From assembly GCA_015709595.1 (NCBI GenBank), contig CP054178.1, positions 1,364,001-1,428,000 on the forward strand: a DNA stretch of 64,000 nucleotides, given 5' to 3'. Made by a program: the position numbers and the translations under genes. This DNA comes from Phycisphaeraceae bacterium (lineage in GTDB: Bacteria; Planctomycetota; Phycisphaerae; Phycisphaerales; SM1A02). Below the pieces are notes generated by a model. The model searched no databases. It saw only the letters and a program-made list of their open reading frames with translations, and had not been told where the DNA came from. This document shows, piece by piece, positions 1 through 64,000 of the stretch (positions within the stretch are counted from its first letter, which is position 1; each line of letters begins with the position of its first letter).

Positions 1-50
1 CGGCGAAGCGGCCGTAGCGCGGGTGCGCACCGCTCGAGTCCGAGGCGTCA

Positions 51-113
51 GTGGCACGGGCATTCCGCCTGTGAACCCGATTGCAGTGGCGCAGGCGTCC
101 CGCCTGTGTGCGT
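51..113. repeat. Two hairpin repeats (type C) at the window start
   Basis: Two copies of a short inverted repeat of the form GTGGCRC(A/G)GGCG-tcc-CGCC(T/C)G lie close together. A further copy is at 7919-7944. The stems are 6-8 bp around a 3-nt loop. No convincing gene is present in positions 1-263; the open frames there lack database-like features and read through these repeats. Confidence 0.6.
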
Positions 114-263
114 CAGTTCACCACCAGATGCGAGAGACTCTCCCGATTCCCGCATTCACCGCCAAGCCGCGGAGAGCACGGACGTCGGAATCGCGGATGA
201 TTTCTCCCCGCCGCCTCGGTGGCCCCACGGTTCCATATGCCTCTGGGAATTCCAGGACAGTCG

Positions 264-725
264 CTACAGACCGTACTCCGCCCACGAGGTGGGCGTCTCG
301 GTCACGCGCACGCGCTCCAGCACCAGGTGTCGCGGCAGAGGGTACGCGGCGCCTTCGTCATCGTGGAACACCTGCCCCGACGCGATGGCCGCGGACAGAT
401 GATCGAACAGGCGCTTCGCCAGCACCTCGGTGGTGGGATCGACGTTGTCGAAGACCACCAGCCGCTGCTCCGACCCCTTGAGCCGCCCGATGAGCGGGTC
501 GCGGCTGTTGACGGCGAGCGCGTGATCGAACTGGTCAAGATACTCGCTCAGCGCCAGCTTGATCGCCTTGAAGTCGCACACCATGTCGCGCTCGTCCAGC
601 CGGTCGCTGGCCACGACCACATCCACCCGCCGCGAATGCCCGTGGGGGAAGCGGCAGCGACCCGGATGCTTGGAGAGCACGTGGCCCGTCTCGACGTGGA
701 ACGACTTGCAGATGCGGTACTTCAT
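264..725 (-). CDS. queD: 6-carboxytetrahydropterin synthase QueD
   Basis: QueD converts 7,8-dihydroneopterin triphosphate to 6-carboxytetrahydropterin, the second step towards preQ0 and queuosine or other 7-deazaguanines in the cytoplasm. The 153-residue product has the family's N-terminal strand, a zinc-binding His in GHVL and the C-x3-H-x-H motif (CRFPHGH), with an acidic/His pair near FDH in the middle. It is the last gene of a queC-queE-queD operon, 33 nt after queE. An in-frame GTG at 752 would add nine residues; I prefer the ATG at 725 because the protein then begins MKYRICKSF, as family members usually do. Neither start has a clear ribosome binding site. Confidence 0.88.
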   Translation of the reverse strand: MKYRICKSFHVETGHVLSKHPGRCRFPHGHSRRVDVVVASDRLDERDMVCDFKAIKLALSEYLDQFDHALAVNSRDPLIGRLKGSEQRLVVFDNVDPTTEVLAKRLFDHLSAAIASGQVFHDDEGAAYPLPRHLVLERVRVTETPTSWAEYGL

Positions 726-758
726 GGACGTGGAAGGCGTCGGATGCGCCACGGGGAA

Positions 759-1541
759 TCACGTGCCGCGGCGGTGGCCGAAGAGCTCGATGTGCAGACG
801 GTGACAGTATCGCCACCCGCGGCTGAGACAAAGCCCCAGCACCAGTTGCCGCCTGGCCTCGTCCGGCGGGGTGACGCCCTCGGGCATGAGCAGGATGTCC
901 TCCTTCGCCCATCCGCGCAGGCGGGCCAGGAGGGATTCGATCTCCGCCGCATCATCCGCGCGGGCGACGACGAACTTGAGCTGCCGCTCGGGGTGGGCGT
1001 CGATCAGTTGCTGCAGCGGCTCGATGTTGAGGCGGCGTTCCTCATGCCGCTTCAACCAGGCGCCATGCTCCGGGCCGGGGGTCGAGTTGGCGAGTTTCGG
1101 GCTGATCGACATCAGGTCGCACGTCACGGGCCGGAGAACCGTGCCTGCTGTCTCGATGGTGATGTGAAACCCCGCCTCGTGGAGTCGGCGCGTGAGTTCC
1201 GTCACCGGCTCGAAGATCATCGGCTCGCCGCCGGTGAGAACGACGTGGCGCACGCCCGACCGCCGCGCTTCATCCACCAGGGAGTCGATCGAGCGTGCCT
1301 CGCCCTCCGGGTTCCAGCTTGCATAGGGCGTGTCGCACCAGGCGCAGCGCAGGTTGCAGCCGCTGACGCGGATGAAGAACGACGGCATTCCGGCGAGTCT
1401 GCCCTCGCCCTGGATGGACGTGAACGTCTCGGCGATGGGAATCGCGTTGTGGATGGCGCGATGCCCCGCGTCGTGCGACGCCCCGACCCCTGCGGCGATC
1501 GAATCCCCGGTCGGTCGTTCTGATCCATCGCGCCCGCTCAT
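759..1541 (-). CDS. queE: 7-carboxy-7-deazaguanine synthase QueE (radical SAM)
   Basis: QueE is the radical-SAM enzyme that rearranges 6-carboxytetrahydropterin to 7-carboxy-7-deazaguanine. The 260-residue protein has the cluster-binding motif CNLRCAWC (Cys62, Cys66, Cys69), the short TSIQGEG substrate loop just before it, and the radical-SAM GGEP motif. The start overlaps the queC stop by ATGA, which implies translational coupling. About 30 residues before the conserved [11 protein letters not shown] are poorly conserved in kind and could be an overlong N-terminus, but the coupling supports this start. Confidence 0.92.
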
Positions 1542-2275
1542 GGCGCCACCCCGCCGACGTATTCGGTGGGATCCTCCACGCCCGCCTCGAGAAACCCCCG
1601 TGCCCGCAGGCGGCAGCTATCGCACCGCCCGCAGGCGCGGCCGTGCGCATCCGGGTCGTAGCAACTGAACGTCAGCCCGTAATCGACGCCCAACTCCGTC
1701 CCGCGATGAATGATCTGCGACTTGGTCCAATGCACCAGCGGCGCGTGGATGCGCAGCGGGCTGCCGGTGACGCCCGCCTTCGTGCCCAGGTTCGCCACGC
1801 GCTCGAACTGCTCCACGAACTCCGGGCGGCAGTCCGGGTAACCGGAGTAATCCAGCGCGTTGACGCCGATGAAGACATCCCGCGCCCCCAGCGGCTCGGC
1901 GAACGCCACCGCCAGCGACAGGAATACGAGGTTGCGGGCGGGAACGTAGGTGACGGGAATGATCCCGGGAGGAACGCCGTCGCGGGGCACTTCAGCGCCA
2001 GGGTCGGTCAGCGCGCTGCCGCCGAAGGAGCGCAGGTCGATCACCATCACCACGTGACGCGCCACGCCCAGTTGCCGGGCGATGCGCCGGGCGGCATCCA
2101 GTTCAAAACGGTGACGCTGGCCATAGTCAAAGGAGAGCGCGTGACACTCGAACCCCTCCGATCGGGCGATGGCCAGCGTGGTCGCGCTGTCCAGGCCGCC
2201 GGAAAGCAGGACGACGGCCCGGGGATTCGATTCCGCGGGTTGGGAGGGGGTGCGATCCACGGGTCTCCGGAACAA
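1538..2275 (-). CDS. queC: 7-cyano-7-deazaguanine synthase QueC
   Basis: QueC uses ATP and ammonia to turn 7-carboxy-7-deazaguanine into preQ0. The protein has the PP-loop SGGLDS at residues 25-30, a FDYGQRH motif, and a C-terminal zinc cluster ([17 protein letters not shown]). It is the first gene of the minus-strand queCED operon and is divergent from lipA with about 45 nt between starts. The longest frame begins with TTG at 2275; a GTG at 2260 is an equally good start and would remove five residues. queF and folE are not visible here, so the window does not show whether the end product is queuosine or a DNA modification. Confidence 0.93.
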
Positions 2276-2320
2276 TAGGGGCGGGGATTCGGACTCACCA
2301 TCTTCCTATGATTTTCCCGC

Positions 2321-3460
2321 ATGTCGCCGGACCCCTCCACTCCTCCTTCGCCGGCCGGTTCATCGACTCCCGGCGGCGCCGGCGCCCCGAGTGAAGCCGC
2401 CATCGCCCGCACGCTGGCCCGCCACCCCCGCCCGCTGGGGGGCGACACGGCCCGGCACGTCGGCCCGCCCGTGCTGTCGCTCACCGGCATGGTGCTCAAC
2501 AACGCGCAGTCGCCCGTCAACCACGTGCGCCTCGGCCGCAAGCCCGACTGGCTCCGCGCCCGGGTGCCGGGCGGCGAAGGGTACAACCGGCTCAAGGCCA
2601 TCGTCGATGAGCACCGGCTGCACACCGTCTGCCAGGAAGCCAGTTGCCCCAACATGGGTGAATGCTGGAGCCGCGGCACCGCCACCATCATGATCCTGGG
2701 CGACGTCTGCACACGATCGTGCGGGTTCTGCAACGTCAAGACCGGCAAGCCGCTGCCCGCCGACCCGGATGAGCCGCGCCGAGTTGCGGCGTCGCTCGCC
2801 CTGATGGGGCTCAAACACGTGGTCATCACCTGCGTCGATCGGGATGACCTGCCGGACGGCGGAGCGGCGATCTGGGCCGAAACCATCCGCCGCGTGCATG
2901 AATCGTGCCCGCACATGTCGGTCGAGGTGCTGACAGGCGACTTCAAGGGTGATGCTGAAGCTCTGGGCGTGGTGCTGGCCGCGCGCCCGGAAATCTTCGC
3001 CCACAACTTCGAGACCGTGAAGCGCATGCACCCCGCCGTGCGCCCGCAGGCCCGCTACGAGCGCACCATGCAGGTGCTGCGTCAGGCCAGGGACGCCGGG
3101 CTGGTCACCAAGACCGGCCTCATGGTGGGCATCGGCGAACGGGACGACGAGGTGTTCGACCTCATGCGCGACATTCGCCAGCGCGCCCAGACGGACATTC
3201 TCACGATCGGGCAGTACCTGCAGCCCACGCGCAACCACCTGCCGATTTCGCGCTGGGTGACGCCCGACCAGTTCGCGGCGTACAAGGTCGAGGGGCTGCG
3301 GCTGGGCTTCCGCGTCGTGGAGTCCGGCCCGCTGGTGCGCAGTTCGTACCACGCCGAGGAGCAGGCCGAGCGTCTGAGCCCCGACCGACGCGAGACCGTG
3401 GAGATGATGGAGCGCCTGATCGCGGGGGCGAAGGGTGGAACAGCGAGGCGCCCGGCATGA
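2321..3460 (+). CDS. lipA: Lipoyl synthase
   Basis: LipA inserts two sulfurs into protein-bound octanoyl groups to make lipoyl cofactors for 2-oxoacid dehydrogenases and the glycine cleavage system. Both iron-sulfur motifs are present: the auxiliary cluster set Cys104, Cys109 and Cys115 (CQEASCPNMGEC) and the radical-SAM set Cys130, Cys134 and Cys137 (CTRSCGFC), with the usual C-terminal RSSYHAEE. At 379 residues it is longer than the usual 300-330 because of a Pro/Ser-rich N-terminal extension of about 60 residues; a later start is possible but none has an obvious ribosome binding site. The stop overlaps by ATGA the start of a degraded gene. Confidence 0.95.
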   Translation: MSPDPSTPPSPAGSSTPGGAGAPSEAAIARTLARHPRPLGGDTARHVGPPVLSLTGMVLNNAQSPVNHVRLGRKPDWLRARVPGGEGYNRLKAIVDEHRLHTVCQEASCPNMGECWSRGTATIMILGDVCTRSCGFCNVKTGKPLPADPDEPRRVAASLALMGLKHVVITCVDRDDLPDGGAAIWAETIRRVHESCPHMSVEVLTGDFKGDAEALGVVLAARPEIFAHNFETVKRMHPAVRPQARYERTMQVLRQARDAGLVTKTGLMVGIGERDDEVFDLMRDIRQRAQTDILTIGQYLQPTRNHLPISRWVTPDQFAAYKVEGLRLGFRVVESGPLVRSSYHAEEQAERLSPDRRETVEMMERLIAGAKGGTARRPA

Positions 3461-3720
3461 GCGACGGACTCGACGCATTTCGACTCGACCGCACGCATCT
3501 CTCCGTCGTGTCGATGCACGACCCGGATGACACCCCGCGCACTGGCTCACCCGACCCGTCGAGGAGCGCCTGGCGGCGCTGGAGTTCCTGCGGCAGCAGA
3601 TGTACGGTTACGATCCGCTGACCGCCCGACTTCGAAGAGTTCTTGCGGTGACTCGGCTCGATCGGAGTTGAGTACATGCTCGTGGGCGGCGACGCGGCGG
3701 CCTTGCATGCTCACCCGCTT
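3457..3720 (+). pseudogene. Frameshifted remnant of a two-gene nucleotidyltransferase cassette
   Basis: The start overlaps the lipA stop (ATGA). The frame opens as MSDGLDAFRLDRTHLSVV and runs to about 3530. The likely continuation, WLTRPVEERLAALEFLRQQ, lies in another frame and ends at about 3672. Directly after it, EYMLVGGDAAALHAH resembles the first strand of a minimal nucleotidyltransferase and is cut off where the convergent aldolase gene ends. This fits a common small-protein/nucleotidyltransferase pair reduced by a frameshift and truncation. Family assignment is from recall of the motif, not a search. Confidence 0.55.
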
Positions 3721-4373
3721 GTCTTGCCGCGCCCCACGGCGCCGATCGCGGCCCGCGCCCGCTGCTCGACCCGCTCGTAGTCGCCCGCCGCCAGGTCGTT
3801 GGGGTCGAAGAGCGTGTTCACGAACCCCACGGCGAAGGCCCCGGCCTTCAGCCACGCCGCCGCGTTGTTCTCATGCACGCCGTTGGTGGGCACGACGTTG
3901 AGGAACGGCATCGGGCCGAGGACGGCCTTGAGGTACTTCGGGCCGCTGTCCGGCGCGGGAAACAGCTTCTGAAGTCGCGCTCCGGCCCGGTGCGCTCGCA
4001 GCATCTCCGTGGGCGTGAACGTGCCGGGCATCACCGCCGCGTCGCGCTCCAGGGCCGCCGCGATGACCGCCTCGTCCACCACCGGCGACACCAGGAACAC
4101 CGCCCCGGCGTCCACGGCGGCGTGGGCCTCCTGCGGCGTCAGCACCGTGCCCGCGCCCACCACGATCTCCGGCCGCTTCGAAAACTCGCGGATCAGGTCC
4201 AGCGCGCCCGGCACCGTGAGCGTGAACTCGCACACTCGGAACCCGCCTCGGATCGCCGCCTCCATCGCCGGGGCGGCGGCGTCGCGCAGGTTGGTGCGCA
4301 GAATCGCGCTGGCGCGGGCCTCGGAGAAGAAACGAAGAAAGTCATCGGACGTCATGGGTTCGCTGATCCGCAT
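3711..4373 (-). CDS. eda: KDPG/KHG aldolase family protein
   Basis: Class I aldolase that would split 2-keto-3-deoxy-6-phosphogluconate (or 4-hydroxy-2-oxoglutarate) into pyruvate and an aldehyde. The 220-residue product matches the family length. Visible landmarks are the N-terminal SAILRTN strand, CEFTLTVPGAL with the catalytic Glu, VVGAGTVL, and the Schiff-base region KLFPAPDSGPKYLKAVLGPMP. The frame extends upstream, but that part is low-complexity Arg/Pro and is not family-like. I chose the ATG at 4373; an ATG at 4355 is the alternative. It is monocistronic and convergent with the lipA-side remnant. Confidence 0.87.
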   Translation of the reverse strand: MRISEPMTSDDFLRFFSEARASAILRTNLRDAAAPAMEAAIRGGFRVCEFTLTVPGALDLIREFSKRPEIVVGAGTVLTPQEAHAAVDAGAVFLVSPVVDEAVIAAALERDAAVMPGTFTPTEMLRAHRAGARLQKLFPAPDSGPKYLKAVLGPMPFLNVVPTNGVHENNAAAWLKAGAFAVGFVNTLFDPNDLAAGDYERVEQRARAAIGAVGRGKTSG

Positions 4374-4520
4374 CGGGTGAAGGAGCCGCTGGCCTCGGTC
4401 GCCCGCCGAGAGTCGAGGATTCGAGGGCGGCCGGGCGCTCCGCCTCGTGCGGGCTCGCGGCGACGCCCCCCATCGTACGGGCGCGGCGATCACGCGGCGC
4501 GACGCACAACGCCACGACGC

Positions 4521-7040
4521 TCAACAGGCACGCATGGAACGCCGCGTCGAGGCGGCGCTCGCGGTGAGCATGACGGGGCTGGCGGCGGCGGACGCTGCGC
4601 CCCCACGGTCGCGGTTCGATGAGTCGGCGGGGATCACGGTCACGCGCACGTGCTTGAACGTCGGGGTGCGCGACTCGCCGTCCACCGCGCGCGGCACGAG
4701 CACGTTGGCCTCTGGATAGTACATGGCGGCATTCCCCGGGCGGATGTCGATCGCCCGCGCCAGCACGCCGCGCATCACGCCGGTGTCGCTCCGCACGTCC
4801 ACCGGCTGATTCTCGCGCAATCCCAGCCGCTCGATGTCCTCGCGGGCCATGAGGATCACGTCCCGACGCTCCTGCCCGCGGTAGAGGTCTTCCTCCTCGT
4901 AGACCACGGTGTTGAACTGGCCCTCGGAGCGGATGGTCATGAGGCGGAGGGCGGGGGAATGTCGGTTCTCGGGTGTCGGTTGTCGATCGTCGGTGGCCCG
5001 GTTCGTCACGCCGAACGCGGGAATCGCCACGGGATGGAATCGGGCCTTGCGGGAATCCGTGGCGAACACCGGCTCGTGGAACACGCGACCCTGCACGTGG
5101 AACTCGCGCTTGCTCGAATCAATCGCGCCAATCGGCGCGTAGCCCGGCACGGTGGCGGAAATCGCCTGGCGGATTGCGCCGTGGTCGCGCAAGTGGTCGA
5201 AATCAACGTCGCCCAGGTCGCGCCGCCCGCCGTCGCCGCTCGCACGCTCTGCCAGCGCGGCGAAGGTCCGTCTGGCCAGTTCCGCGATGATCTCCACCTC
5301 GCTGCGCGGGCCGTCGAGCCGGCGCGGGCCCCCGTCGCTCAGACGCACGAAGTTGAACATCGACTCCTGCGTGGTTGGCTGCGGCTCCTCATCCCGCGCC
5401 AGCACGGGCAGCACCATCGTGCGTTGTCCAACGCCCCACGCGTGCCCCGTGTTGAGCGTGGTCGAGAGATACACAACAAGATCGACGTTGGCCAGCGCAC
5501 GCGCCGCGTACGCCGCATCGGGATTCGAGCCGAAGAGATTGCCGCCCAGGCAGAAGACCACGCGCAGCTTCCCCCCTGCGGCGCGCTCGATGCCCTCGAG
5601 CGTGTCCAGCCCCGGCCCGCGCGGCAGGGTGACGGCGAAGTACCGCTCGATCTTCTCCAGCATGTGCTGCTTGAGCGCGGGCACGGCTCCCACCGAGCCG
5701 ACGCCCTGCACGTTGCTGTGTCCCCGCAGCGGCAGCAGGCCCGCGCCCGGGCGGCCCACCATGCCTCGCAGCAGCGCCAGGTTGGCGATCATGCGCACGT
5801 TGTCCACGCCGTGCGCGTGGTGGGTGATGCCCATCGTCCAGCAGAACACCGCGTTGCCCGCCCGCGCGTAGAGCCGCGCCACGCGCTCCAGGTCCGCGCG
5901 GTTGACACCGCTCTCTCGTTCAATCACCCCCCATGCCGTCCCTCGCACGAGCCGCTCGAACGAGGCGAACCCTTCGGTGTGGGCGTCAATGAAGCGGGCA
6001 TCCGCCGCCCCCAGTTCCAGCACCGCTTTCGCCAGCCCCGTCAACAGGGCGATGTCGCCCCCGATGTGCGGCTGCAGGTATTCATCCGCGATACTCGACC
6101 CGAACAGCAGCGAGCGTGGGTCGCTGGGCACCTTGAAGCGCAGCAGTCCCAGTTCCTTGAGCGGATTGATCACCACCACCGAGCCGCCGCGCCGCTTGAT
6201 CTCGACAAGCGTGCGCATGAAGCGCGGGTGGTTGGACGCGGGGTTGCCGCCGATGAGGAAGAGCACATCGCCGTCGCCCAGCCGATCAAGATCTTCCAGT
6301 GTGATGGTCGCCGTGCCCGAGCCGGTCACGCTCGCCAGCCCCACGCCCGAGGCCTGGTGGCAGTAGTACGAGCAGTTGTTGATGTTGTTGGTGCCGTACA
6401 GCCGCGCGAAGAGATGCAGCAGGTACGCGGCCTCATTGCTGGAGCGCCCGCTGAAGTAGAAGAACGTTTCATCGGGCGGCGCCGCCGCCAGCGCGCGGGC
6501 GATGGTGTCCAGCGCCTCATCCCACGCGATGGGGCGGTAGTAGTCGCTGCGAGCGTGTGCCGCGGCCGTGCCGACCGCGCCAAGATGGTCCGATCCTGAA
6601 CCACGCACCGATGACTCGCCCGTCCGACCAGGCGGCGTCTTCGCGATTCCATCGTCTTCGGCGGAACGCTCGCACGGCTCACAGAGCCGTGGCACACCGG
6701 TCTCCATCATCACCGGCTCGACCAGCCGCCCCGCGGCCTCGAGTTCGCGGGGAGTCAGCGCCCGCAGTTGATCGAGCGAGAACGTCTCAAAGAACCGCGG
6801 GGCGATGCGGCCCTGCATGTCCGCCGCCATCGCCTGCACGGACTTCTTGCACACCTCGGGGAAGAGCCCGAGTTCGTTGACCATGCCGCCCTTCTGCCCG
6901 CCCATGCCCAGGGCGCAGGTCTTGCAGGCGTTGCGCGAGCGCAGCGCCCGCAGCATGCGCCACACCCCGCCCGCGGCGCGGGCCTTCCTGATCGTGTACC
7001 AGATGGCGGGCCAGCCGCCTGCGGCGGAAGGACGATGCAT
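4521..7040 (-). CDS. Molybdopterin oxidoreductase, FdhF/YdeP-type formate dehydrogenase-like
   Basis: Large molybdopterin-bis-guanine-dinucleotide enzyme of the formate dehydrogenase alpha/YdeP group, probably cytoplasmic since no Tat signal is seen. The N-terminus has the YdeP-like RNACKTCALGMGGQKGG segment instead of a four-cysteine ferredoxin site. The middle has the cofactor motifs GRSSNEAAYLL, NCSYYCHQASGVGL and GGNPASNHPRFM, and the C-terminus has the molydopterin-dinucleotide-binding barrel (RSEGQFNTVVYEEEDLYRG). Substrate is not certain. Residues about 111-167 are an extra segment that contains a translated hairpin repeat (GVPRLCEPCERS), see findings. The frame is open to 7136, but the family-like start is the ATG at 7040. 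No fdhD or moa gene is adjacent. Confidence 0.85.
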   Translation of the reverse strand: MHRPSAAGGWPAIWYTIRKARAAGGVWRMLRALRSRNACKTCALGMGGQKGGMVNELGLFPEVCKKSVQAMAADMQGRIAPRFFETFSLDQLRALTPRELEAAGRLVEPVMMETGVPRLCEPCERSAEDDGIAKTPPGRTGESSVRGSGSDHLGAVGTAAAHARSDYYRPIAWDEALDTIARALAAAPPDETFFYFSGRSSNEAAYLLHLFARLYGTNNINNCSYYCHQASGVGLASVTGSGTATITLEDLDRLGDGDVLFLIGGNPASNHPRFMRTLVEIKRRGGSVVVINPLKELGLLRFKVPSDPRSLLFGSSIADEYLQPHIGGDIALLTGLAKAVLELGAADARFIDAHTEGFASFERLVRGTAWGVIERESGVNRADLERVARLYARAGNAVFCWTMGITHHAHGVDNVRMIANLALLRGMVGRPGAGLLPLRGHSNVQGVGSVGAVPALKQHMLEKIERYFAVTLPRGPGLDTLEGIERAAGGKLRVVFCLGGNLFGSNPDAAYAARALANVDLVVYLSTTLNTGHAWGVGQRTMVLPVLARDEEPQPTTQESMFNFVRLSDGGPRRLDGPRSEVEIIAELARRTFAALAERASGDGGRRDLGDVDFDHLRDHGAIRQAISATVPGYAPIGAIDSSKREFHVQGRVFHEPVFATDSRKARFHPVAIPAFGVTNRATDDRQPTPENRHSPALRLMTIRSEGQFNTVVYEEEDLYRGQERRDVILMAREDIERLGLRENQPVDVRSDTGVMRGVLARAIDIRPGNAAMYYPEANVLVPRAVDGESRTPTFKHVRVTVIPADSSNRDRGGAASAAASPVMLTASAASTRRSMRAC
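6671..6698. repeat. Type A hairpin repeat inside the molybdoenzyme gene
   Basis: An inverted repeat with 8-bp arms CACGGCTC (6673-6680) and GAGCCGTG (6684-6691) and a 3-nt loop. It is identical in form to intergenic copies at 9436, 35107 and elsewhere, but here it lies in frame within a coding region. Confidence 0.8.
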
Positions 7041-7157
7041 GTCCAAGAGCGTACCAGACGGGATCGGATCGTGAACCCCATGAAACGCGGAACCGCCGCC
7101 AGCGAGGGACACACCCTCCGGCTCCAACACTGGCACGTCCGACCGACCGGCTGTACG

Positions 7158-7841
7158 ATGCCCATCATGATTCGTTCACGGCGGCGGACAGGTTGGTCGC
7201 TCCTTCATGCGTGGGTTCCGGCGGGGCTGGCGGCAATCTGGGTCGTCGGGCTGGGCGGCTGCGCCTCCAACTCCGGGCCCGAAGTGGTGATGGTGGACGG
7301 CTCGCGCTACGCCGAGGCCTTCGACGCCGCCGTCGAAGCCGCCCGGCGCGAGGGCATGCCCGCCACCCTGCGCGATCGGCGGTCAGGCGTCATCGAGACG
7401 GACGCCCGGCCCTCCGGCAGCATCTTCGAGCCGTGGAAGGCAGACGCCGCGTCCTCCACGCAGGCGTGGGAGCAGACGCTGCACTTTGAGCGGCGACGGG
7501 TGCGCTTCGAGTTCGCCCCCGCCGACCAGCCCCCGGTCGCGTTGACGCCGGACCAGCCCCTGACCGGGGCGGACCCATCCGGCGCGGCGGATGCGCCCAT
7601 CGACCTGACCACGCACGCGGGGCCCCTGCGACTGGTGGCGATCGTCACCATCGAACGGCACTACCGCACGGGCGACCGCCGTTCCACGTGGTCGCGTCGG
7701 ATTTCGTCCCAGTTCACCTACGGCCCCGGCGACGCCGACGCGACGCGACCCAACGCCTTCTGGACGCCCGTGGCCCGCGACGAAGCGTATGAGCGGCGCA
7801 TTCTGGCGACGGTGGAGAAGATGCTCGGCTCGGGCGGGTGA
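7158..7841 (+). CDS. Hypothetical lipoprotein
   Basis: I do not recognise a named family. The 227-residue product has an Arg-rich N-terminus, a hydrophobic stretch and a lipobox ending LGGC at about residue 33, so it is probably exported and lipid-anchored. The mature part begins with a YAEAFDAAVEAARREGM helix and has a beta-rich region with an Arg-rich pair of strands (FERRRVRFEF, RRSTWSRRISSQF), reminiscent of small planctomycete periplasmic proteins. Starts at 7158 (MPIM) or 7167 (MIRS) are both possible. Confidence 0.7.
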   Translation: MPIMIRSRRRTGWSLLHAWVPAGLAAIWVVGLGGCASNSGPEVVMVDGSRYAEAFDAAVEAARREGMPATLRDRRSGVIETDARPSGSIFEPWKADAASSTQAWEQTLHFERRRVRFEFAPADQPPVALTPDQPLTGADPSGAADAPIDLTTHAGPLRLVAIVTIERHYRTGDRRSTWSRRISSQFTYGPGDADATRPNAFWTPVARDEAYERRILATVEKMLGSGG

Positions 7842-7918
7842 CGGACGACGACAAGAAACGCCGCAACAGCGCGGACGTTCCCAGGAGCGCGGGGGTTTTC
7901 CGTGGCGCGGGGGATTCC

Positions 7919-7944
7919 CAGTGGCGCGGGCGTCCCGCCCGCGA
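7919..7944. repeat. Type C hairpin repeat
   Basis: Inverted repeat CGCGGGCG-tcc-CGCCCGCG preceded by GTGG, between two convergent genes. It could also serve as a bidirectional terminator, although no T-run follows it. Confidence 0.6.
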
Positions 7945-7947
7945 TCC

Positions 7948-8394
7948 TCAGTTCTGACTGGTGGACGACGCTTCCCCTGACTCCGGACCCACGCGCTCGC
8001 GCAACGCCCTGGCGCGCTCCAGCAGCGCCGCGGGGTCGTCGCTCTTTGGAGGCAGTTCGTAGTGCCAGTGGATGCGCGCGTGCGGCTCGCCCGGCGCCGC
8101 TTCGGCGATCAGGTCCAGACCGATTGTGTCCCACCACGGGGCGCGGGCCTTGCCCATCGTCACCAGCGGCTCGCGATCCGGGTGGACCAGACGCACGTCG
8201 TAATCGCCGTAGTAGAGGAAGTCCACTTCAACAGGCGTGCGCCCGACCTCGGTGTCGTTGAGGTACACCAGCGCGCCTTCCGGCTCGGACGTGATGAAGA
8301 TGGTGCGGCGGACGCAGCCCATCGAACTGGCCAACGCCAACGAGGCGAGCATCGCCGGACAGATCAACCTCAATGCGAACCAGGAGACGGGCAT
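7948..8394 (-). CDS. PEGA-domain lipoprotein
   Basis: The 148-residue product has a signal peptide with a lipobox-like SSMGC at about residues 23-27, then one PEGA domain (FITSEPEGALVYLNDTEVGRTPVEVDFLYYGDYDVRL). The PEGA fold is a short beta domain found in cell-surface proteins; here it is the main recognisable unit and its role is unknown. The start lies 63 nt from the divergent metallo-hydrolase start at 8458. The longer frame upstream is antisense to that gene and is rejected. Confidence 0.82.
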   Translation of the reverse strand: MPVSWFALRLICPAMLASLALASSMGCVRRTIFITSEPEGALVYLNDTEVGRTPVEVDFLYYGDYDVRLVHPDREPLVTMGKARAPWWDTIGLDLIAEAAPGEPHARIHWHYELPPKSDDPAALLERARALRERVGPESGEASSTSQN

Positions 8395-8457
8395 GGGTGG
8401 ATTGTACCAGATCATCGCGGGGGGCGGGCGAATCAGCCAGCCGCCGTACACTCCCCC

Positions 8458-9303
8458 ATGCCGGTTCGCGACCTGGAGTTCATCTTCCTCGGCACGGGAA
8501 CCAGCGCGGGGGTGCCCATCATCGCCTGCGACTGCGAGGTCTGCCGCTCGCCCGACCCGCGTGACAAGCGCACCCGCTGCGGGGCGTGCCTGCGCTTCAC
8601 CGACGGCAACGGCCAGCCCCGCGTCATCCTCATCGACGCCACGCCCGATCTGCGCGAGCAGGCGCTGCGTCACAAGCTCCACCGCTGCGACGCCATCGTC
8701 TTTACGCACAACCATGTGGACCACACCTTCGGACTGGATGAAGTCCGGCGCTTCAACGCGGTGATGCGCGCCCCCATCGACATCCACGCCGACGGCCACA
8801 CCATGGAGACGCTTCACCGCATCTACCGGCATATCTTCGAGCGCGACCGCAACATCAACGACTCGTTCGTCGCCACGCTTCTGCCTCACCTGATCGACCC
8901 GGCGACGCCCATCATGCTGCACGGGCTGCGCTTCACGCCGCTCAACCTGCTGCATGGGCGGCTGCCGGTGCTGGGATTCCGCATCGAGTCGGTCGATGCG
9001 GCGGATGACGCCGGACACAGGTCGATCCTGCCGCTGGCGTACTGCACGGATGTGTCGGCCATTCCGCCCGAGACCTGGCCGCGCCTCACGGGGTTGCGCA
9101 CGCTGGTGCTGGACATGCTGCGCTACCGCGCCCACGCCACGCACATGACGGTGGACGAGGCGATCGACGCCGCCACGCGCATCGGGGCCGGTCGAACCTA
9201 CTTCACGCACATGACGCACGACATCCGTCACGCCGACCTCGATCCGAAACTGCCCGAGGGGATGTCGCTGGCGTACGACGGGTTGACTCTGCGCGGCGGG
9301 TGA
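8458..9303 (+). CDS. MBL-fold metallo-hydrolase, PhnP-like
   Basis: Cytoplasmic metal-dependent hydrolase of the metallo-beta-lactamase fold, 281 residues. It begins with FLGTGTSAGVP, has a C-x2-C structural site and carries the metal motif HNHVDH (His84, His86, Asp88, His89), a later Asp in LAYCTDVSAIP and a C-terminal TYFTHMTHDI. This pattern is that of PhnP and RNase Z-like phosphodiesterases that act on cyclic phosphates. No phosphonate genes are nearby, so the substrate is open. Confidence 0.85.
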   Translation: MPVRDLEFIFLGTGTSAGVPIIACDCEVCRSPDPRDKRTRCGACLRFTDGNGQPRVILIDATPDLREQALRHKLHRCDAIVFTHNHVDHTFGLDEVRRFNAVMRAPIDIHADGHTMETLHRIYRHIFERDRNINDSFVATLLPHLIDPATPIMLHGLRFTPLNLLHGRLPVLGFRIESVDAADDAGHRSILPLAYCTDVSAIPPETWPRLTGLRTLVLDMLRYRAHATHMTVDEAIDAATRIGAGRTYFTHMTHDIRHADLDPKLPEGMSLAYDGLTLRGG

Positions 9304-9315
9304 CGCCGTGTCCGG

Positions 9316-9466
9316 TGTGCCACGGCCGTCCCGGCCGTGCGAGCGCGAAAAGAGACTCCGACGAAAGAAGCGGTCCTGACGTGAGCCGACCCGCGCGGCG
9401 GATCAGCCGCGATGTCGGACGCAACTGCACGACCGCACGGCTCACAGAGCCGTGGCACACGAAGTC
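9316..9466. repeat. Two type A hairpin repeats between genes
   Basis: Within the 287-nt gap 9304-9590 two inverted repeats are clear: CACGGCCG-tcc-CGGCCGTG (9321-9339) and CACGGCTC-aca-GAGCCGTG (9436-9454). They lie in opposite orientation with respect to the flanking GTGCC/GGCAC bases. Nothing else was seen in this gap. Confidence 0.75.
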
Positions 9467-9590
9467 CCGGCGTCACCCGTTACACGCCCGTTGCGCACGG
9501 CTCGCCTGCGGCTCCGTATGTTCTTTCGCAGGAGCGATCAGCTTCGATCGCCCGCCTGGCTTCATCTGACCATTTCCACGGAGCAGCCGG

Positions 9591-11906
9591 ATGACACGTT
9601 TCGCCCCCTTCCGTCGTTTCCGGACGTTGACTTCCGCCCTGGCTCTCTCGGGGGCGATGCTCGCCGGGCCTGTGGTTGCGGCCCAGTACACCGCCGAACC
9701 GCCCGCGTCGTGGGGCGGCGCCTCGCACGTCATCATGCCGCAGACGCGCAGCTTCGCCATTCACAACCGGCACGGGCGCCGCGCGGCGGTGATCATCGAG
9801 AAGATCGACGCGCTCGTGCGCATCCGCGAGCAGACGGCGGCCACCACGCTCGACATCCGCCTCGTCAACACGTCAAATGCAAGGCAGGAATCCATCCTGC
9901 TGCTGCCCATCCCGGGCGACGCGGCGGTCAGCGACTTCATGTTCGAGGGCCCCGCCGCCGAGCCCACGGTGCAGATTCTCCGCGCCGACGAGGCCCGCCG
10001 CGTCTACGACCAGATCGTCGCCCAGATGCGCGACCCCGCGCTGCTGGAGTTCGCCGGGTACAACCTGATCCGCTCCAGCGTCTTTCCCGTGGAGCCCAAT
10101 GGCACGCAGCGCATCCGGCTGACCTACGAGACGATCCTGGAGGGCGACGGCAATCGCTTCGATTATCTGCTGCCGCGCAGCGAGTCGCTCCTCGCCACCG
10201 TGCCGTGGAACATCACCGTCGATGTGCAGGCGACCACGCCGATCTCGATGGTCTACTCGCCCAGCCATGCGCTGAAGGAAGATCGCCAGAGCGCCCGGCA
10301 TGTGCGGCTCTCGACCACCGCGGAATCCGCCACCGCGCCAGGGGCGTTCCGGCTTTCCTACCTGCTGGAGCGCGACGGCGTGACGGCGACGCTCTTCGCC
10401 TATCCCGACCCCAAGGTCGGGGGCGGGTACTTCCTCCTGCTCGCCGGGCTGCCCGCCACGGTGGACGCCGAGCGGCAGGCCATCAAGCGCGAGGTGACGC
10501 TGGTGCTCGACCGCTCCGGCTCGATGGCCGGGCGCAAGATGGACCAGGTGCGAGCCGCCGCGCTGCAGATCGTCGAGGCCCTCGGCGAGGGCGAGCACTT
10601 CAATATCATCGACTACGCCACCCGCGCCGAGCGATTCGCCGAGCGCCCCGTGGCCCGCACCGCAGCCAATGTGCTGAAGGCCCGCGAGTATCTCGAATCC
10701 CTGCGCCCGATCGGGGGCACGAACATCCATGACGCGCTGGTGGAGGCGCTGCGTCAACCGCCCACGGCCGGCACGCTTCCCATCGTGCTCTTCCTCACCG
10801 ACGGTCTGCCCACGGTGGGGCAGACGTCCGAGGTGCGCATCCGTGAACTGGTGGAGCAGCACAACGAGCACCGTCGCCGCGTGTTCACCTTCGGCGTGGG
10901 CACGGATGTCAACGTGCCGCTGCTGGACCGGCTGGCCGACGTTTCCCGCGCCCGCACCACATACATCCTGCCGGATGAGGACGTGGAGGTGAAGGTCGGG
11001 CAGGTCTTCCGCCGCCTCTACGGGCCGGTGCTGTCGGACCTGTCGCTCACCACGCGCGGCAAGGACGGGCAGCCCTCCACCGCGCTGCTGCGCGAGTTGA
11101 TCCCCGGCGCGCTGCCCGACGTGTTCGAGGGCGACCAGATCGTGCTGCTCGGCCAGTACCGCGAGAACCAGCCGGTCACGTTTGAGCTGGCCGGCAACTT
11201 CCTGGGCCGCCAGCGCACCTTCACGTTCTCATTCAACTTCGACGAGGCGACGACGAAGAACGCCTTCGTGCCGCGGCTGTGGGCGGCGCGCCGCATCGCG
11301 TGGCTGGTGGATGAAATCCGCCAGGCAGGCGCGGCCACACCCGGCACGCCGCTCTCCTCCAACACCGCGATCCTCTCCGACGCCCGCTACAAGGAACTGA
11401 TCGACGAGATCGTTCGGCTCTCCACCGAGTTCGGCATCCTCAGCGAGTACACGGCCTTCCTGGCCACCGAGGGGGCCAACCTGGGCGACTGGGAGAACCT
11501 CGTCGAGGCCTGCCGCTTTGAGCTGGACACCAAGGCCATTCGCACCCGATCGGGTCTGGCCGCGGTGAGCCAGGGACAGAACCTGATCGAGGGCAAGCAG
11601 CAGTTGCAGCTGAAGGCCGACAACCGCTACTGGAACGCCCAGATGGAGAGCGTGACCATCACCACCTGCCAGCAGATGAACGACAAGGCGTTCTTCAAGC
11701 GCGGGCAGACCTGGGTGGACGCGCAGATCGTGGCCAGCCGCGGCGCCATCGAGCCGCAGCGCACCGTCGAGTTCGGCAGCGACGAGCACTTCGACATCGT
11801 GCGCGACCTGATCGCGCAGAACCGCCAGGGATGCGCCTCGCTGGATGGCGACATCCTGCTGCACCACAACGGCCAGATCGTGCTGATTCGCCGCACCGAC
11901 AACTGA
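9591..11906 (+). CDS. Exported VIT and von Willebrand A domain protein
   Basis: Predicted secreted 771-residue protein with an Arg-rich signal peptide (cleavage near PVVAAQ). Residues about 50-210 resemble the VIT domain of inter-alpha-trypsin inhibitor heavy chains, and the region around residue 300 holds a vWA domain with the MIDAS motif DRSGSM and LFLTDGLPT. The C-terminal 250 residues are not assigned and include several cysteine-poor helical segments. It is followed after 51 nt by a second vWA protein and is likely co-transcribed with it. VIT/vWA proteins are abundant in planctomycetes; ligand and role are unknown. Confidence 0.87.
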   Translation: MTRFAPFRRFRTLTSALALSGAMLAGPVVAAQYTAEPPASWGGASHVIMPQTRSFAIHNRHGRRAAVIIEKIDALVRIREQTAATTLDIRLVNTSNARQESILLLPIPGDAAVSDFMFEGPAAEPTVQILRADEARRVYDQIVAQMRDPALLEFAGYNLIRSSVFPVEPNGTQRIRLTYETILEGDGNRFDYLLPRSESLLATVPWNITVDVQATTPISMVYSPSHALKEDRQSARHVRLSTTAESATAPGAFRLSYLLERDGVTATLFAYPDPKVGGGYFLLLAGLPATVDAERQAIKREVTLVLDRSGSMAGRKMDQVRAAALQIVEALGEGEHFNIIDYATRAERFAERPVARTAANVLKAREYLESLRPIGGTNIHDALVEALRQPPTAGTLPIVLFLTDGLPTVGQTSEVRIRELVEQHNEHRRRVFTFGVGTDVNVPLLDRLADVSRARTTYILPDEDVEVKVGQVFRRLYGPVLSDLSLTTRGKDGQPSTALLRELIPGALPDVFEGDQIVLLGQYRENQPVTFELAGNFLGRQRTFTFSFNFDEATTKNAFVPRLWAARRIAWLVDEIRQAGAATPGTPLSSNTAILSDARYKELIDEIVRLSTEFGILSEYTAFLATEGANLGDWENLVEACRFELDTKAIRTRSGLAAVSQGQNLIEGKQQLQLKADNRYWNAQMESVTITTCQQMNDKAFFKRGQTWVDAQIVASRGAIEPQRTVEFGSDEHFDIVRDLIAQNRQGCASLDGDILLHHNGQIVLIRRTDN

Positions 11907-11957
11907 CCATCAAGAACCAACAACCGATCACCGACAACCCACTCCAAGGAACTCCCC

Positions 11958-13817
11958 ATGTCACGCACCCTTCTCACCACGTCGCTCTTCGCCGGCATTC
12001 TCTCGCTCGGCTGCCCCACCTTCGTCCATACGCAGGAATCGGTTCGCGTGCGCGAGAAGGAGCGGGCCGGCGACGACGCCCTCAGGCAGCGCGTCGTGGA
12101 GCTGGCGATCTGCCTCGACACCAGCGGCTCGATGGACGGACTGATCGACGCGGCGCGGCAGAAACTCTGGTCGATCGTCAATGACCTGGCCCTGGCCACC
12201 CCCGCGCCGAAACTCCGCGTGGCCCTGATCACCTACGGCAACACGGGCCACCCGGCGGAGAACGGCTGGGTTCACGTGCAGACCGGCTTCACTGAAGACC
12301 TCGACAAGGTGTCGGAGCTGCTCTTCGGGCTCACCACCAACGGCGGCGATGAGTACGTGGGCCGCGTGGTGCAGACCGCGGTGCAGGAACTGGACTGGAA
12401 CCCCTCGGACGACGCCCTCAAGATCATCTTCGTGGCCGGCAACGAGTCGGCGGACCAGGATCCCAAGGCGTCCTTCCGCGACCAGTGCCGCGCCGCCATC
12501 GCCAGGGGCATCATGGTCAACCCCATCTACTGCGTGTACGGCAGCGATGCGCCGGATGTGGCTTCCGGCTGGCGCGAGATCGCCTCGCTGGCGGACGGCC
12601 AGTACGCCGCCATCGACCAGCAGAACGGCACGGTGGTGATCGAGACGCCCTACGACGCGGCGCTCTCCATGCTCTCTTCCGCCGTCAACGCCACGTACAT
12701 TCCCTTCGGCGCCCAGGGGCAGGCGGGCTGGGCCAACCAGATGCGCCAGGACGCCAACGCCCAGACGCTCAACACCGAAGCCGCCGCCCAGCGCGCCCAG
12801 ACCAAGGGCGGCGCCATGTACCACTGCTCGTGGGATCTGGTGGACGCCTGCAGCAGGCAGGAGATCAAGCTCGCCGAGGTGAAGGACGAGGATCTGCCCG
12901 TCAATATGCGCGCCATGACCGCTGGGCAGCGTCAGGCGTACCTCGACGAGATGCAGACCGCCCGCGCCGCCATCCAGAAGCAGATCACCGACCTGACCAC
13001 GCAGCGCCAGGCATGGGTGACCGAGTGGCAGAAGCGCCAGGCGGTGGACGAGAGCAGGAGCTTCGACTTCGCGGTGCGCAACATCGTGCGCGAGCAGGCG
13101 GCGGCCCGCGGGTTCTCCTTCAAGTCCGATGCCGCCGAGCCGAAGACGGAGCCCGGCGAGCCGATGAAGCCGGTGGACCTGGGCTCGGCGCACCTGTTCG
13201 TCAAGATCGCCGGACGGTGGATCGACACCGTTCACGCCAACGAGTTCATGCAGCTGGAGCGTGACGGCAAGGCGGGCGAGATCAAGCCCATCGAACGCGG
13301 CACCCCCGAGTACGACGCCGTGCTCAAGCAGCTGCCCCAGACGCATCAGGCCGCCGCGACCGCACTGGACGCGGAAGCAGTGGTGCGCGTGGGCGAGACG
13401 TGGCATCGGTTGGCGCCGGCGGCGAAACAGCAGGACGAGGCCGCCACGACCGCTGGACGCGTGGCGGCGATCCAGCCGACCTCGACATCAACTGACATTC
13501 GCATGTCAACCGACATCGCCGACCCCGCCGCGCGAGCGGACGTGGAGAAACGCTTCGTCGCGGTGGACGGCGTGTGGGTGGACAAGCGCCTCGCCGATCA
13601 GTACCGCGCCGACCCGCGTCATGCCCAGCGGGAGTACGGGATGGGGTATCCCGTGATGGCCATCTACCTCGATCCCGCGTTCGAGACGGCGTTGAGAACG
13701 CTGGATGCGGAGTACGCCGCGGTCATCCGCAAGGCGTTCGCACACGTCTCCGGCAACGTCATCGTGATCGCGATCGTCGATGGCAAGCCGGTCGCCTTCG
13801 TCGATCTGCGGTGCTGA
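11958..13817 (+). CDS. Exported von Willebrand A domain protein
   Basis: A 619-residue protein with a weak signal peptide (ending near THTQ). Its N-terminal third is a vWA domain with MIDAS motif DTSGSM and a second metal-binding region TNGGDEYVG. The middle contains a long helical segment (about residues 330-380) with many Gln and Arg and a likely coiled coil. The C-terminal 60 residues (YDPAFETALRTLDAEYA) are unassigned. It shares the operon with the VIT/vWA protein upstream, and both may sense or bind the same partner. No function can be named from sequence. Confidence 0.83.
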   Translation: MSRTLLTTSLFAGILSLGCPTFVHTQESVRVREKERAGDDALRQRVVELAICLDTSGSMDGLIDAARQKLWSIVNDLALATPAPKLRVALITYGNTGHPAENGWVHVQTGFTEDLDKVSELLFGLTTNGGDEYVGRVVQTAVQELDWNPSDDALKIIFVAGNESADQDPKASFRDQCRAAIARGIMVNPIYCVYGSDAPDVASGWREIASLADGQYAAIDQQNGTVVIETPYDAALSMLSSAVNATYIPFGAQGQAGWANQMRQDANAQTLNTEAAAQRAQTKGGAMYHCSWDLVDACSRQEIKLAEVKDEDLPVNMRAMTAGQRQAYLDEMQTARAAIQKQITDLTTQRQAWVTEWQKRQAVDESRSFDFAVRNIVREQAAARGFSFKSDAAEPKTEPGEPMKPVDLGSAHLFVKIAGRWIDTVHANEFMQLERDGKAGEIKPIERGTPEYDAVLKQLPQTHQAAATALDAEAVVRVGETWHRLAPAAKQQDEAATTAGRVAAIQPTSTSTDIRMSTDIADPAARADVEKRFVAVDGVWVDKRLADQYRADPRHAQREYGMGYPVMAIYLDPAFETALRTLDAEYAAVIRKAFAHVSGNVIVIAIVDGKPVAFVDLRC

Positions 13818-13973
13818 CACGCCGGGTTCTCCCTGCGCGTCCGTGGTGTGCTCCTTCCATCGGGCGGCGCGGCGTGAACCGTCGCGCCGCCCGGCTTCAC
13901 GTACACTTGAGAGGCCGTCACCCGTCAGCACGTGGTGCTCGGAACTCGGAACTCCATCAGCCCTTCTCCCCCC

Positions 13974-14705
13974 ATGCCTCCCCGCCAGACCATTCTCGTC
14001 GTTGAGGATGACGCCCCGATCCGGCGCGGGCTGGTGGACGCCCTCACCTTCGCGGGCTATCGCGTGCAGGAATGCGCGGACGGCGCCAGGGCCGTGGACG
14101 CCGCGGTGGAAGGCGGACCGGACCTGGTGCTGCTGGACGTGCTGCTGCCGGGGCGCACCGGCTTCGAGATTCTCGGCGACCTGCGCCGCATCGACCCCAC
14201 GCTGCCGGTCATCATGGTGACGGCCAAGGGATCGGAGCATGACCGCGTGCAGGGGCTGTCCGGCGGGGCGGATGACTACGTGGTCAAGCCCTTCAGTCCG
14301 CGCGAACTGCTGGCCCGCATCGAGGCGGTGCTGCGCCGATCGCCCGAGCGCGGCACGGATGTGAGCCGCCTGCGACTCAACGGACGGTCCATTGATCTCA
14401 ACCGGCGCGAGGTCGCCCTGCCCGGGGGCGAGCGGCGTCAACTTTCCGAGCGCGAGGCGTCCATCCTGCGCTATCTCGCGGTTCACCGCACGCGGGCCGT
14501 CGATCGTGACGAACTGCTTCACCGCGTCTGGGGCCTGGACCCGCGCGGTCTGGCCACCCGCACGGTGGACATGCACGTCGCCCGCCTGCGCGAGAAGGTG
14601 GACGACGGCGAGGGCGAGGCGTTCATCCTCACCGTGCGAGCCAAGGGCTACATGCTCGCCGAGGGCGTGGAGGTTCAGGTCGCCGCCCGTGGAGGAACGC
14701 CGTGA
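13974..14705 (+). CDS. OmpR/PhoB-family response regulator
   Basis: DNA-binding response regulator, 243 residues. The receiver domain has the acidic pair VEDD, the phospho-acceptor Asp in LVLLDVLLPG and the conserved Lys in VVKPF. The C-terminal winged helix ends in the typical RTVDMHVARLREKV and VRAKGYML. It is directly upstream of, and overlaps by GTGA, a histidine kinase gene, so the two form a cognate pair. The inducing signal is unknown. Confidence 0.93.
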   Translation: MPPRQTILVVEDDAPIRRGLVDALTFAGYRVQECADGARAVDAAVEGGPDLVLLDVLLPGRTGFEILGDLRRIDPTLPVIMVTAKGSEHDRVQGLSGGADDYVVKPFSPRELLARIEAVLRRSPERGTDVSRLRLNGRSIDLNRREVALPGGERRQLSEREASILRYLAVHRTRAVDRDELLHRVWGLDPRGLATRTVDMHVARLREKVDDGEGEAFILTVRAKGYMLAEGVEVQVAARGGTP

Positions 14706-16669
14706 CGCGGGCGCGAGGCACGCCCCGCACCGGCCGACGCTGGTGGATCGTCTACGCCCTGTGCGTGGCGCTCCTGCTGAGCGCAATGGCCGGCGTCTCG
14801 CTGCTGGTGCTGCGCATCGAGCGTCAGGCGACGCTCGCCGGGGCCGAGGCGGATCGCCAGGCGGTGCTGCGCCTGGCCCTGTGGCGCATGGACTCGTGGC
14901 TTTCGCCGCGCCTGGGGCGCGAGGCGGCAAGGCCCTACTTCGAGTACCTGGCGTTCTACTCCAACGACACCGCGTACACGCGGTATCTGAGCGAGATTCC
15001 GCCTGGCGACGTGCTCACGCCCTCGCCGCTGCTTTCGTTCGAGAGCGACTACATCCTGCTGCACTTCCAGATCGCCCCGGACGGTGGCGTGACGTCGCCC
15101 CAGGTGCCCACGGGCAACGAATTGGACCTGTGGCAATCGAAGAACGACTCCGATGCGCTGCTGGCGAAGTCGGGACTGCTCGAACGGGTGCGCGGACTGG
15201 TGCAGGCCAACGACGTGTTCATCGCCTGCCGCGTGCAGGAGTCATTCGTCACCTCGGCCGCGCCGCCCATTCCACCGGCGCCGCCCGGAGCGCCGGGGGC
15301 GGAGACGGGCGCGTACTGGTCGCTTCCCCCGCAGCAGCGCGGCCAGCAGCAGGTGCAGCAGGCGCTCAACCAGGCCGAGTTTCAGAAGCGCAGTGAAGCC
15401 AGCCAGCGGGCCCGGCAGCTGGAGGAGCCCTCGCAGGTCGGGCTGAGCAACCTGCAGTGGCTGGATCAGCAGCGCGGATCGATCAACGCCTCAACGGACG
15501 ACGCGATCTCCATCGGCCCGCTGGTGGCGGTGTGGGCTCAGCGCGCGGCGACAACGGGCGAGGCGCTCCCCGGGTCCGTCGAGCCGGAGTTGTTGTTCAT
15601 GCGCCGCGTCACGGTGAATGGGACGGACCTGTTCCAGGGCTTTCTCGCCGACTGGCCCCGCATCCGTGCGGCGTTGATCGAGGAAGCCAGCGACCTGGTG
15701 CCGGGCATCGGGCTGACGCCGGTGCTCGAACCGTCGCACGATTCCGCGACGGGCGTCCGCGGCGCCGCGGAGAGCGCCAGCACTCCGTGGATGCTGGCCT
15801 CGATTCCCGCGGTGGTGGAAGCCCCGCCCGCGCCGTCCGTGTCGTCGCCGCTGCTCTCGCCGGCACGGGGCACGCTGGCGCTGGCGTGGGCGGCGGTGCT
15901 GCTCGCCGCGCTGGCCGCGGGGTTGACGCTGCGCTCGGTCATCGACTTCGGCGCCCGCCGGAGCCGCTTCGCCTCGGCGGTGACGCACGAACTGCGCACG
16001 CCCCTGACCACCTTCCGCATGTACTCGGAAATGCTCGCGGAAGGCATGGTGAACGACCCCGCCCGCCAGGCCGAGTATCACCGCACGCTGCGGGACGAAT
16101 CCGCCCGTCTGGCGGGGCTGGTCGAGAACGTGCTGGCCTACGCCCAGGTGGAGGACGGTCGAGCCGACCGTCGGCTGGAGACGCTCACCCTTCACTCGTT
16201 GATCGATCGGCATCGCTCCGCGCTGGAGCGCCGGGCCCTCGAGTGCGGCGCCACGCTCATGGTGTCGATCGAAGGATCGTCGGATTCCACCTCGGAAGCC
16301 CGCACGTTCGCGACCGATGCCGACGCGATCGGGCAGATCCTCGTCAACCTGGTGGACAACGCCTGCAAGTACGGCCTCACGGCGGATGCCGCGGCGATCA
16401 TCACTCTGACCGCCCGACTGGAGAGCCAGCGACTCGTGATCTCGGTGCGCGACCACGGCCGGGGGGTCCACCCCGGCATGGCCAGGCGAATCTTCGAGCC
16501 GTTCGACCGCGGCGCCATCGAACCCGGCGCCCCGACGCCGGGCGTCGGGCTGGGGCTGGCGCTCTCGCGCGAACTGGCCCACGCGCTGGGCGGACGTCTG
16601 ACGCTTGAACCAACGCCCGATGGAGGGCGTGGAGCGCTCTTCCGGCTGACCGTGCCCGTGGTCGGGTAA
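14702..16669 (+). CDS. Membrane sensor histidine kinase
   Basis: A 655-residue kinase that starts with GTG overlapping the response regulator stop. Transmembrane helices lie at about residues 16-37 and 390-415 and flank an extracytoplasmic sensor region of about 350 residues that includes a Pro/Ala-rich linker and a Gln-rich stretch. The HisKA box is FASAVTHELRTPLTTF; the ATPase has LVNLVDNACKYG (N box), DHGRGV (G1) and GVGLGLALSRELA (G2). The sensor does not resemble a named input domain. Confidence 0.92.
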   Translation: MTRARGTPRTGRRWWIVYALCVALLLSAMAGVSLLVLRIERQATLAGAEADRQAVLRLALWRMDSWLSPRLGREAARPYFEYLAFYSNDTAYTRYLSEIPPGDVLTPSPLLSFESDYILLHFQIAPDGGVTSPQVPTGNELDLWQSKNDSDALLAKSGLLERVRGLVQANDVFIACRVQESFVTSAAPPIPPAPPGAPGAETGAYWSLPPQQRGQQQVQQALNQAEFQKRSEASQRARQLEEPSQVGLSNLQWLDQQRGSINASTDDAISIGPLVAVWAQRAATTGEALPGSVEPELLFMRRVTVNGTDLFQGFLADWPRIRAALIEEASDLVPGIGLTPVLEPSHDSATGVRGAAESASTPWMLASIPAVVEAPPAPSVSSPLLSPARGTLALAWAAVLLAALAAGLTLRSVIDFGARRSRFASAVTHELRTPLTTFRMYSEMLAEGMVNDPARQAEYHRTLRDESARLAGLVENVLAYAQVEDGRADRRLETLTLHSLIDRHRSALERRALECGATLMVSIEGSSDSTSEARTFATDADAIGQILVNLVDNACKYGLTADAAAIITLTARLESQRLVISVRDHGRGVHPGMARRIFEPFDRGAIEPGAPTPGVGLGLALSRELAHALGGRLTLEPTPDGGRGALFRLTVPVVG

Positions 16670-16680
16670 CGCGGGTCGGA

Positions 16681-17268
16681 TCAGTTCTCTTCCGAAATCG
16701 ACCCCGTCATGGGGGCGATGACGAGGGTCAGCGTCCGATTGTCCACGGTCAGGGTGATGCGCGGCGAGGCGCTGAAGTCCACCAGCCCGCCCGAGGCGTC
16801 GAAGGCCACGGTCTCGCCCGGCATGTTCTGCACGCTCACGCCGATGTCGCCCACCGACGCGGCGCGGCCCTGCCCGAAGGTCACGTCATAGGGCTGATTT
16901 GTCCCCGGTCGATTCAGGGGCGCGTCCGGCGCGCTGGCGTAGGCCAGCCAGTAGCGCGACTTCGCCGCGTCGAACCGCACGACGACGGGATTGTCCGGAT
17001 GGCTGATCGAAAGCACCTGGGCGTACTCGACATCGGAAATCAGAATGCTCGCGGCCCCGCGGAGACGGAGCACGGCGTCGTCCGTGAGTCGAGGCAGCAC
17101 CACGGCGGCGGTGACGGCGATGATCGCCACCACGACCAGCACCTCCACCAGCGTGAAGGCCCGGCGATGGGCGAGCGTCATGATGGCTGCGTAGCGCGTT
17201 GTCACGGAAGAGGGTCCTGAATCCGATCCGCGGGCGTGGGAAGGCGCTGGTCGATCGCTCCCGGACAT
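16681..17268 (-). CDS. Prepilin-type pseudopilin, GspH-like
   Basis: Minor pseudopilin of a type II secretion or type IV pilus system. The prepilin motif is HRRA-FTLVEVLVVVAIIAV, so the peptidase would cut before Phe, and the mature N-terminus is one hydrophobic helix that anchors it in the inner membrane until assembly. It is the last gene of a four-gene pseudopilin operon. The start at 17268 overlaps the upstream stop as TGATG, which supports coupling, but would give a leader of about 39 residues; the ATG at 17181 gives a short, more typical leader. Confidence 0.8.
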   Translation of the reverse strand: MSGSDRPAPSHARGSDSGPSSVTTRYAAIMTLAHRRAFTLVEVLVVVAIIAVTAAVVLPRLTDDAVLRLRGAASILISDVEYAQVLSISHPDNPVVVRFDAAKSRYWLAYASAPDAPLNRPGTNQPYDVTFGQGRAASVGDIGVSVQNMPGETVAFDASGGLVDFSASPRITLTVDNRTLTLVIAPMTGSISEEN

Positions 17269-19205
17269 CAGAGGCCGTCCGCGGCGCGCTGGAGCCGCCC
17301 GGACTCGGAGCGCACGCTCTGCTGGGCCGCCCCCGTCACCATGAACTGCGTGACGCCCAGGTTGCCGCCGGTACGCTCGAAGATGTACAGCAGCTCCGAT
17401 TCCGCCAGGGCGTAGTTGCCCGCGACGATGGCGTCCGCCGCGTTCGTCGCGCGGGCGGCCAGATCGTTGCGCCGCGTGGTGCGCTGCAGCACGTTCGAGC
17501 CGGTGAACTGGGCGGTGTCGAAGGCGCCGATCCTGGCGGCAAGCGCGCGGCTGTCGGCCTCGACGCGCTGCGGCGTCTGCTTCCAGTCGGTCCCGCGCCC
17601 CTCCCAGGCGCCCAGCGTCAGACCGGCCGACTCGATCGTCACATCGACCGGGATGGGACGCTCCGTGGGCACGCCGGGCACGGTCGGATCGTCCGTCTGC
17701 GCATCAACCGACCCCAGCAGGCCGGTCAGGCCCTTGACCACCACCCCCTCCAGTGTGGAGGCGGCGAGCATGGAGACGTCATCCATCGAGGCCAGCGTCT
17801 TGAAGGTGAACTTCACCTTCTGATCCGGCCCGTACACCTTGCTGCGCGGGTTGGTGTAGCCCCGTCCCGTGTTCATGGACGGGTCGTGGAACAGGCCCGA
17901 CGCGCCGTTCAGCGTCAGACCGTTCACCACCGCGTTGCCGTACAGCGCCGCGTTGTCCGACAGGGTGACGGCGGCGGAGGGCGCGTACAGGCGACCCTTG
18001 AAAAGGGTGTCGCCGGTCAGCTGCCAGACGCGCCCGTCGCTCAGCAGCGAATCAATCGAGAACATGATCAGGCGCGAGGGATTCATGTACCCCGCCTGGC
18101 CGCGCTTGACCGACTCGTTCCAGCCGCCGGCGTCGCCGAAGTAGCCGGACGTGATCGTCACATCGTCGCCCACGAACAGGGCCAGCACGGTGGCGTCGCC
18201 CTTCATCACGATGCCGCCCTTGTTGATGTTCACGTCGCCCCACACCACCAGGCGCGGCTTGCCGGAATCGACCACGATTCGCGCCTGGTCGCCCAGCGTC
18301 AGATCCTTCTCCGACACCACCGCGATGTTGCCCTGCAGCACCAGTTCACCGCTGGATTGAACCGTGATGGAGTCGTATCGCTGCGAACTGCTGAGCACGG
18401 TCTTTCCGCCAGCGGGGACCGTGAGCGTGGGGTACAGGGGCAGCGTCGGCGCCAGGACGCCCGGCCCCGGCGGCGCGGGGACGACCACGTTGTCAGTCAG
18501 GCGCAGATCCTGCACCTTCGACCCGTTGCTGACGCTCAACAGCGACCCGGAGGCGGCGGGACCGGCGAACACCGTGGTGTCGATGGGCGTCGCCTGGCCC
18601 GACACGCTGACCGAACCGGCGGACGTCGCCGTGGTGCCGACGGGCACGCGCGGACGCTTGTCCGACAGCAGCGCGGCGCCCCAGCGGGCGACGCTGGCCT
18701 GGTCGGCGATCTTCATCTCGCGCGTGACGAACGCGCCGAACTCGCCCAGATCCAGGTCCACCGTGGTTTCCTCGCCCACGGGAACCGTGGCCACCGCGCG
18801 CGTCACGCGCGTCACCCCGCTGCTGACCGCGGTCGAGGTGAGCTGCACGTGGCGGGTCGTCTCCGTCGGGGGCAGCCCGGTTTCCAGGTCCAGCAGGTCA
18901 AGCGTGACCAGCGCCGCGCCCACGGGGTGATCGGCGAACAGCGTGCCGTTGACATGCCTGGTGCGCCAGTCCTTTTCGGTCTGCAGGATGACCACGGCGT
19001 ACTCCATGCCGGATTCCGACGCCCAGCGGGCGGCGGACGCCTCGGCGACGTTGGCGCCGATGGCGCCGGAGTTGTCCCGGCTCGCCAGGTACGCGGTGGC
19101 CAGCAGCGTGCCGGTGACCAGCGCGATGACGATGAGCAGCATGGCCACCCCGCGCCGGGAAACGACCTGTCGATGTCGTCGGGTGTGCGTCATCATGCAC
19201 CTCAT
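17268..19205 (-). CDS. Large PilX/GspK-like pilus assembly protein
   Basis: A 645-residue protein with an N-terminal membrane helix after RRGVAMLLIVIALVTGTLLA, as in PilX/GspK-type minor pilins that lack the standard Glu+5 context. The body is rich in Thr, Val, Ser and Gly and looks like extended beta structure, suggesting a large exposed head. It lies between a PilW-like and a GspH-like gene, with ATGA overlap upstream and TGATG overlap downstream. It is much longer than usual PilX proteins, so it may form a tip or adhesin-like subunit; that role is inference. Confidence 0.72.
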   Translation of the reverse strand: MRCMMTHTRRHRQVVSRRGVAMLLIVIALVTGTLLATAYLASRDNSGAIGANVAEASAARWASESGMEYAVVILQTEKDWRTRHVNGTLFADHPVGAALVTLDLLDLETGLPPTETTRHVQLTSTAVSSGVTRVTRAVATVPVGEETTVDLDLGEFGAFVTREMKIADQASVARWGAALLSDKRPRVPVGTTATSAGSVSVSGQATPIDTTVFAGPAASGSLLSVSNGSKVQDLRLTDNVVVPAPPGPGVLAPTLPLYPTLTVPAGGKTVLSSSQRYDSITVQSSGELVLQGNIAVVSEKDLTLGDQARIVVDSGKPRLVVWGDVNINKGGIVMKGDATVLALFVGDDVTITSGYFGDAGGWNESVKRGQAGYMNPSRLIMFSIDSLLSDGRVWQLTGDTLFKGRLYAPSAAVTLSDNAALYGNAVVNGLTLNGASGLFHDPSMNTGRGYTNPRSKVYGPDQKVKFTFKTLASMDDVSMLAASTLEGVVVKGLTGLLGSVDAQTDDPTVPGVPTERPIPVDVTIESAGLTLGAWEGRGTDWKQTPQRVEADSRALAARIGAFDTAQFTGSNVLQRTTRRNDLAARATNAADAIVAGNYALAESELLYIFERTGGNLGVTQFMVTGAAQQSVRSESGRLQRAADGL

Positions 19206-19828
19206 TTCACGGGCGGTTCGTGCAGCCGGATCGACTCGGAGACGCGCACCTGCTGCGCACCCGACTCGGCGGCGAAGGACAGCAGAAACGACGCCAGCCG
19301 CGCCGAAAGCGGATTGGCGTGATCGATGGCGATTTCAACCGATTCCAGTCCGTCCACCAGCCGCGTCATGGCGACGTAGCCCAGGTCGTCATAGAAGTTG
19401 AGCACCGCGTTCCAGTCGGCGTTGGCGGCGTACTCCTGGTCCGCCTGATCGCATTGCAGGTCCGTCCACTCGTCGGGGAACCGGACGTAGAGCACGTCAT
19501 AGCCGCCGCCGGCGGGGTCATAGAGAATCCACCGGACTTCGCTGGCGTGGACCGTGCCGCTCTCACGCGAGTCGCGCAGCCAGAGCACCAGGTCGGTCGC
19601 GGAGGCCGAAAGAATGCAACGGCTGCCCGCCACATACGCGCCCAGCCGGCCCGAGGCGGCGGAGGCCCGCACCATCGTGCCGCGCACGTCCTGCCGCGTC
19701 TCCACGCCCGCGGCGATGGCGGCCATCATGCTGGCGATGGCGCCCGAGATCATCACCGTGATCGTGAGCGCCAGCATCAGCTCGATCAGCGTCAGGCCGC
19801 GACGGGTTGGATGAACGACGTGGAACAT
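19202..19828 (-). CDS. Prepilin-type pseudopilin, PilW/GspJ-like
   Basis: Minor pseudopilin of 208 residues. The prepilin peptidase site is RRG-LTLIELMLALTITVM at about residue 10, followed by a hydrophobic helix. The remainder is a mixed alpha/beta head with a Cys in GSRCIL. Short leader and motif make the start secure. Part of the pseudopilin operon running from 20411 down to 16681. Confidence 0.83.
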   Translation of the reverse strand: MFHVVHPTRRGLTLIELMLALTITVMISGAIASMMAAIAAGVETRQDVRGTMVRASAASGRLGAYVAGSRCILSASATDLVLWLRDSRESGTVHASEVRWILYDPAGGGYDVLYVRFPDEWTDLQCDQADQEYAANADWNAVLNFYDDLGYVAMTRLVDGLESVEIAIDHANPLSARLASFLLSFAAESGAQQVRVSESIRLHEPPVK

Positions 19829-19907
19829 GGTGGATCAGTGAAGGACGAAGGACTGTGTGCTGAGTCGTTCCGAGTTCCGAGCGCCTTGATGCCCGGCGCC
19901 TGCAGTC

Positions 19908-20411
19908 CTACGCCTGCGGCTCCGGCACGAAACGCTCCAGGGTCACCAGGGTGTTTCCGACGCCGTCGAACGCGCGGACGCGAATCGTCACGCCCCGGAT
20001 GTTCACGTCCGGCGGGTTGAAGCTGCGGAAGGTGTTGATGATGGTCGCCTCGCGCCCCACGCCGTCGAACGCGGGTGGCATGGCGTCGCCTCGCTCGTCG
20101 ATCATGTCGCCGGCCGGCTCGTGGTGACCATTCCACTTGGGCAGATCGGCGTACGGCAGGGCCGCAAGACGAGCCATCAGGGCGTCCGCGGCGAGGGCCG
20201 CGGCGATGCGCTGCTGGGCCTCGAAGGCCTGCTGCTGACCGGCCACCACCGCCGCCGTCACCGCGGTGACGATGCCCAGCAGGATCGAGGAGGCGATCAG
20301 GGCCTCGATCAGCGTGAACCCGCGAGGGTCGGAAGCGCCGCCTCGCCGCCGGGTGGCGCGGCGCGGCGACTGTCGCCGGGTTGGCGTGACGGGGATCATC
20401 ATCTCATTCAT
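19908..20411 (-). CDS. Prepilin-type pseudopilin, PilV/GspI-like
   Basis: First gene of the pseudopilin operon, 167 residues. The cleavage site is PRG-FTLIEALIASSILLGI at about residue 31, preceded by an Arg-rich leader. The mature protein has the short head typical of PilV/GspI. It is divergent from lptF. The major pilin, assembly ATPase and secretin are not in the window, so whether this serves a pilus or a type II secretion system cannot be told. Confidence 0.83.
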   Translation of the reverse strand: MNEMMIPVTPTRRQSPRRATRRRGGASDPRGFTLIEALIASSILLGIVTAVTAAVVAGQQQAFEAQQRIAAALAADALMARLAALPYADLPKWNGHHEPAGDMIDERGDAMPPAFDGVGREATIINTFRSFNPPDVNIRGVTIRVRAFDGVGNTLVTLERFVPEPQA

Positions 20412-20566
20412 CGAATCCGCGTGCGGGCGGATCGACCCGCCACGACCAAAGCAGGCCGCGCGGAGCCATCCGACGCCGCCAGAGTCCGCGCAGGTTTTCC
20501 AATTGCGCGATGGGGGTCCGAGAACCCCCGCTGGTCAGTGCGCCGGGTCGGGGCGATAATCCCGCC

Positions 20567-22183
20567 ATGCCCTGGCTGCTTTATCGCTACGTGCTCGGCG
20601 AGCTGCTGCGGACGATTCTGCTGGCCACCGGCGTGCTGGTGGCGGTGATCGCCTTCGGCGCCACCGTCAAGCCGCTGGCCTCGGGCAAACTCGCCCCCGT
20701 GGACGTGGCCAAGTACGTGGCCCTGGCCATCGTGCCCATGCTGCAGTTCGCCCTGCCCTTCGCGGCGGGGTTCGGCTCGACCATCGTGATGCATCGCCTG
20801 GTGACTGACAACGAGGTGCTGGCCTGCGCCGCCAGCGGGGTGAGCTACCGACGCTTCCTGCTCCCCGTCCTCGGGCTGGGGCTGGCCATCACGCTGCTCC
20901 TGCTGGTGCTGGTGTACTTCGTGGTGCCGCGCTTCTGGGTGCTGATGCAGCGGGCGGTGACCGAGGACATCGCGCGACTGTTCGACCGCGCCGTGGACGA
21001 GCGCGGCGCGTTCGTGCTGGGAAACCTGCAGATTTACGCCGAGGGGCTGGACATCATTCCCAATCCGCCCGACACCGGCGCCAGCAAGCGGCTGGTGCTG
21101 CGCCGCGTGGCGGCGGCGGAACTGAACGACGCGGGCGAGATCGTCACCGACGTCACCGCCCGCAGCGCGGTCGTGGACATTCACGAGCGACGGGAAGGAT
21201 CGTTCCTCATGCTGGCGCTCGAGGACGCGGTGGCGTTCAACCGGCAGGATGGCAGTCTGGCCCGGATCGAGGTGATCGCGCCGCAGCGGCCGATCCTGCT
21301 TCCCGAGACGCTGGTGGACAAGCCCAAGTTCATGTCGCTGGGGCAGATTCTGCAGGTGCGGCGCGATCGCGACGGCTACCGCGAGGTGAAGCGACGCAAG
21401 CAGCAGCTGGCCGACGCCCTGACCCGCCATGCGACGATGGAGATGCTGCGCGAAGGCGTCGCGGCCGGCTCCGTCGAGTTCACGGAGCTTCACGGCGCGG
21501 GGCGATACGTGGTCCGAGCCGATCGCATCCAGGGCGGCACGCTCACCCGCGCGGGCGCGGCCCCGGTGGAAGTCGTCGAGTACGAGGGAGAACGCGAGGT
21601 GCGCCGACTGGCCTGCGCCGCCGCCAGCGTCACGCTGACTCAGACCGATCCCCTCGGGCTGCGACTGGGCCTGCTGCTCCGTGACTGCCTGGAGACGCGC
21701 CCGAATGACGCCGGCATGCCCCCCATCCGACGCGCCGAGGTGGCCATCGTGGACCTTCGGCCTCCCGGCGACGCGGCGTCCGAACTCGAAGCCCTGCCCT
21801 CCGCCGAACTGCTCGCCCGCGCCGCGCAACCAGCCCGCACGGACCGCGAGGTGGCGGGCGCGGTGCGACAGGTGGAGTTCGAGCTGGCCGACCTCGGCTA
21901 CGAAACGGCGGCGCGTCTCCACCAGCGCGCCGCCCTGGCCACGACCGGCCTGCTGCTCGTGATGCTCGGCTCGCTGCTGGCCCTCGTGATGCGGAACACC
22001 CTGCCCCTCACCATCTATCTGCTGGCCTTCCTGCCCTCCATCCTCGACATGCTCCTCATCTCGGGAGGTGAACAGACCATCCGCGACAACAACCTCACGG
22101 TCGGCGCCGCGGTCATGTGGTCGGGCAACGCGCTGCTGGCGGCGCTGTCGATCCTGGCGTATCTGCGCTTGAGGAGGAACTAG
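20567..22183 (+). CDS. lptF: LptF/LptG (YjgP/YjgQ) family permease, first copy
   Basis: Inner-membrane permease of the lipopolysaccharide transport ABC complex LptB2FG, 538 residues. It has two N-terminal membrane helices (YRYVLGELLRTILLATGVLVAVIAFGA and around residues 100-130), a long periplasmic beta-jellyroll-like region and three or four C-terminal helices beginning LATTGLLLVMLGSLLAL. It is somewhat longer than usual LptF (about 360-390) because the periplasmic region is enlarged. The ATG at 20567 is chosen because MPWLLYRYVL is the family-like start. A second permease follows after 67 nt, as is usual for lptFG. Confidence 0.85.
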   Translation: MPWLLYRYVLGELLRTILLATGVLVAVIAFGATVKPLASGKLAPVDVAKYVALAIVPMLQFALPFAAGFGSTIVMHRLVTDNEVLACAASGVSYRRFLLPVLGLGLAITLLLLVLVYFVVPRFWVLMQRAVTEDIARLFDRAVDERGAFVLGNLQIYAEGLDIIPNPPDTGASKRLVLRRVAAAELNDAGEIVTDVTARSAVVDIHERREGSFLMLALEDAVAFNRQDGSLARIEVIAPQRPILLPETLVDKPKFMSLGQILQVRRDRDGYREVKRRKQQLADALTRHATMEMLREGVAAGSVEFTELHGAGRYVVRADRIQGGTLTRAGAAPVEVVEYEGEREVRRLACAAASVTLTQTDPLGLRLGLLLRDCLETRPNDAGMPPIRRAEVAIVDLRPPGDAASELEALPSAELLARAAQPARTDREVAGAVRQVEFELADLGYETAARLHQRAALATTGLLLVMLGSLLALVMRNTLPLTIYLLAFLPSILDMLLISGGEQTIRDNNLTVGAAVMWSGNALLAALSILAYLRLRRN

Positions 22184-22250
22184 ACATCAGGCATCGGGCG
22201 TCCAGTCGCTCGGAACACCCCTGCACTCAGTCCCCGGACCGTTCTCCCCC

Positions 22251-23375
22251 GTGACACTCATCGACCGCCATCTGATCCGACGCTTCCTCGCGAACTTCGC
22301 GATCCTGTTCACGCTGGTGTACCTGCTGGCGACGGCGATCGACCTGATCCTGCAGCTCGACGAGTTCATGCAGGCGGTGGAGCGGATGAAGGGAAAGGAC
22401 CCCGGCGTGGTCACCACCGTCAGCACGCTGGCCGGACTGGTGTGGGAGTTTCACGGCCCGCGCGTCTTTCAGTTGTTCGCCTATCTGCTGGGCGTGCTGT
22501 CCGTCGGGGCGGCGTCGTTCACCCTGGCGCAGATGCTGCGTCACCGCGAGACGGTGGCCCTGCTCGCCTCGGGCATGTCGCTCTACCGGCTGGCGTGGCC
22601 CCTCGTCATGGCGGCGTTCGGGCTGAACCTGCTGCACGTGGTCAACAGCAACGTCATTCTGCCCTCGATGGCGCCGCTGCTGATCCGCAGCCACGGCGAC
22701 CTGGGACGCGAGGGCGTCGCCGCGTTTCCCGTGCCCTTCACCGCCGACCGCAACGGTGCGCTGCTCCACGCCCCGGCGTTTCATCGGGATCGCGCCGCCC
22801 TGGAGCGACCCACCATCCTGGTGCGCGACGCCCTGGGGCGCACCTCCACCCGCATCACCGCCGACGAGGCGACCTGGGACGCGGCGCAGGGCGCCTGGCG
22901 GCTGGCCAACGGACGAACCCAGACCCTGCGGGCCGAGCCGGGCGCTCAGCGCGACATCGTCGAGCACGGGACGGCGGAACTCTTCCCGACCGATCTCACG
23001 CCGCAGGTGCTGGTGGTGCGCCGCTACGCCGAGTTCGCGCAGATGCTCAGCCCGTCGCAGATCGGGGAACTGATGCGCGCCTCGGCGTCGGTGGATCAGG
23101 CCGCCCTCGCCCGCATCCGCTACGGACGGTACGCGGTGGTCTTCACCAACCTGCTGCTGCTGCTGCTCTGCCTGCCGTTCTTCCTGCTTCGGCTTCCCGG
23201 GAACCTGCTGCCCGCCAGCGTGAAATGCGCCGGCACGGCGGTGAGCGTGATGCTGGGTTCATTCATCCTGATGGAAGTACCGCTGGCGGGCATTCCCGCG
23301 GCGGCGGGCGTGTTCATGCCGGTGGCGATTCTGATTCCGCTCGCTCTGGCGCATCTGAGCTTCGTGCGGACGTGA
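22251..23375 (+). CDS. lptG: LptF/LptG (YjgP/YjgQ) family permease, second copy
   Basis: Partner permease of 374 residues with GTG start. It begins LIDRHLIRRFLANFAILFTLVYLLATAIDLILQLDEF, the classic LptG N-terminal helix with the amphipathic start, has a second pair of helices around residues 80-130 and a C-terminal helical pair near LLLLLLCLPFFLLR. With the gene upstream it would move lipid from the inner membrane to the periplasmic bridge. Presence of the pair fits a Gram-negative-type outer membrane. Confidence 0.87.
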   Translation: MTLIDRHLIRRFLANFAILFTLVYLLATAIDLILQLDEFMQAVERMKGKDPGVVTTVSTLAGLVWEFHGPRVFQLFAYLLGVLSVGAASFTLAQMLRHRETVALLASGMSLYRLAWPLVMAAFGLNLLHVVNSNVILPSMAPLLIRSHGDLGREGVAAFPVPFTADRNGALLHAPAFHRDRAALERPTILVRDALGRTSTRITADEATWDAAQGAWRLANGRTQTLRAEPGAQRDIVEHGTAELFPTDLTPQVLVVRRYAEFAQMLSPSQIGELMRASASVDQAALARIRYGRYAVVFTNLLLLLLCLPFFLLRLPGNLLPASVKCAGTAVSVMLGSFILMEVPLAGIPAAAGVFMPVAILIPLALAHLSFVRT

Positions 23376-23447
23376 CGCCTTGCCGGATGTCGGACGAGCC
23401 GCGCTGACCGAACAACCCAGGGCCGAACGGCCGCGGCGCGCGGGGGC

Positions 23448-24197
23448 TCACCCCATCACCTTGCCCTCCGGCGGGCCCTGCTTCAGCACCTCCTGCTTCC
23501 AGGCATCGGGGCCCTTGATGACCTCGTTCGCGCCCATCGGCATCGACAGATGCACCGTGGCGGCGAACGCCAGCTCCGTCGCCCCCGAGGCCTCAACCAC
23601 GCCCGGCGTGAACTCCTGCGCCCAGTCCACCGCGAACATGCCGACCCGGCCGCCTTCGCGGGACCGAAGCCGCTGACCTTGGGCGCGGGGGAAGCGCGCC
23701 ACCGCGGCCAGCTGCACCGGCACGGTGGTCCCTTGCAGGTGGCGCGGCACGCCGATGGGCTGGTGGATGGCCCCGAACTCGCCGCCGTTCACCTTGAAGA
23801 TGAACCGCAGGTCGCGCATGCCCTTGCGAACCACGAAACTGTCCCTGGGCGGACGCACATGGATGATGACCTGCGCGTAGTTGGCGAATCGGTTCATGTA
23901 GTGGAGCGTGAGTTGCGCCTGTCCCTTCTCCGCCTGACGCACCGACAGATGAAACGCCACGCCGTCCACCTCGTGGTAGTTCGAGCCGACCACCTCGCCC
24001 AGGTCGTCGGGCATCCGGTCCTCCACGTAGAGCGCGTACCACACGAAGCCGCCCAGCACCGCGGCGGCGAGAAGCGGCACGTATCGATGCATCCACGCGC
24101 CCGACGAGGACTGGTCAAAGACGAACCAGCCGAGAAACGCCCAGATCACCGCCACGATGAGCAGGATGATCAGGATCAGGTTGCGGGTCTCGTGCAT
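23448..24197 (-). CDS. Membrane protein of unknown function
   Basis: Not recognised. The 249-residue protein has two N-terminal membrane helices (NLILIILLIVAVIWAFLGWFVF and YVPLLAAAVLGGFVWYALYV) and then a soluble domain of about 180 residues that looks beta-rich, with RPPRDSFVVRKGMRDLRF and a C-terminal TELAFAATVHLSMP. The ATG at 24197 follows GGAG at a good distance and is preferred over the ATG at 24212. Monocistronic, convergent with lptG. Confidence 0.68.
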   Translation of the reverse strand: MHETRNLILIILLIVAVIWAFLGWFVFDQSSSGAWMHRYVPLLAAAVLGGFVWYALYVEDRMPDDLGEVVGSNYHEVDGVAFHLSVRQAEKGQAQLTLHYMNRFANYAQVIIHVRPPRDSFVVRKGMRDLRFIFKVNGGEFGAIHQPIGVPRHLQGTTVPVQLAAVARFPRAQGQRLRSREGGRVGMFAVDWAQEFTPGVVEASGATELAFAATVHLSMPMGANEVIKGPDAWKQEVLKQGPPEGKVMG

Positions 24198-24239
24198 GTC
24201 GCGCTCCACCATGCGTCGCCGACTCGTTCATCCCACCTC

Positions 24240-24302
24240 CGGAACCCACCCCCGGAATGCACCCCCCGGAACCCATCCTCGGACTGCGACGCCCGGAACT
24301 GA
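24240..24302. repeat. Short degenerate tandem repeat upstream of the persulfide gene
   Basis: Three to four imperfect copies of a 15-17 nt unit built on CCCGGAAC(C/T)CA(C/T)C. It lies in the divergent promoter region between a minus-strand membrane protein gene and the plus-strand MBL/rhodanese gene; no function can be assigned. Confidence 0.4.
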
Positions 24303-24427
24303 GCCCGTCGCAGCGGGGATTATCGCGGATTTTTCCCTGATCCGCCACCGGGCCTCGTATCATCGAATGATCGGCGACGCCGGACGCCATCGTGAGGCGC
24401 TGGCGAGCGGCGCATCAGGAGGCAACC

Positions 24428-25855
24428 ATGATCCTGCAGCGATTCGACGTGCCGGGGCTGGCCCACTATTCCTACGCCGTGGGCTGCGAGAAGACGGGAC
24501 AGATGGCGATCGTCGATCCCGAGCGGAACATCGAGCGGTATCTCGACTTTGCTCGACGGAACGGCGCCCGCGTCACCCACGTGCTCGAGACGCACATCCA
24601 CGCCGACTACGCCAGCGGGGCGCGGGAACTCTCGGAGAAGACCGGCGCGCCGGTGTTCGCCTCGACGTACGACGTGGGCGAAACGTTCACCGTCGCATTT
24701 CCCCACACCGATGTGCGCGACGGCGACGTGTTCGACCTCGGCTCCGTCCGCCTCAAGGCCCTTCACACGCCCGGACACACGCCGGAGCACCTGGCGTTCC
24801 TGGTCTATGACCTGGCCTCGCACCCGGACGTGCCCGCCGTCATGCTGTCGGGCGACTTCCTCTTCGTCGGCTCGCTGGGACGGCCTGACCTGCTGGGCGA
24901 GGATCAGAAACTCGCCCTCGCCCGCGGCATGTTCCGCACCGTGCGCGACAAACTGAAGGGGCTGCCCGACTCGCTTGAGATCCTTCCCGCGCACGGCGCG
25001 GGGTCGATGTGCGGGTCGGGGATGAGCGGCGAGGCATCCTCCACCCTCGGCGCTGAGCGACTGAGCAACCCGTATCTCGATCCCACGCTGGACGAGGACA
25101 CGTTCGTCAAGCGGCTGCTCGGCACCGTGCCCGTGTTCCCGCCCTACTACCGGCGGATGAAGCGGTTCAACTCCGAAGGCCACGCCCGGCCCGCCAGCGT
25201 GCTCTCGCCGCCCGCGCTGCCCGTGGCGGACTTCGCCAGCCGGCTGGAGGCGGGCGCGGTCGTCATCGACACGCGCGATCAGGTGACGTTCGGTGCGGGT
25301 CACGTGCCCGGCGCCATCGGCATCGGCGCGGGCTCCGGACTGGCGGTGTGGGCCTCGTGGCTCGTACCCTACGAGAAGCCCCTGCTGCTCGTGACGCGCG
25401 ACGCACGCGAGGCGGCGGACGCCGCGGCGGGACTGGCCCGCGTGGGACTCGACGGCGTGATCGGCCACCTGCAGGGCGGCTTCGAAGCGTGGACCAAGTC
25501 CGGCAAGCCGGTGGCGATGCTCCCGCAGGTCTCGCCGCGCGATCTGCACCGACGCCTGACCGGGGGCGAACCCATCACCGTGGTGGATGTGCGCGCCCCG
25601 GGCGAATGGAACGCCGGCCACGTGGAAGGCGCGGTCCACCTGTTCGGCGGAACGATCACCGACCACCTGGGCGAACTGCCCGACAAGGCCGCGCCGGTCG
25701 CGGTGATGTGCGGCGGCGGATACCGCTCCACCGCCGTCGCCAGCGTGCTGGCGCGCCACGGGTTCACCAATCTCCTCAACGTCACGGGCGGCATGGGCGC
25801 GTGGATGCAGCAGGGCCTGCCCACCACGGGCGCCGCGCTCGCCTGCGCCGGGTGA
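24428..25855 (+). CDS. MBL-fold persulfide dioxygenase-like protein with two rhodanese domains
   Basis: A 475-residue fusion. The N-terminal 240 residues are an ETHE1/PDO-type metallo-hydrolase with THIHADY (His56, His58, Asp60), TPGHTPEH and GDFLFVGSLGRPDL, which would oxidise glutathione persulfide. Two rhodanese domains follow: the first (VVIDTRDQVTFGAGHVPGA) lacks the catalytic Cys, the second (VVDVRAPGEWNAGHVEGA) has it in VMCGGGYRST. A strong ribosome binding site AGGAGG lies at 24417-24422. The next gene is a membrane-anchored rhodanese, so the pair probably handles sulfide or persulfide stress. Confidence 0.88.
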   Translation: MILQRFDVPGLAHYSYAVGCEKTGQMAIVDPERNIERYLDFARRNGARVTHVLETHIHADYASGARELSEKTGAPVFASTYDVGETFTVAFPHTDVRDGDVFDLGSVRLKALHTPGHTPEHLAFLVYDLASHPDVPAVMLSGDFLFVGSLGRPDLLGEDQKLALARGMFRTVRDKLKGLPDSLEILPAHGAGSMCGSGMSGEASSTLGAERLSNPYLDPTLDEDTFVKRLLGTVPVFPPYYRRMKRFNSEGHARPASVLSPPALPVADFASRLEAGAVVIDTRDQVTFGAGHVPGAIGIGAGSGLAVWASWLVPYEKPLLLVTRDAREAADAAAGLARVGLDGVIGHLQGGFEAWTKSGKPVAMLPQVSPRDLHRRLTGGEPITVVDVRAPGEWNAGHVEGAVHLFGGTITDHLGELPDKAAPVAVMCGGGYRSTAVASVLARHGFTNLLNVTGGMGAWMQQGLPTTGAALACAG

Positions 25856-25927
25856 AACAACCTGACTGATCCGTCATCCAACATCCAGGGGGCGCGTACG
25901 CCCGCCCGAAGGTGAAGGAGAACCGCC

Positions 25928-26491
25928 ATGTCCACCATGACCGCTCCCGACACGACGAAGCCCGCCGCCACGCCGCACAAGACGGAACTCACGCCCGCGG
26001 AGGCCAAGGCCATGCTCGACCGGGGCGAAGCGGTGCTGATCGACGTGCGCGAACCGATGGAGCACGCCCGCGAGCGCATCGAAGGCGCGCGTCTGCTTCC
26101 CTTGGGGAAACTGTGCGCCGAAGCCGTCGGCGACACGGGCGGCTGCCGCGTCATCCTGCACTGCGCCAGCGGCAACCGTTCGGGCCAGGGTGTGCGGAAA
26201 CTGCTCGAGGAGCATGGCGTGCAGGTATCGCACGTGACGGGCGGCATCGCCGGATGGAAGCAGGCCGGGCTGCCCACCGTGGTCAACCGCAAGGCGCCGC
26301 TGCCCATCATGCGGCAGGTGCAGATGGTCGCGGGCGGCCTAGTCCTCACCGGCGTCGTGCTGGGCGCGCTGATCAACCCGTGGTTCAACGCGCTGGCGGG
26401 GTTCGTCGGCGCCGGACTGTTCTTCGCGGGCGCCTCCGGCTGGTGCGGCATGGCCATGCTGCTGGCGAAGATGCCGTGGAACCGGGTATGA
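25928..26491 (+). CDS. Rhodanese domain protein with C-terminal DUF2892-like membrane hairpin
   Basis: A 187-residue protein with a rhodanese domain at residues about 20-115 (active Cys in VILHCASGNRSGQ) and two membrane helices near the C-terminus (QMVAGGLVLTGVVLGALI and GFVGAGLFFAGASGWCGMAMLL). The active site would face the cytoplasm. It has a purine-rich ribosome binding site (GAAGGAGAA) and follows the persulfide dioxygenase-like gene by 72 nt. Sulfur transfer at the membrane is likely; the acceptor is unknown. Confidence 0.88.
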   Translation: MSTMTAPDTTKPAATPHKTELTPAEAKAMLDRGEAVLIDVREPMEHARERIEGARLLPLGKLCAEAVGDTGGCRVILHCASGNRSGQGVRKLLEEHGVQVSHVTGGIAGWKQAGLPTVVNRKAPLPIMRQVQMVAGGLVLTGVVLGALINPWFNALAGFVGAGLFFAGASGWCGMAMLLAKMPWNRV

Positions 26492-26548
26492 CGTGATGAA
26501 GCGCCGGCTCGCATGAGGTTTATAACGACTCTTTCGCCCTTGTTGTGC

Positions 26549-26571
26549 GCCACGGCTGTATCAGCCGTGCG
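26549..26571. repeat. Type A hairpin repeat
   Basis: Inverted repeat CACGGCTG-tat-CAGCCGTG at 26551-26569 in the 170-nt gap between the rhodanese and ACT-domain genes. Nothing else was seen there. Confidence 0.7.
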
Positions 26572-26661
26572 AACGGCCCGCGTCGCCCGCACGGTCGATA
26601 CGTCTGCGGCGCACACTGACACGGTCGTGGCTCGCCGCGTCATCCGCTCATACCATCACGC

Positions 26662-27066
26662 ATGGCCAGCCGCTGGATACCCATGACCTCGTTCGCCTTC
26701 ACGCTGCCCAACCGCTCGGGTGAGCTGGCGTCGTTCGCCGACCGCCTGCACCGGGCGGGGGTGAACCTGCTGGGGCTGTGGGGCTACGCGCATGGCGAGG
26801 AGTTGCCCCACCTTTCGTGTGTGCCGGAGTCGCCCGACGCCTTTCGCAAGTTCGCCCGGAGCGAGGGACTGGAGTGCGAGGAAGGCCGCACGCTCTACCT
26901 GATCGCCGACGACCGCCCCGGCGCGCTGCGTCTGATGCTGCAGCGCATCGCCGACTCGGGGGCCAACGTCGAGGCCATCGAGTGCACCTCGGTCGGGGCG
27001 CGCTTCGGCTGCTTCGTATGGGCGGATGACGCCCATTTTGACACGCTGGCGCAGGCGCTGGCGTGA
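26662..27066 (+). CDS. ACT-domain protein
   Basis: A 134-residue protein made of two ACT-like units: SFAFTLPNRSGELASFADRLHRAGVNLLGLWG (residues 9-40) and LYLIADDRPGALRLMLQRIADSGANVEAIE (about 77-107). ACT domains bind small ligands, usually amino acids. Without a fused enzyme it is likely a stand-alone regulatory subunit; its partner is not evident from neighbours. Confidence 0.83.
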   Translation: MASRWIPMTSFAFTLPNRSGELASFADRLHRAGVNLLGLWGYAHGEELPHLSCVPESPDAFRKFARSEGLECEEGRTLYLIADDRPGALRLMLQRIADSGANVEAIECTSVGARFGCFVWADDAHFDTLAQALA

Positions 27067-27110
27067 GAGGACTTCGCCGGTCATCCAGCCGCGCCCACCA
27101 GGCGCTCCAG

Positions 27111-27842
27111 TCAATAATCCCAGCCCAACACACCGTCTCGCGTGTTGTGGAGGCGCTGGTTGCCACGATCGGACCCACGCAGGTAGGGATTCTCAACCGG
27201 TTCGGATGCCTGCGACGGCACATGCGACGCGACATGCCCGTCCACGAAGAGCATCGGCACGGATTCGGCGATGTCCGGACCGCTCCGCTCGATCGGCTGA
27301 CGCAGGAAGGTTGCTTCGCGATCCCACATGAGCACTTTGCGCGAGGGATGACGGACCTCCGAGGTTCGTGTGGGGCGAAGCAGGGCGCCGAGCGTCGGCG
27401 TTGAAACGCTCCAGAGTTCGGGCCGAGCAATGAAGGAGTGGCTGAACTCGTAGGAGGTCGGGTGACCGCAGTTGGGTTGATCGATCGATCTCGCGGCGCC
27501 GGGTGAGTGCATGACGCCGAAGTGCTGCTCCCAGGAAATCGTCGCCCCGACGATCATGGGCCAGTTGATCGCAGCACTCCAGTGGCCGAACTGAATCCTC
27601 ACCCCTCCGCATCCGAGAGGGTATGAACGCGACTCATCCGGGAACGGATAGGCCTGATCGTGGTTCGAGGCGTACTGCTCGATCAGCGCGCTGATGGTGC
27701 GAAGATTGGAACTGCTCGCGCTCCTCCCCGCGGCGCGACGAACTCCTGCCAGCGCGGGGAGCAGGATGGCCGCGAGCAGAGCCACCACACCCAGCACAAC
27801 CACCAGTTCTGTCAGCGTGAATGCTCTGTGCGATCGTTTCAT
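27111..27842 (-). CDS. Prepilin-type protein (planctomycete pseudopilin)
   Basis: A 243-residue protein with a short leader and the cleavage site HRA-FTLTELVVVLGVVALLAAILLPALAGVRRAA, then a long helix and a C-terminal domain containing MLFVDGHVASH, a motif typical of the DUF1559-like pseudopilin families that are abundant in planctomycetes. It is the last gene of a small minus-strand cluster that starts with a MauE-like protein at 29555. The ATG at 27842 gives the short leader and is preferred over 27857. Confidence 0.82.
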   Translation of the reverse strand: MKRSHRAFTLTELVVVLGVVALLAAILLPALAGVRRAAGRSASSSNLRTISALIEQYASNHDQAYPFPDESRSYPLGCGGVRIQFGHWSAAINWPMIVGATISWEQHFGVMHSPGAARSIDQPNCGHPTSYEFSHSFIARPELWSVSTPTLGALLRPTRTSEVRHPSRKVLMWDREATFLRQPIERSGPDIAESVPMLFVDGHVASHVPSQASEPVENPYLRGSDRGNQRLHNTRDGVLGWDY

Positions 27843-27872
27843 GGCAGCACACTCCACGATGTTGCCGCGGGA

Positions 27873-28640
27873 TCAAAGGGGGGGAAACGCGACCGCCACT
27901 TCATTGGGTACGTCATACACGGTCATCTTGTACATGAGCCAGTCTGAGCCGTCAGGCAACCTGACGAACCACAGGCCCCATCGACCGGGGAACACCACCT
28001 CGTGTCCGAGACGGTGCCGGCCTCGAATCTCCGCCGGAAGCACGACCTCGAAGATCGTGAATCCACCTTCCTCGGGATTCTCGGGGAGGCCGGCGATCCG
28101 GCCCGGCCGATGAGCGGTTGACGATACCGGCTCGTGAACTTCCTGAACCCGACCGTCAAGGAATCGAGGTCGAATGACGAGTGAGCCAAGATCGAGCCGG
28201 GCGCCAGCGAACGTCGCGCGCGTCGCGCGCCAGACTTCCTCCAGGCGCCCGGAAGTCGACATCAGGCGATCCGGAAGTGCCGTGATCCGCTCGTGGCGCT
28301 CCACGTGACTCATCAGGCGGCTCACGTCGCCGGACCAGTACACCGCCAACTCGTCGAGGAAACTCGAAGACAGCGCGTTCACCTCGTCCCTGGTCAGCGC
28401 GGCGTCTCCTTCGATCCTGAGCGATGACCGATCAAACCGGTCTCGAATACGTTGGATGGCGGCATCAATGCTTTCATCCGCCGAGAGGGTCGTGTCGTAT
28501 GCGACGTCCTCTCCGATCCGTGTCGCATCGCTGCGAGACGGCCACATCGTGCGAACCGCCAGCGCGACGATCACAACGACAACCCCCGTGCCAAGAACCG
28601 GCACCATCCAGCGCCTGCCCTCGACGGACGCTCGGGTCAT
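27873..28640 (-). CDS. Hypothetical membrane-anchored protein
   Basis: Not recognised. The 255-residue product has one N-terminal membrane helix (WMVPVLGTGVVVVIVALAVRTMW) and a soluble domain beyond it with charged helices (DESIDAAIQRIRDRFDRSSLRI) and a C-terminal beta-rich part (GFTIFEVVLPAEIRGRHRLGHEVVFPGRWGLWF). It sits between the cysteine-rich peptide gene and the pseudopilin gene, with 30-70 nt gaps that suggest one operon. The frame extends upstream to 28898, but that part is Arg/Ala-rich filler. Confidence 0.65.
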   Translation of the reverse strand: MTRASVEGRRWMVPVLGTGVVVVIVALAVRTMWPSRSDATRIGEDVAYDTTLSADESIDAAIQRIRDRFDRSSLRIEGDAALTRDEVNALSSSFLDELAVYWSGDVSRLMSHVERHERITALPDRLMSTSGRLEEVWRATRATFAGARLDLGSLVIRPRFLDGRVQEVHEPVSSTAHRPGRIAGLPENPEEGGFTIFEVVLPAEIRGRHRLGHEVVFPGRWGLWFVRLPDGSDWLMYKMTVYDVPNEVAVAFPPL

Positions 28641-28710
28641 TGCATCGGCCCTTTCATGAAGCGTGCGACTGCGGCTGGGTGACTGCCGAACCTGAGGAGC
28701 CGCGACGGGG

Positions 28711-28992
28711 TTAGAACTGACAGCAGAATGCCTGAATGGCGAGAATGCAATCGTTGTTGCCGCGCTGGACGTTGCAGCAGCAATACGCCGTCGGCGGGCA
28801 GCTGATGGAGTGCGAGAGTGCGACGCCCTGACAGGTTTCCGACGCCGATGCCGAGCACGTGCAAGTGCTGCTGCCGGGATCCTGCGCCTGAGCACCAACT
28901 GCTGACCAGATTGACAATGCGGTCAGCGCGAACATGGCAAGACCGGCGATCGTCATCCTCAAGGCGTGACGTGTGATTGGAACCTGGTCCAT
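28711..28992 (-). CDS. Secreted ten-cysteine peptide
   Basis: A 93-residue product with a clear signal peptide (hydrophobic residues about 13-30, cleavage near VGAQA) and a mature part of about 56 residues with ten cysteines, arranged C-x-C, C, C, CCC, C, CC, ending FCCQF. It follows the MauE-like gene by only 23 nt. MauE is needed for disulfide formation and maturation of the cysteine-rich small subunit of methylamine dehydrogenase, so this peptide may be a substrate of its neighbour. No Trp pair for a TTQ cofactor is present. Function unknown. Confidence 0.72.
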   Translation of the reverse strand: MDQVPITRHALRMTIAGLAMFALTALSIWSAVGAQAQDPGSSTCTCSASASETCQGVALSHSISCPPTAYCCCNVQRGNNDCILAIQAFCCQF

Positions 28993-29015
28993 GATGCAAA
29001 CCTCCCGATGGGTGA

Positions 29016-29555
29016 TCAGTCGGAACTGGAACGAAACACCCGCCTCACGCGAGGCATGGCCATGATGATGAGCAGCATCAGAACCGCATTCCGCACGAGT
29101 CCAAACCAGATCGAGGACTCGGGGGCGCCAGGGAATCGCGGCAGTCCGCAGCCGCAACCAGCCGTTGGGTCGACAACTGCCAGGACGAGGAGAACCATGC
29201 TTGCCAAGGCGATGAACAAGCCCGTCGCCATCAGCGCCGCCCGCTGCAAACGCTCGACCCAGAACAGCCATGCCACGCTCGCCTCGAAGGCGATGATCGC
29301 AAGAACGACCGCCTTCAGCCAAACGTCATGGATTGGAAGCAACGCATCGGTCAGTGATCGCAAGACACCGGCTGTTTCGTGTGGTGAGAGCGCCTTGCCG
29401 ACGCTCGATACCAGGAGCACGAGCGAGAGAAAGGGCCGAATTGCGTTCCGAAGACGCCGGTCTTCTCGACAAAGATGATAATTGGGTTCTATCGCATCCA
29501 CACGCACGGCACTCGACACGTCGGGCGTGTCGGGCGTGTCGGGCGTGTCAACCAT
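29016..29555 (-). CDS. MauE/DoxX-like membrane protein
   Basis: A 179-residue membrane protein with four predicted helices (FLSLVLLVSSVGKAL, VVLAIIAFEASVAWLFWV, AALMATGLFIALASMVLLVLAV, FGLVRNAVLMLLIIMAM) and a Cys-Gly-Cys-Gly motif in the loop between helices 3 and 4, as in MauE-type proteins that act in periplasmic disulfide chemistry. The N-terminus encodes DTPDTPDTPD from a 9-nt tandem repeat. First gene of the cluster that includes the ten-cysteine peptide. The start at 29555 is chosen because earlier codons are antisense to the exchanger gene. Confidence 0.75.
   Translation of the reverse strand: MVDTPDTPDTPDVSSAVRVDAIEPNYHLCREDRRLRNAIRPFLSLVLLVSSVGKALSPHETAGVLRSLTDALLPIHDVWLKAVVLAIIAFEASVAWLFWVERLQRAALMATGLFIALASMVLLVLAVVDPTAGCGCGLPRFPGAPESSIWFGLVRNAVLMLLIIMAMPRVRRVFRSSSD
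29510..29555. repeat. 9-nt tandem repeat within the MauE-like gene
   Basis: About four copies of GTGTCGGGC (plus strand) just inside the start of the gene, giving Asp-Thr-Pro repeats in the protein. Such in-frame microsatellites can vary in copy number without shifting the frame. Confidence 0.7.
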
Positions 29556-29602
29556 TGAACAAACCCCCGATTGAGCCAATCTACTCATGCCGCCTGGTAC
29601 GG

Positions 29603-30586
29603 TCAAGAGTGGGGTGAAGAAGTTGTGAGCATCAAAGTTGCCAGATACACCCCGTACGTCGCCAGCAGGGCGAGGCCCTCGAGCCGGTTGACGCGCCGCC
29701 CCGTCGCCATGATCGGGAAGATCGCCAGCGTCACGCCCAGCATCCACCAGCAGTCCGACTCCAGCAGCGCGGGCTGCACGGTGAGCGGGGAGATCAGTGA
29801 CACGATGCCCAGGATCATGAGGATGTTGAAGAGGTTGGAGCCGATCAGGTTGCCGATCGCCACGTCGCTGCGCCCGCGGATTGCGGAGACCGCCGAAGCC
29901 ACCACCTCGGGCAGACTGGTGCCCACGGAGACGATCGTCAACCCGATGATGCGCTCCGACCAGCCCAGCATCCGGGCCAGGTCCACTGCGCCGGACACGG
30001 TGAACGCCGCCCCTCGGTCCAGCAGCGCCACGCCCAGCACCACCAGCCCCGCGCAGATCCAGGGTCGCGGCTTTTCCCTGGCGGGCGAGAGTTCGGTGAT
30101 CTCGGCGCGGAGCTCAAGATCCTCCGCCGCCGTCACCTGCTGCCGCACCAGCATCACCATGTAGACGGTGAACCCCACATACACGGCGAGGCAGAGTGCG
30201 GCATCAAGCCGGTTGATCGTGCCGTCCTGCGCGATGACCAGGCAGAGCAGGGTGACGATCGCCAGCACCGGGTACTCCAGCCGGATGGTGTTGCCCGTGA
30301 TGCCCATGGGGCGGATGAGCGCGGCGAGACCGAGGATGAACGCCAGGTTGAAGATGTTGGAGCCGACCACGTTGGCGACAGCGATGTCCGCGCTGCCGCG
30401 CGACGCCGCGATCCCGCTCACCGCCAGCTCGGGCACCGAGGTTCCCGCCGCCACCACCGTCAGCCCGATGACCGCCGGGGTGAGCCGAAGCAGGGCGGCC
30501 AGCCCAACCGCGCCGCGCAGCAGGGCCTCGCCTCCGATCACCAGCAGAATCAGTCCCAGCAGCAGCAGTCCGAGCGACGACAGCAC
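29603..30586 (-). CDS. Calcium/sodium antiporter (CaxA/YrbG family)
   Basis: Inner-membrane cation exchanger of 327 residues with ten predicted helices and two inverted copies of the alpha repeat: GTSVPELAVSGIAASRGSADIAVANVVGSNIFN and GTSLPEVVASAVSAIRGRSDVAIGNLIGSNLFN. These carry the ion-binding Glu and Asn residues. The GTG at 30586 is chosen because GGAGGTG lies at the right spacing and the first helix then begins at once. It would export calcium in exchange for sodium or protons. Confidence 0.9.
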   Translation of the reverse strand: MLSSLGLLLLGLILLVIGGEALLRGAVGLAALLRLTPAVIGLTVVAAGTSVPELAVSGIAASRGSADIAVANVVGSNIFNLAFILGLAALIRPMGITGNTIRLEYPVLAIVTLLCLVIAQDGTINRLDAALCLAVYVGFTVYMVMLVRQQVTAAEDLELRAEITELSPAREKPRPWICAGLVVLGVALLDRGAAFTVSGAVDLARMLGWSERIIGLTIVSVGTSLPEVVASAVSAIRGRSDVAIGNLIGSNLFNILMILGIVSLISPLTVQPALLESDCWWMLGVTLAIFPIMATGRRVNRLEGLALLATYGVYLATLMLTTSSPHS

Positions 30587-30814
30587 CGATCCGCACCTCC
30601 TTGCCCGACGCCCTGACCACGACCGGACGGAATCAACGGGGTTCACTGTATTCCCGGACCTCGGCTTCGCCACTCGACGCCCGGGTCCGGTTCGATCCGG
30701 GGGTGACTCGCCCCAGAAGTCGCGCGCATGCTTGTCACGCGCGCGATTCGTCGTGTACCATGTGGCGGGGCTTCTTCCCCGGCCCCACGCCTTTGTGATA
30801 AATGATCCCACACC

Positions 30815-32470
30815 ATGAACACCACCAATGATCGTCCGTCCCTCGCCTCGGCGATCGAGGCGCTGTTGTCGTCGCTCACTCACGCGGTCCGGCACCAGCC
30901 GGAGGTCCGAAGCGCCCTGCACGAACTGGGGCGCTGGCTGGTCGATGCGACGCGATCCGATGGCGCCGGCTCCTCCAACCCGTTCGGCGGCAACGGCGCG
31001 TCGTCATCGTCGAGCGCGGCGCCCGCGCCGCCCCGACCCGCGTCAAGTTCGCCCTTCGCGCCGCGCGTGGTGCCGGTGTCCACGGTGGAGCGCGAGGTGC
31101 GCGTGGGCGACGCCCGCATCACCACCCGCGTGGCGGAGACTCAGGGCGGGGCGCGAATCGAGGCCTCGGACCTGACGCCCGACATCCGGGGCCCGCGGGT
31201 GATCATGGAGACGCCCGCCCACCGGCGCGCCGATCTGCTGACCATCGCCCGACGCGCCCGCCTCAAGGCCGAGGCGGCCCGCTGGGTGGCGCATCGCAAC
31301 GTGGCTCTGGCCGAGGGCGAGATGACGCCCAACGAAGCGGCGGAGCGCGGCGCGGAGTTCATCCGTCAGGCCCGCACGATGGAAAGCTGCTGGCTGTGGA
31401 TGCTCGACCCCTCGATGCCTCCCTACCAGGGCGAAGACCTCAACCGCGTCGCCGAGAACTACGAGACGCTGGCTCTCGCCGCCGAGATCGCCCAGCAGGT
31501 GCCCCAGGCGTGGCAGGCCGACCCGCCGGATGATGTGCTGTGCCACCTGATCGCCGAGGCCCAGTCGGCGGTGCGCGCCTCGCTGCTCGACATCGACCTG
31601 CGCAACGACACCGACCAGCTCGACCTGTACTGGTGGCTGCGCGATCAGACCGCGCCGGATCGGCTCTTCATCCGTCGTTTCATGAAGACCGACGACCCCG
31701 CCGATCCGGACAACTGGGCCGACCTGCGCAACCGCCTGGAGGCCTGGCTGGGCGACCACAAGCGCGAGACGGAGAACGACCGCGACCGTCGCAACCTGGT
31801 GGGCAAGGTGCGCTACCACGTGAATCGCGCCGTCGCCGCCACCGACGAATCGGAGATCATGGAGGAGTGGACGCAGGCGGGCAAGGCGATGGCGGAGTGG
31901 GTCGGCAGGGGCTACCCCCCCTCGGACCGCTCCATCTGCGATCTGCTCGTGCCCTACCTCGATCGCATTCCGGAGGAGCTCGAACTTCCGGACGAGGCGG
32001 AGCGCGTCATCGACGCCGCCGAAACCCTCGCCGATTCGCGCGAGCGCGTAGCGACCATCTCCATCGAGGGTCCGGCGGCGAAGCGATCAGCCGAGGTGGA
32101 GGAAGCCGCCCGGCTCCTCAAGGGCAAGGTGGTCGTGCTCATCGGCGGGTCGGAGCGCCCTCTCTCCAAGCGCATGCTGGAGCGCGACCTGGGGCTCAAG
32201 GAAATCCGCTGGCTCGCCAGCCGCCCGCATGAATCGATCGACTCGTTCATCCCCGAAATCACCCGCCCGGACGTGGACCTGGTGCTGCTGATGATCCGCT
32301 TCTCCAGCCACTCCTACGGCGACTTGGCGGAAATCTGCGCCAAGTACAACAAGCCCTTCGTCCGTCTCCCCAGCGGCTACGGCAGCAGCCAGGTGGCCCA
32401 CCAGATTCTGCAGCAGGTGAGCGAGCGGCTTCGAGCGGAGATGAAGCCGGAAGTCGAGGTGGAGACGTGA
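30815..32470 (+). CDS. DUF2325-domain protein with long N-terminal region
   Basis: A 551-residue soluble protein of unknown function. The last 100 residues match the DUF2325 pattern: KGKVVVLIGGSERPLSKRM, DVDLVLLMIRFSSHSYGD and a final KYNKPFVRLPSGYGSSQVAHQI. DUF2325 is a Rossmann-like domain found in small proteins near nucleic acid or stress genes. The middle is alpha-helical and highly charged, and residues about 50-85 are Ser/Ala/Pro linker. Its own promoter must lie in the 228-nt gap before it, where I saw no repeat. Confidence 0.8.
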   Translation: MNTTNDRPSLASAIEALLSSLTHAVRHQPEVRSALHELGRWLVDATRSDGAGSSNPFGGNGASSSSSAAPAPPRPASSSPFAPRVVPVSTVEREVRVGDARITTRVAETQGGARIEASDLTPDIRGPRVIMETPAHRRADLLTIARRARLKAEAARWVAHRNVALAEGEMTPNEAAERGAEFIRQARTMESCWLWMLDPSMPPYQGEDLNRVAENYETLALAAEIAQQVPQAWQADPPDDVLCHLIAEAQSAVRASLLDIDLRNDTDQLDLYWWLRDQTAPDRLFIRRFMKTDDPADPDNWADLRNRLEAWLGDHKRETENDRDRRNLVGKVRYHVNRAVAATDESEIMEEWTQAGKAMAEWVGRGYPPSDRSICDLLVPYLDRIPEELELPDEAERVIDAAETLADSRERVATISIEGPAAKRSAEVEEAARLLKGKVVVLIGGSERPLSKRMLERDLGLKEIRWLASRPHESIDSFIPEITRPDVDLVLLMIRFSSHSYGDLAEICAKYNKPFVRLPSGYGSSQVAHQILQQVSERLRAEMKPEVEVET

Positions 32471-32583
32471 GGAGCGACTCGCCGCGCAACCCACACCGGT
32501 CGCTGCCAAGTTTGCTAAATTGCTTTTCGCATCAATGGCGTGAATGTTGTTGAACTGATCGCCGCACACCCCGCACATCCCGC

Positions 32584-33417
32584 TCACTCCGCCAGCGGCG
32601 CCACCCAGATGTTGCGGAAGCGCACCGGGTCGCCGTGATCCTGCAGGGAGATCGGTCCCTTCGTTCCGTGCCGGCTGTAACTGGCCTTGCGGCGGTGGCT
32701 GGTGGCGCCGATCAACTCGACGTTGTCGTGAACTTTCACGCCGTTCCAGATCACCGTCACGCGGGCGGGCTTCGTCACGGCGCCGTCGTCGTCGAACACC
32801 GGGGCGTGAAACTCGATGTCGTACGAGTTCCACTCGCCCGGCTCGACCGCGGCGTTGAAGTCCGGCGGGCGCTGGCCGTACAGCGATGCGGCCATGCCGT
32901 CCGCGTAGGTGGCGTTCTTCCACGAGTCGAGCACCTGGATCTCGTATCGCCCGAAGAAGAACACCCCGCTGTTGCCCCGGCCCTGTCCCTCGCCGCGCAC
33001 CTCCTTCGGGCTGGCCCACTCAATGTGCAGCCGGCACGAGCTGAAGTGTTCGATCGTCTCGATGCCGCCCCGGCGGACTTCCATGAATCCGTCGCCGATC
33101 GCCCAGGCGCCGCCCTTCCACGCTTCAAGATCGCTGCCGTCAAAGAGCACGATCGCCCCCTCGGGCGGCTGGGCATGAAGGTTCGGCCTGATCTTCTCGG
33201 CCTCGGCGCGCGGTGGCTGGGGTCGCTCGGGGTCATGCACGAACCACTTCTCGTCCAGTTTTTCGTCGTCGTAGCCGTGGACGGTGACTTCCTCGCCCCA
33301 CGCGTCCCTGACCACCACCTTCTTGTCGCCCGCTGGCGCCGACGCGAAGGCCAGCAGCGAAGCGGCGGCCAGCGCAAAAGACAACGCGGAACCGATGGTG
33401 ATGACGGATGCGGACAT
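32584..33417 (-). CDS. Exported DUF1080 (3-keto-disaccharide hydrolase-like) protein
   Basis: A 277-residue secreted protein with a signal peptide (SALSFALAAASLLAFASA). The DUF1080 concanavalin-like fold starts at about residue 85 with IVLFDGSDLEAWKGG and ends with ISLQDHGDPVRFRNIWVAPL, which is the characteristic end of this family. Members in planctomycetes and Bacteroidetes act on modified sugars. An AGGAGG ribosome binding site precedes the ATG at 33417. Its 3' end is close to a small intergenic region before the convergent DUF2325 gene. Confidence 0.88.
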   Translation of the reverse strand: MSASVITIGSALSFALAAASLLAFASAPAGDKKVVVRDAWGEEVTVHGYDDEKLDEKWFVHDPERPQPPRAEAEKIRPNLHAQPPEGAIVLFDGSDLEAWKGGAWAIGDGFMEVRRGGIETIEHFSSCRLHIEWASPKEVRGEGQGRGNSGVFFFGRYEIQVLDSWKNATYADGMAASLYGQRPPDFNAAVEPGEWNSYDIEFHAPVFDDDGAVTKPARVTVIWNGVKVHDNVELIGATSHRRKASYSRHGTKGPISLQDHGDPVRFRNIWVAPLAE

Positions 33418-33585
33418 GGCGCGACCTCCTGCAATGCTCAATTGTAAGCCGGTGAAGCGGCTCCACGAATGCACGCCCGACGTTGCTGCGGCGCAGGGAG
33501 CAGGGCCGCCGCGCACTGGCCCGGGTTTCATGCGCCAGCCGCACGCCGACACCTGAGAATCGAAGCCCGAAAACCCGCAACGCCC

Positions 33586-34920
33586 TCACCCCCGCAGGGC
33601 GGCAAGGAGCGAGTCCAGCGCGATCGTCCGCTGGTCGTTGGTGTCGAGGTTCTTCACCACCACGTTGCCGTCCGCCAGTTCGGCGCCGAGGATGACGGCG
33701 TGCCGCGCCCGGCATCTGGCGGCGTCGCCCAGCAGTTTGCCCACGTTTCGCGTCTGCCTGGCGGTGGTGCGCACGTGCAGCCCCTCGCGGCGCAGGCGGG
33801 CCAGCAGCGGGGTCAACTCGTGCTCGGCCTGTTCATCGCCGGTGGAGATGATGAACGCATCAGGCCGCGGCAGGTAATGCTCGGCGGGCTGAAGCAGGCC
33901 CTTGTCCTCCAGCACCAGCCGAATGACCACATCCCCCATGGCGAAGCCCACGGCGGGCGTAGGCGGGCCGCCATAGAGGGCTACCAGCCCGTCGTAGCGC
34001 CCGCCGCCGGCGATGGCGCGTTCCTTGCCGGTGGCCTCGTGAATCTCGAAGACCGTGCCGGTGTAGTAGGCCAGCCCGCGGACGATGGAGAAATCGAACT
34101 CGCACCACCTGAGCACGGTGCGGTCATGCAGGCGCCTCGCCAGCTCGATCAGCCCGGCCACAGCGGGCTCGGCGGCGGCATCGACTGTCGCCGGTTCGTT
34201 CCCCTTCTCCAGCGCGGCGATGGCGCTGTTGATGACCTCCTGCCGCCGTGACAGGTTGGCTTGCAGCCGCGCCGCGTCCAGCCCGAGCGCGGCGGCCTCG
34301 CGGGCGAAGGCGTCGGCTTCCATCTTCTCCCTGCGGTCGAGCAGCACCATGGCGGGCTCGACACGATCGGCGGCCACGCCCGACGCCGTCAGGGCCTCCG
34401 CCAGCAGCCCGCGATGGCTGATACGGATGGTGATGTCCTTCGAGGGCAGCCCCATCACCTCCAGCGCGTTGACCGCTACCGCGATGACCTCGGCATCCGC
34501 GCGGGGCGAGGGGTCGCCGATGATGTCGGCGTTCCACTGCCAGAACTCGCGCAGCCGCCCGCGCTGGGGCCGTTCGGCGCGGAAGAAGTTGGGGATGCAG
34601 AACCAGCGCGTGGGGCTGGGCAGCGAACCGGCGCGGGCCGCATACATGCGCGCCAGGGTGGGCGTGAACTCGGGCCGCAGGGCGTACTCGGTGTCGCCGC
34701 CTTCGCGCTGGAAGCGGAAGAGCTGCGAGACAATTTCGTCGCCGCTCTTGACGGTGTAGAGGTCCAGATGCTCGAAGGTGGGACCGTCAATCTCCTCGAA
34801 GCCGTGGTTGATCGACACCGTGCGCCAGATGGATTCGAGGTGGCGGCGCACCGCCATATCGGGCGGGTAGAAGTCGCGCGTGCCTTTGGGCGGCTGGTAC
34901 GTGTGCGATCGGGCGGCCAT
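33586..34920 (-). CDS. hisS: Histidyl-tRNA synthetase
   Basis: Class II aminoacyl-tRNA synthetase that charges tRNA-His, 444 residues. Motif 1 is near GTRDFYPPDM, motif 2 is FRAERPQRGRLREFWQWNADIIG, the histidine-specific motif is RGLAYYTGTVFEI, and motif 3 is GFAMGDVVIRL. The C-terminal anticodon-binding domain follows (LLARLRREGLHVRTTA, AVILGAELADG). The ATG at 34920 gives the usual short N-terminus. Upstream lies a repeat-filled gap of 522 nt. Confidence 0.96.
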   Translation of the reverse strand: MAARSHTYQPPKGTRDFYPPDMAVRRHLESIWRTVSINHGFEEIDGPTFEHLDLYTVKSGDEIVSQLFRFQREGGDTEYALRPEFTPTLARMYAARAGSLPSPTRWFCIPNFFRAERPQRGRLREFWQWNADIIGDPSPRADAEVIAVAVNALEVMGLPSKDITIRISHRGLLAEALTASGVAADRVEPAMVLLDRREKMEADAFAREAAALGLDAARLQANLSRRQEVINSAIAALEKGNEPATVDAAAEPAVAGLIELARRLHDRTVLRWCEFDFSIVRGLAYYTGTVFEIHEATGKERAIAGGGRYDGLVALYGGPPTPAVGFAMGDVVIRLVLEDKGLLQPAEHYLPRPDAFIISTGDEQAEHELTPLLARLRREGLHVRTTARQTRNVGKLLGDAARCRARHAVILGAELADGNVVVKNLDTNDQRTIALDSLLAALRG

Positions 34921-35000
34921 GGGGCGGAAGTGTAGGGGATGTGGTGATGTGGTGGTTTGGCGATGTGGCCATCTGGTGATTCGAGTGAGCAGTGTGCATG

Positions 35001-35488
35001 GGTGGCGCGACGCTCCGCGTCGCGCGTGTTCGTGTGCCACGGCCGTGTCGGCCATGCCGATGCGCGAGATTCGCACGGCGAGGGGTTCCTGCGATTGAAC
35101 ATCGCGGGCCGCTCGCACGGCTCACAGAGCCGTGGCACCGTCTCATACGAGCCGTGGTCTACGCGTCGCGTGCCTTCATGTGCCACGGCCGTGTCGGCCG
35201 TGCGGGAGACGTGCATCGTCAGGAGACGATCGAGTCGCGGGTGAACCGCACAGCGTGGGGACCGTGCCCGATCGGACGTCGTGGAACGCTCGCACGGCTC
35301 GCAGAGCCGTGGCACACGCGCGACGCGGAACGTCTCGCCACCCGCTACACCCGCAGAGCCGTCGGCCCCACCGACACCACCGTAAAGGGGCACGGCTCGC
35401 AGAGCCGTGGCACACGCGCGACGCGGAACGTCGCGCCACCCGCTATACCCGCAGAGCCGTCGGCCCCACCGACACCACCGTGAAGGGG
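35001..35488. repeat. Hairpin-repeat array with a 98-bp tandem duplication
   Basis: The gap 34921-35442 contains no gene. It holds type B hairpins (9-bp arms GCGCGACGC and GCGTCGCGC, first copy near 35004-35024) and type A hairpins at about 35038, 35107, 35180, 35293 and 35391. The segments 35293-35390 and 35391-35488 are near-identical copies of 98 bp; the second contains the last codons and stop of the M16 gene, and the first is an orphan copy of that 3' end. Confidence 0.8.
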
Positions 35489-36669
35489 CCGAAGTTCCGC
35501 CTCGCCAGGTAGGCGTTCAGTCCATCCAGCGTCAGTTCATCCACGGCCCGGGCAATTTCATCCAGCGTGCGGGCGCGTCCCAGCCGGTGAAAGTCACGCG
35601 CGATGGCGCCGGCCCGCGCGCTGGTCGATTCACCCTGCATCACCAGGCGGCTTTTGAGCCCGACGACGGCGCGGCGGAACTCCTCGATCGTCACGCCCTG
35701 CTCCAGCCGCTTCATCTCCGCCAGGCACACATCGAGCGTCTCCTGGGCCCGCTCGGGAGTGGTGCCGGAGTAGATGGTCAGCACGCCGCGCTCGCGCTCC
35801 GCCCCGTAACTGGCCCCGACTGAGTAGCACAGCGAGCGCTTCTCGCGCACCTCGGTGAAGAGCCGTCCGGACATGCCGCCGCTGAGCACGGCGACGGCGA
35901 GCCGCTCGAGCATGGCGCCTTCATCCGCCTCGCGCGGCGCGTCGCAGGCGATGCCGATGTGAACCTGCGCACTGGGCTGCTCGACGTGATGGATGCCGCC
36001 CTGGGCCGGAGCGGTCTCCACCGGCTCTCCGCACGCGCCTCTCCAGCCGGTCAGCGACGCGTCGAGAATTGCCGCCGCCTGATCCACGTCCACCGCGCCG
36101 GCCAGCGCCACGATCGTGCCCCGCGGCACGCAGCGGGTCTTCCACGCGCGGCGGACATCGTCGATGGTCATGGCGTTGATGGCGTCGATCTCGCCGTACC
36201 CGTGCCGGTTGAAGGGCGCTGGCACGTGCCGCTCGCGGAGCCGGATCATGGCCTCGTGCTGCGGGTCGTCCTTGATGCCCTCGATCGCCTGCACGCACAG
36301 CGACTGGACGGGTTCGAGCGCCTCCGCCGGCAGCAGAGGGTCGCGGGCGACGGCGGCGAACAGGGGCAGGGCGGCGGGCACGTTCGATCCCAGCATGGTC
36401 GCCGAGATTGTCAGGTGATGCACGCCCACGCTGCTGGAGCGCTCCACGCCCACGCGGTCGAGGGCATCGCTGTGCTCGCGGCTGGTTAGGCCGCCCGCGC
36501 CGCGCGCGGTGAACTCGTTGAGGACCGCCGACTCGCCCTGACGGGACTCCGGATCACCCGCGGCCCCGGCGGGAAACTTCCATGTCAACGCGGCGGAGGC
36601 CGCCCCAGGCATGGGCTCCACGAGCAGGTCAAGGCCGCAGGCGAGCGTGCGATGAACGATCTGAGGCAT
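35443..36669 (-). CDS. M16 family peptidase homologue, zinc motif absent
   Basis: A 408-residue protein of the insulinase/processing-peptidase fold with two M16 half-domains. At the place of the HxxEH zinc motif it reads QGESAVLNEFTARGAGG, so the two metal-binding His are missing and it is probably not catalytic on its own. Many M16 systems use an inactive partner with an active one; no active partner is in the window. The C-terminal half has the usual VSVGASYGAERERGVLTIYSGT and RLVMQGES. The 3' end lies within the repeat array. Confidence 0.82.
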   Translation of the reverse strand: MPQIVHRTLACGLDLLVEPMPGAASAALTWKFPAGAAGDPESRQGESAVLNEFTARGAGGLTSREHSDALDRVGVERSSSVGVHHLTISATMLGSNVPAALPLFAAVARDPLLPAEALEPVQSLCVQAIEGIKDDPQHEAMIRLRERHVPAPFNRHGYGEIDAINAMTIDDVRRAWKTRCVPRGTIVALAGAVDVDQAAAILDASLTGWRGACGEPVETAPAQGGIHHVEQPSAQVHIGIACDAPREADEGAMLERLAVAVLSGGMSGRLFTEVREKRSLCYSVGASYGAERERGVLTIYSGTTPERAQETLDVCLAEMKRLEQGVTIEEFRRAVVGLKSRLVMQGESTSARAGAIARDFHRLGRARTLDEIARAVDELTLDGLNAYLARRNFGPFTVVSVGPTALRV

Positions 36670-36818
36670 GGTGGATCCCGGCGGCTCGGAAAATCGGGCG
36701 ATGAGGCGTGGACTATAGAAGCTCTTCCGAAGGAAGAGGGAGGCGAACCACCCGGCTACGATTGCCCGTCATGCGAACCCCGGCCGCGCGAAAGCGCTGC
36801 CCGCGGAGGATTCCCTTC

Positions 36819-37775
36819 ATGCTCCCCAGGCGTCCCCCCCGACCGGGCCAGGTCGGCTACCTCTTCATTCCGCCGTACCGCGTGCAGGGCCTGAGCGTGG
36901 CGGGCGAGGAGACGTGCGTCCAGATTCCCGAGCTGGATGTCGCCTTCGACATCGGCATGTGCCCGCGCATCGCGCTGTCGTCGCCCACGATCGCGCTGAG
37001 CCACGCGCATATGGATCACATCGGCGGTCTGCCGTACTACTTCAGCCAGCGGCACTTCCACAAGATGGGCATGGGTCGGTGCGTCTGCCCGGAGCCGATC
37101 GCCGGCCCGCTGCGCGGCATGATGCAGGCGTGGGTGCCTCTGGAGGCCCAGCGCACCCCGCATGAGATCGTCGGTCTGGCGCCCGGGCAGCAGATCCAGG
37201 TGAAGAACAACGTCTTCCTGCGCGGCGTGGCCACCAGCCACACGGTGCCGTCGCTGGGCTACGTGCTCATCGAACGTCGGACGAAGCTCAAGGAGGAGTT
37301 CCTCGATCTGCCGCAGACGCGCCTGCGCGAGTTGAAGCAGGAGGGTGTGGAGATCACCCGCACCATCGAGATACCGCTGGTGGCGTACACCGGCGACACG
37401 GAAATCTGCCCCGGACTGTTCACGCCCGAGTTCGCCAAGGCGAAGATCGTGATCACCGAATGCACCTTCTTCGAGCGCGGACACCGCGACCGGTCCAAGA
37501 TCGGCAAGCACCTGCACGCCGACGACCTGAGCGCGCTGATGGATGCGTGGGAGGCGGAGCACGTGGTGGTAGTGCATGTGTCGCGGCGCACCAACCTGGC
37601 GCAGGCCCGCGCCGCGGTGCGCCACCCGACCGCGGGCGAGCGGCTGCACTTCCTGATGGACCACCGCGCCAACCAGGCGCGCTACGAGCGCCAGGTCGAG
37701 GCGATGGGTCCGCCGGTCGATGAGCCGGAGGAATCCGAGACGGATTCCGACGCGGAAAACTCCGGGGATTCGTGA
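36819..37775 (+). CDS. MBL-fold hydrolase, RNase Z-like
   Basis: A 318-residue metallo-hydrolase. The metal motif SHAHMDHIGGLPYYFSQR is of the RNase Z/ElaC type, followed by ATSHTVPSLGYVLI, VAYTGDTEI and VVVHVSRRTN. The C-terminal 20 residues are acidic (Glu, Asp, Ser). I chose the ATG at 36819 because GGAGGA is eight bases upstream; the in-frame ATG at 36771 would add 16 Arg-rich residues. The role could be tRNA 3' processing or a related phosphodiesterase activity. Confidence 0.85.
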   Translation: MLPRRPPRPGQVGYLFIPPYRVQGLSVAGEETCVQIPELDVAFDIGMCPRIALSSPTIALSHAHMDHIGGLPYYFSQRHFHKMGMGRCVCPEPIAGPLRGMMQAWVPLEAQRTPHEIVGLAPGQQIQVKNNVFLRGVATSHTVPSLGYVLIERRTKLKEEFLDLPQTRLRELKQEGVEITRTIEIPLVAYTGDTEICPGLFTPEFAKAKIVITECTFFERGHRDRSKIGKHLHADDLSALMDAWEAEHVVVVHVSRRTNLAQARAAVRHPTAGERLHFLMDHRANQARYERQVEAMGPPVDEPEESETDSDAENSGDS

Positions 37776-37942
37776 CATGTCCCGAGTTTGCGTGCGGCAA
37801 CAGTTGACGGGGGCGCGGGCGCGTCGTACATTCCACAACAACCCGACCGCACGTCGTGGAGGATCGAAGGTCGGTGGGACCTGAGACGACGTGCGGCCGA
37901 GCACCTGCTTCGCATTACCGCTTTCGCTCCGACGTGGCGACC

Positions 37943-39364
37943 ATGGCTGACTCCGCGCTTGAGGTCAGAAATGCTGTCATTGCGCATCTCCGGCGACATC
38001 ACCCGGACATGTGCCGCCACTGGTTTGATGACATCAAGCCAGTGGATCTGGACGGCGGCACCCTGCGCCTGCTCGTCAACGAGCCGGTGCAGAAGAAGTA
38101 CCTCGAACGCTCCTGCATCAACCAGTTCAACGAGGCGGCCCAGGCGGTGACGGACCGCCTGCTGGCGGTGCGCTTCGTGGACGAGGAGGAGGCCCAGTCC
38201 GCCATCGTGCGCAGCGCCAGGCGACGGGGCGGCGGCGCTCAGACGGATGGCGCGTCGGCCGCGGCGCCTCGCTCACGCGCCGTCGCCGGGCTGAATGGCC
38301 ACGGCATCCCCGGCTACGACGAGATGATCCTCAGCCCGGATTACACCTTCGACCAGTTCGTGGTCGGACCGGGCAATCGACTGGCCCACGCCGCCGCCCA
38401 GGCCGTGGCCCAGAAACCCGGTGAGTCGTACAACCCCTACTTCATCCACGGCGGTCCGGGGCTGGGCAAGACGCACCTGCTGCAGGCCATGTGCCAGACG
38501 ATCATGCGCGAGTTCCCCGACAAGCGCATCTACTACGTCTCCTGCGAGAGCTTCATCAACCAGTTCATGGAGTCGGTGGCCGAAGGCGAGATGCTGCAGT
38601 TCCGCACCCGCTTCCGCAACGTGGACGTGCTGATCATCGACGACATCCACTGCCTGTCGCAGCGCGACCGCACGCAGGAGGAGTTCTTCCACACCTTCAA
38701 CACGCTCTACCAGGCGGGCCGGCAGATCGTGCTCTCCTCCGACGCCGCCCCGGCGGAGATCCCGCACCTGGAGGAGCGGCTGGTGAGCCGCTTCTCCTCC
38801 GGCCTGGTCGTCCACGTGGACAAGCCCTGCTACGAGACGCGCGTGGCCATCCTCAAGAAGAAAGCCGCCCTGCGCGAACTCCCTCTGCCTGATGACGTGG
38901 CCGCCTATGTGGCCTCGGCCATCGACACCAACATCCGTGAGCTGGAAGGCGCCATCAAGACGCTGGGCATGATCGCCACCGTGGCGGGTCGGCCCATCGA
39001 CCTGGACATGGCCCGCGAGGCCCTGGGCGCCGCGCGGGGCGGGTCGGAGGCCGCTCAGCAGCCCACGGTGCAGGAGATCATCGAGCAGGTGTGCGAGTAC
39101 TACGACGTGAAACTCGCCGACCTGCTCTCCAAGCGCAAGTACAAGTCCATCGCCGAGCCGAGGCAGATCTGCATGTGGCTGGCCCGCACCCTGACGCGAT
39201 ACTCCCTCGAGGAGATCGGCGGGTACTTCGGCGGGCGTGATCACACCACCGTCCTGCATGCCATCAAGGCCATCGAGCGCAAGCGCGAAATGGACGACCG
39301 CATCACGCGCGACCTGGCCCATCTCACCAGCGCGCTGAGCAGGCAGGATCTTGCGGCGGCGTAG
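37943..39364 (+). CDS. dnaA: Chromosomal replication initiator DnaA
   Basis: Initiator ATPase that binds DnaA boxes and opens the origin. The 473-residue protein has domain I at residues 1-80 (VRNAVIAHLRRHHPDMCRHWFDDIKPV), a linker, the AAA+ domain with Walker A GGPGLGKTH, Walker B VLIIDDIH and sensor LEERLVSRFSSGLVV, and domain IV with the DNA-binding signature GGRDHTTVLHAIKAIE. The ATG at 37943 gives the family-like MADSALEVRNAV start. A candidate origin follows directly downstream. dnaN is not the next gene; mutM is. Confidence 0.95.
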   Translation: MADSALEVRNAVIAHLRRHHPDMCRHWFDDIKPVDLDGGTLRLLVNEPVQKKYLERSCINQFNEAAQAVTDRLLAVRFVDEEEAQSAIVRSARRRGGGAQTDGASAAAPRSRAVAGLNGHGIPGYDEMILSPDYTFDQFVVGPGNRLAHAAAQAVAQKPGESYNPYFIHGGPGLGKTHLLQAMCQTIMREFPDKRIYYVSCESFINQFMESVAEGEMLQFRTRFRNVDVLIIDDIHCLSQRDRTQEEFFHTFNTLYQAGRQIVLSSDAAPAEIPHLEERLVSRFSSGLVVHVDKPCYETRVAILKKKAALRELPLPDDVAAYVASAIDTNIRELEGAIKTLGMIATVAGRPIDLDMAREALGAARGGSEAAQQPTVQEIIEQVCEYYDVKLADLLSKRKYKSIAEPRQICMWLARTLTRYSLEEIGGYFGGRDHTTVLHAIKAIERKREMDDRITRDLAHLTSALSRQDLAAA

Positions 39365-39415
39365 TCCGGAACCCGATGCACCCACCAGATCAGGGGTCGG
39401 AAAAGCCAAGGTCCG

Positions 39416-39805
39416 AATTTCATTCGGATGTTGATAACCTGTCGTGTGACCGACGATTGAGGTGTGGTGACAGGTCAACCAGAACCGCCGGACCCTATCA
39501 TCGAAGGACCGGGGTTTCGACTCACGCGACAACGCGACCAAACCAACCCCGACTGTCGAACCAGATGACAGGTTTTATGGCGGCTTGTCGCCAGTAAGTC
39601 GTGATTTTGCGGTGGTTTATGTGTGGTCTCCCGGGTTTTCCACAAACTGTCGACGCTTCTCTCGAAGAGGGTGAGGAGAATTCCATTCCATCCTCTCCAG
39701 AGAGATCATCATCCCGTACCGACAACCTTGCGACGGGACCCAAAGTCAACCCCAGGCCACGCGGAATCCGTTGTGGATGACCTGTGGAAATGTGGATGAC
39801 CCGAC
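39416..39805. other. Candidate chromosomal origin with DnaA boxes
   Basis: The 447-nt gap between dnaA and the convergent mutM holds the densest set of DnaA-box-like 9-mers seen here: TTTTCCACA at 39636-39644, and a cluster TGTGGATGA (39772-39780), TGTGGAAAT (39783-39791) and TGTGGATGA (39791-39799), with GTTGATAAC near 39429. The stretch is less GC-rich than its surroundings. None is a perfect TTATCCACA. Position next to dnaA supports an origin, but this is inference. Confidence 0.55.
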
Positions 39806-39811
39806 CACGGA

Positions 39812-40750
39812 TCATCGTTTCCGGTTCCGCGCCATCGGCTGACAGGTCGGGCAGTAGACGGTGGTTCGCTGCGCTACGGTGATCGATCGCAGTCGACTGT
39901 CGCACCCGAGACATGGTTCTCCGCCCCGACCGTAGACGCGATGCCGCCAGGCGAACTCGCCTGGCCGACCCTCAGCATCGACGTAGTCGCGCAAGGTCGA
40001 CCCGCCTGATCGAAGGGCCTCCCCCATCACCGTCCGGATGGCGTCGGCCAGTCGCTCCCAGTCTGACATCTGGAGCAACGCCGCCCGCCGCATCGGATGA
40101 ATGCCCGCCCGGTGCAAGGCCTCGTCCGCGTAGATGTTGCCCACCCCGGCGACGGCGTGCTGATCGAGCAGGGCGGCCTTGACGGCGCGGCGGGAGGCGC
40201 CGAGCCGCGTCATCAGGTCGGCGGGCGTGACCGCGAGAGCGTCCGGCCCCAGTTCGGTCCAGCGACTGGCGAGCAGTTCTTCGCGCGAATCGATGCACCA
40301 CAATCCCCCGAAACGCCTCGGGTCGCGGAAGATCATGGCGCTGGTTCGTCCGCCCGGCCTGTGCAGGCGCCAGATGCAATGGACGTGGTCGAGCGAGTCC
40401 GGCTCCTCCAGCGCGGCGTACGGCGCTGCGTCGGGAGTGGTGCGTGGAGCGACGCTGGGGGTGGCGCGACGCGGAGCGTCGCGCGGGTCCGGCCTCACAA
40501 ACAAGCGTCCCGTCATGCCCAGGTGAATGACCAGCACGCCGCCGGAGTCGGCGAGTATCGCCAGCTGCTTGCCGCGGCGATCAAGTCCGATGATGCGCCG
40601 TCCCGCGAGCAGTCGGACCGGGTCGACCCGCCCCCGCTTGGGGGCGCGCACGATGCTTCTCCGGCGCAGATTGACGGTCCCAACCACTGCGCCCACCACG
40701 AGCGGTTCGAGGGTGCGGCGCAGATGTTCGACTTCGGGCAGTTCAGGCAC
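39812..40750 (-). CDS. mutM: Formamidopyrimidine-DNA glycosylase
   Basis: Base-excision repair glycosylase that removes 8-oxoguanine and formamidopyrimidines. GTG start gives the required N-terminal MPELPEV (catalytic Pro2 and Glu3), followed by the Lys of RRGKQLAI, the helix-two-turn-helix region (LLDQHAVAGVGNIYADEAL) and a C-terminal zinc finger CLGCDSRLRS...YCPTC. At 312 residues it is about 40 longer than usual; the extra part near residues 88-112 ([20 protein letters not shown]) is encoded by a type B hairpin repeat, see findings. Confidence 0.93.
   Translation of the reverse strand: MPELPEVEHLRRTLEPLVVGAVVGTVNLRRRSIVRAPKRGRVDPVRLLAGRRIIGLDRRGKQLAILADSGGVLVIHLGMTGRLFVRPDPRDAPRRATPSVAPRTTPDAAPYAALEEPDSLDHVHCIWRLHRPGGRTSAMIFRDPRRFGGLWCIDSREELLASRWTELGPDALAVTPADLMTRLGASRRAVKAALLDQHAVAGVGNIYADEALHRAGIHPMRRAALLQMSDWERLADAIRTVMGEALRSGGSTLRDYVDAEGRPGEFAWRHRVYGRGGEPCLGCDSRLRSITVAQRTTVYCPTCQPMARNRKR
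40464..40484. repeat. Type B hairpin repeat inside mutM
   Basis: Inverted repeat GCGCGACGC (40464-40472), loop gga, GCGTCGCGC (40476-40484), in frame within mutM. Identical arms occur in the intergenic copy near 35004. Confidence 0.8.
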
Positions 40751-40825
40751 GGCGGTGCATCCGGCAGCGAGCGAAGAGGTACCCCTCTCGCCGGGAGGGT
40801 CGTCAAACAGTACCACTGATGCGCC

Positions 40826-41005
40826 GGGAGACGTGTGCCACGGCCGTGTCGGCCGTGCGATCGACCCGGAGCGTTTGATCGCGATTGAACCCCAGGCCGT
40901 GCGGTTTCCTTCCGACTCAATCGCTTCATTCGCCGCACGTCCACCGTGGGCCTGCACGGCCGAGACGGCCGTGGCGCACGCACGACTCGGTGCGTCGCGC
41001 CGCCG
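40826..41005. repeat. Hairpin repeats between mutM and moxR
   Basis: The 331-nt gap 40751-41081 contains a type A hairpin CACGGCCG-tgt-CGGCCGTG near 40840, a related CACGGCCG-aga-CGGCCGTG near 40954, and a decayed type B copy near 40990. A ribosome binding site GGAGG for the MoxR gene lies at 41071-41076. Confidence 0.7.
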
Positions 41006-41081
41006 GACCATCGCGCGACCCGAGTATACTGCTCCGACTACGCCACGCCGGATGCCTGTTCGGCCCCACCCGGAGGACCGC

Positions 41082-42155
<1,074 letters not shown>

Positions 42156-42204
42156 GGGGCGGGGTTCGCGCATCTCAAAGAACCGTCGCGCCGTGGATGC
42201 TGGT

Positions 42205-42440
42205 GTGCCACGGCCGTCTCGGCCGTGTGTTCGCGCGGGAGGCGTGCGGCGGCGGAATCGATCCAGTCGTACAGGAATCGCACGGTGTGGGGTCTCCGCG
42301 TTTTCGATCATCGGGGGCCGCTCACACGGCCGACACGGCCGTGGCACACATCATCGAGGGCCGCTCGCACGGCCGACACGGCCGTGGCACACATCATCGT
42401 GGGCCGCGCGCACGGTCGACACGGCCGTGGCACACGGCAG
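42205..42440. repeat. Tandem 43-bp hairpin repeats upstream of the portal gene
   Basis: The gap 42156-42638 has no convincing gene. A type A hairpin is at about 42209-42227. Then a 43-bp unit containing GGGCCGCTCRCACGGCCG, aca, CGGCCGTG and ending ACATCATCG is repeated in tandem: 42315-42357, 42358-42400 and a partial copy from 42401 to about 42435. It is followed by about 200 nt of leader before the portal gene, in which I saw no clear promoter. Confidence 0.8.
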
Positions 42441-42638
42441 TTCATCCGCGACCACATCGGCTTGCCGCACCCGCGCAATCCCGCGGCGCGTGAACCTCGC
42501 GCCTGAAGCCGGATCGTCGGTGATTCCAGAAAAAAACTTCGCTCGACGCTCGTCGAGGAATCGCGCGATTCCTCGTCTCTTGGCCGCTCCCGGATGCTGC
42601 GCTTCACCCCTGGGGTGTCGCCGCATTCGGAGCACGTC

Positions 42639-44225
42639 ATGTCCACCCTCGCCCCCTTCGCCGGCATTCCGCTCAATGAAGCGCTGCTTCGCCACCTGAT
42701 CGACCACCACGAGCGCGTCCGCCTGCCGCGCTTCGAGCGGCTCTGGCGCTACTTCCGCAACGAACTCGCGCCGCCCGCGACGGACGGGCAGGACCGCACC
42801 CCGCCCGCGCAGCGCGTGGGGCTCCCCAGGCGACTGCAGTCAACGCGTCGCCCGGGCGCGGATGATCGCACGCAGCGCGAGGTGGTCATCGAGAACGACA
42901 TTGGCTGGCGCATTCATGCGCTCGTGGACTTCATGTTCCCCGCCGCCCCACGGCTCGTGAGCACCGCGCCCGACCCGGCCCGCCGGCGCGAGATCGAAGC
43001 GATGCTCGAGCGCCTCATCGACGCCAACGGCGGGGTGATGCTCTGGCAGGACGCCGCCCTGCTCGGCAGCGTGTACGGACACGTCGATCTGCTCATCGAT
43101 GCCGACGCACTCTTCGCCATCCGTCCCGAGCGTGCGGGCGAGGCGCGTTCATCACGCGGCGTTGACACGAACCCAAGCACGCGCCCCACCGCCAGCCCCA
43201 CCACAAGTCCCCCACGGGATCGACCGGGAGACGCCGCGCCAGGGCTTTCCGCCCGCAGCCGGGCGCTGTCGCCCGAGACCCTGCTCCACATCGAGGCGGT
43301 CGAGGCGCCCCGGTCGATCCCGCTTCTTTCGCCCCACGACTACCGGGCGCTCGACGCCTTCATCATCCACTTCGAACAACCGAAGCACGCGGTGACGCAG
43401 GGCTCGTTCCTCGCGCGGCTGCTGGCCAGCCGATTCGTCTCGCGCGATGTGCTTCGTTCGCAGCGCGCCACCACCACCGTCACCGAGATCCGATCATCCA
43501 CGCACCGTCAGCGCTACGAGGACGGCCGCCTCGTCGAGGAAACCCGCAATCCGCTGGGCCGCCTGCCCGTCGTGCACATTCAGAATCTCAGCCAGCCGTT
43601 GGCGTGGGAAGGGCTGTCGGACGTGGAGCCGCTCATCCCACTGCAGGACGAACTCAACACCCGTCTCTCCGACCGGGCCAACCGCGTCACCATGCAGTCC
43701 TTCCGCATGTGGCTGGGCAAGGGCATCGAGGGCTTCATCGACCGGCCCGTCGGCCCCGGGCAGATGTGGATGACCGACAACGAGAACGCCTCGATCGAGT
43801 CCTTCGGCGGCGACGCCGACAGCCCCAGCGAACGCCAGCACATCGAGGATCTGCGCGAGGCGCTCGACAAGGCCTCGGGCGTCACGCCCGCGGCGGCGGG
43901 GCACATCAAGGCCAAGGTCGGCAACCTCACCTCGGAAAACGCCCTGCGCATCTCGCTCATGGGCACCATCGCCAAGGTGAAGCGCAAGCGCATCACCTAC
44001 GGACGCGGCATCGCCCAGACCTGCGAACTGGCGCTCGAGGCGCTCCATCGCTCCGGGCACTTCCGCACCGAAGCCAACGAGCGCGGCGTCGAGATCGCCT
44101 GGCCGGACCCCCTGCCCGCGGATGAGACGCGGCGATTGCAGGATGCGCTCCTCAAGGCCCAGCTCGGCGTGCCGCACGAGACGCTCCGCGCGGAACTTGG
44201 GTACGGAGAAAGGGGTGAGGCGTGA
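42639..44225 (+). CDS. Phage portal protein (SPP1 gp6-like)
   Basis: Portal protein, 528 residues, which would form the dodecameric DNA channel at one capsid vertex. Recognisable features are an N-terminal LRHLIDHHERVRLPRFERLWRYF helix, IGWRIHALVDFMFP, the crown/clip region with WQDAALLGSVYGHVDLLID, and the C-terminal helical stem VGNLTSENALRISLMGTIAKVKRKRITYGRGI. It is the first gene of the phage-like locus. The ATG at 42639 has GGAG upstream and gives MSTLAPFAGIPL; the longer ATG at 42594 lies in the repeat-rich leader. No terminase precedes it. Confidence 0.78.
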   Translation: MSTLAPFAGIPLNEALLRHLIDHHERVRLPRFERLWRYFRNELAPPATDGQDRTPPAQRVGLPRRLQSTRRPGADDRTQREVVIENDIGWRIHALVDFMFPAAPRLVSTAPDPARRREIEAMLERLIDANGGVMLWQDAALLGSVYGHVDLLIDADALFAIRPERAGEARSSRGVDTNPSTRPTASPTTSPPRDRPGDAAPGLSARSRALSPETLLHIEAVEAPRSIPLLSPHDYRALDAFIIHFEQPKHAVTQGSFLARLLASRFVSRDVLRSQRATTTVTEIRSSTHRQRYEDGRLVEETRNPLGRLPVVHIQNLSQPLAWEGLSDVEPLIPLQDELNTRLSDRANRVTMQSFRMWLGKGIEGFIDRPVGPGQMWMTDNENASIESFGGDADSPSERQHIEDLREALDKASGVTPAAAGHIKAKVGNLTSENALRISLMGTIAKVKRKRITYGRGIAQTCELALEALHRSGHFRTEANERGVEIAWPDPLPADETRRLQDALLKAQLGVPHETLRAELGYGERGEA

Positions 44226-44280
44226 GCCATCGGCCACCAGGGGGAGGACAGGAGAACAGGGCAGGTCAGGTTGTCGAGGC

Positions 44281-44367
44281 CCGCCGCGACGAATCCCGAC
44301 CAGGCGACCCGACGGTGAGATTGTCAACGCGTCACCCCACCCTGCTTCTGAATCCGGAACTCACTCA
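44281..44367. repeat. Repeated leader segment, copy 1
   Basis: An imperfect direct repeat of about 90-100 nt whose core is CGAATCCCGACCAGGCGACC (44290-44309) and whose end is GGAACTCACTCA. The second copy is at 44909-45004. Each copy lies 40-60 nt upstream of a phage-module gene (scaffold-like at 44405 and capsid at 45068), so it may be a shared promoter or 5' leader. Confidence 0.6.
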
Positions 44368-44404
44368 CCCCTCATCCCTCAGTCCTCTCCATCCCGGAGC
44401 CGCC

Positions 44405-44842
44405 ATGTCCACCGAACCGATCAGCACCAACCCCGACCCTGCCGCCCGCATCGCCGAACTGGAGCGTCAGCTCACCGAGGCGAATGAACGAGCCGCATCC
44501 ATCGAGCGGACCCACCGCATCAACGACCTGCTGCGCGAGGCGCGGGCCATCGACCTCGACACCGCGCGTCTGCTGGTGGAGCGCGCCATGACCAGCGATG
44601 CGACGCGCGACGCCAAGGCGATCGTCGCCGACCTGATGGCGGGCAAGCCGTTCCTCTTCGCGCCCGACGGGCCGACGGACGGCGCGTCATCGACGCGATC
44701 CGTGAAGCATCGCACGGGCGTGATGGCGCCGCGATCGACTGACCATCTGACCTCGCCGCTCGTCGAGGCGGCGGACGAAGCACGCATCACAGGCAAGCGC
44801 GGCGACGTGCTCCGCTACCTGCGCCTGCGCCGCGCCCGGTAG
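44405..44842 (+). CDS. Scaffold-like coiled-coil protein
   Basis: A 145-residue hydrophilic protein between portal and capsid genes. Residues about 15-45 (ARIAELERQLTEANERAASIERTHRINDLL) form a clear coiled coil; the rest is helical and charged with an RLRRAR tail. Size, position and composition are those of capsid scaffolding proteins in SPP1/P22-type and SU10-like heads. Basic C-termini often bind the coat protein. Ribosome binding site GGAG at 44395-44398. Confidence 0.65.
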   Translation: MSTEPISTNPDPAARIAELERQLTEANERAASIERTHRINDLLREARAIDLDTARLLVERAMTSDATRDAKAIVADLMAGKPFLFAPDGPTDGASSTRSVKHRTGVMAPRSTDHLTSPLVEAADEARITGKRGDVLRYLRLRRAR

Positions 44843-44908
44843 CCCCGGGCTCGGAGGTCGAGCCGTCAGCCGTCATCCGTCTGGTAGGACGGGTTGAGGG
44901 CTCGAAAC

Positions 44909-45004
44909 CCGCCGCGGCGAATCCCGACCAGGCGACCCGATGGTGGGCCTCGCGGACTCGACCCACCCTGCTCGGAGCCCCACCCCCGGAACTCGGAACT
45001 CACT
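44909..45004. repeat. Repeated leader segment, copy 2
   Basis: Second copy of the leader repeat at 44281-44367, upstream of the capsid gene fragment. It carries the same 20-nt core with one or two changes and the same GGAACTCACTCA end. Confidence 0.6.
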
Positions 45005-45067
45005 CAGCACGCAGCACCCAGCACTCAGCACTCCCCTCCCCCACCCCCCACACAAGGAACCCACACC

Positions 45068-45237
45068 ATGTCCTTCACCGGAAAGGCCACCTACTCCGCC
45101 GGCGCCGCGCTTCCTGAAATCGCGGAAGACGTGAGCGACCTGATCGGCATCGTCAGCCCGCACGAGACGCCGCTGCTCGATCACCTGGGCGACCCGCAGC
45201 GCAGCGCCACCAGCACCGTGCACGAGTGGCTCGAGGA
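45068..45237 (+). pseudogene. Major capsid protein, 5' part (SU10/DUF5309-like), split by insertion
   Basis: First 57 codons of a capsid gene: MSFTGKATYSAGAALPEIAE, then [21 protein letters not shown] and STVHEWLED, which is the conserved N-arm and first part of the SU10-type coat proteins. The gene is interrupted at 45237/45238 by an 11.6-kb element; reading on gives about 20 unrelated residues and a stop at 45299-45301. The rest of the gene resumes at 56820 in the same frame. AAGGA lies 10 nt before the ATG. Confidence 0.85.
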
Positions 45238-46977
45238 CGCGCTCGTTTCCCGTCTGACAAACGCTGCTTGCAGGGCGCTGCACGCGTCGCGCGGCAGGTA
45301 GAGCGTACCCACCTTCCGGTCCGGGTCGATCTCGATCTTCGGCACGAACGCGTGAACGGCCGCCCTCGCCTCGATCATGGGCGTGCCGGGCTTGAGCGCC
45401 TGGCCAAGGTCGGCGATCCGCTCGCGGGCCCAGGCGCGGAGGCGATCCGGGTCGATCGATTTTGGGGCATCGGGCTTGGCGGCCACGTCCGCCTCAAGCG
45501 CCTCGCGTCGCCGCTTCAGATCAACGAGTGCCGCTCGGAGCTCGCCGACATCGGCAAGGTCGCTGTCCGAGAGCAGGGCGACCGTCGTCTTGATCCGCTT
45601 GTTCAGGTCGGCCAGTTCCCGGCTGCGATCCGGTTGGGCCTTGGCCGCGGCAGCGCGGCCGCAAACGGCCTTCACGAACTGCTCGATGGCCTGGCCGACT
45701 CCGGCCTTGTCGGCCAGCACGGCCGCGCGCAGTTGAGCCAGCACCCATTGGTCGAGCGCGGCCGCCTGGATGTGCGTCGCCTTGCAGACGCCGATTCCCT
45801 GGGCCCGGTACCCGCCGTCGGCGTAGTACCGGATCTCGCCCGCGCTGTTCTTCAGCACGCAGCCCCAGAAGTTGTGGCCGCAGTGCTCGCAGCGGAGGAG
45901 ACCGGACAGCAGGTACCGCTGCGTCGGGCGGGCCAGGCCGCCGGCGTTGCGTCGCTTAGCCATCTGCTCGTGCGCCTTCCAGAACAGGTCCGGCGGCACG
46001 ATGGCCTCATGGACGTTCTCGACGACGATCCAGCGATCCTTCGGGTTGCGCGTCGTCTTGGCGACCTTCTTCGGGATGGCCGAGCCGTCGGACGCCACCT
46101 CGTGGATCTTGCCGAACGTGCGCCTGTTCCAGGCCAGCGCGCCGCGGTAGCAAGGGTTCTGCAGGATCGACTTCACCGCCATCTGGTTCCATCGGGCATG
46201 CATCGGCCCCTGGATGCCCTTGGCGTTGAGGGCGATGAGGATCGAGCGGAAGCCCAGCCCCTTGACGCACATCTCGAAGATGTCGCGCACGACCGCGATG
46301 TGCTTCGGGTCGCCGGGGACCAGCCGCACGATGTCAGACTTCATCTTCTTCGGGAGTTTCTCCTTCGGGTCAATGAAGCGCAGGTGCCGACCGTCGGGCC
46401 CGAACTCCTGGCGTCGGCCGTCGGGGAGCGTCCGAACGGTCTTGAGCACCTGCCCGTTGGCCGACACGTACTGGCGGTCGTAGCCGTAGGGGGACCGCCC
46501 GCCCATGGCGCTGTTCCGCACCGTCACCGTCGAGTGCTGGCCACGGATACTGTCGCGCGATAGTTTCACCGAGTACTGCCGGGCCTGCCACGACTTCACG
46601 CCTTGCAGCAGTTCGCCCTCATCGCCGTCCGGGATTCCCTCGGCGATGAAGTGCGTCTCGACGCCCGCGAGGCGAAGCCGGTGCAGGTAGTAGCCCGTCT
46701 CGTTCGTGCCGCCGCGCGAGAACCGGGACATGTCGTAGCACAGCACCGCGTCGAAGTCGCGCCCGTTCTCCGCCTCATGGATGAGGCGGGTGAACTGGTC
46801 GCGACCCCGAGCGCTGGTGCCGCTGATCGCATCGTCCACGAACCACCGCAGGATGCGGTACCCGTGATCCCGCGCCCAGCGCTCGACCGCCGCCTTCTGG
46901 TCGGGAATCGACCGCTCCTGCAGGTCGGTCGAGCGCCGGGCATAGCCCACCGCGAAACGGATGTCGCTGGCGATCAT
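45181..46977 (-). CDS. Large serine recombinase (element integrase)
   Basis: Site-specific recombinase that would insert and excise the element, 598 residues in the integrated state. The N-terminal resolvase domain has the nucleophile Ser16 in [17 protein letters not shown], plus [20 protein letters not shown] and [19 protein letters not shown]. Next come the recombinase domain ([26 protein letters not shown]) and a zinc ribbon with Cys pairs CEHC and C in [10 protein letters not shown], then a coiled coil of about 70 residues. The gene starts with ATGA overlap after the HARE-HTH gene. Its last 18 codons lie outside the element, read from the antisense strand of the capsid gene; see the attachment site finding. 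Confidence 0.93.
45230..45262. other. Left attachment junction (attL) of the element
   Basis: Junction of capsid gene and element. GGA at 45235-45237 is shared with the right junction (56819-56821), and CGCT lies 3-6 nt further on in both. On the element side, CCCGTCTG at 45249-45256 is one arm of an inverted repeat whose partner CAGACGGG is at the right end, so the joined circle would carry a palindromic attP centred on the GGA. Confidence 0.72.
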
Positions 46978-47327
46978 GCCGCCTCCGTGGTCTCGAACAG
47001 GCCGCGCTCAACCTTGCGGAACCGGGCCGCCTTCCCCTTGGCGGCGATCTCGCGGATGATCGCGGCGTAGAGCGTGGCCTCGGGCGTCTTGCCGTTCGGG
47101 CTGGACCACAGGCCCTTGGCGCTCGCCGCCTCGATCATCTCCTTGGCCCGCATCGGCTTGCCAGCGTCTGCCAGCACCTTCGCGGCGGCGCTGAGGGCGC
47201 TGAGGCGCTTCGCCGGCGCGGGCACCTTCGTCGCCTTGGCCTCCGCCAAGGCGCGCTTGGTGCGGGCTGCGCCCTCGGCGCGGGCCGCGCTCTTCGACAT
47301 CTTCCGGCTGGGGTTATTCTTGGCCAT
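46974..47327 (-). CDS. HARE-HTH domain protein
   Basis: A 117-residue basic protein. The N-terminal 45 residues are Lys/Ala/Arg-rich, and the rest fits the HARE-HTH (HB1, ASXL) domain: [71 protein letters not shown]. Such domains occur in restriction enzymes and chromatin-like proteins and are thought to bind DNA. Its stop overlaps the recombinase start (ATGA), so it is probably co-expressed and may aid integration or control. Confidence 0.82.
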
Positions 47328-47537
47328 GTTCGGGTCTCCATCGCGGGGCGGCGGAATTGCCGACCGGCGCGGACACAGGAGGGCGTCATGGGTGCCGGAG
47401 TTCAAGTCGAATCCGGGACATTCCGCCAAAGGGGCGATGTGGGAGCATCCGCGCCCGGACAGGCGAAACAAAGTCTGTCTATTCCCGCGGCTGTTCCCGC
47501 GGGCGTTGGGTGGCGATGCGGGCCAGGGAGGACCCGC

Positions 47538-47647
47538 CCGGGGGGGAGGGGGGTCGCGCGTCCCCCCCAGACCCCCCGGGGCGCGTACGCCCCCCGGGGG
47601 GGGGGCATACGCGCGCACACGTTTGCGCGCAACCCCCCCTCCCCCCT
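47538..47647. other. Homopolymer G/C tract with hairpins inside the element
   Basis: In the 320-nt gap 47328-47647 there are several runs of seven or more G or C, two of them facing each other as a hairpin (CGCGTACGCCCCCC with GGGGGGCATACGCG near 47582-47616) and a second palindrome TGCGCGCA...TGCGCGCA nearby. It lies just downstream of the ATPase stop and upstream of HARE-HTH. It could be a strong terminator, a G-quadruplex or a replication signal; no clear choice can be made. Confidence 0.6.
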
Positions 47648-49273
47648 TCACTGGCCACTCTCCGGTTGACGCGCCACGACGAAACGGACGCGGTCTGACG
47701 GGCCGGCTTGGGAGCGGCGCACGAGGCCGCGGGCCTCGGCGAGTTTGAGGAGACGGGTCGCCTGGGCATGGGAGAGGTCCTTCGTGGCGGCGTGCAGGAT
47801 CTCGTCGCGGAGCGCCGGCGCGCCGGTGACGAACGCGCCGACGAATCGCTCGGGTGTCCAGTCGTCGGGTGCGGGAGGCGGGTTGCTTCGCTGCCGCCGT
47901 CGCGGCGACTCGATCTTGAGGCGCCTGGGGTCGAGGTCTTCGGCCACGTCCCACACGGGGAACGCCCAGCGCAGGCATGTGCCATCGAGCGGCGGCCACG
48001 ACCGCACCGCGGCTTCGAGCACTACCACATCGTTTTCTTCGTGCGGACGCAGGACCAGGTGCGCGTCCGTCGCCCGGCTCTGGCTGCCGGCGCCGGCCCC
48101 GACATCGGTGACCGCCTTGCCCGATTGGTTCCCCTTCGTGGCGTGGTGGATGAGCACGAACGAGCAGCGCAGGTCCGCGGCGTATCGGTCGATGTGGTTG
48201 TAGAGCATCGCCATGTCCGCGTTGGCGTTCTCGTCCATCCCCGATGGCAGGAAGCGGTAGAACGCGTCGAGCACGATCAGGCGGAAGCGCCCGGGCTCGA
48301 TATCGCGGAAGAACGCGCCGAGGGTGACGATGTCCTGCAGGCCGCCGCGCAGGTTGCGAACGAACAAGCGGTCGGCGAAATCGTCGATGGCCACGCCGCG
48401 CGCCTTGGCGACCTTCGGGATGCGGTTGGCCGAGGTCTCGCCGTGCAACTCGTTGTCGATGATCAGCACGTCGCCGGCGGTCGTGGCGAAGCGGCCGAGC
48501 CAGGGCCGGCCGGTGGCGACCGCGATGGCTAGGTCGAGCACGAGCCACGACTTGCCCGTCTTCGGCGAGGCGATCACGTTCATGGTCTCGCCCTCGCGGA
48601 GCAGGCGTTCGATCACCGCCGGGCGCAGCGACGGGCAGGCCGCGAGCAGGTCCCGCGCGCTGATGAACGGTGGAGGTGCAGGCGTGGTTTCGGGCATGGG
48701 CGGGGCAGCCTCCTTCGCTGCGGCCTCGCGCGCCGCTTCGGTCTGATCCAGCAGGGGCGGCGCGATGTTGGACGGGTCACCCGTCGTCGCCCAGGCCTCC
48801 ACCTCCGCCAACCAGGCTGGGATCAGCACTTCGACGATTTGCTCGTCGGCCAGGCCTCGACCAGACAAGCGCAGCCACGCATCGAACGTCATGGCAACGG
48901 CTTGGTGGCGACCGCGGGCCCGTGCGGCGACGACGGCGTGCCCGAGCCTATAGACAACCTGCTCGCCGATGTATCGTGCACGCTGCCCCTTGTCGGTGAT
49001 GCCGAAGTAGTCAGCCGACGGAACGAGAACACGGGCACCCTCGTAGGCCTCGCGCCTGACCGCCCATGCCGCTTCCACGACATCGCAGGCGGGCTCGCCC
49101 CATGCAGCCACCTCGCGGGCAGCATCGATGAACGCGGCGCGGAACGCCCGCTCGACCTCGATTGGATCGCTGCCGTCGTATCGCTTCGAGCTGGGGCCAT
49201 CGTCATACCAGCGGGCGTACCGCTGGCCCGCAGCGACGACGATGCCGAACTCTGTGCCGTGCTGCGCTGTCAC
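47648..49273 (-). CDS. RepA-like AAA ATPase (RecA fold)
   Basis: A 541-residue ATPase, likely the replication or DNA-handling protein of the element. The central RecA-like core has Walker [24 protein letters not shown], Walker B-like [12 protein letters not shown], and [38 protein letters not shown], as in AAA_25/RepA helicase-like proteins. The N-terminal 180 residues are not assigned; the C-terminal 100 hold a helical region with a possible winged helix ([34 protein letters not shown]). The GTG at 49273 is chosen because it overlaps the upstream stop as GTGA. Confidence 0.85.
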
Positions 49274-49458
49274 TCCGGCTCGCTTTCCTGTTGCTCGCGC
49301 TCCCACTCGGCCAGCAACCACGCACCGATGTGGTCGATCACCTCGTTCCAACGCGCGGCGGCATCGGGAACCTTGATGAACTCAATCCCGAATGCGATGT
49401 CCCCGATCTGGATCTGGGACGGCGGGATGTCCCGCTGCTCGACCATGAGCGCACCCAT
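49270..49458 (-). CDS. Small hypothetical element protein
   Basis: A 62-residue product (MGALMVEQRD... to [10 protein letters not shown]) in which IPPSQIQIGDIAFGIEFIKV and AAARWNEVIDHIGAWLLAEWE are the likely structured parts. It has no named family. It stands directly after the capsid fusion and overlaps the ATPase start. An ATG at 49446 is an alternative. The position suggests a small cofactor of the capsid or ATPase genes, but that is only context. Confidence 0.55.
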   Translation of the reverse strand: MGALMVEQRDIPPSQIQIGDIAFGIEFIKVPDAAARWNEVIDHIGAWLLAEWEREQQESEPE

Positions 49459-49559
49459 CGCGCCGCCGCGATCGGCGCGGCGTGCGTCATTCGTGATCCG
49501 TGTGAGAGAAAGGCCGGGGGCAGCCCGCAACCGCCCCCGGCCGCACCAGCGCCGACCGT

Positions 49560-51458
49560 TTACGCCTCGCCCTTGCTCCGCACCGCCGCCCGCGGGTCGC
49601 ACAGGGCCGCGCCGAAGTCGAAGTAGACGCGCCACGACACCGCCAACTTGTTCACCGTCTGGTCGAGCCCGAAGAACTCGACGGTCGGCGTCTGCTGGCC
49701 GTTGAGGAACCCGACGATGATCGGGCTCGCCGCCGGGGCCGCGAACAGGTACCAGTGCTTCGTCGAGGCCTTGGCGCCGTACTTCTTCGTGTTGCTCAGG
49801 CGCGGCTCGACCTCGAGGCCGACGGCGTTCTTGAGGCTGTTGCCGGTGGGCAGATTCGTCTGGGCGGCGATGAACTCGCTCTCCAGAACCGCCCGCGCGG
49901 TCGTCTGCAACTCCGGCGGCACCACCAGCACGACGGGCCGGAGGTCCAGGTCGTTGCCCTCCGCGTCGCGCTGGGTGATCATCGCGGCGATGGCCCGCCC
50001 CAGCGAGTCGGGGCTGAGAATCGTGTCCGCCCCGGTGATGTAGTTGCCGTTGCCCGCGGCGAAGAAAGCACCCGCGTTGGACAGCAGCGTGTCGTAGGTG
50101 AGGTCGGACAACTTCCGCATCGCGGCCTGGCCCATCACCCGCGCGACCGAGTCGAACAGGCTCAGGTCATCGTTGATGAGGTCGCGCCGGTCGATCGAGA
50201 AGATCTTGCCGTAGGTGTCCACCTTGTACTGCGTCGTCGCTTCCTCGGCCCCGCCGTGCTTGAACTCGCCGCCGGGCGGCAGTTGCTGGAGCGAGCCCGT
50301 GAACGACGGACGGATCGCGGTTGCCGTCTTGAAGTCCGGCACGCTCCGCACGCCCGCGAAGGATCGCCAGGTCGCGGGGCTATCGCGGTAGCCGTCGAGC
50401 AGGACCTTGTTCACCGCGCTGCCGAGGGCCTCGGTAAGCGTGTGCGTCGTCAGCGACGCGCGCACCATGCCCTCGCGGTCGGCGGGAGCGTCGATTCCCT
50501 CGTGTTGCAAGGCCGCGCGGCAGAGGTCCAGCGTGTGAGCGACTCGCAAATCGTCGGCCGCCTCCATGCACGCCGGGCCAAGGGCCTTCTCGGCGAGCCC
50601 GGCGAAGCCCGCACGCTTGAGGATCGCCGCCTCAATCACTCGGGCACGCGGGATGTGGCCCGAGCCGCCCCCGGTGATGAAGCCAGAGATCACGGGGCGC
50701 GAGGCCCGCAGCACCTCGAGCACGCCTGCGCGCAGTTCGCTGACGGTCATGTCGCCCGCGACGGCCTTCGCCTTCATGTCATCCACCCGCTTCTGGTGCA
50801 CGCCCCAGTCCCGCTCGCCCCCACCTGCGAAGATGGGGCGGCAGGTCAGTTCGATCTCCTTGAGCCGGTCGCGCTCATCGGCGCGGATCTGGTCCTCGTG
50901 TGCGATGTCTGCCATGTTCGTCCGTCCTTGACGCGAAGCCGCGATGGCCACCGACGTTTCTGCGTCGGCCCCCAGCGGCGTGATGCTGACTTCCCGCAGC
51001 CGCCCCTTGCGCACAAGCGTGAACCCGCCCGGCGACGACAGCGACCGCTCGTTGACCTCGACCGACTGATTGGGCTTCACCCGCTCGTGCTCGGTGGGCG
51101 CGACGCCGACCGATGCCTGGAACTGGAATCCGCCCCGGGCCATCTCGACGACGTGCCGCGCCGATTCGCCAGCGCCGCTGACGACACCCGCGACCATCAG
51201 CCGCCCGTTGGCGACGGCGGGTTCGCCGTGGCCGACGACGCTGCCGACCGTGGCGTCGTGGTCGGCCAGCAGCGGCACCTGGCCGCCCGCTTCAAGGCCC
51301 GCCAGGTCGATCGCGATGTCGCCCCAGCCCGGCACACGCATGATGCGGCCGGTGTACGCGACGACGCTGATCTTGGGGCGGGCATCCTTGCCCGCGGCCT
51401 CGATCTCGACCCCGGCGGCCGTGAGCAGCAGGTCATCCTTGACCGTGTTTGCGTTCAT
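49560..51458 (-). CDS. Prohead protease/major capsid protein fusion
   Basis: A 632-residue capsid-type fusion. Residues about 25-175 are a U35-like prohead protease with the likely catalytic His67 (VPLLADHDATVG) and Ser116 (FQFQASVGVAP). A charged helical linker or scaffold (ADIAHEDQIRADERDRLKEIE) follows, then a coat-protein domain from about residue 300 to the end, with EEATTQYKVDTYGKIFSIDRRDLINDDLSLFD, NYITGADTILSPDSLGRAI and VVPPELQTTARAVLESEF, as in Mu gpT-like/HK97-fold coats. Its stop is followed by a 100-nt gap; its start overlaps the sigma-like gene by 26 nt. It shows that the element codes its own shell protein. Confidence 0.82.
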   Translation of the reverse strand: MNANTVKDDLLLTAAGVEIEAAGKDARPKISVVAYTGRIMRVPGWGDIAIDLAGLEAGGQVPLLADHDATVGSVVGHGEPAVANGRLMVAGVVSGAGESARHVVEMARGGFQFQASVGVAPTEHERVKPNQSVEVNERSLSSPGGFTLVRKGRLREVSITPLGADAETSVAIAASRQGRTNMADIAHEDQIRADERDRLKEIELTCRPIFAGGGERDWGVHQKRVDDMKAKAVAGDMTVSELRAGVLEVLRASRPVISGFITGGGSGHIPRARVIEAAILKRAGFAGLAEKALGPACMEAADDLRVAHTLDLCRAALQHEGIDAPADREGMVRASLTTHTLTEALGSAVNKVLLDGYRDSPATWRSFAGVRSVPDFKTATAIRPSFTGSLQQLPPGGEFKHGGAEEATTQYKVDTYGKIFSIDRRDLINDDLSLFDSVARVMGQAAMRKLSDLTYDTLLSNAGAFFAAGNGNYITGADTILSPDSLGRAIAAMITQRDAEGNDLDLRPVVLVVPPELQTTARAVLESEFIAAQTNLPTGNSLKNAVGLEVEPRLSNTKKYGAKASTKHWYLFAAPAASPIIVGFLNGQQTPTVEFFGLDQTVNKLAVSWRVYFDFGAALCDPRAAVRSKGEA

Positions 51459-52041
51459 GAAACTCTCCTTCTGAGACCACCTTGAAGCCCTTCGCCAGCA
51501 ACTTCGGGATCAGCAACTTCAACCGGTACCGGATCGTGCTCTCTTTCATCTTGAGCCGCCTCGCGGCCTCGCTCACGTTCCCCTCGCACTCCATGATCGT
51601 GCGGCACAGCGTTCGACTGTTCTCGTCGTCGATGTACTCGAGCACGTCGTCCGTTGCCCAGGACGACTGGGACAAGCCGACCGTGCGGTTGCTGGCGATC
51701 TCGCGTCCTACCGGGTCGTCGTATACCCCGTCGCTCGCGTTGTGCCCTGTATCTGCGGCAACGCGCAGCGTCTTGAACTTCCTGAGGGCACGCTCCTCGC
51801 GCTCCGCATGCTTCAGCACCGCCGTCTGTACGACGAGGTAGATCAACGTCTTGGGGCTCGCGCCACGGGCGGGGTCCCATACGGGCGGCTTGGCGATCAG
51901 GTGCAGCAGGGCTTCCTGGACGACATCGTCGTGACAGACGCCCGGCTTGCAGTGGTCCTTGGCCGCCTCGAATCCAACTCGCCGCGCGTAGTCGAGCAGG
52001 TCGGGCGTGAGTTCGAGTTCGGTGGGTGAGGGGTCCGGCAT
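51433..52041 (-). CDS. Sigma-factor-like regulator
   Basis: A 202-residue protein with a sigma-70-like region 2 (CHDDVVQEALLHLIAKPPVWDPARGASPKTLIYLVVQTAVLKHAER) and a C-terminal helix-turn-helix (GNVSEAARRLKMKESTIRYRLKLLIPKL) that resembles FIS/Sigma-54-activator or terminase-small-subunit HTH more than region 4. It starts directly after the stop of the 172-aa gene and overlaps the capsid fusion gene. It could activate late genes of the element. The assignment rests on pattern only. Confidence 0.68.
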   Translation of the reverse strand: MPDPSPTELELTPDLLDYARRVGFEAAKDHCKPGVCHDDVVQEALLHLIAKPPVWDPARGASPKTLIYLVVQTAVLKHAEREERALRKFKTLRVAADTGHNASDGVYDDPVGREIASNRTVGLSQSSWATDDVLEYIDDENSRTLCRTIMECEGNVSEAARRLKMKESTIRYRLKLLIPKLLAKGFKVVSEGEFHERKHGQG

Positions 52042-52560
52042 TCAGACCTCCTCGCCACGCTCGAGCCTCTCACGGATGTCGTCGCACAGCGTGAAGGAGA
52101 TCACCGCCGGGGTGCTCTCGCGGGGCGGCACGCGGTGCATGACGAAGAGCTGGTCGTCGGGTCGCACGGGCCGCCCGTACTTGGCCGACTCACGCTCGGC
52201 GGCCTCGCGGAGGGATCGCAGGAAGTCGGCGTACCGGCACCCGAGGGCCAAGCACATCGCCGCGTAGGGCGTGAGAATGCCCGCCTCTTCAAGGTGATCG
52301 GCCGCGGCGTCCACGTCGGCCTGCATCCATGCTTCGGGCTGCGACGGCGTGACCACCCCCTGCCGGACGAGCGCTTCGAGGATCGCGGGGCGGCAGTCGT
52401 AGCCCCGGGACCGCAGGTGGTGCGATGCCGTGGCCGTCGCCATCGGGAACATCCGGTCCCGCTCCTGCTCGGCCGCCTCACAGAACGCGGGATCCGCGCC
52501 CGCAAGGGGCTTCATGCGGAGGTCGAAATGCTCGTCGAAGGTCAGTCCGATTCGGGTCAC
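52042..52560 (-). CDS. Hypothetical element protein
   Basis: Not recognised; 172 residues. The sequence is acidic and helical (AAEQERDRMFPMATATASHHLRSRGYDCRPAILEALVRQG; WMQADVDAAADHLEEAGILTPYAAMCLALGCRYADFLRSLREAA), and the last part (TPAVISFTLCDDIRERLERGEEV) may be a separate small fold. It is the first gene of the minus-strand operon, with no gap to the sigma-like gene. The 206-nt region upstream to 52766 is the likely divergent promoter region; no clear motif was seen there. Confidence 0.62.
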   Translation of the reverse strand: MTRIGLTFDEHFDLRMKPLAGADPAFCEAAEQERDRMFPMATATASHHLRSRGYDCRPAILEALVRQGVVTPSQPEAWMQADVDAAADHLEEAGILTPYAAMCLALGCRYADFLRSLREAAERESAKYGRPVRPDDQLFVMHRVPPRESTPAVISFTLCDDIRERLERGEEV

Positions 52561-52820
52561 GGTGGTCTCCTTGCCGGGGGGCGTCGGGCGACATGCCCAC
52601 CCCCCAAACCCTTATTTCCGGCGCGGGGGTCGATTCGTAGGGCCCACTGGAGCATTTTCCTCGGCAAGCGGGCTTCGGCACGCTCGCGGCCCGCCAACCT
52701 CGGGACCCGGGGGCACGTCTGGACCGTATCGAGCACCCCGCTCATCGTTCGAGATGAACCCGAAGTATGATCCTCATCGAACGTGCGGTCGCTCCGTGCG
52801 CCCGTGCACTGGAGATGGCC

Positions 52821-54227
52821 ATGCCGAGACAGCAAGGCGGGGGCAAGCTCCCCGGGAAGACGGAGTGGTCCGGCCGACGCAGGCCAACGACCCGTCGTTC
52901 AGGGTTCAAGGCTCACGAAGACGCTACAGGCGGTGAGTTCAGGAAGCTGGCCATCCCCACCGTGGCGATCGATGCAGGGACGCCCCTGGTGGTCTCATTC
53001 GCTCTGCCCCGGTACTCGGAGGATTCTCTGCTGGCTTTTGGAGGCTGGTTTGCGTGCGACGTACCTGTAGATGTGACCATTGAGGGTGGTCCCACCGCTC
53101 GGACCCTGACGACGTACCCGCCGCCGAGTTGGAACAAAGTAGGTAGCATGTGGAACGCCGGCGACGAATCTCACGATGAGGTCCGCGTGGTCTTCACCGC
53201 GAAGCGATCGGGTCGACTGGCAGTACACGGTCTCGCGTGTGGCATCGTCAACCACCTGCACCTCGATGACGCCCGTCCGGTTCTACTCCGGAACATGTAC
53301 CAATTCTCCCCGGAGGCGCACTTCATCACGACGGCGGGGAAGGTCATACTCAAGGCGGGAGGTGCCGCACCCATTGCCGACGACAAGCGCTGCGCGGAAC
53401 TATTCGTCAAGTCCTGCAACAGATGTGCTCGGTTCCTGCCGGTGAACATCCCCCACGAGCGCAACCACCTGAGTTTCAGCAACCACTGTGTGGCAGACCA
53501 TCGGCGCCCATGCAAGCACAATGGCTTCGGGCGACTTCGCAACCCGGACACCGATGAATCCTTGAGCCTGGACTACGGCTTTCAGCTGGAGTGCCGGTTC
53601 TGCAAGAAGTTCGAGGTGAACGCCGCCCACAACCCGAAGCGTACGGCAGCCCAGATGAAGGAAGACGCGGCGCGGCGCCGAGGGTTCGAGCTTTTGATTG
53701 AGGCTCTGAGCGGAGGCACGCCCCAGCTGCAATACCGGCATGAAACCGGGCGCGAGCTGGCCGACGACGTGCTGGCCCGATCGAACGGATGCTGCTTCAA
53801 CTGCGGAAAGCCATTTCCCAAGGGCCGCGGCTGGCATCTGGATCACACTCGACCGCTTGCGCTGCTCTGGCCATTGGATGGGACGGCCACCGCCTTGTGC
53901 GGAGGCTGCAACTCAGAGAAACGTGATCGGGCCCCTGTCGAGTTCTATGCGCCCGAGAAGCTCCAGGAGTTGGCAGAGTTGACGGGCATTTCGATGGATG
54001 AGCTGCGTGATCCGAAGCCGAACATGGCGGTAGTCGGTGTACTGTTGAAGCGGCTCGATTGGTTCTTCGATGAGTTCCTCGCGACCCCCGATATGACACG
54101 CGAGCACGATGGGAAGATCGCCGGCGAGTTGGTAGTGAAGGCGCTCCAGAAGGTGCTCGAGCGCTGCCCCGGGGGCGCGCCGATCGACCTCGTCGCGGAG
54201 TTCAACAGCAGACGGAGCGCTGGTTGA
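52821..54227 (+). CDS. HNH endonuclease with Zn-ribbon N-terminal region
   Basis: A 468-residue probable nuclease. The C-terminal third has an HNH site: two Cys pairs (CFNC and CGGC) around HLDHTRPLALLWPLDGTATALC, with the catalytic His-Asp-His set. Upstream, residues about 205-285 hold further Cys/His pairs (CNRC, HC...H, CKH, CRFC). The N-terminal 180 residues are beta-rich. It ends 5 nt before the convergent methyltransferase gene, so the two form a probable restriction-modification pair. GGAG lies 7 nt before the ATG at 52821; the frame is open from 52767. Confidence 0.8.
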   Translation: MPRQQGGGKLPGKTEWSGRRRPTTRRSGFKAHEDATGGEFRKLAIPTVAIDAGTPLVVSFALPRYSEDSLLAFGGWFACDVPVDVTIEGGPTARTLTTYPPPSWNKVGSMWNAGDESHDEVRVVFTAKRSGRLAVHGLACGIVNHLHLDDARPVLLRNMYQFSPEAHFITTAGKVILKAGGAAPIADDKRCAELFVKSCNRCARFLPVNIPHERNHLSFSNHCVADHRRPCKHNGFGRLRNPDTDESLSLDYGFQLECRFCKKFEVNAAHNPKRTAAQMKEDAARRRGFELLIEALSGGTPQLQYRHETGRELADDVLARSNGCCFNCGKPFPKGRGWHLDHTRPLALLWPLDGTATALCGGCNSEKRDRAPVEFYAPEKLQELAELTGISMDELRDPKPNMAVVGVLLKRLDWFFDEFLATPDMTREHDGKIAGELVVKALQKVLERCPGGAPIDLVAEFNSRRSAG

Positions 54228-54231
54228 ACGG

Positions 54232-56658
54232 CTACCGCTTTGTCAGAACGAGATACTGGTGCGCCGTCACTGTGCCCTTGTCGCTTAGCCCGTGCTTCTC
54301 GCAGTGCGTCACGTCCTCCGTGAATATCTCGTCCACGGCCAGGTATTCTGACGCCAGCGATGAGAGCTTCTTCGCCATGTCGCATTTTCTGCTTTGACCA
54401 AGGTGAAGCACTGCGACGCCATCTGGGGCGAGATGCTCTCGGAAGCGCTCAAACACGACGCGGTAAATGCCGAGCGATTGCCGCTGCAGCGACTCGATGA
54501 ACTGTGCCGGCTGGGTGTCAAAATCGCCGCGGTCCCATCCGCAGAACCAGTATCGCATCCAATTGGTCATGTAGAAGCGGGTCGAATCAAAGAACGGCGG
54601 CGAAGTGATGATCGCGTCAACGCGCTCGCATTCCCGTGGCCACGGACCGCAGATGTCCGCGACGAAGCAGCGGCCCGGAACGAACTCGGGTGACAAGGGT
54701 GTTTCAAGGCCGCGAACGATCTTATCGCGCAGCTTGTCCATGACGCGGCGGTACTCCGTAGGCCCGGTTGGGGCGAACGGAGTTACGGGATGACTGCGCC
54801 TGCTCAGCGCGTAGGGACGGTTGCCGTGCAGCACGTGGAGCATGCAGGCAAGTGCGAAGGACCACTCTGGGGAATCGTCACGACGCTGCTTGAAGAACCT
54901 GCGGGCCAAGAGGATTTCATTGAGCGTCCGCTCGTGAAAATACTCGGGGATGGAGCGATTAAACCGGATGGCCGCGGCGCCAGCATGGTCTTCCGTGGTC
55001 GGCTTGTCGCGCGCGATGGATGTTTCCAGGTCTCTCAACAACGATTCCAGGCGATCTCTGTTGGGCGGACAGATCTTCGCATTCGTGACTGCAGCCGCCA
55101 TGATGCTGATGTCGAACCCCGCCGGTTTCCGGCCCTGTAGCGCCGCTTCGAAAGGAATGGTGCCCGCCCCTGAGAACGGATCGAGGACGAGGTCACCGGG
55201 TTCGCTGAAGCAGTGAACAAGAAAGTGCGCCAGCGACGGCTTCATCTTGCCGTTGTAGGAGCAGACCGAATGCAGGGGGTGGCCCCAGTTCCGCTTCGTA
55301 TACGGTGGCTGCTGATGCGGAACGGTGTCGCGGAACCAGTGCCATCGCTGGCGGCGGTCTCCGCGCTGAACCGTTGTGCCCACGGTGCGGTCGCGTCCGC
55401 GCCGAAGCACGAGCACATCCTGCGACAACCGGCTGCGATCCTTCGAAACGCGCGCGCGAAGTGGTACACGCTCAATGCACTCAAATCCAACGTCCGCAGC
55501 GACATCCACCAGAAGGTCCTGCGTGGGTACATTGATGCCGGCGTAACGGCTGTCCCCGATGTCGACGCACAAGACGGCACCTGGGATCGTCTGGGCCCAC
55601 AGCCCGCGGAACACTCGATGCATGTCATGGAAGTAGCCCGAGACCATGCGGTGAATGCGCTGGTCATAGGCAGCCCGCTCGATCTTCCTGACGATGGCCT
55701 CGACTGAAGGAGTAACACCGCAGCCAGGCGTCGCCGTTGTCACGTCGTTGATGCCAGAGGTCACGACGTCATCACGGAGTGTGCGCAGGTCGGCACCCCG
55801 CGTGATTGCCCGCAGGAACCACAGCTCAAGCTTCGTGTTTCGGATGTAATTCGTCCCATTGAGGTACGGGGGGCTGGTAATCACTCCCTCCGCGCCGAAC
55901 GGCGGAGCCCCTTCTAGGTTCTTGGCATCAGCGGCCAGCAGCGCCGCGGGCGCCCTGCCGGGCGGTGCGGACGGGAGATGGCGGGCCATCCGGAGCAACT
56001 GCGCAGCGACGGTCTCAATGAGCGGAGGAACACCCTTTGCGAGCTCAGACTCGGTCTTGTACCGCACGTCACCAGCACGCTTCAGCCTGGAGCAAGCCAC
56101 GATATTCGCAATGGTTGCCAGGGAAAGGAGATCGCCGACCATCGAGTCATCGGCGCCGACCGCGTCGCACAACGTCCGCAGGCGAAGAAGGTCGTCGAGC
56201 ACATGTGGCTCGAAGAACTCGCTTTTCCCGAAGCAGGCGACGTAGTCGTCACGCAGCAGTTGGTCACACGATTGTCGTCCGACTAGCCGATCGAGTTCGG
56301 AGGCGAGTTCATTCAGCCGCCTTGAGACCTTTGCTCTGGCGGATGCTGCTAGCCCAACAGCGTCGATCTTTGTCCGAATCACGAACCGCATCGCCGGGTT
56401 CACTTCGCAGTAGCCGCAGGTGACGCCGAGCTCAGCGAGGGCCAGCGGGGTCGTGCCTGTGCCGGCGAAGGGGTCGATGATCCTTGATGCTCTCGGCATG
56501 AACCGCCGGCGGAGCGTTTCGACAAAGGCGGGCGCGTACCCCTCCAAGTAGGCGTACCACGAATAGACCGGCTCGTTCTTGGCCGGGACGAACGTGCCGT
56601 CAGAACCGTTGATTGGTTGGGCTTCGAACAGCGTCGATTCAGCGAGGACGGGCGGCAT
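54232..56658 (-). CDS. Double-domain DNA methyltransferase
   Basis: An 808-residue SAM-dependent DNA methyltransferase with two sets of amino-methyltransferase motifs. Motif I: DPFAGTGTTPLALAELG near residue 62 and DPFSGAGTIPFEAALQG near 480. Motif IV: TSPPYLNGTNY near 255 and TSPPFFDSTRFY near 690. SPPY/SPPF motifs point to N4-cytosine or N6-adenine methylation of DNA. Two active units in one chain could methylate the two strands of an asymmetric site, or may be one permuted enzyme; that is inference. Partner nuclease lies convergent at 54227. Codon and base use look less GC-rich than neighbours. Confidence 0.85.
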   Translation of the reverse strand: MPPVLAESTLFEAQPINGSDGTFVPAKNEPVYSWYAYLEGYAPAFVETLRRRFMPRASRIIDPFAGTGTTPLALAELGVTCGYCEVNPAMRFVIRTKIDAVGLAASARAKVSRRLNELASELDRLVGRQSCDQLLRDDYVACFGKSEFFEPHVLDDLLRLRTLCDAVGADDSMVGDLLSLATIANIVACSRLKRAGDVRYKTESELAKGVPPLIETVAAQLLRMARHLPSAPPGRAPAALLAADAKNLEGAPPFGAEGVITSPPYLNGTNYIRNTKLELWFLRAITRGADLRTLRDDVVTSGINDVTTATPGCGVTPSVEAIVRKIERAAYDQRIHRMVSGYFHDMHRVFRGLWAQTIPGAVLCVDIGDSRYAGINVPTQDLLVDVAADVGFECIERVPLRARVSKDRSRLSQDVLVLRRGRDRTVGTTVQRGDRRQRWHWFRDTVPHQQPPYTKRNWGHPLHSVCSYNGKMKPSLAHFLVHCFSEPGDLVLDPFSGAGTIPFEAALQGRKPAGFDISIMAAAVTNAKICPPNRDRLESLLRDLETSIARDKPTTEDHAGAAAIRFNRSIPEYFHERTLNEILLARRFFKQRRDDSPEWSFALACMLHVLHGNRPYALSRRSHPVTPFAPTGPTEYRRVMDKLRDKIVRGLETPLSPEFVPGRCFVADICGPWPRECERVDAIITSPPFFDSTRFYMTNWMRYWFCGWDRGDFDTQPAQFIESLQRQSLGIYRVVFERFREHLAPDGVAVLHLGQSRKCDMAKKLSSLASEYLAVDEIFTEDVTHCEKHGLSDKGTVTAHQYLVLTKR

Positions 56659-56794
56659 GCGGCACGGGTCTCCGGTTCGAGGACGCCCGGACTATACCCG
56701 AACAGGGCGGGATGCGCGGCTATTTGACGGGCGGCGGTTGGGTGCGGGCGGTCTAGGCGGACTGTACGCCGTCGCTTCCCCATGTGAACGCGTG

Positions 56795-56827
56795 GGGCTT
56801 CAGACGGGTAAGCAGTGTGGATTCGCT
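56795..56827. other. Right attachment junction (attR) of the element
   Basis: CAGACGGG at 56802-56809 is the left arm of the proposed attP palindrome, GGA at 56819-56821 is the shared core, and CGCT follows at 56824-56827. The stop TAG used by the recombinase in the circular form would be at 56753-56755 (minus strand). Confidence 0.7.
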
Positions 56828-57824
56828 GCTGCCCAACGCCGACGCCGTCGATGACCAGACCATCGCCAACCCCGCCACGGAGACCACCTTCACCGTCGAG
56901 AACGGCTCGCGCTTCCGCGTCGGCGACCAGATCATGCTCACCGGCAAGCCGGAGGTGATGCTGGTCACCAGCGTCAGCGGCAACAACCTCACGGTGACGC
57001 GTCAGTACGGCGGCACGCCCTCGTCATCGCTGGTGGACAACGACCCCATCACCATCATCGCCAATGCCGCGCTCGAGGGCGCCCAGGCCGGTGCGGCCCG
57101 CTTCACCAACCGCTCTCGGCGTCAGAACTACACGCAGATCTTCGCCGCCACGGTGGAGGTGTCGGGCAGCCAGCTCGCCGCCCGCGCGCTGTCGATCGAC
57201 GACGAGATGGACTTCCAGAAGCAGGAGCGTCTGCGCGAACTGCTGCGCGACCTGGAGAACGCGGTGATCAACGGCGTGGCGCCGACCTCAACCCCCGAGG
57301 GCAGCACCACCGTCCGTCGCACCATGCGAGGCATCCGGCGGGCCATCACCACCAATGTCTTCCAGCCGGGCGTGGGCGGCATGCCCGCCGGCGGGGGGCC
57401 GGGCAGCAATGTGCTCAACGAGGCCCTGCTCAACGCCGCCCTTCGCGCCGTGTGGCAGCAGAGCTCGGGCAGCGTGGACACCATCGTGTGCGGCGGGGTG
57501 CAGAAGCGCCGCCTCAACGAGTTCGTCGCCGCCAACCAGCGGTTCGTCGATCACAACGATCGCTTCCGATCGCTGGTGGACGTGTACGAAAGCGACTACG
57601 GCGTGTGCCGGGTCATCCTCAGCCGCTGGGTGCCCGCGGACACGATCCTGCTGCTCGACTCGTCGCGTGTCGACGTGCTGCCGCTCGCCGGTCGGTCGTT
57701 CCACTTCAAGCCGCTGGCTCGCGTGGGCGACAGCGAGTCGGGCCAGTTGATCGGCGAGTACACGCTGGAGTTCCGCAACGAGAACGCCCACGCCGCCCTC
57801 ACCGGGCTGAGCCCGACGATCTGA
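56820..57824 (+). pseudogene. Major capsid protein, 3' part (SU10/DUF5309-like)
   Basis: Resumes the split capsid gene with codon 57 (gat) and continues DSLLPNADAVDDQTIANPATE. It then runs through ENGSRFRVGDQIMLTG, RTMRGIRRAITTNVFQ and RVILSRWVPADTILLLDSSRVDVLPLAG to the normal end. Joined to the 5' part it makes a 390-residue coat protein. An ATG at 56784 lies inside the element, so a truncated protein without the N-arm could be made while the element is present; whether it is expressed is unknown. Confidence 0.85.
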
Positions 57825-57864
57825 CCCGACCACCTGAACGCCTTCGGACCTCTCCTCCCTCGCG

Positions 57865-57894
57865 CCGGTCGGACCCGGACACGGGTCCGGCCGG
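57865..57894 (+). terminator. Hairpin terminator after the capsid gene
   Basis: A 13-bp stem (57865-57877 with 57882-57894, one G-T pair) around a 4-nt loop gaca, 41 nt after the capsid stop, then TTTG. The weak T-run makes it a likely but not classical Rho-independent terminator. Confidence 0.65.
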
Positions 57895-57905
57895 TTTGTG
57901 GAATC

Positions 57906-58145
57906 CCGTGTGCCACGGCTCTGCGAGCCGTGCAAACGTCAGCCGATGGACGCTGGTCCGACGGCCTCACGACGGCCTCGAAGTCCGTACTCGGCTCATT
58001 GTCGTTCTTCGAGCGTCCAGGGCGCGCCCGCACGGCCGACACGGCCGTGGCACACCATCGTCCACGACACGGACGTGGCGCACCGTCGTCCGCGACACGG
58101 CCGTGGCGCACCGTCGTCCGCGATGCGAAGCATCGCGCCACCCTT
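57906..58145. repeat. Hairpins and 28-bp tandem repeats before the adaptor-like gene
   Basis: The 340-nt gap 57825-58164 has the terminator, a type A hairpin (CACGGCTC-tgc-GAGCCGTG near 57912), and a tandem array with exact 28-bp period starting at 58037, 58065, 58093 and 58121, built on CGACACGGCCGTGGCGCACC. The last unit changes into a type B-like hairpin (CGATGC-gaa-GCATCG). An AAGGAG ribosome binding site for the next gene is at 58153-58158. Confidence 0.75.
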
Positions 58146-58164
58146 GTCGAACAAGGAGCCGATC

Positions 58165-58803
58165 ATGCTCACCCCCACCGACGTTGATCTCCTCCGTCTC
58201 GAACCGCGGCTCTTTCTCGACGCGGCCTCGGTCGCCACCGTGCTGCGCTCGGGCGTGGACGGCGTGACGAGCGGCGCATCCTTCTCCAGCGCGGGGTCCG
58301 ACTTCGCCGCCGCGGGTGTGGATGCGGGCCACGTGCTGGTGGTCGGCGCCGAGGCCGTCGAGATCGACGCGCGCCCGAGCGCCACCACGCTCAACGTCTC
58401 GCGCCCCCGCGCCGATGACGCACAGGGCGCCATCGATCCCGCGCCGGGCACGGGGCAGACCTTCAGCGTCCACACGTTCGAGCGACTCGCCTCGCGGGAA
58501 GCGGCGTGGACGCTGAGCGCGATGGGGATTGACGCCAGCCACCCCGAGCGACCGCTGGATGAATCCGCCATCACCAACGCCGCGGACGTGCGGCGGTATG
58601 TCGCGCTGCGGACCATCGCACGGGCCCTGGAGCGCGCCGCGTCGGGCGATCCCGGCAACCTGGCACTGGCGGCCCGCGCGAGTCACTGGCGGGCAATCGA
58701 GCGAAACGCACGTCACCTGACGGCCGTGTTTCTCGACCTTGATGGCGATGGTGCGCCCGACGCGACGAGGCGGATCGACGCGGTGGTCTTCGCGCGGGGA
58801 TAA
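58165..58803 (+). CDS. Adaptor-like phage-module protein
   Basis: A 212-residue protein directly after the capsid gene. The N-terminal half is beta-rich with LLRLEPRLFLDAASVATVLRSG and AGHVLVVGAEAVEIDA; the second half is helical (VRRYVALRTIARALERAASG). Position and size fit a head-tail adaptor or head-completion protein, but no family motif is certain. AAGGAG lies seven nt before the ATG at 58165. Confidence 0.55.
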   Translation: MLTPTDVDLLRLEPRLFLDAASVATVLRSGVDGVTSGASFSSAGSDFAAAGVDAGHVLVVGAEAVEIDARPSATTLNVSRPRADDAQGAIDPAPGTGQTFSVHTFERLASREAAWTLSAMGIDASHPERPLDESAITNAADVRRYVALRTIARALERAASGDPGNLALAARASHWRAIERNARHLTAVFLDLDGDGAPDATRRIDAVVFARG

Positions 58804-58886
58804 TCAGGAGTCCGGAGTGCGTTCGGGCTTCCGAATCCACGAGGCCCATTCGCGGGACATGCGGGCGGTCATGTCACGGGTGAACC

Positions 58887-59984
58887 ATGCAGATGCCTTC
58901 CAACAAGCCGACCCGAACACTTCTCCTTGTGCTGGCGCTGTTGATGAGCGCCTGCGCCTCCAGCCGCCCCGTCCAGGTGAAGTCGCCACCGCAAGGGTCG
59001 CCGCCGACGGCGCCCGGCGATGGAGCGAGCACGACGCCGTCCACATCGTCGGCTCCGCCCGCGGGCGCCTCCAGCGGTCCGACTCCCGCGCCCTCCACCG
59101 GCGGACCCGGCGCCGCGCCGGTCACTCCCGCGCCGTTGCCCGGCTTCGCCTACGTGCGCGATGCCCGCCCGGGGTTGATGATCCCCTGCGCCGGCGCGCC
59201 GCGCACCATCGACAACCCGCGCGGTCTGCGCGAGAACCATCACCGCAGCGAGGCGGCGGCGAGGGCGTTCTACCGACGCCACTATCAGCGGGCGGAGCGG
59301 CATGGCGTCGCCCGCGTGGTGTGGCACATGCCCGCGGGCTGGGTGGAGCAGGACGGGATGCGCGGGTCCATCGCCGTGCTCGACGCCATGGGCGAACGAG
59401 CCAGGCCGTTCCTCGAGGAGGCCCGAGCGTTCAAGGCGCGCAACCCGGGCGCGACGGTCGGCGTGTATCTCTCCGGGCAGATGCCGGTGCATTACCTGGC
59501 GTCGGATGAGGCCCTTGCCGCCCAGTGGGAGCCCTATGTCCACGACCGCGCGGATCACCGATCGCTGCTGATCGACCGCGTAATCGCGCCGCTCGTCGAG
59601 GCGGGCTTCACCGAGTTCTGGTTCGACCACACCTCGAACCCCGAGTACCGGGCCGACGTGCTCAAGCTGTTCCAGTCGCTGCGTGAGCGGTTCGGCGTCC
59701 ACTGCGTCATGGAGGCCCTGCCGCGCCGGACCGACGGGTCGCTGGATGCCGAGGTGATGCGTCAGACCGCCAGCGGCGCGCTGCACCGGTTCATGACCTC
59801 CCTCTGGAAGGGCGACCCGTGGCCCGAGGGCGCCGAGGTGAACGTGATTCTCTCCACGCACGGCGGGGTCGAGCCCGCGGGGGCGGCGGAGATCGAGCGC
59901 TACCGCGCCGCCGGAGCCGTCCTCTGGAGCATGAACGAGCGGTACGACGAACTCATCGGTGCGCTGTCGCGGCAGGCGCGGTAG
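58887..59984 (+). CDS. Hypothetical lipoprotein
   Basis: A 365-residue lipoprotein with a signal peptide and lipobox LMSAC at about residues 19-23, then a Pro/Ser/Ala-rich linker of about 60 residues. The folded part (RVVWHMPAGWVEQDGMRGSIAVLDAMGE, TVGVYLSGQMPVHYL, EAGFTEFWFDHTSNPEYRADVLKLF, HCVMEALPRR) has the alternating strand-helix pattern of a TIM barrel, as in some glycoside hydrolases. Active residues cannot be assigned. It stands within the phage-derived locus but does not look phage-like. Confidence 0.65.
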   Translation: MQMPSNKPTRTLLLVLALLMSACASSRPVQVKSPPQGSPPTAPGDGASTTPSTSSAPPAGASSGPTPAPSTGGPGAAPVTPAPLPGFAYVRDARPGLMIPCAGAPRTIDNPRGLRENHHRSEAAARAFYRRHYQRAERHGVARVVWHMPAGWVEQDGMRGSIAVLDAMGERARPFLEEARAFKARNPGATVGVYLSGQMPVHYLASDEALAAQWEPYVHDRADHRSLLIDRVIAPLVEAGFTEFWFDHTSNPEYRADVLKLFQSLRERFGVHCVMEALPRRTDGSLDAEVMRQTASGALHRFMTSLWKGDPWPEGAEVNVILSTHGGVEPAGAAEIERYRAAGAVLWSMNERYDELIGALSRQAR

Positions 59985-60024
59985 CCCGAACTCGGACCCC
60001 GGACTCCGAACCCCGGACTCACGC

Positions 60025-60354
60025 ATGGACCCGCAGGCCATTCTCCAGCTCGGGCAGCTTGGCGCCGCCGGCCTGATCGGCGTGCTGTGGGTGATGGAGC
60101 GCCGTCACGCCGCCCTGCGCGACCGTCAGCTGGACGAGGCGCATCGGCGCCTGCTGGAGCGCGAGCGCGACGTCACCCTGCTGCTGGAGGTGATTCGTGA
60201 CAACACCCGCGCCATCGCCGCGCTGGAAGGCGGGCAGCGACACCTCATCGACCTGCTGCGCGCGGTTTCGCGGGAGAGCCAGGAGTCCCGAACGGGCGGA
60301 CGATTCGCCTATGCTCACCCGCATGAGGAACCCGGGTCTCGAACCTCGGCGTGA
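60025..60354 (+). CDS. Membrane-anchored coiled-coil protein (holin/spanin-like)
   Basis: A 109-residue protein with one N-terminal membrane helix (LGAAGLIGVLWVMERRH) and a long amphipathic helix rich in Arg, Glu and Leu (RDRQLDEAHRRLLERERDVTLLLEVIRDNTRAIAALE). This shape is that of small BhlA-type holins or inner-membrane spanins. Its 3' end overlaps the next lipoprotein gene by 44 nt in another frame. Phage lysis role is inference from shape and position. Confidence 0.6.
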   Translation: MDPQAILQLGQLGAAGLIGVLWVMERRHAALRDRQLDEAHRRLLERERDVTLLLEVIRDNTRAIAALEGGQRHLIDLLRAVSRESQESRTGGRFAYAHPHEEPGSRTSA

Positions 60355-60913
60355 TCGGTGTCGGCGCGGGCGCGTCGTTCGTGGTTCGTTGACGGCGCTG
60401 ACGATGCTGGGCGCCGTGCTCCTCGGGCCGATCGGGTGCGGGCAGCGCGCCCCCCGCTCGCCCGACGCGGGCCGCCCCGCGCCGCTGCCGCCCGACACCG
60501 CCGCCCCGTTCACCGAGCAGGACATCGACACCCGCTGGCCTTACTGGCCCGCCGCGATGCGCATCCATCCGCTCACCATGCTCACGCATGATCGAAAGTC
60601 GAACGAGCCGGTGATCGAGGCGCGGCTGGAGTTCTTCGACAGCCAGGGACACACCACCAAGTGCGCCGCCCGCGTGCGGTGGGAGCTGCACCGGGGCGAT
60701 CCGGGCGACGGCGCGGGCGAACCGCAGAAAGTCTGGCCCATGATCAACCTGCGCAACGTCGAACTGAACACCCGCCACTACGATCCGGTGACGCGCACCT
60801 ATCTCTTTCGACTCGTGCTCGACGCGGAGCTGACCGATGCCGACTGGCGATTGCGCGCCCTGGTCGTCAGCGCGGACGGGCGCCAGTTCATGGCGACCAC
60901 GCGCGTGCGCTGA
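60311..60913 (+). CDS. Hypothetical lipoprotein overlapping the coiled-coil gene
   Basis: A 200-residue lipoprotein with Arg-rich N-terminus and lipobox GPIGC at about residues 38-42, then a Pro/Ala-rich linker. The folded part includes MRIHPLTMLTHDRKSNEPVIEARLEFFDSQGHTTKCAARVRWELHRG, a beta-sandwich-like pattern similar to small planctomycete lipoproteins. It starts inside the preceding gene. If it were an outer-membrane spanin it would be unusually long; an unrelated surface lipoprotein is at least as likely. Confidence 0.6.
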   Translation: MLTRMRNPGLEPRRDRCRRGRVVRGSLTALTMLGAVLLGPIGCGQRAPRSPDAGRPAPLPPDTAAPFTEQDIDTRWPYWPAAMRIHPLTMLTHDRKSNEPVIEARLEFFDSQGHTTKCAARVRWELHRGDPGDGAGEPQKVWPMINLRNVELNTRHYDPVTRTYLFRLVLDAELTDADWRLRALVVSADGRQFMATTRVR

Positions 60914-61009
60914 GGCGTGACGAAACCGCGTCGGCCGTGCGCCGGATGGAGCGATCACGTCGTGATGAAGCCGCCCCGCAGGGGTTGTCGCGAGATCGGT
61001 CAGCACAGG

Positions 61010-61040
61010 CCGCTCGCACGGCAGAAACAGCCGTGGCACG
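61010..61040. repeat. Decayed type A hairpin
   Basis: CACGGC and GCCGTG separated by seven bases (61017-61035), downstream of two convergent genes. It is a decayed copy or a bidirectional terminator; no T-run follows. Confidence 0.5.
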
Positions 61041-61059
61041 CGAGTCCGGCTGCGCAAAC

Positions 61060-61887
61060 TCATCGCGCCGGTCGAACGCGCCGCATCACGTAGGCGGCGG
61101 CGTAGAGACCCCCCACCGCCTCGCGTGCGACGCGCCGGGGGCGGTAGCGCGGGTTGATCGGCTGCAGGCGGATCACCTCGCCGTCCTGCTCGAAGAACAC
61201 CCGCTTGAAGGTCGTCTCGTTGTCGCGGTCCAGACGCACGAAGCAGTCGCTGCCGTCGGGCGTGGGCATGGCGGGGGAGAAGACGACGATCTCCCCTTCG
61301 AGGTAGTCCGGAGCCATCGAGTCGCCCACCACACGGGCGGCGAAGGCGCCGGGGTCGGCCACGTCCGGACAGGCGATGTACTCGTCGGCCACCGAGGCGG
61401 GGTAATCCAGGTCGGTGAACTCGCGCGGGTAGCCCGCCGCCACCCGGTTGATGACGGGGATGCGCCCGACCAGCGGCGTGGGGGGCTCCACGTTGGCGGT
61501 GTGCTCCTCGATCCACCGGCGCAGCTCGCCGGTGCGCAGCAGTTCGTCGAGCGCCGCTTTGCCGGACTCGGCGGCGCGGCCTCGCCGCGCCAGATCGCGC
61601 AGACGCTCGGCCAGCACGCGCGAGCTTCGCTCACGCTGGGCCAGCGTCTCCATCTCACGCCGCACGTCGGGGGGCGTGTGCTCCCAGCGCCACCGCGCCA
61701 GGAGACGCCCGTCCTCGACGCCCAGCGCCGACTCGATGCGGCGCAGATGCGTTTCAGAGATCGATCGCTTGCCCGACTCGAGCAGCGACAGGTGCGACTT
61801 GCTGACGCCGATGGCGTCCGCCACCTGCTGCAGGGTCAGCCCGGCGCGCTCCCGTTCGGCCCGGATTCGCCGACCCAGATCGCTCAT
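61060..61887 (-). CDS. LexA/CI-like repressor with S24 autoprotease
   Basis: A 275-residue regulator. Residues 6-58 are an XRE-type HTH (RAERERAGLTLQQVADAIGVSKSHLSLLESGKR). The C-terminal S24 domain has a possible self-cleavage site Ala151-Gly152 (RVAAGYP), the nucleophile Ser190 (VGDSMAPDY) and Lys228 (TTFKRVFF). It would be inactivated after DNA damage by RecA-stimulated cleavage, as phage CI and LexA are. It is the only repressor next to the phage-like locus. Divergent from blaI, with a shared 235-nt control region. Confidence 0.88.
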   Translation of the reverse strand: MSDLGRRIRAERERAGLTLQQVADAIGVSKSHLSLLESGKRSISETHLRRIESALGVEDGRLLARWRWEHTPPDVRREMETLAQRERSSRVLAERLRDLARRGRAAESGKAALDELLRTGELRRWIEEHTANVEPPTPLVGRIPVINRVAAGYPREFTDLDYPASVADEYIACPDVADPGAFAARVVGDSMAPDYLEGEIVVFSPAMPTPDGSDCFVRLDRDNETTFKRVFFEQDGEVIRLQPINPRYRPRRVAREAVGGLYAAAYVMRRVRPAR

Positions 61888-61990
61888 GCGGCAGTGTAGG
61901 ACGTGGTGCGGCACGTCCGCGCCTCCATCTCGGTCCCGATTGTCACACCGGCGCAACACATGCGAGATTCCTTTGAATCGCCTCTTGCGT

Positions 61991-62006
61991 CACTACAGTT
62001 GTAGTG
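61991..62006. promoter_or_regulatory. Operator dyad for BlaI-type repressor
   Basis: CACTACA-gt-TGTAGTG is a perfect 7+2+7 inverted repeat with core TACA-N2-TGTA, the consensus of BlaI/MecI/CopY operators. It lies 117 nt before blaI and 104 nt before the divergent S24 repressor gene, so either regulator could use it; the core matches BlaI better. No other dyad in this gap is as clear. Confidence 0.72.
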
Positions 62007-62122
62007 GTACAGTGACCGATGTCGAGCGATCAGTCGGCAGCCAACCCCCGGAATCCGGATATTCGGAACGGTGACGAGGATCAAAAGCGAGAACCGAGAA
62101 CTCCCCAGAACTTGACGCCGCC

Positions 62123-62533
62123 ATGCCCGACCACCCCGCCATCAACGACACCGAGTGGGACATCCTCTCGGAACTCTGGACCGTCGAGCGCGCCACCGCT
62201 CGCGAGCTGGCCGACCGGCTGAGGGCGTCGCGCGGCTGGGCCTATTCCACCGTCAAGACCATGCTGGACCGCATGGTGAAGAAAGGGCTGGTCCACGCCC
62301 GGCAGGTGGGCAACGTGTGGGAGTACACCCCCGCCGTGCAGCCCGACACCGCCCGCCGCGGCGCGTGGAGGCGCTTTGTGGATGCGGCGTTCGGCGGCGC
62401 AATGGCCCCGGCGCTGGAGTTCATCGCCACCGATGCGCGGCTGACCAGGTCGCAACGCGAGAAGCTTCGCCGCCTGCTGGATGAGGGCGCGTCCACGTCC
62501 GCCCGCGACCGATTGGGAGATCAGCAGCCATGA
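62123..62533 (+). CDS. blaI: BlaI/MecI-family transcriptional repressor
   Basis: A 136-residue winged-helix repressor (INDTEWDILSELWTVERATARELADRLRASRGWAYSTVKTMLDRMVKKGLV). In the classic system such a repressor is cleaved when its membrane partner BlaR1 senses a signal. The stop overlaps the start of the M56 gene by ATGA. It probably binds the TACA-N2-TGTA operator upstream. No beta-lactamase gene is in view, so the regulated genes may be the pair itself or lie further on. Confidence 0.9.
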   Translation: MPDHPAINDTEWDILSELWTVERATARELADRLRASRGWAYSTVKTMLDRMVKKGLVHARQVGNVWEYTPAVQPDTARRGAWRRFVDAAFGGAMAPALEFIATDARLTRSQREKLRRLLDEGASTSARDRLGDQQP

Positions 62534-64000
62534 ACACGATCATCACCCGGCTCAACGACTCGGGCGATTCCATGCTCGGATGGATCCTGTGGATGAACCT
62601 GTGGACGCTGGCGATCCTGCTCGTCGTCATCCTGCTGGACCACGCGCTGGCCCGCCGCGTCGAGGCGCGATGGCGCGTGCTGCTGTACGCCGCCATCGTG
62701 CTGCGGCTCGCCCTGCCCGCCATGCTTGAAACGCCGGTGGGCGTGTGGAGCGCGGCTCCGCCTCCTCCGATCGCCGCGGGTGCGGTGCTCGGCGCACCGG
62801 TCCTTGTGCATGAATCGGGCTTCGACTTCGATGGCGATGCCGTCAAGTTTGGCGCTCCATCCAACGGCGCGGCTGATCGTCCGACCGTTCGCATCGTCGC
62901 CATCGCGCCAGTCGTCTGGGTGAGCGCATCGTTGCTGCTGCTGGGGCTGTGGGTCGCCTCGCGGCGTCGTCTGGCGACACGGCTCGCGGGCGCGCTCCCG
63001 GCGCGACAGTCGATCGCTCGGCTCGCACCGGGCGACCGCATCGTGGAACACCCGCACCTCGGTCCGGCGGTGGCAGGCGTGCTGCGCCCCGTGATCGTAC
63101 TGCCACGCGACCTGGCCGAAGAAAGCGAGCAGGACATGAACGCACTGAGAACCCTGCACTGGATCATTCGTCACGAATCCGCCCACGTGTCGCGACGCGA
63201 TCAGATGGTGGCGGCGGGGATGCAGATGCTCACCATCCTCTGCTGGCCGATCATCGCCCTGTGGGTCGCCGCTCACCGCGTGCGCCGGCTGATGGAGCAG
63301 GCGTGCGATGACCGCGCGCTTGCCGGCGCGAGTGTTGCCGAGCGCCGCGCCTACGGCGAGACGCTGCTCACCATGGCCTCTCGCGCGCCGCGAGCGGGGC
63401 GGGGCGGGGCGGCCGTGCTGGCGAACATCGGCCTGCTCGGTCACGCCCACGCCGGGCTGCGCGGCCGCCTGCGGGCGCTGACGAACCCGGTGGGGCGTCG
63501 CTGGCCCGCGTGGGTGCAGATCGCCGGTCTGGTCGCCGCGCTGCCGGTGCTGGTAGCGGGGGCCTCGGTGCAGGCCGCGCCGCCGCGGAAGGCGCCGGCT
63601 CAGATCACGCCCGCGAACGCACCCGCGGAACTCGACATCACCATTCGCGTCTTCAAGTCATGGCCGAAACATCCCAAGACGACATTCGACATCGCGCAGC
63701 GCGCAGGCGAGACCCCGCCGACGTCTGAGAAGCCCGACCCCAAGGCGCACGTCATGTCCGCCGAGGAGTACGCGGCCTACCTGACGCTCATTCAGGAGAA
63801 CCCGGGCGCGTTCCTCATCACCTCGCCGCGCGTGCGCACGTCTTCCGGCCAGTCGGCCAGCATTCGGGTGGGGCAGGATGATGACCAGGGCGCGGCGAAG
63901 GACGGCCTGGTGCTGGAAGTGACGCCCGTGCTGCGTTCCGACGGCGCGCTGTCGCTGGACGCCGCGTACCGCGCCTTCGGGCTGCCCACGCAGCCGCCCG
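62530..64000 (+). CDS. BlaR1-like M56 membrane metallopeptidase (runs off the window)
   Basis: Partial, at least 490 residues. Three or more membrane helices (MLGWILWMNLWTLAILLVVILL, WRVLLYAAIVLRLALP, WVSASLLLLGLWVAS) precede a zinc motif HESAH (RHESAHVSRRDQ), then CDDRAL and a further helix near residue 335 (IAGLVAALPVLVAGASV). The C-terminal region (TRTSSGQSASIRVGQ-like, ELDITIRVFKSWP) resembles a secretin N-domain instead of a penicillin-binding domain, so the signal it senses is probably not a beta-lactam. No stop is reached. Confidence 0.85.
   Translation, partial: MNTIITRLNDSGDSMLGWILWMNLWTLAILLVVILLDHALARRVEARWRVLLYAAIVLRLALPAMLETPVGVWSAAPPPPIAAGAVLGAPVLVHESGFDFDGDAVKFGAPSNGAADRPTVRIVAIAPVVWVSASLLLLGLWVASRRRLATRLAGALPARQSIARLAPGDRIVEHPHLGPAVAGVLRPVIVLPRDLAEESEQDMNALRTLHWIIRHESAHVSRRDQMVAAGMQMLTILCWPIIALWVAAHRVRRLMEQACDDRALAGASVAERRAYGETLLTMASRAPRAGRGGAAVLANIGLLGHAHAGLRGRLRALTNPVGRRWPAWVQIAGLVAALPVLVAGASVQAAPPRKAPAQITPANAPAELDITIRVFKSWPKHPKTTFDIAQRAGETPPTSEKPDPKAHVMSAEEYAAYLTLIQENPGAFLITSPRVRTSSGQSASIRVGQDDDQGAAKDGLVLEVTPVLRSDGALSLDAAYRAFGLPTQPP

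Follow-up and report, generated by a model that had tools for sequence, protein, structure and literature searches.

A candidate family of planctomycete phage satellites that carries its own prohead protease-coat fusion and shares a putative packaging site with resident prophages

What is a mobile element of about 11.6 kb, which encodes a phage coat protein of its own, doing inside the coat gene of another phage-derived gene cluster, and how might its DNA leave the cell? We explored this question in a window of 64,000 nucleotides from a Phycisphaeraceae bacterium, by which we mean the whole stretch of DNA analyzed. Our preferred answer, to which we assign a probability of roughly 60%, is that the element is a satellite packaged by the terminase of a helper phage, at a cos-like site shared with that phage, into a shell built from its own coat protein and completed by the portal and tail of the helper.

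The element is delimited by two copies of a GA crossover core (45236-45237 and 56820-56821), so that it spans positions 45236-56821 and corresponds to a predicted circle of 11,584 bp. On its flanks lie the 5′ part (attL side; 45068-45235, plus strand; E = 1.8e-9) and the 3′ part (attR side; 56822-57824, plus strand; E = 7.9e-75) of a coat gene; both match PF17236, which we take to be the former DUF5309, and hence an SU10-type coat gene is genuinely interrupted. The crossover was placed at the GA dinucleotide because across the insertion site the coat sequence is HEWLED(S/A)LLPN in three relatives with an uninterrupted gene. Rejoining the flanks there restores a coat ORF of 390 aa with no internal stop, equivalent junctions were found in 7 other complete loci of the same type (type A, below), and the predicted attP has near-symmetric arms on either side of GA. 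The large serine recombinase (598 aa; 45181-46977, minus strand; PF07508, 3.3e-24, and PF00239, 6.8e-23) reads the host coat gene antisense in its last ~18 codons and has a different tail in the computed circle.

The gene that prompted the question (49560-51458, minus strand; 632 aa) is open and is a genuine protease-coat fusion, whose product, judged by profile matches, is an HK97-type prohead protease joined to a Mu gpT-like coat protein. PHROG 4523, ‘major head and protease protein’, covers residues 49-630 (4.8e-75), that is, nearly the full length in one ORF; PHROG 3244, ‘head maturation protease’, covers residues 33-180 (8.1e-15); and both Pfam matches, Phage_capsid_4 (3e-40; residues 335-627) and Mu-like gpT (2.2e-10), fall in the C-terminal half. 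The pairing of a protease (His67, Ser116) with a coat domain in one gene, as proposed in an earlier sequence-only reading, is thus upheld by Pfam and PHROG matches and by the invariance of H67 and S116 across 16 aligned fusions, satellite and phage, the one in the window included; the accompanying claim that this coat is unlike the disrupted one also holds, the latter belonging to another family (PF17236). The fusion architecture by itself is already known in phages (PHROGs 4523 and 133), so that the gene is real and its design is not new. A profile search of the PDB recovered three Mu gpT-like coat sequences, and similarity to the best named phages (the best 15 of 100 rows) lies mostly in the coat part (residues ~190-631) and stays below 30% identity. 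Structure prediction, which the same reading had suggested for both halves alongside the profile search, yielded a weak AlphaFold model (mean pLDDT 58.7, pTM 0.29; ~80 in the protease part), and Foldseek with this model against the PDB gave nothing at E ≤ 0.001 (the top matches being the Mu coat 9jod, E = 0.12, and the T4 gp21 protease, E = 0.32). Against predicted viral proteins, the weak model returned 65 matches at E ≤ 0.001, with an HK97-family prohead protease at the top (E = 1.5e-11) and a mixture of proteases and coats among the matches listed.

The fusion shares an operon with a regulator that combines sigma region 2 with a Fis-type HTH (202 aa; 51433-52041, minus strand; PF04542, 1.2e-6, and PF02954, 5.6e-6) and with a conserved 172-aa protein, u172 (52042-52560, minus strand), which is 75-92% identical in 19 other loci and 24% identical in the locus L119 and has neither a Pfam nor a PHROG match nor, for a model with pLDDT 77, a Foldseek match in the PDB at E ≤ 0.001. 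Then follow an AAA_25/RepA-primase-like ATPase presumably involved in replication (47648-49351, minus strand; PF13481, 2e-32; PHROG 2597, DNA primase, 7.2e-35), a HARE-HTH protein (117 aa, assuming an ATG start; 46974-47327, minus strand; PF05066, 4.5e-10), and the recombinase. A small ORF of ~61 aa (49270-49455, minus strand) has matches of 70-97% in most type A-like loci and 42% in L026, with type B elements matching only its upstream stretch, and has no PHROG match. Beyond u172 lie two cargo genes that the sequence-only reading does not mention: an HNH/endonuclease VII-like gene (486 aa; 52767-54227, plus strand; PHROG 1035, 1.6e-7; no PADLOC match) and a DNA methyltransferase (808 aa; 54232-56658, minus strand; PF01555, 2.5e-17; PADLOC MTase_II, 1.7e-65), of which the former is possibly the partner. 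That reading had also described the element as devoid of terminase, portal and tail, and indeed none of these families was detected in the nine element ORFs tested (Pfam and PHROGs, E ≤ 0.1); likewise, no P4/SaPI-style scaffold or size-determination protein was matched in the element, with u172 and the small ORF left unassigned. The element is, then, a small integrative unit with integrase and replication genes and without a full virion gene set.

It also belongs to what comparison of genomes indicates is a widespread satellite family. A single genome scan, queried with peptides of the window protein and hence favoring close relatives, located the fusion in 32 loci from 22 planctomycete MAGs, most of them labeled Phycisphaerales or Phycisphaerae, with best-segment identities of 83-95% in 31 of the loci and 61% in L034; the cassette sought in other planctomycetes at the suggestion of the sequence-only reading is therefore present in many loci. 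The core of u172, sigma-like regulator and fusion is common to two unrelated integration/replication modules. In type A, to which the window element belongs, the core is followed by the ATPase, HARE-HTH and serine recombinase genes, and the element sits in the SU10 coat gene; in type B, it is followed by an AlpA-like protein, absent from type A, a DUF3987 primase-helicase and a tyrosine integrase, and the element sits at ssrA (tmRNA). Five type B loci have att repeats of 26-29 bp, L033 has an exact repeat of 16 bp, and a tmRNA gene is called at the repeat in 5 of the 6 type B loci, L014 being the exception. The sigma-like regulator is present in 15 of 16 complete members, and none of the 16 contains a homolog of the helper TerS, TerL, connector, portal, tail tube or tape measure (tblastn, E ≤ 1e-3).

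Type A elements average 11,055 bp (n = 8), type B elements 11,397 bp (n = 6), and all 16 complete members 11,151 bp (SD 393, range 10,377-11,847), two of these, L050 and L119, having sizes estimated from split genes and approximate ends. What speaks for the small shells of the sequence-only reading is genome size, and as a sign of a capsid limit size is only suggestive, because the backbone changes little among members and the stretch from the far att site to u172 holds ~2.7-4.7 kb of cargo. The two members just named are divergent ones that lie within IMG/VR contigs of helper-like phages, L050 (fusion 61%) inside the major tail gene and L119 (fusion 52%) inside TerL. The L050 satellite and its host phage have the HARE gene and its neighbor in common (73-76% DNA identity), and their clear DNA sharing comprises these two genes and the fusion, with no non-coding site.

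Which phages, then, could serve as helpers? The disrupted cluster itself is one candidate. Outside the element, on the plus strand, it retains an SPP1-type portal gene (42594-44225; PF05133, 1e-19) and a scaffold-like gene (44222-44842; PF06810, E = 0.002, below the Pfam cut-off, and syntenic in intact relatives), and the cluster of portal, scaffold, coat and small genes adjoins the same neighbor gene in relatives of five genera; the 3′ coat part has matches at E ≤ 0.001 in 16 of 101 genomes of the bacterial family, our own genome counted. Among the window ORFs tested around the cluster, no terminase or tail family gave a good-scoring match, and the single PHROG tail-fiber match (E = 0.008) is to the coat half. 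The cluster looks domesticated and, with no terminase or tail match nearby, a coat of another family and none of the signal described below, it is probably not the helper. Hence, of the proposal that a satellite borrows portal, packaging and tail functions, the satellite-like nature of an element with its own coat that would have to borrow these functions stands, and the disrupted cluster is probably not the lender.

The likelier helpers, on grounds of gene content and distribution, are three largely syntenic prophages in the same genome (~232-263, 296-324 and 3,075-3,106 kb) and their relatives. All three encode TerL, portal, a protease-coat fusion and a tape measure (assigned by PHROG in one and by homology in the other two), and their fusions are 36-38% identical to that of the element; a search for their att sites and exact ends found none, and the Pfam terminase families PF05876 and PF03237 had no match in this genome although the prophage TerL is clear by PHROG. 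Terminase and tail genes in a larger prophage elsewhere in the genome had been named as evidence against a satellite. Such genes do exist, literally as described, yet they reside in separate phages that have a fusion of their own, as a helper should. The HARE-HTH protein of the element is 71% identical to that of two resident prophages and has a DNA match in the third, and its ATPase has homologs of 56-59% identity in helper-like prophages of the genomes G014 and G030. A helper TerL of at least 66% identity occurs in 19 of the 22 satellite-bearing genomes, any TerL match in 20, and 3 have no close one. In the 101 family genomes, TerL at ≥60% was found in nine (one being a 94-residue piece), namely, 3 of the 5 genomes in which a satellite-side fusion occurs and 6 of the 96 others, counts that ignore kinship. 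Among the best viral-contig relatives of the fusion, 76 of the 80 scanned loci, L034 included, have a portal gene on the same stretch.

The satellites and the three resident prophages have in common a non-coding signal of ~50 bp, GGACAGGCGAAACAAAGTCTGTCTATTCCCGCGGCTGTTCCCGCGGGCGT in the window (47457-47507, plus strand), with the core GCGGCTGTTCCCGCGG and an upstream AAACAAA box. At ≤3 mismatches, exactly 4 copies occur in the 3.84-Mb genome, one in the element and one in each prophage, against 0 in the control. Each of the 14 complete type A and B members has one copy, with 0-2 of 26 fixed positions mismatched and the next best site at 8 or more; the L119 satellite has a copy with 5 of 26 mismatched, whereas the records of L050 and L049 contain none at ≤3 mismatches, the best match in the L050 satellite (9 of 26) being noise. 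In helper-like loci, the signal (≤7 of 26 mismatched) lies within 700 bp upstream of a strong ParB-methyltransferase match in 15 of 19 testable cases, ten further loci being too short and several of the phages near-identical; on the opposite strand of the same loci the count is 0 of 19 (minimum 9 mismatches), and shuffles reach minima of 7-10. For three of the four misses, the record contains a copy at another position. All 14 satellites, the three prophages of this genome and the 15 helper-like loci have the signal in the same orientation relative to the head genes. The signal was further detected in 12 of 31 IMG/VR records tested, picked from 80 relatives (control 0), and, at ≤2 mismatches, in 6 of the 101 family genomes, 5 of which also hold a fusion.

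We favor, from its distribution and placement, the interpretation of this signal as a shared packaging (cos-like) site, because it persists next to different replication modules and because in type B it lies inside the far att site. The main rival, which is possible if doubtful, holds that the signal is a replication origin or a late-gene control site and that packaging depends on another determinant, such as a pac site with headful packaging. In its favor, the signal lies beside related AAA ATPase genes in type A and in the prophages G014C9 and G030C4 and follows a primase gene in the resident prophages, and no phage gene is found near some of the copies in other genomes. Specifically, 3 of the 10 signal sites in family genomes (G010:C179, G018:C18 and G014:C8) show no satellite or helper gene in the stretch examined; two adjoin defense-type genes (AbiEi/AbiEii in one case, and an SNF2 helicase, an Eco57I-type methylase and an HTH_17 gene in the other), and the third has nothing telling nearby. 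These sites could belong to other islands that use the same signal, or they could count against a role confined to phages. Type B elements, where the signal is located 379-434 bp inside the far att site, away from the unrelated DUF3987 primase, weigh against an origin or control function, as do its retention in prophages that have a different primase and its constant orientation relative to the head genes. Any likeness to the lambda cos site is not significant, with 394 of 2000 shuffles scoring as well.

If the signal recruits a helper terminase, whose shell does the DNA enter? The satellite-side fusions form a single clade apart from the phage fusions (36 of 125 rows, SH-aLRT 100, stem 1.34, in a quick tree of rows of at least 440 aa whose long branches, L119 being one, drew a warning from the program); within the clade the two types are mixed and two pairs of rows are identical; L036, L037, L038 and L120 were not entered, and gene surroundings are known for part of the rows of this clade. 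Across the 27 of 33 fusions that pass a length rule (one match covering ≥85%, no N), the median dN/dS is 0.146 and no internal stop occurs, a rule that by itself drops broken copies and left out L037, L028 (296 N inside) and partial loci. Corresponding medians are 0.092 for the recombinase (10 sequences), 0.194 for HARE, 0.295 for the ATPase, 0.296 for u172 and 0.339 for the sigma-like gene. By this measure the fusion is under purifying selection. Internal stops do appear in 8 of 14 ATPase rows and in 1 of 10 recombinase rows (L007); rather than decay, they may reflect an annotated TTG start of the ATPase that is probably too far upstream and a recombinase tail read from host DNA.

Such conservation bears on the alternative that the element is a satellite that uses helper heads, its fusion interfering with or resizing helper assembly through co-assembly, as a dominant-negative coat or as a protease decoy. 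Many GN-PICIs carry a capsid gene on its own (21 of 29 reference PICIs), and transfer does not require it, according to PMC10111431; the fusion is homologous to that of the helper (36-38%), which makes mixed assembly conceivable; and the element has no portal of its own. We nevertheless consider this alternative unlikely, given that the fusion lineage has long been separated from the phage fusions, that protease and coat are both retained in full with H67 and S116 invariant, that the dN/dS of the fusion is below those of the ATPase, HARE, u172 and sigma-like genes, and that the length of the element, ~11 kb, is in keeping with a small shell of its own.

The cargo invites yet another interpretation, namely, a mobile defense island in which the coat domain serves a non-viral compartment or an anti-phage role and no helper-mediated transfer takes place. 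DNA methyltransferase genes of differing kinds, identified by search or by similarity to a searched one, are present in 14 of the 16 complete members, and the cargo includes an M.Eco57I-like gene in L007 and L011, HsdM-HsdS in L008 and, in the partial locus L015, the NaeI restriction enzyme. By contrast, no methyltransferase was found among the searched genes of L033, which has a PNKP-type ligase, or of L119, which has a transglutaminase-like gene and a sigma-type gene. Together with the signal held in common with phages, the co-occurrence with helpers, the embedding in helper-like phages and the retained prohead protease, this makes a defense island improbable. Finally, a decaying prophage remnant that kept its coat gene by chance is disfavored to the point of being hardly credible, on the dN/dS of 0.146 in the 27 fusions that pass the length rule, which drops broken copies, the recurrence of this core across many loci that integrate by two different systems, the single coat clade and the restorable target ORF, even though phage structural genes are few, the L037 fusion has frame breaks, and that of G018C1 looks cut short, its match ending at residue 504 with the recombinase directly behind (G014C3, for its part, has only a weak u172 match beside the fusion).

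Under the preferred interpretation, that of a satellite with its own shell and a borrowed packaging site, the life cycle would run as follows. The serine recombinase would integrate the element into the coat gene of the phage-derived host cluster. When a helper equipped with TerL, portal, protease-coat fusion and a long tail with tape measure becomes active, the element would excise, restoring the host coat ORF, and would replicate by means of its own AAA ATPase, while the operon of u172, the sigma-like gene and the fusion would be turned on. The fusion would then assemble and mature, on the helper portal, a shell sized for a genome of ~11 kb; the helper terminase would cut and package the element at the shared cos-like site of ~50 bp; and the helper tail would complete the particle. 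The cargo slot would accommodate interchangeable genes, mostly of restriction-modification. In this scheme the limits of the element, its family, the lineage of its coat, purifying selection, the shared signal and the co-occurrence with helpers are read from sequence, while excision, cos function, formation and size of the shell and the use of helper portal and tail are inferred.

How does such an element compare with satellites already described? As described in PMC10111431, helper-embedded PICIs (HE-PICIs), such as 11capE in the prophage 50icd, are satellites of ~11 kb located in the coat or another late gene of a phage and have a coat gene of their own; their integrases repeatedly target late genes, a region shared with the helper occupies the cos position, and genes are exchanged between prophage and satellite. 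Judging from the same account, a satellite with a lone coat gene inside a phage coat gene is thus not unprecedented, and the window element resembles HE-PICIs in size, in its location in a phage coat or late gene, in having a coat gene of its own and in sharing a region with the likely helper; repeated targeting of late genes and gene exchange with prophages are further points in common. Unlike HE-PICIs, which in that source form a single integrase clade with AlpA and a primase (PMC10111431), type A elements have a serine recombinase and no AlpA, a protease-coat fusion and mostly restriction-modification cargo, and they reside in Planctomycetota. Type B has an AlpA-like protein, a DUF3987 primase and a tyrosine integrase, but sits in ssrA. 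The target cluster in the window, moreover, is probably not the helper, and the only members found inside a helper-like phage are the relatives L050 (tail gene) and L119 (TerL), which fit the helper-embedded pattern if those phages are their helpers. For GN-PICIs, the same source reports that the carried capsid gene is dispensable for transfer (PMC10111431).

Capsid-forming PICIs (cfPICIs) bring their own coat and head protease, with the coats in clades of their own, plus portal, connectors, TerS/TerL and HNH, and must obtain tails from the helper (PMC10690885, PMC11389934). The present elements likewise have their own major coat and head maturation protease, but none of the 16 complete members has a helper-type portal, connector or terminase, and the HNH-like gene of the window element looks like cargo. 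As for P4, its genome is about one third the size of that of its typical helper, P2, and our element is similarly about one third of a typical helper genome, use of the helper terminase being in our case proposed. P4 and SaPIs remodel the helper coat with a scaffold, and helper terminase acts on the satellite cos sites, as related in PMC10690885; the window element, by contrast, carries its own coat and protease. With phages that encode protease-coat fusions (PHROGs 4523 and 133, and the three resident prophages), it has the same fusion architecture in common, although the satellite fusions form a separate clade.

In the literature searched, with subscription papers and preprints outside its scope, neither a planctomycete phage satellite nor this combination of genes is described. 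To that literature the present analysis adds a widespread family of satellites from a phylum not represented there, and it puts forward candidate helpers among the prophages of the same genome and a short non-coding site with a testable role. It also bears on the question whether coat and protease alone, without portal or terminase, suffice to set particle size and to privatize packaging, and shows that, beyond the E. coli-type PICIs too, satellites converge on phage late genes as integration sites. The closest kinds are the helper-embedded and the capsid-forming PICIs, although we claim membership in neither. Instead, at what we would call even odds, these elements could represent a third satellite strategy, between the capsid remodeling of P4 and SaPIs and the full head autonomy of cfPICIs: an old lineage of coat plus protease, seen so far only in satellites, that brings just its own shell and would use the helper portal and, at a borrowed cos site, the helper terminase, exchanged between elements that target ssrA and those that target phage late genes, with one branch having settled in a coat gene that belongs to a domesticated phage cluster.

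When the element, a putative phage satellite, resides within the SU10-type coat gene, the host coat gene supplies the codons for the C-terminal ~18 residues of its serine recombinase (window 45181-45237); in the circular form, element DNA supplies them. The recombinase is 598 aa long in the integrated state versus 602 aa in the computed circular form, and the two tails differ; this exchange of tails could possibly act as a direction switch. The 172-aa satellite protein u172 (window 52042-52560, reverse strand) is highly conserved, with a mean column identity of 84% across 20 sequences, and no relative of it was found in Pfam, PHROGs or a PDB fold search. We consider u172 a candidate for a factor acting in size determination, packaging or induction.

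Satellites of type A, which carry the ATPase, HARE and serine recombinase genes and occupy the SU10 coat gene, and those of type B, which encode a tyrosine integrase and reside at ssrA, are found together in single genomes (pairs L013/L014, L009/L037, L008/L029 and L011/L015); in H1_PLA1, their protease/coat fusion genes are ~43 kb apart. A type B cargo gene (L029:5124-6212) matches head maturation proteases (PHROG 53, 2.2e-8) and is additional to the fusion; a cargo gene at L035:5391-6449 is 83% identical to it. Immediately outside the att repeat of another type B satellite at ssrA lies a reverse-transcriptase gene (L009:3244-4557; RVT_1, 3.5e-12).

Copies of the non-coding ~50-bp signal, a candidate packaging site, also occur with no satellite or helper genes in the retrieved stretches around them, near 10333 in L106, 18567 in L107, and 11052 and 10668 in L109. 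Defence-type genes adjoin two of these copies, namely, AbiE in one case and a helicase-methylase with an HTH_17 gene in the other. Possibly, these loci represent other islands sharing the signal site.

The only TerLs detected in the source genome are those of its three prophages. A distant TerL match (about 28-34%; see L204:5921-9757, L208 and L209) is present in seven family genomes, all of which fall within the 16 of 101 that carry the SU10 coat. In G070 and G091, this TerL lies apart in a small locus of its own, which also holds genes for a ParB-methyltransferase and a DNA-binding protein, and in G030 it is accompanied by a ParB-methyltransferase homologue.

The phage-derived SU10 cluster targeted by the element (window 42594-44842, 45068-45235 and 56822-60913) encodes an SPP1-type portal, a scaffold, the SU10 coat and small genes. 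In relatives from five genera (L111, L113, L114-L118), the cluster is kept next to one constant neighbour, an M16-type peptidase gene by visual assignment, which lies on the opposite side of the cluster in the window compared with the relatives. The SU10 genes might be a domesticated head cluster or one resembling those of gene transfer agents.
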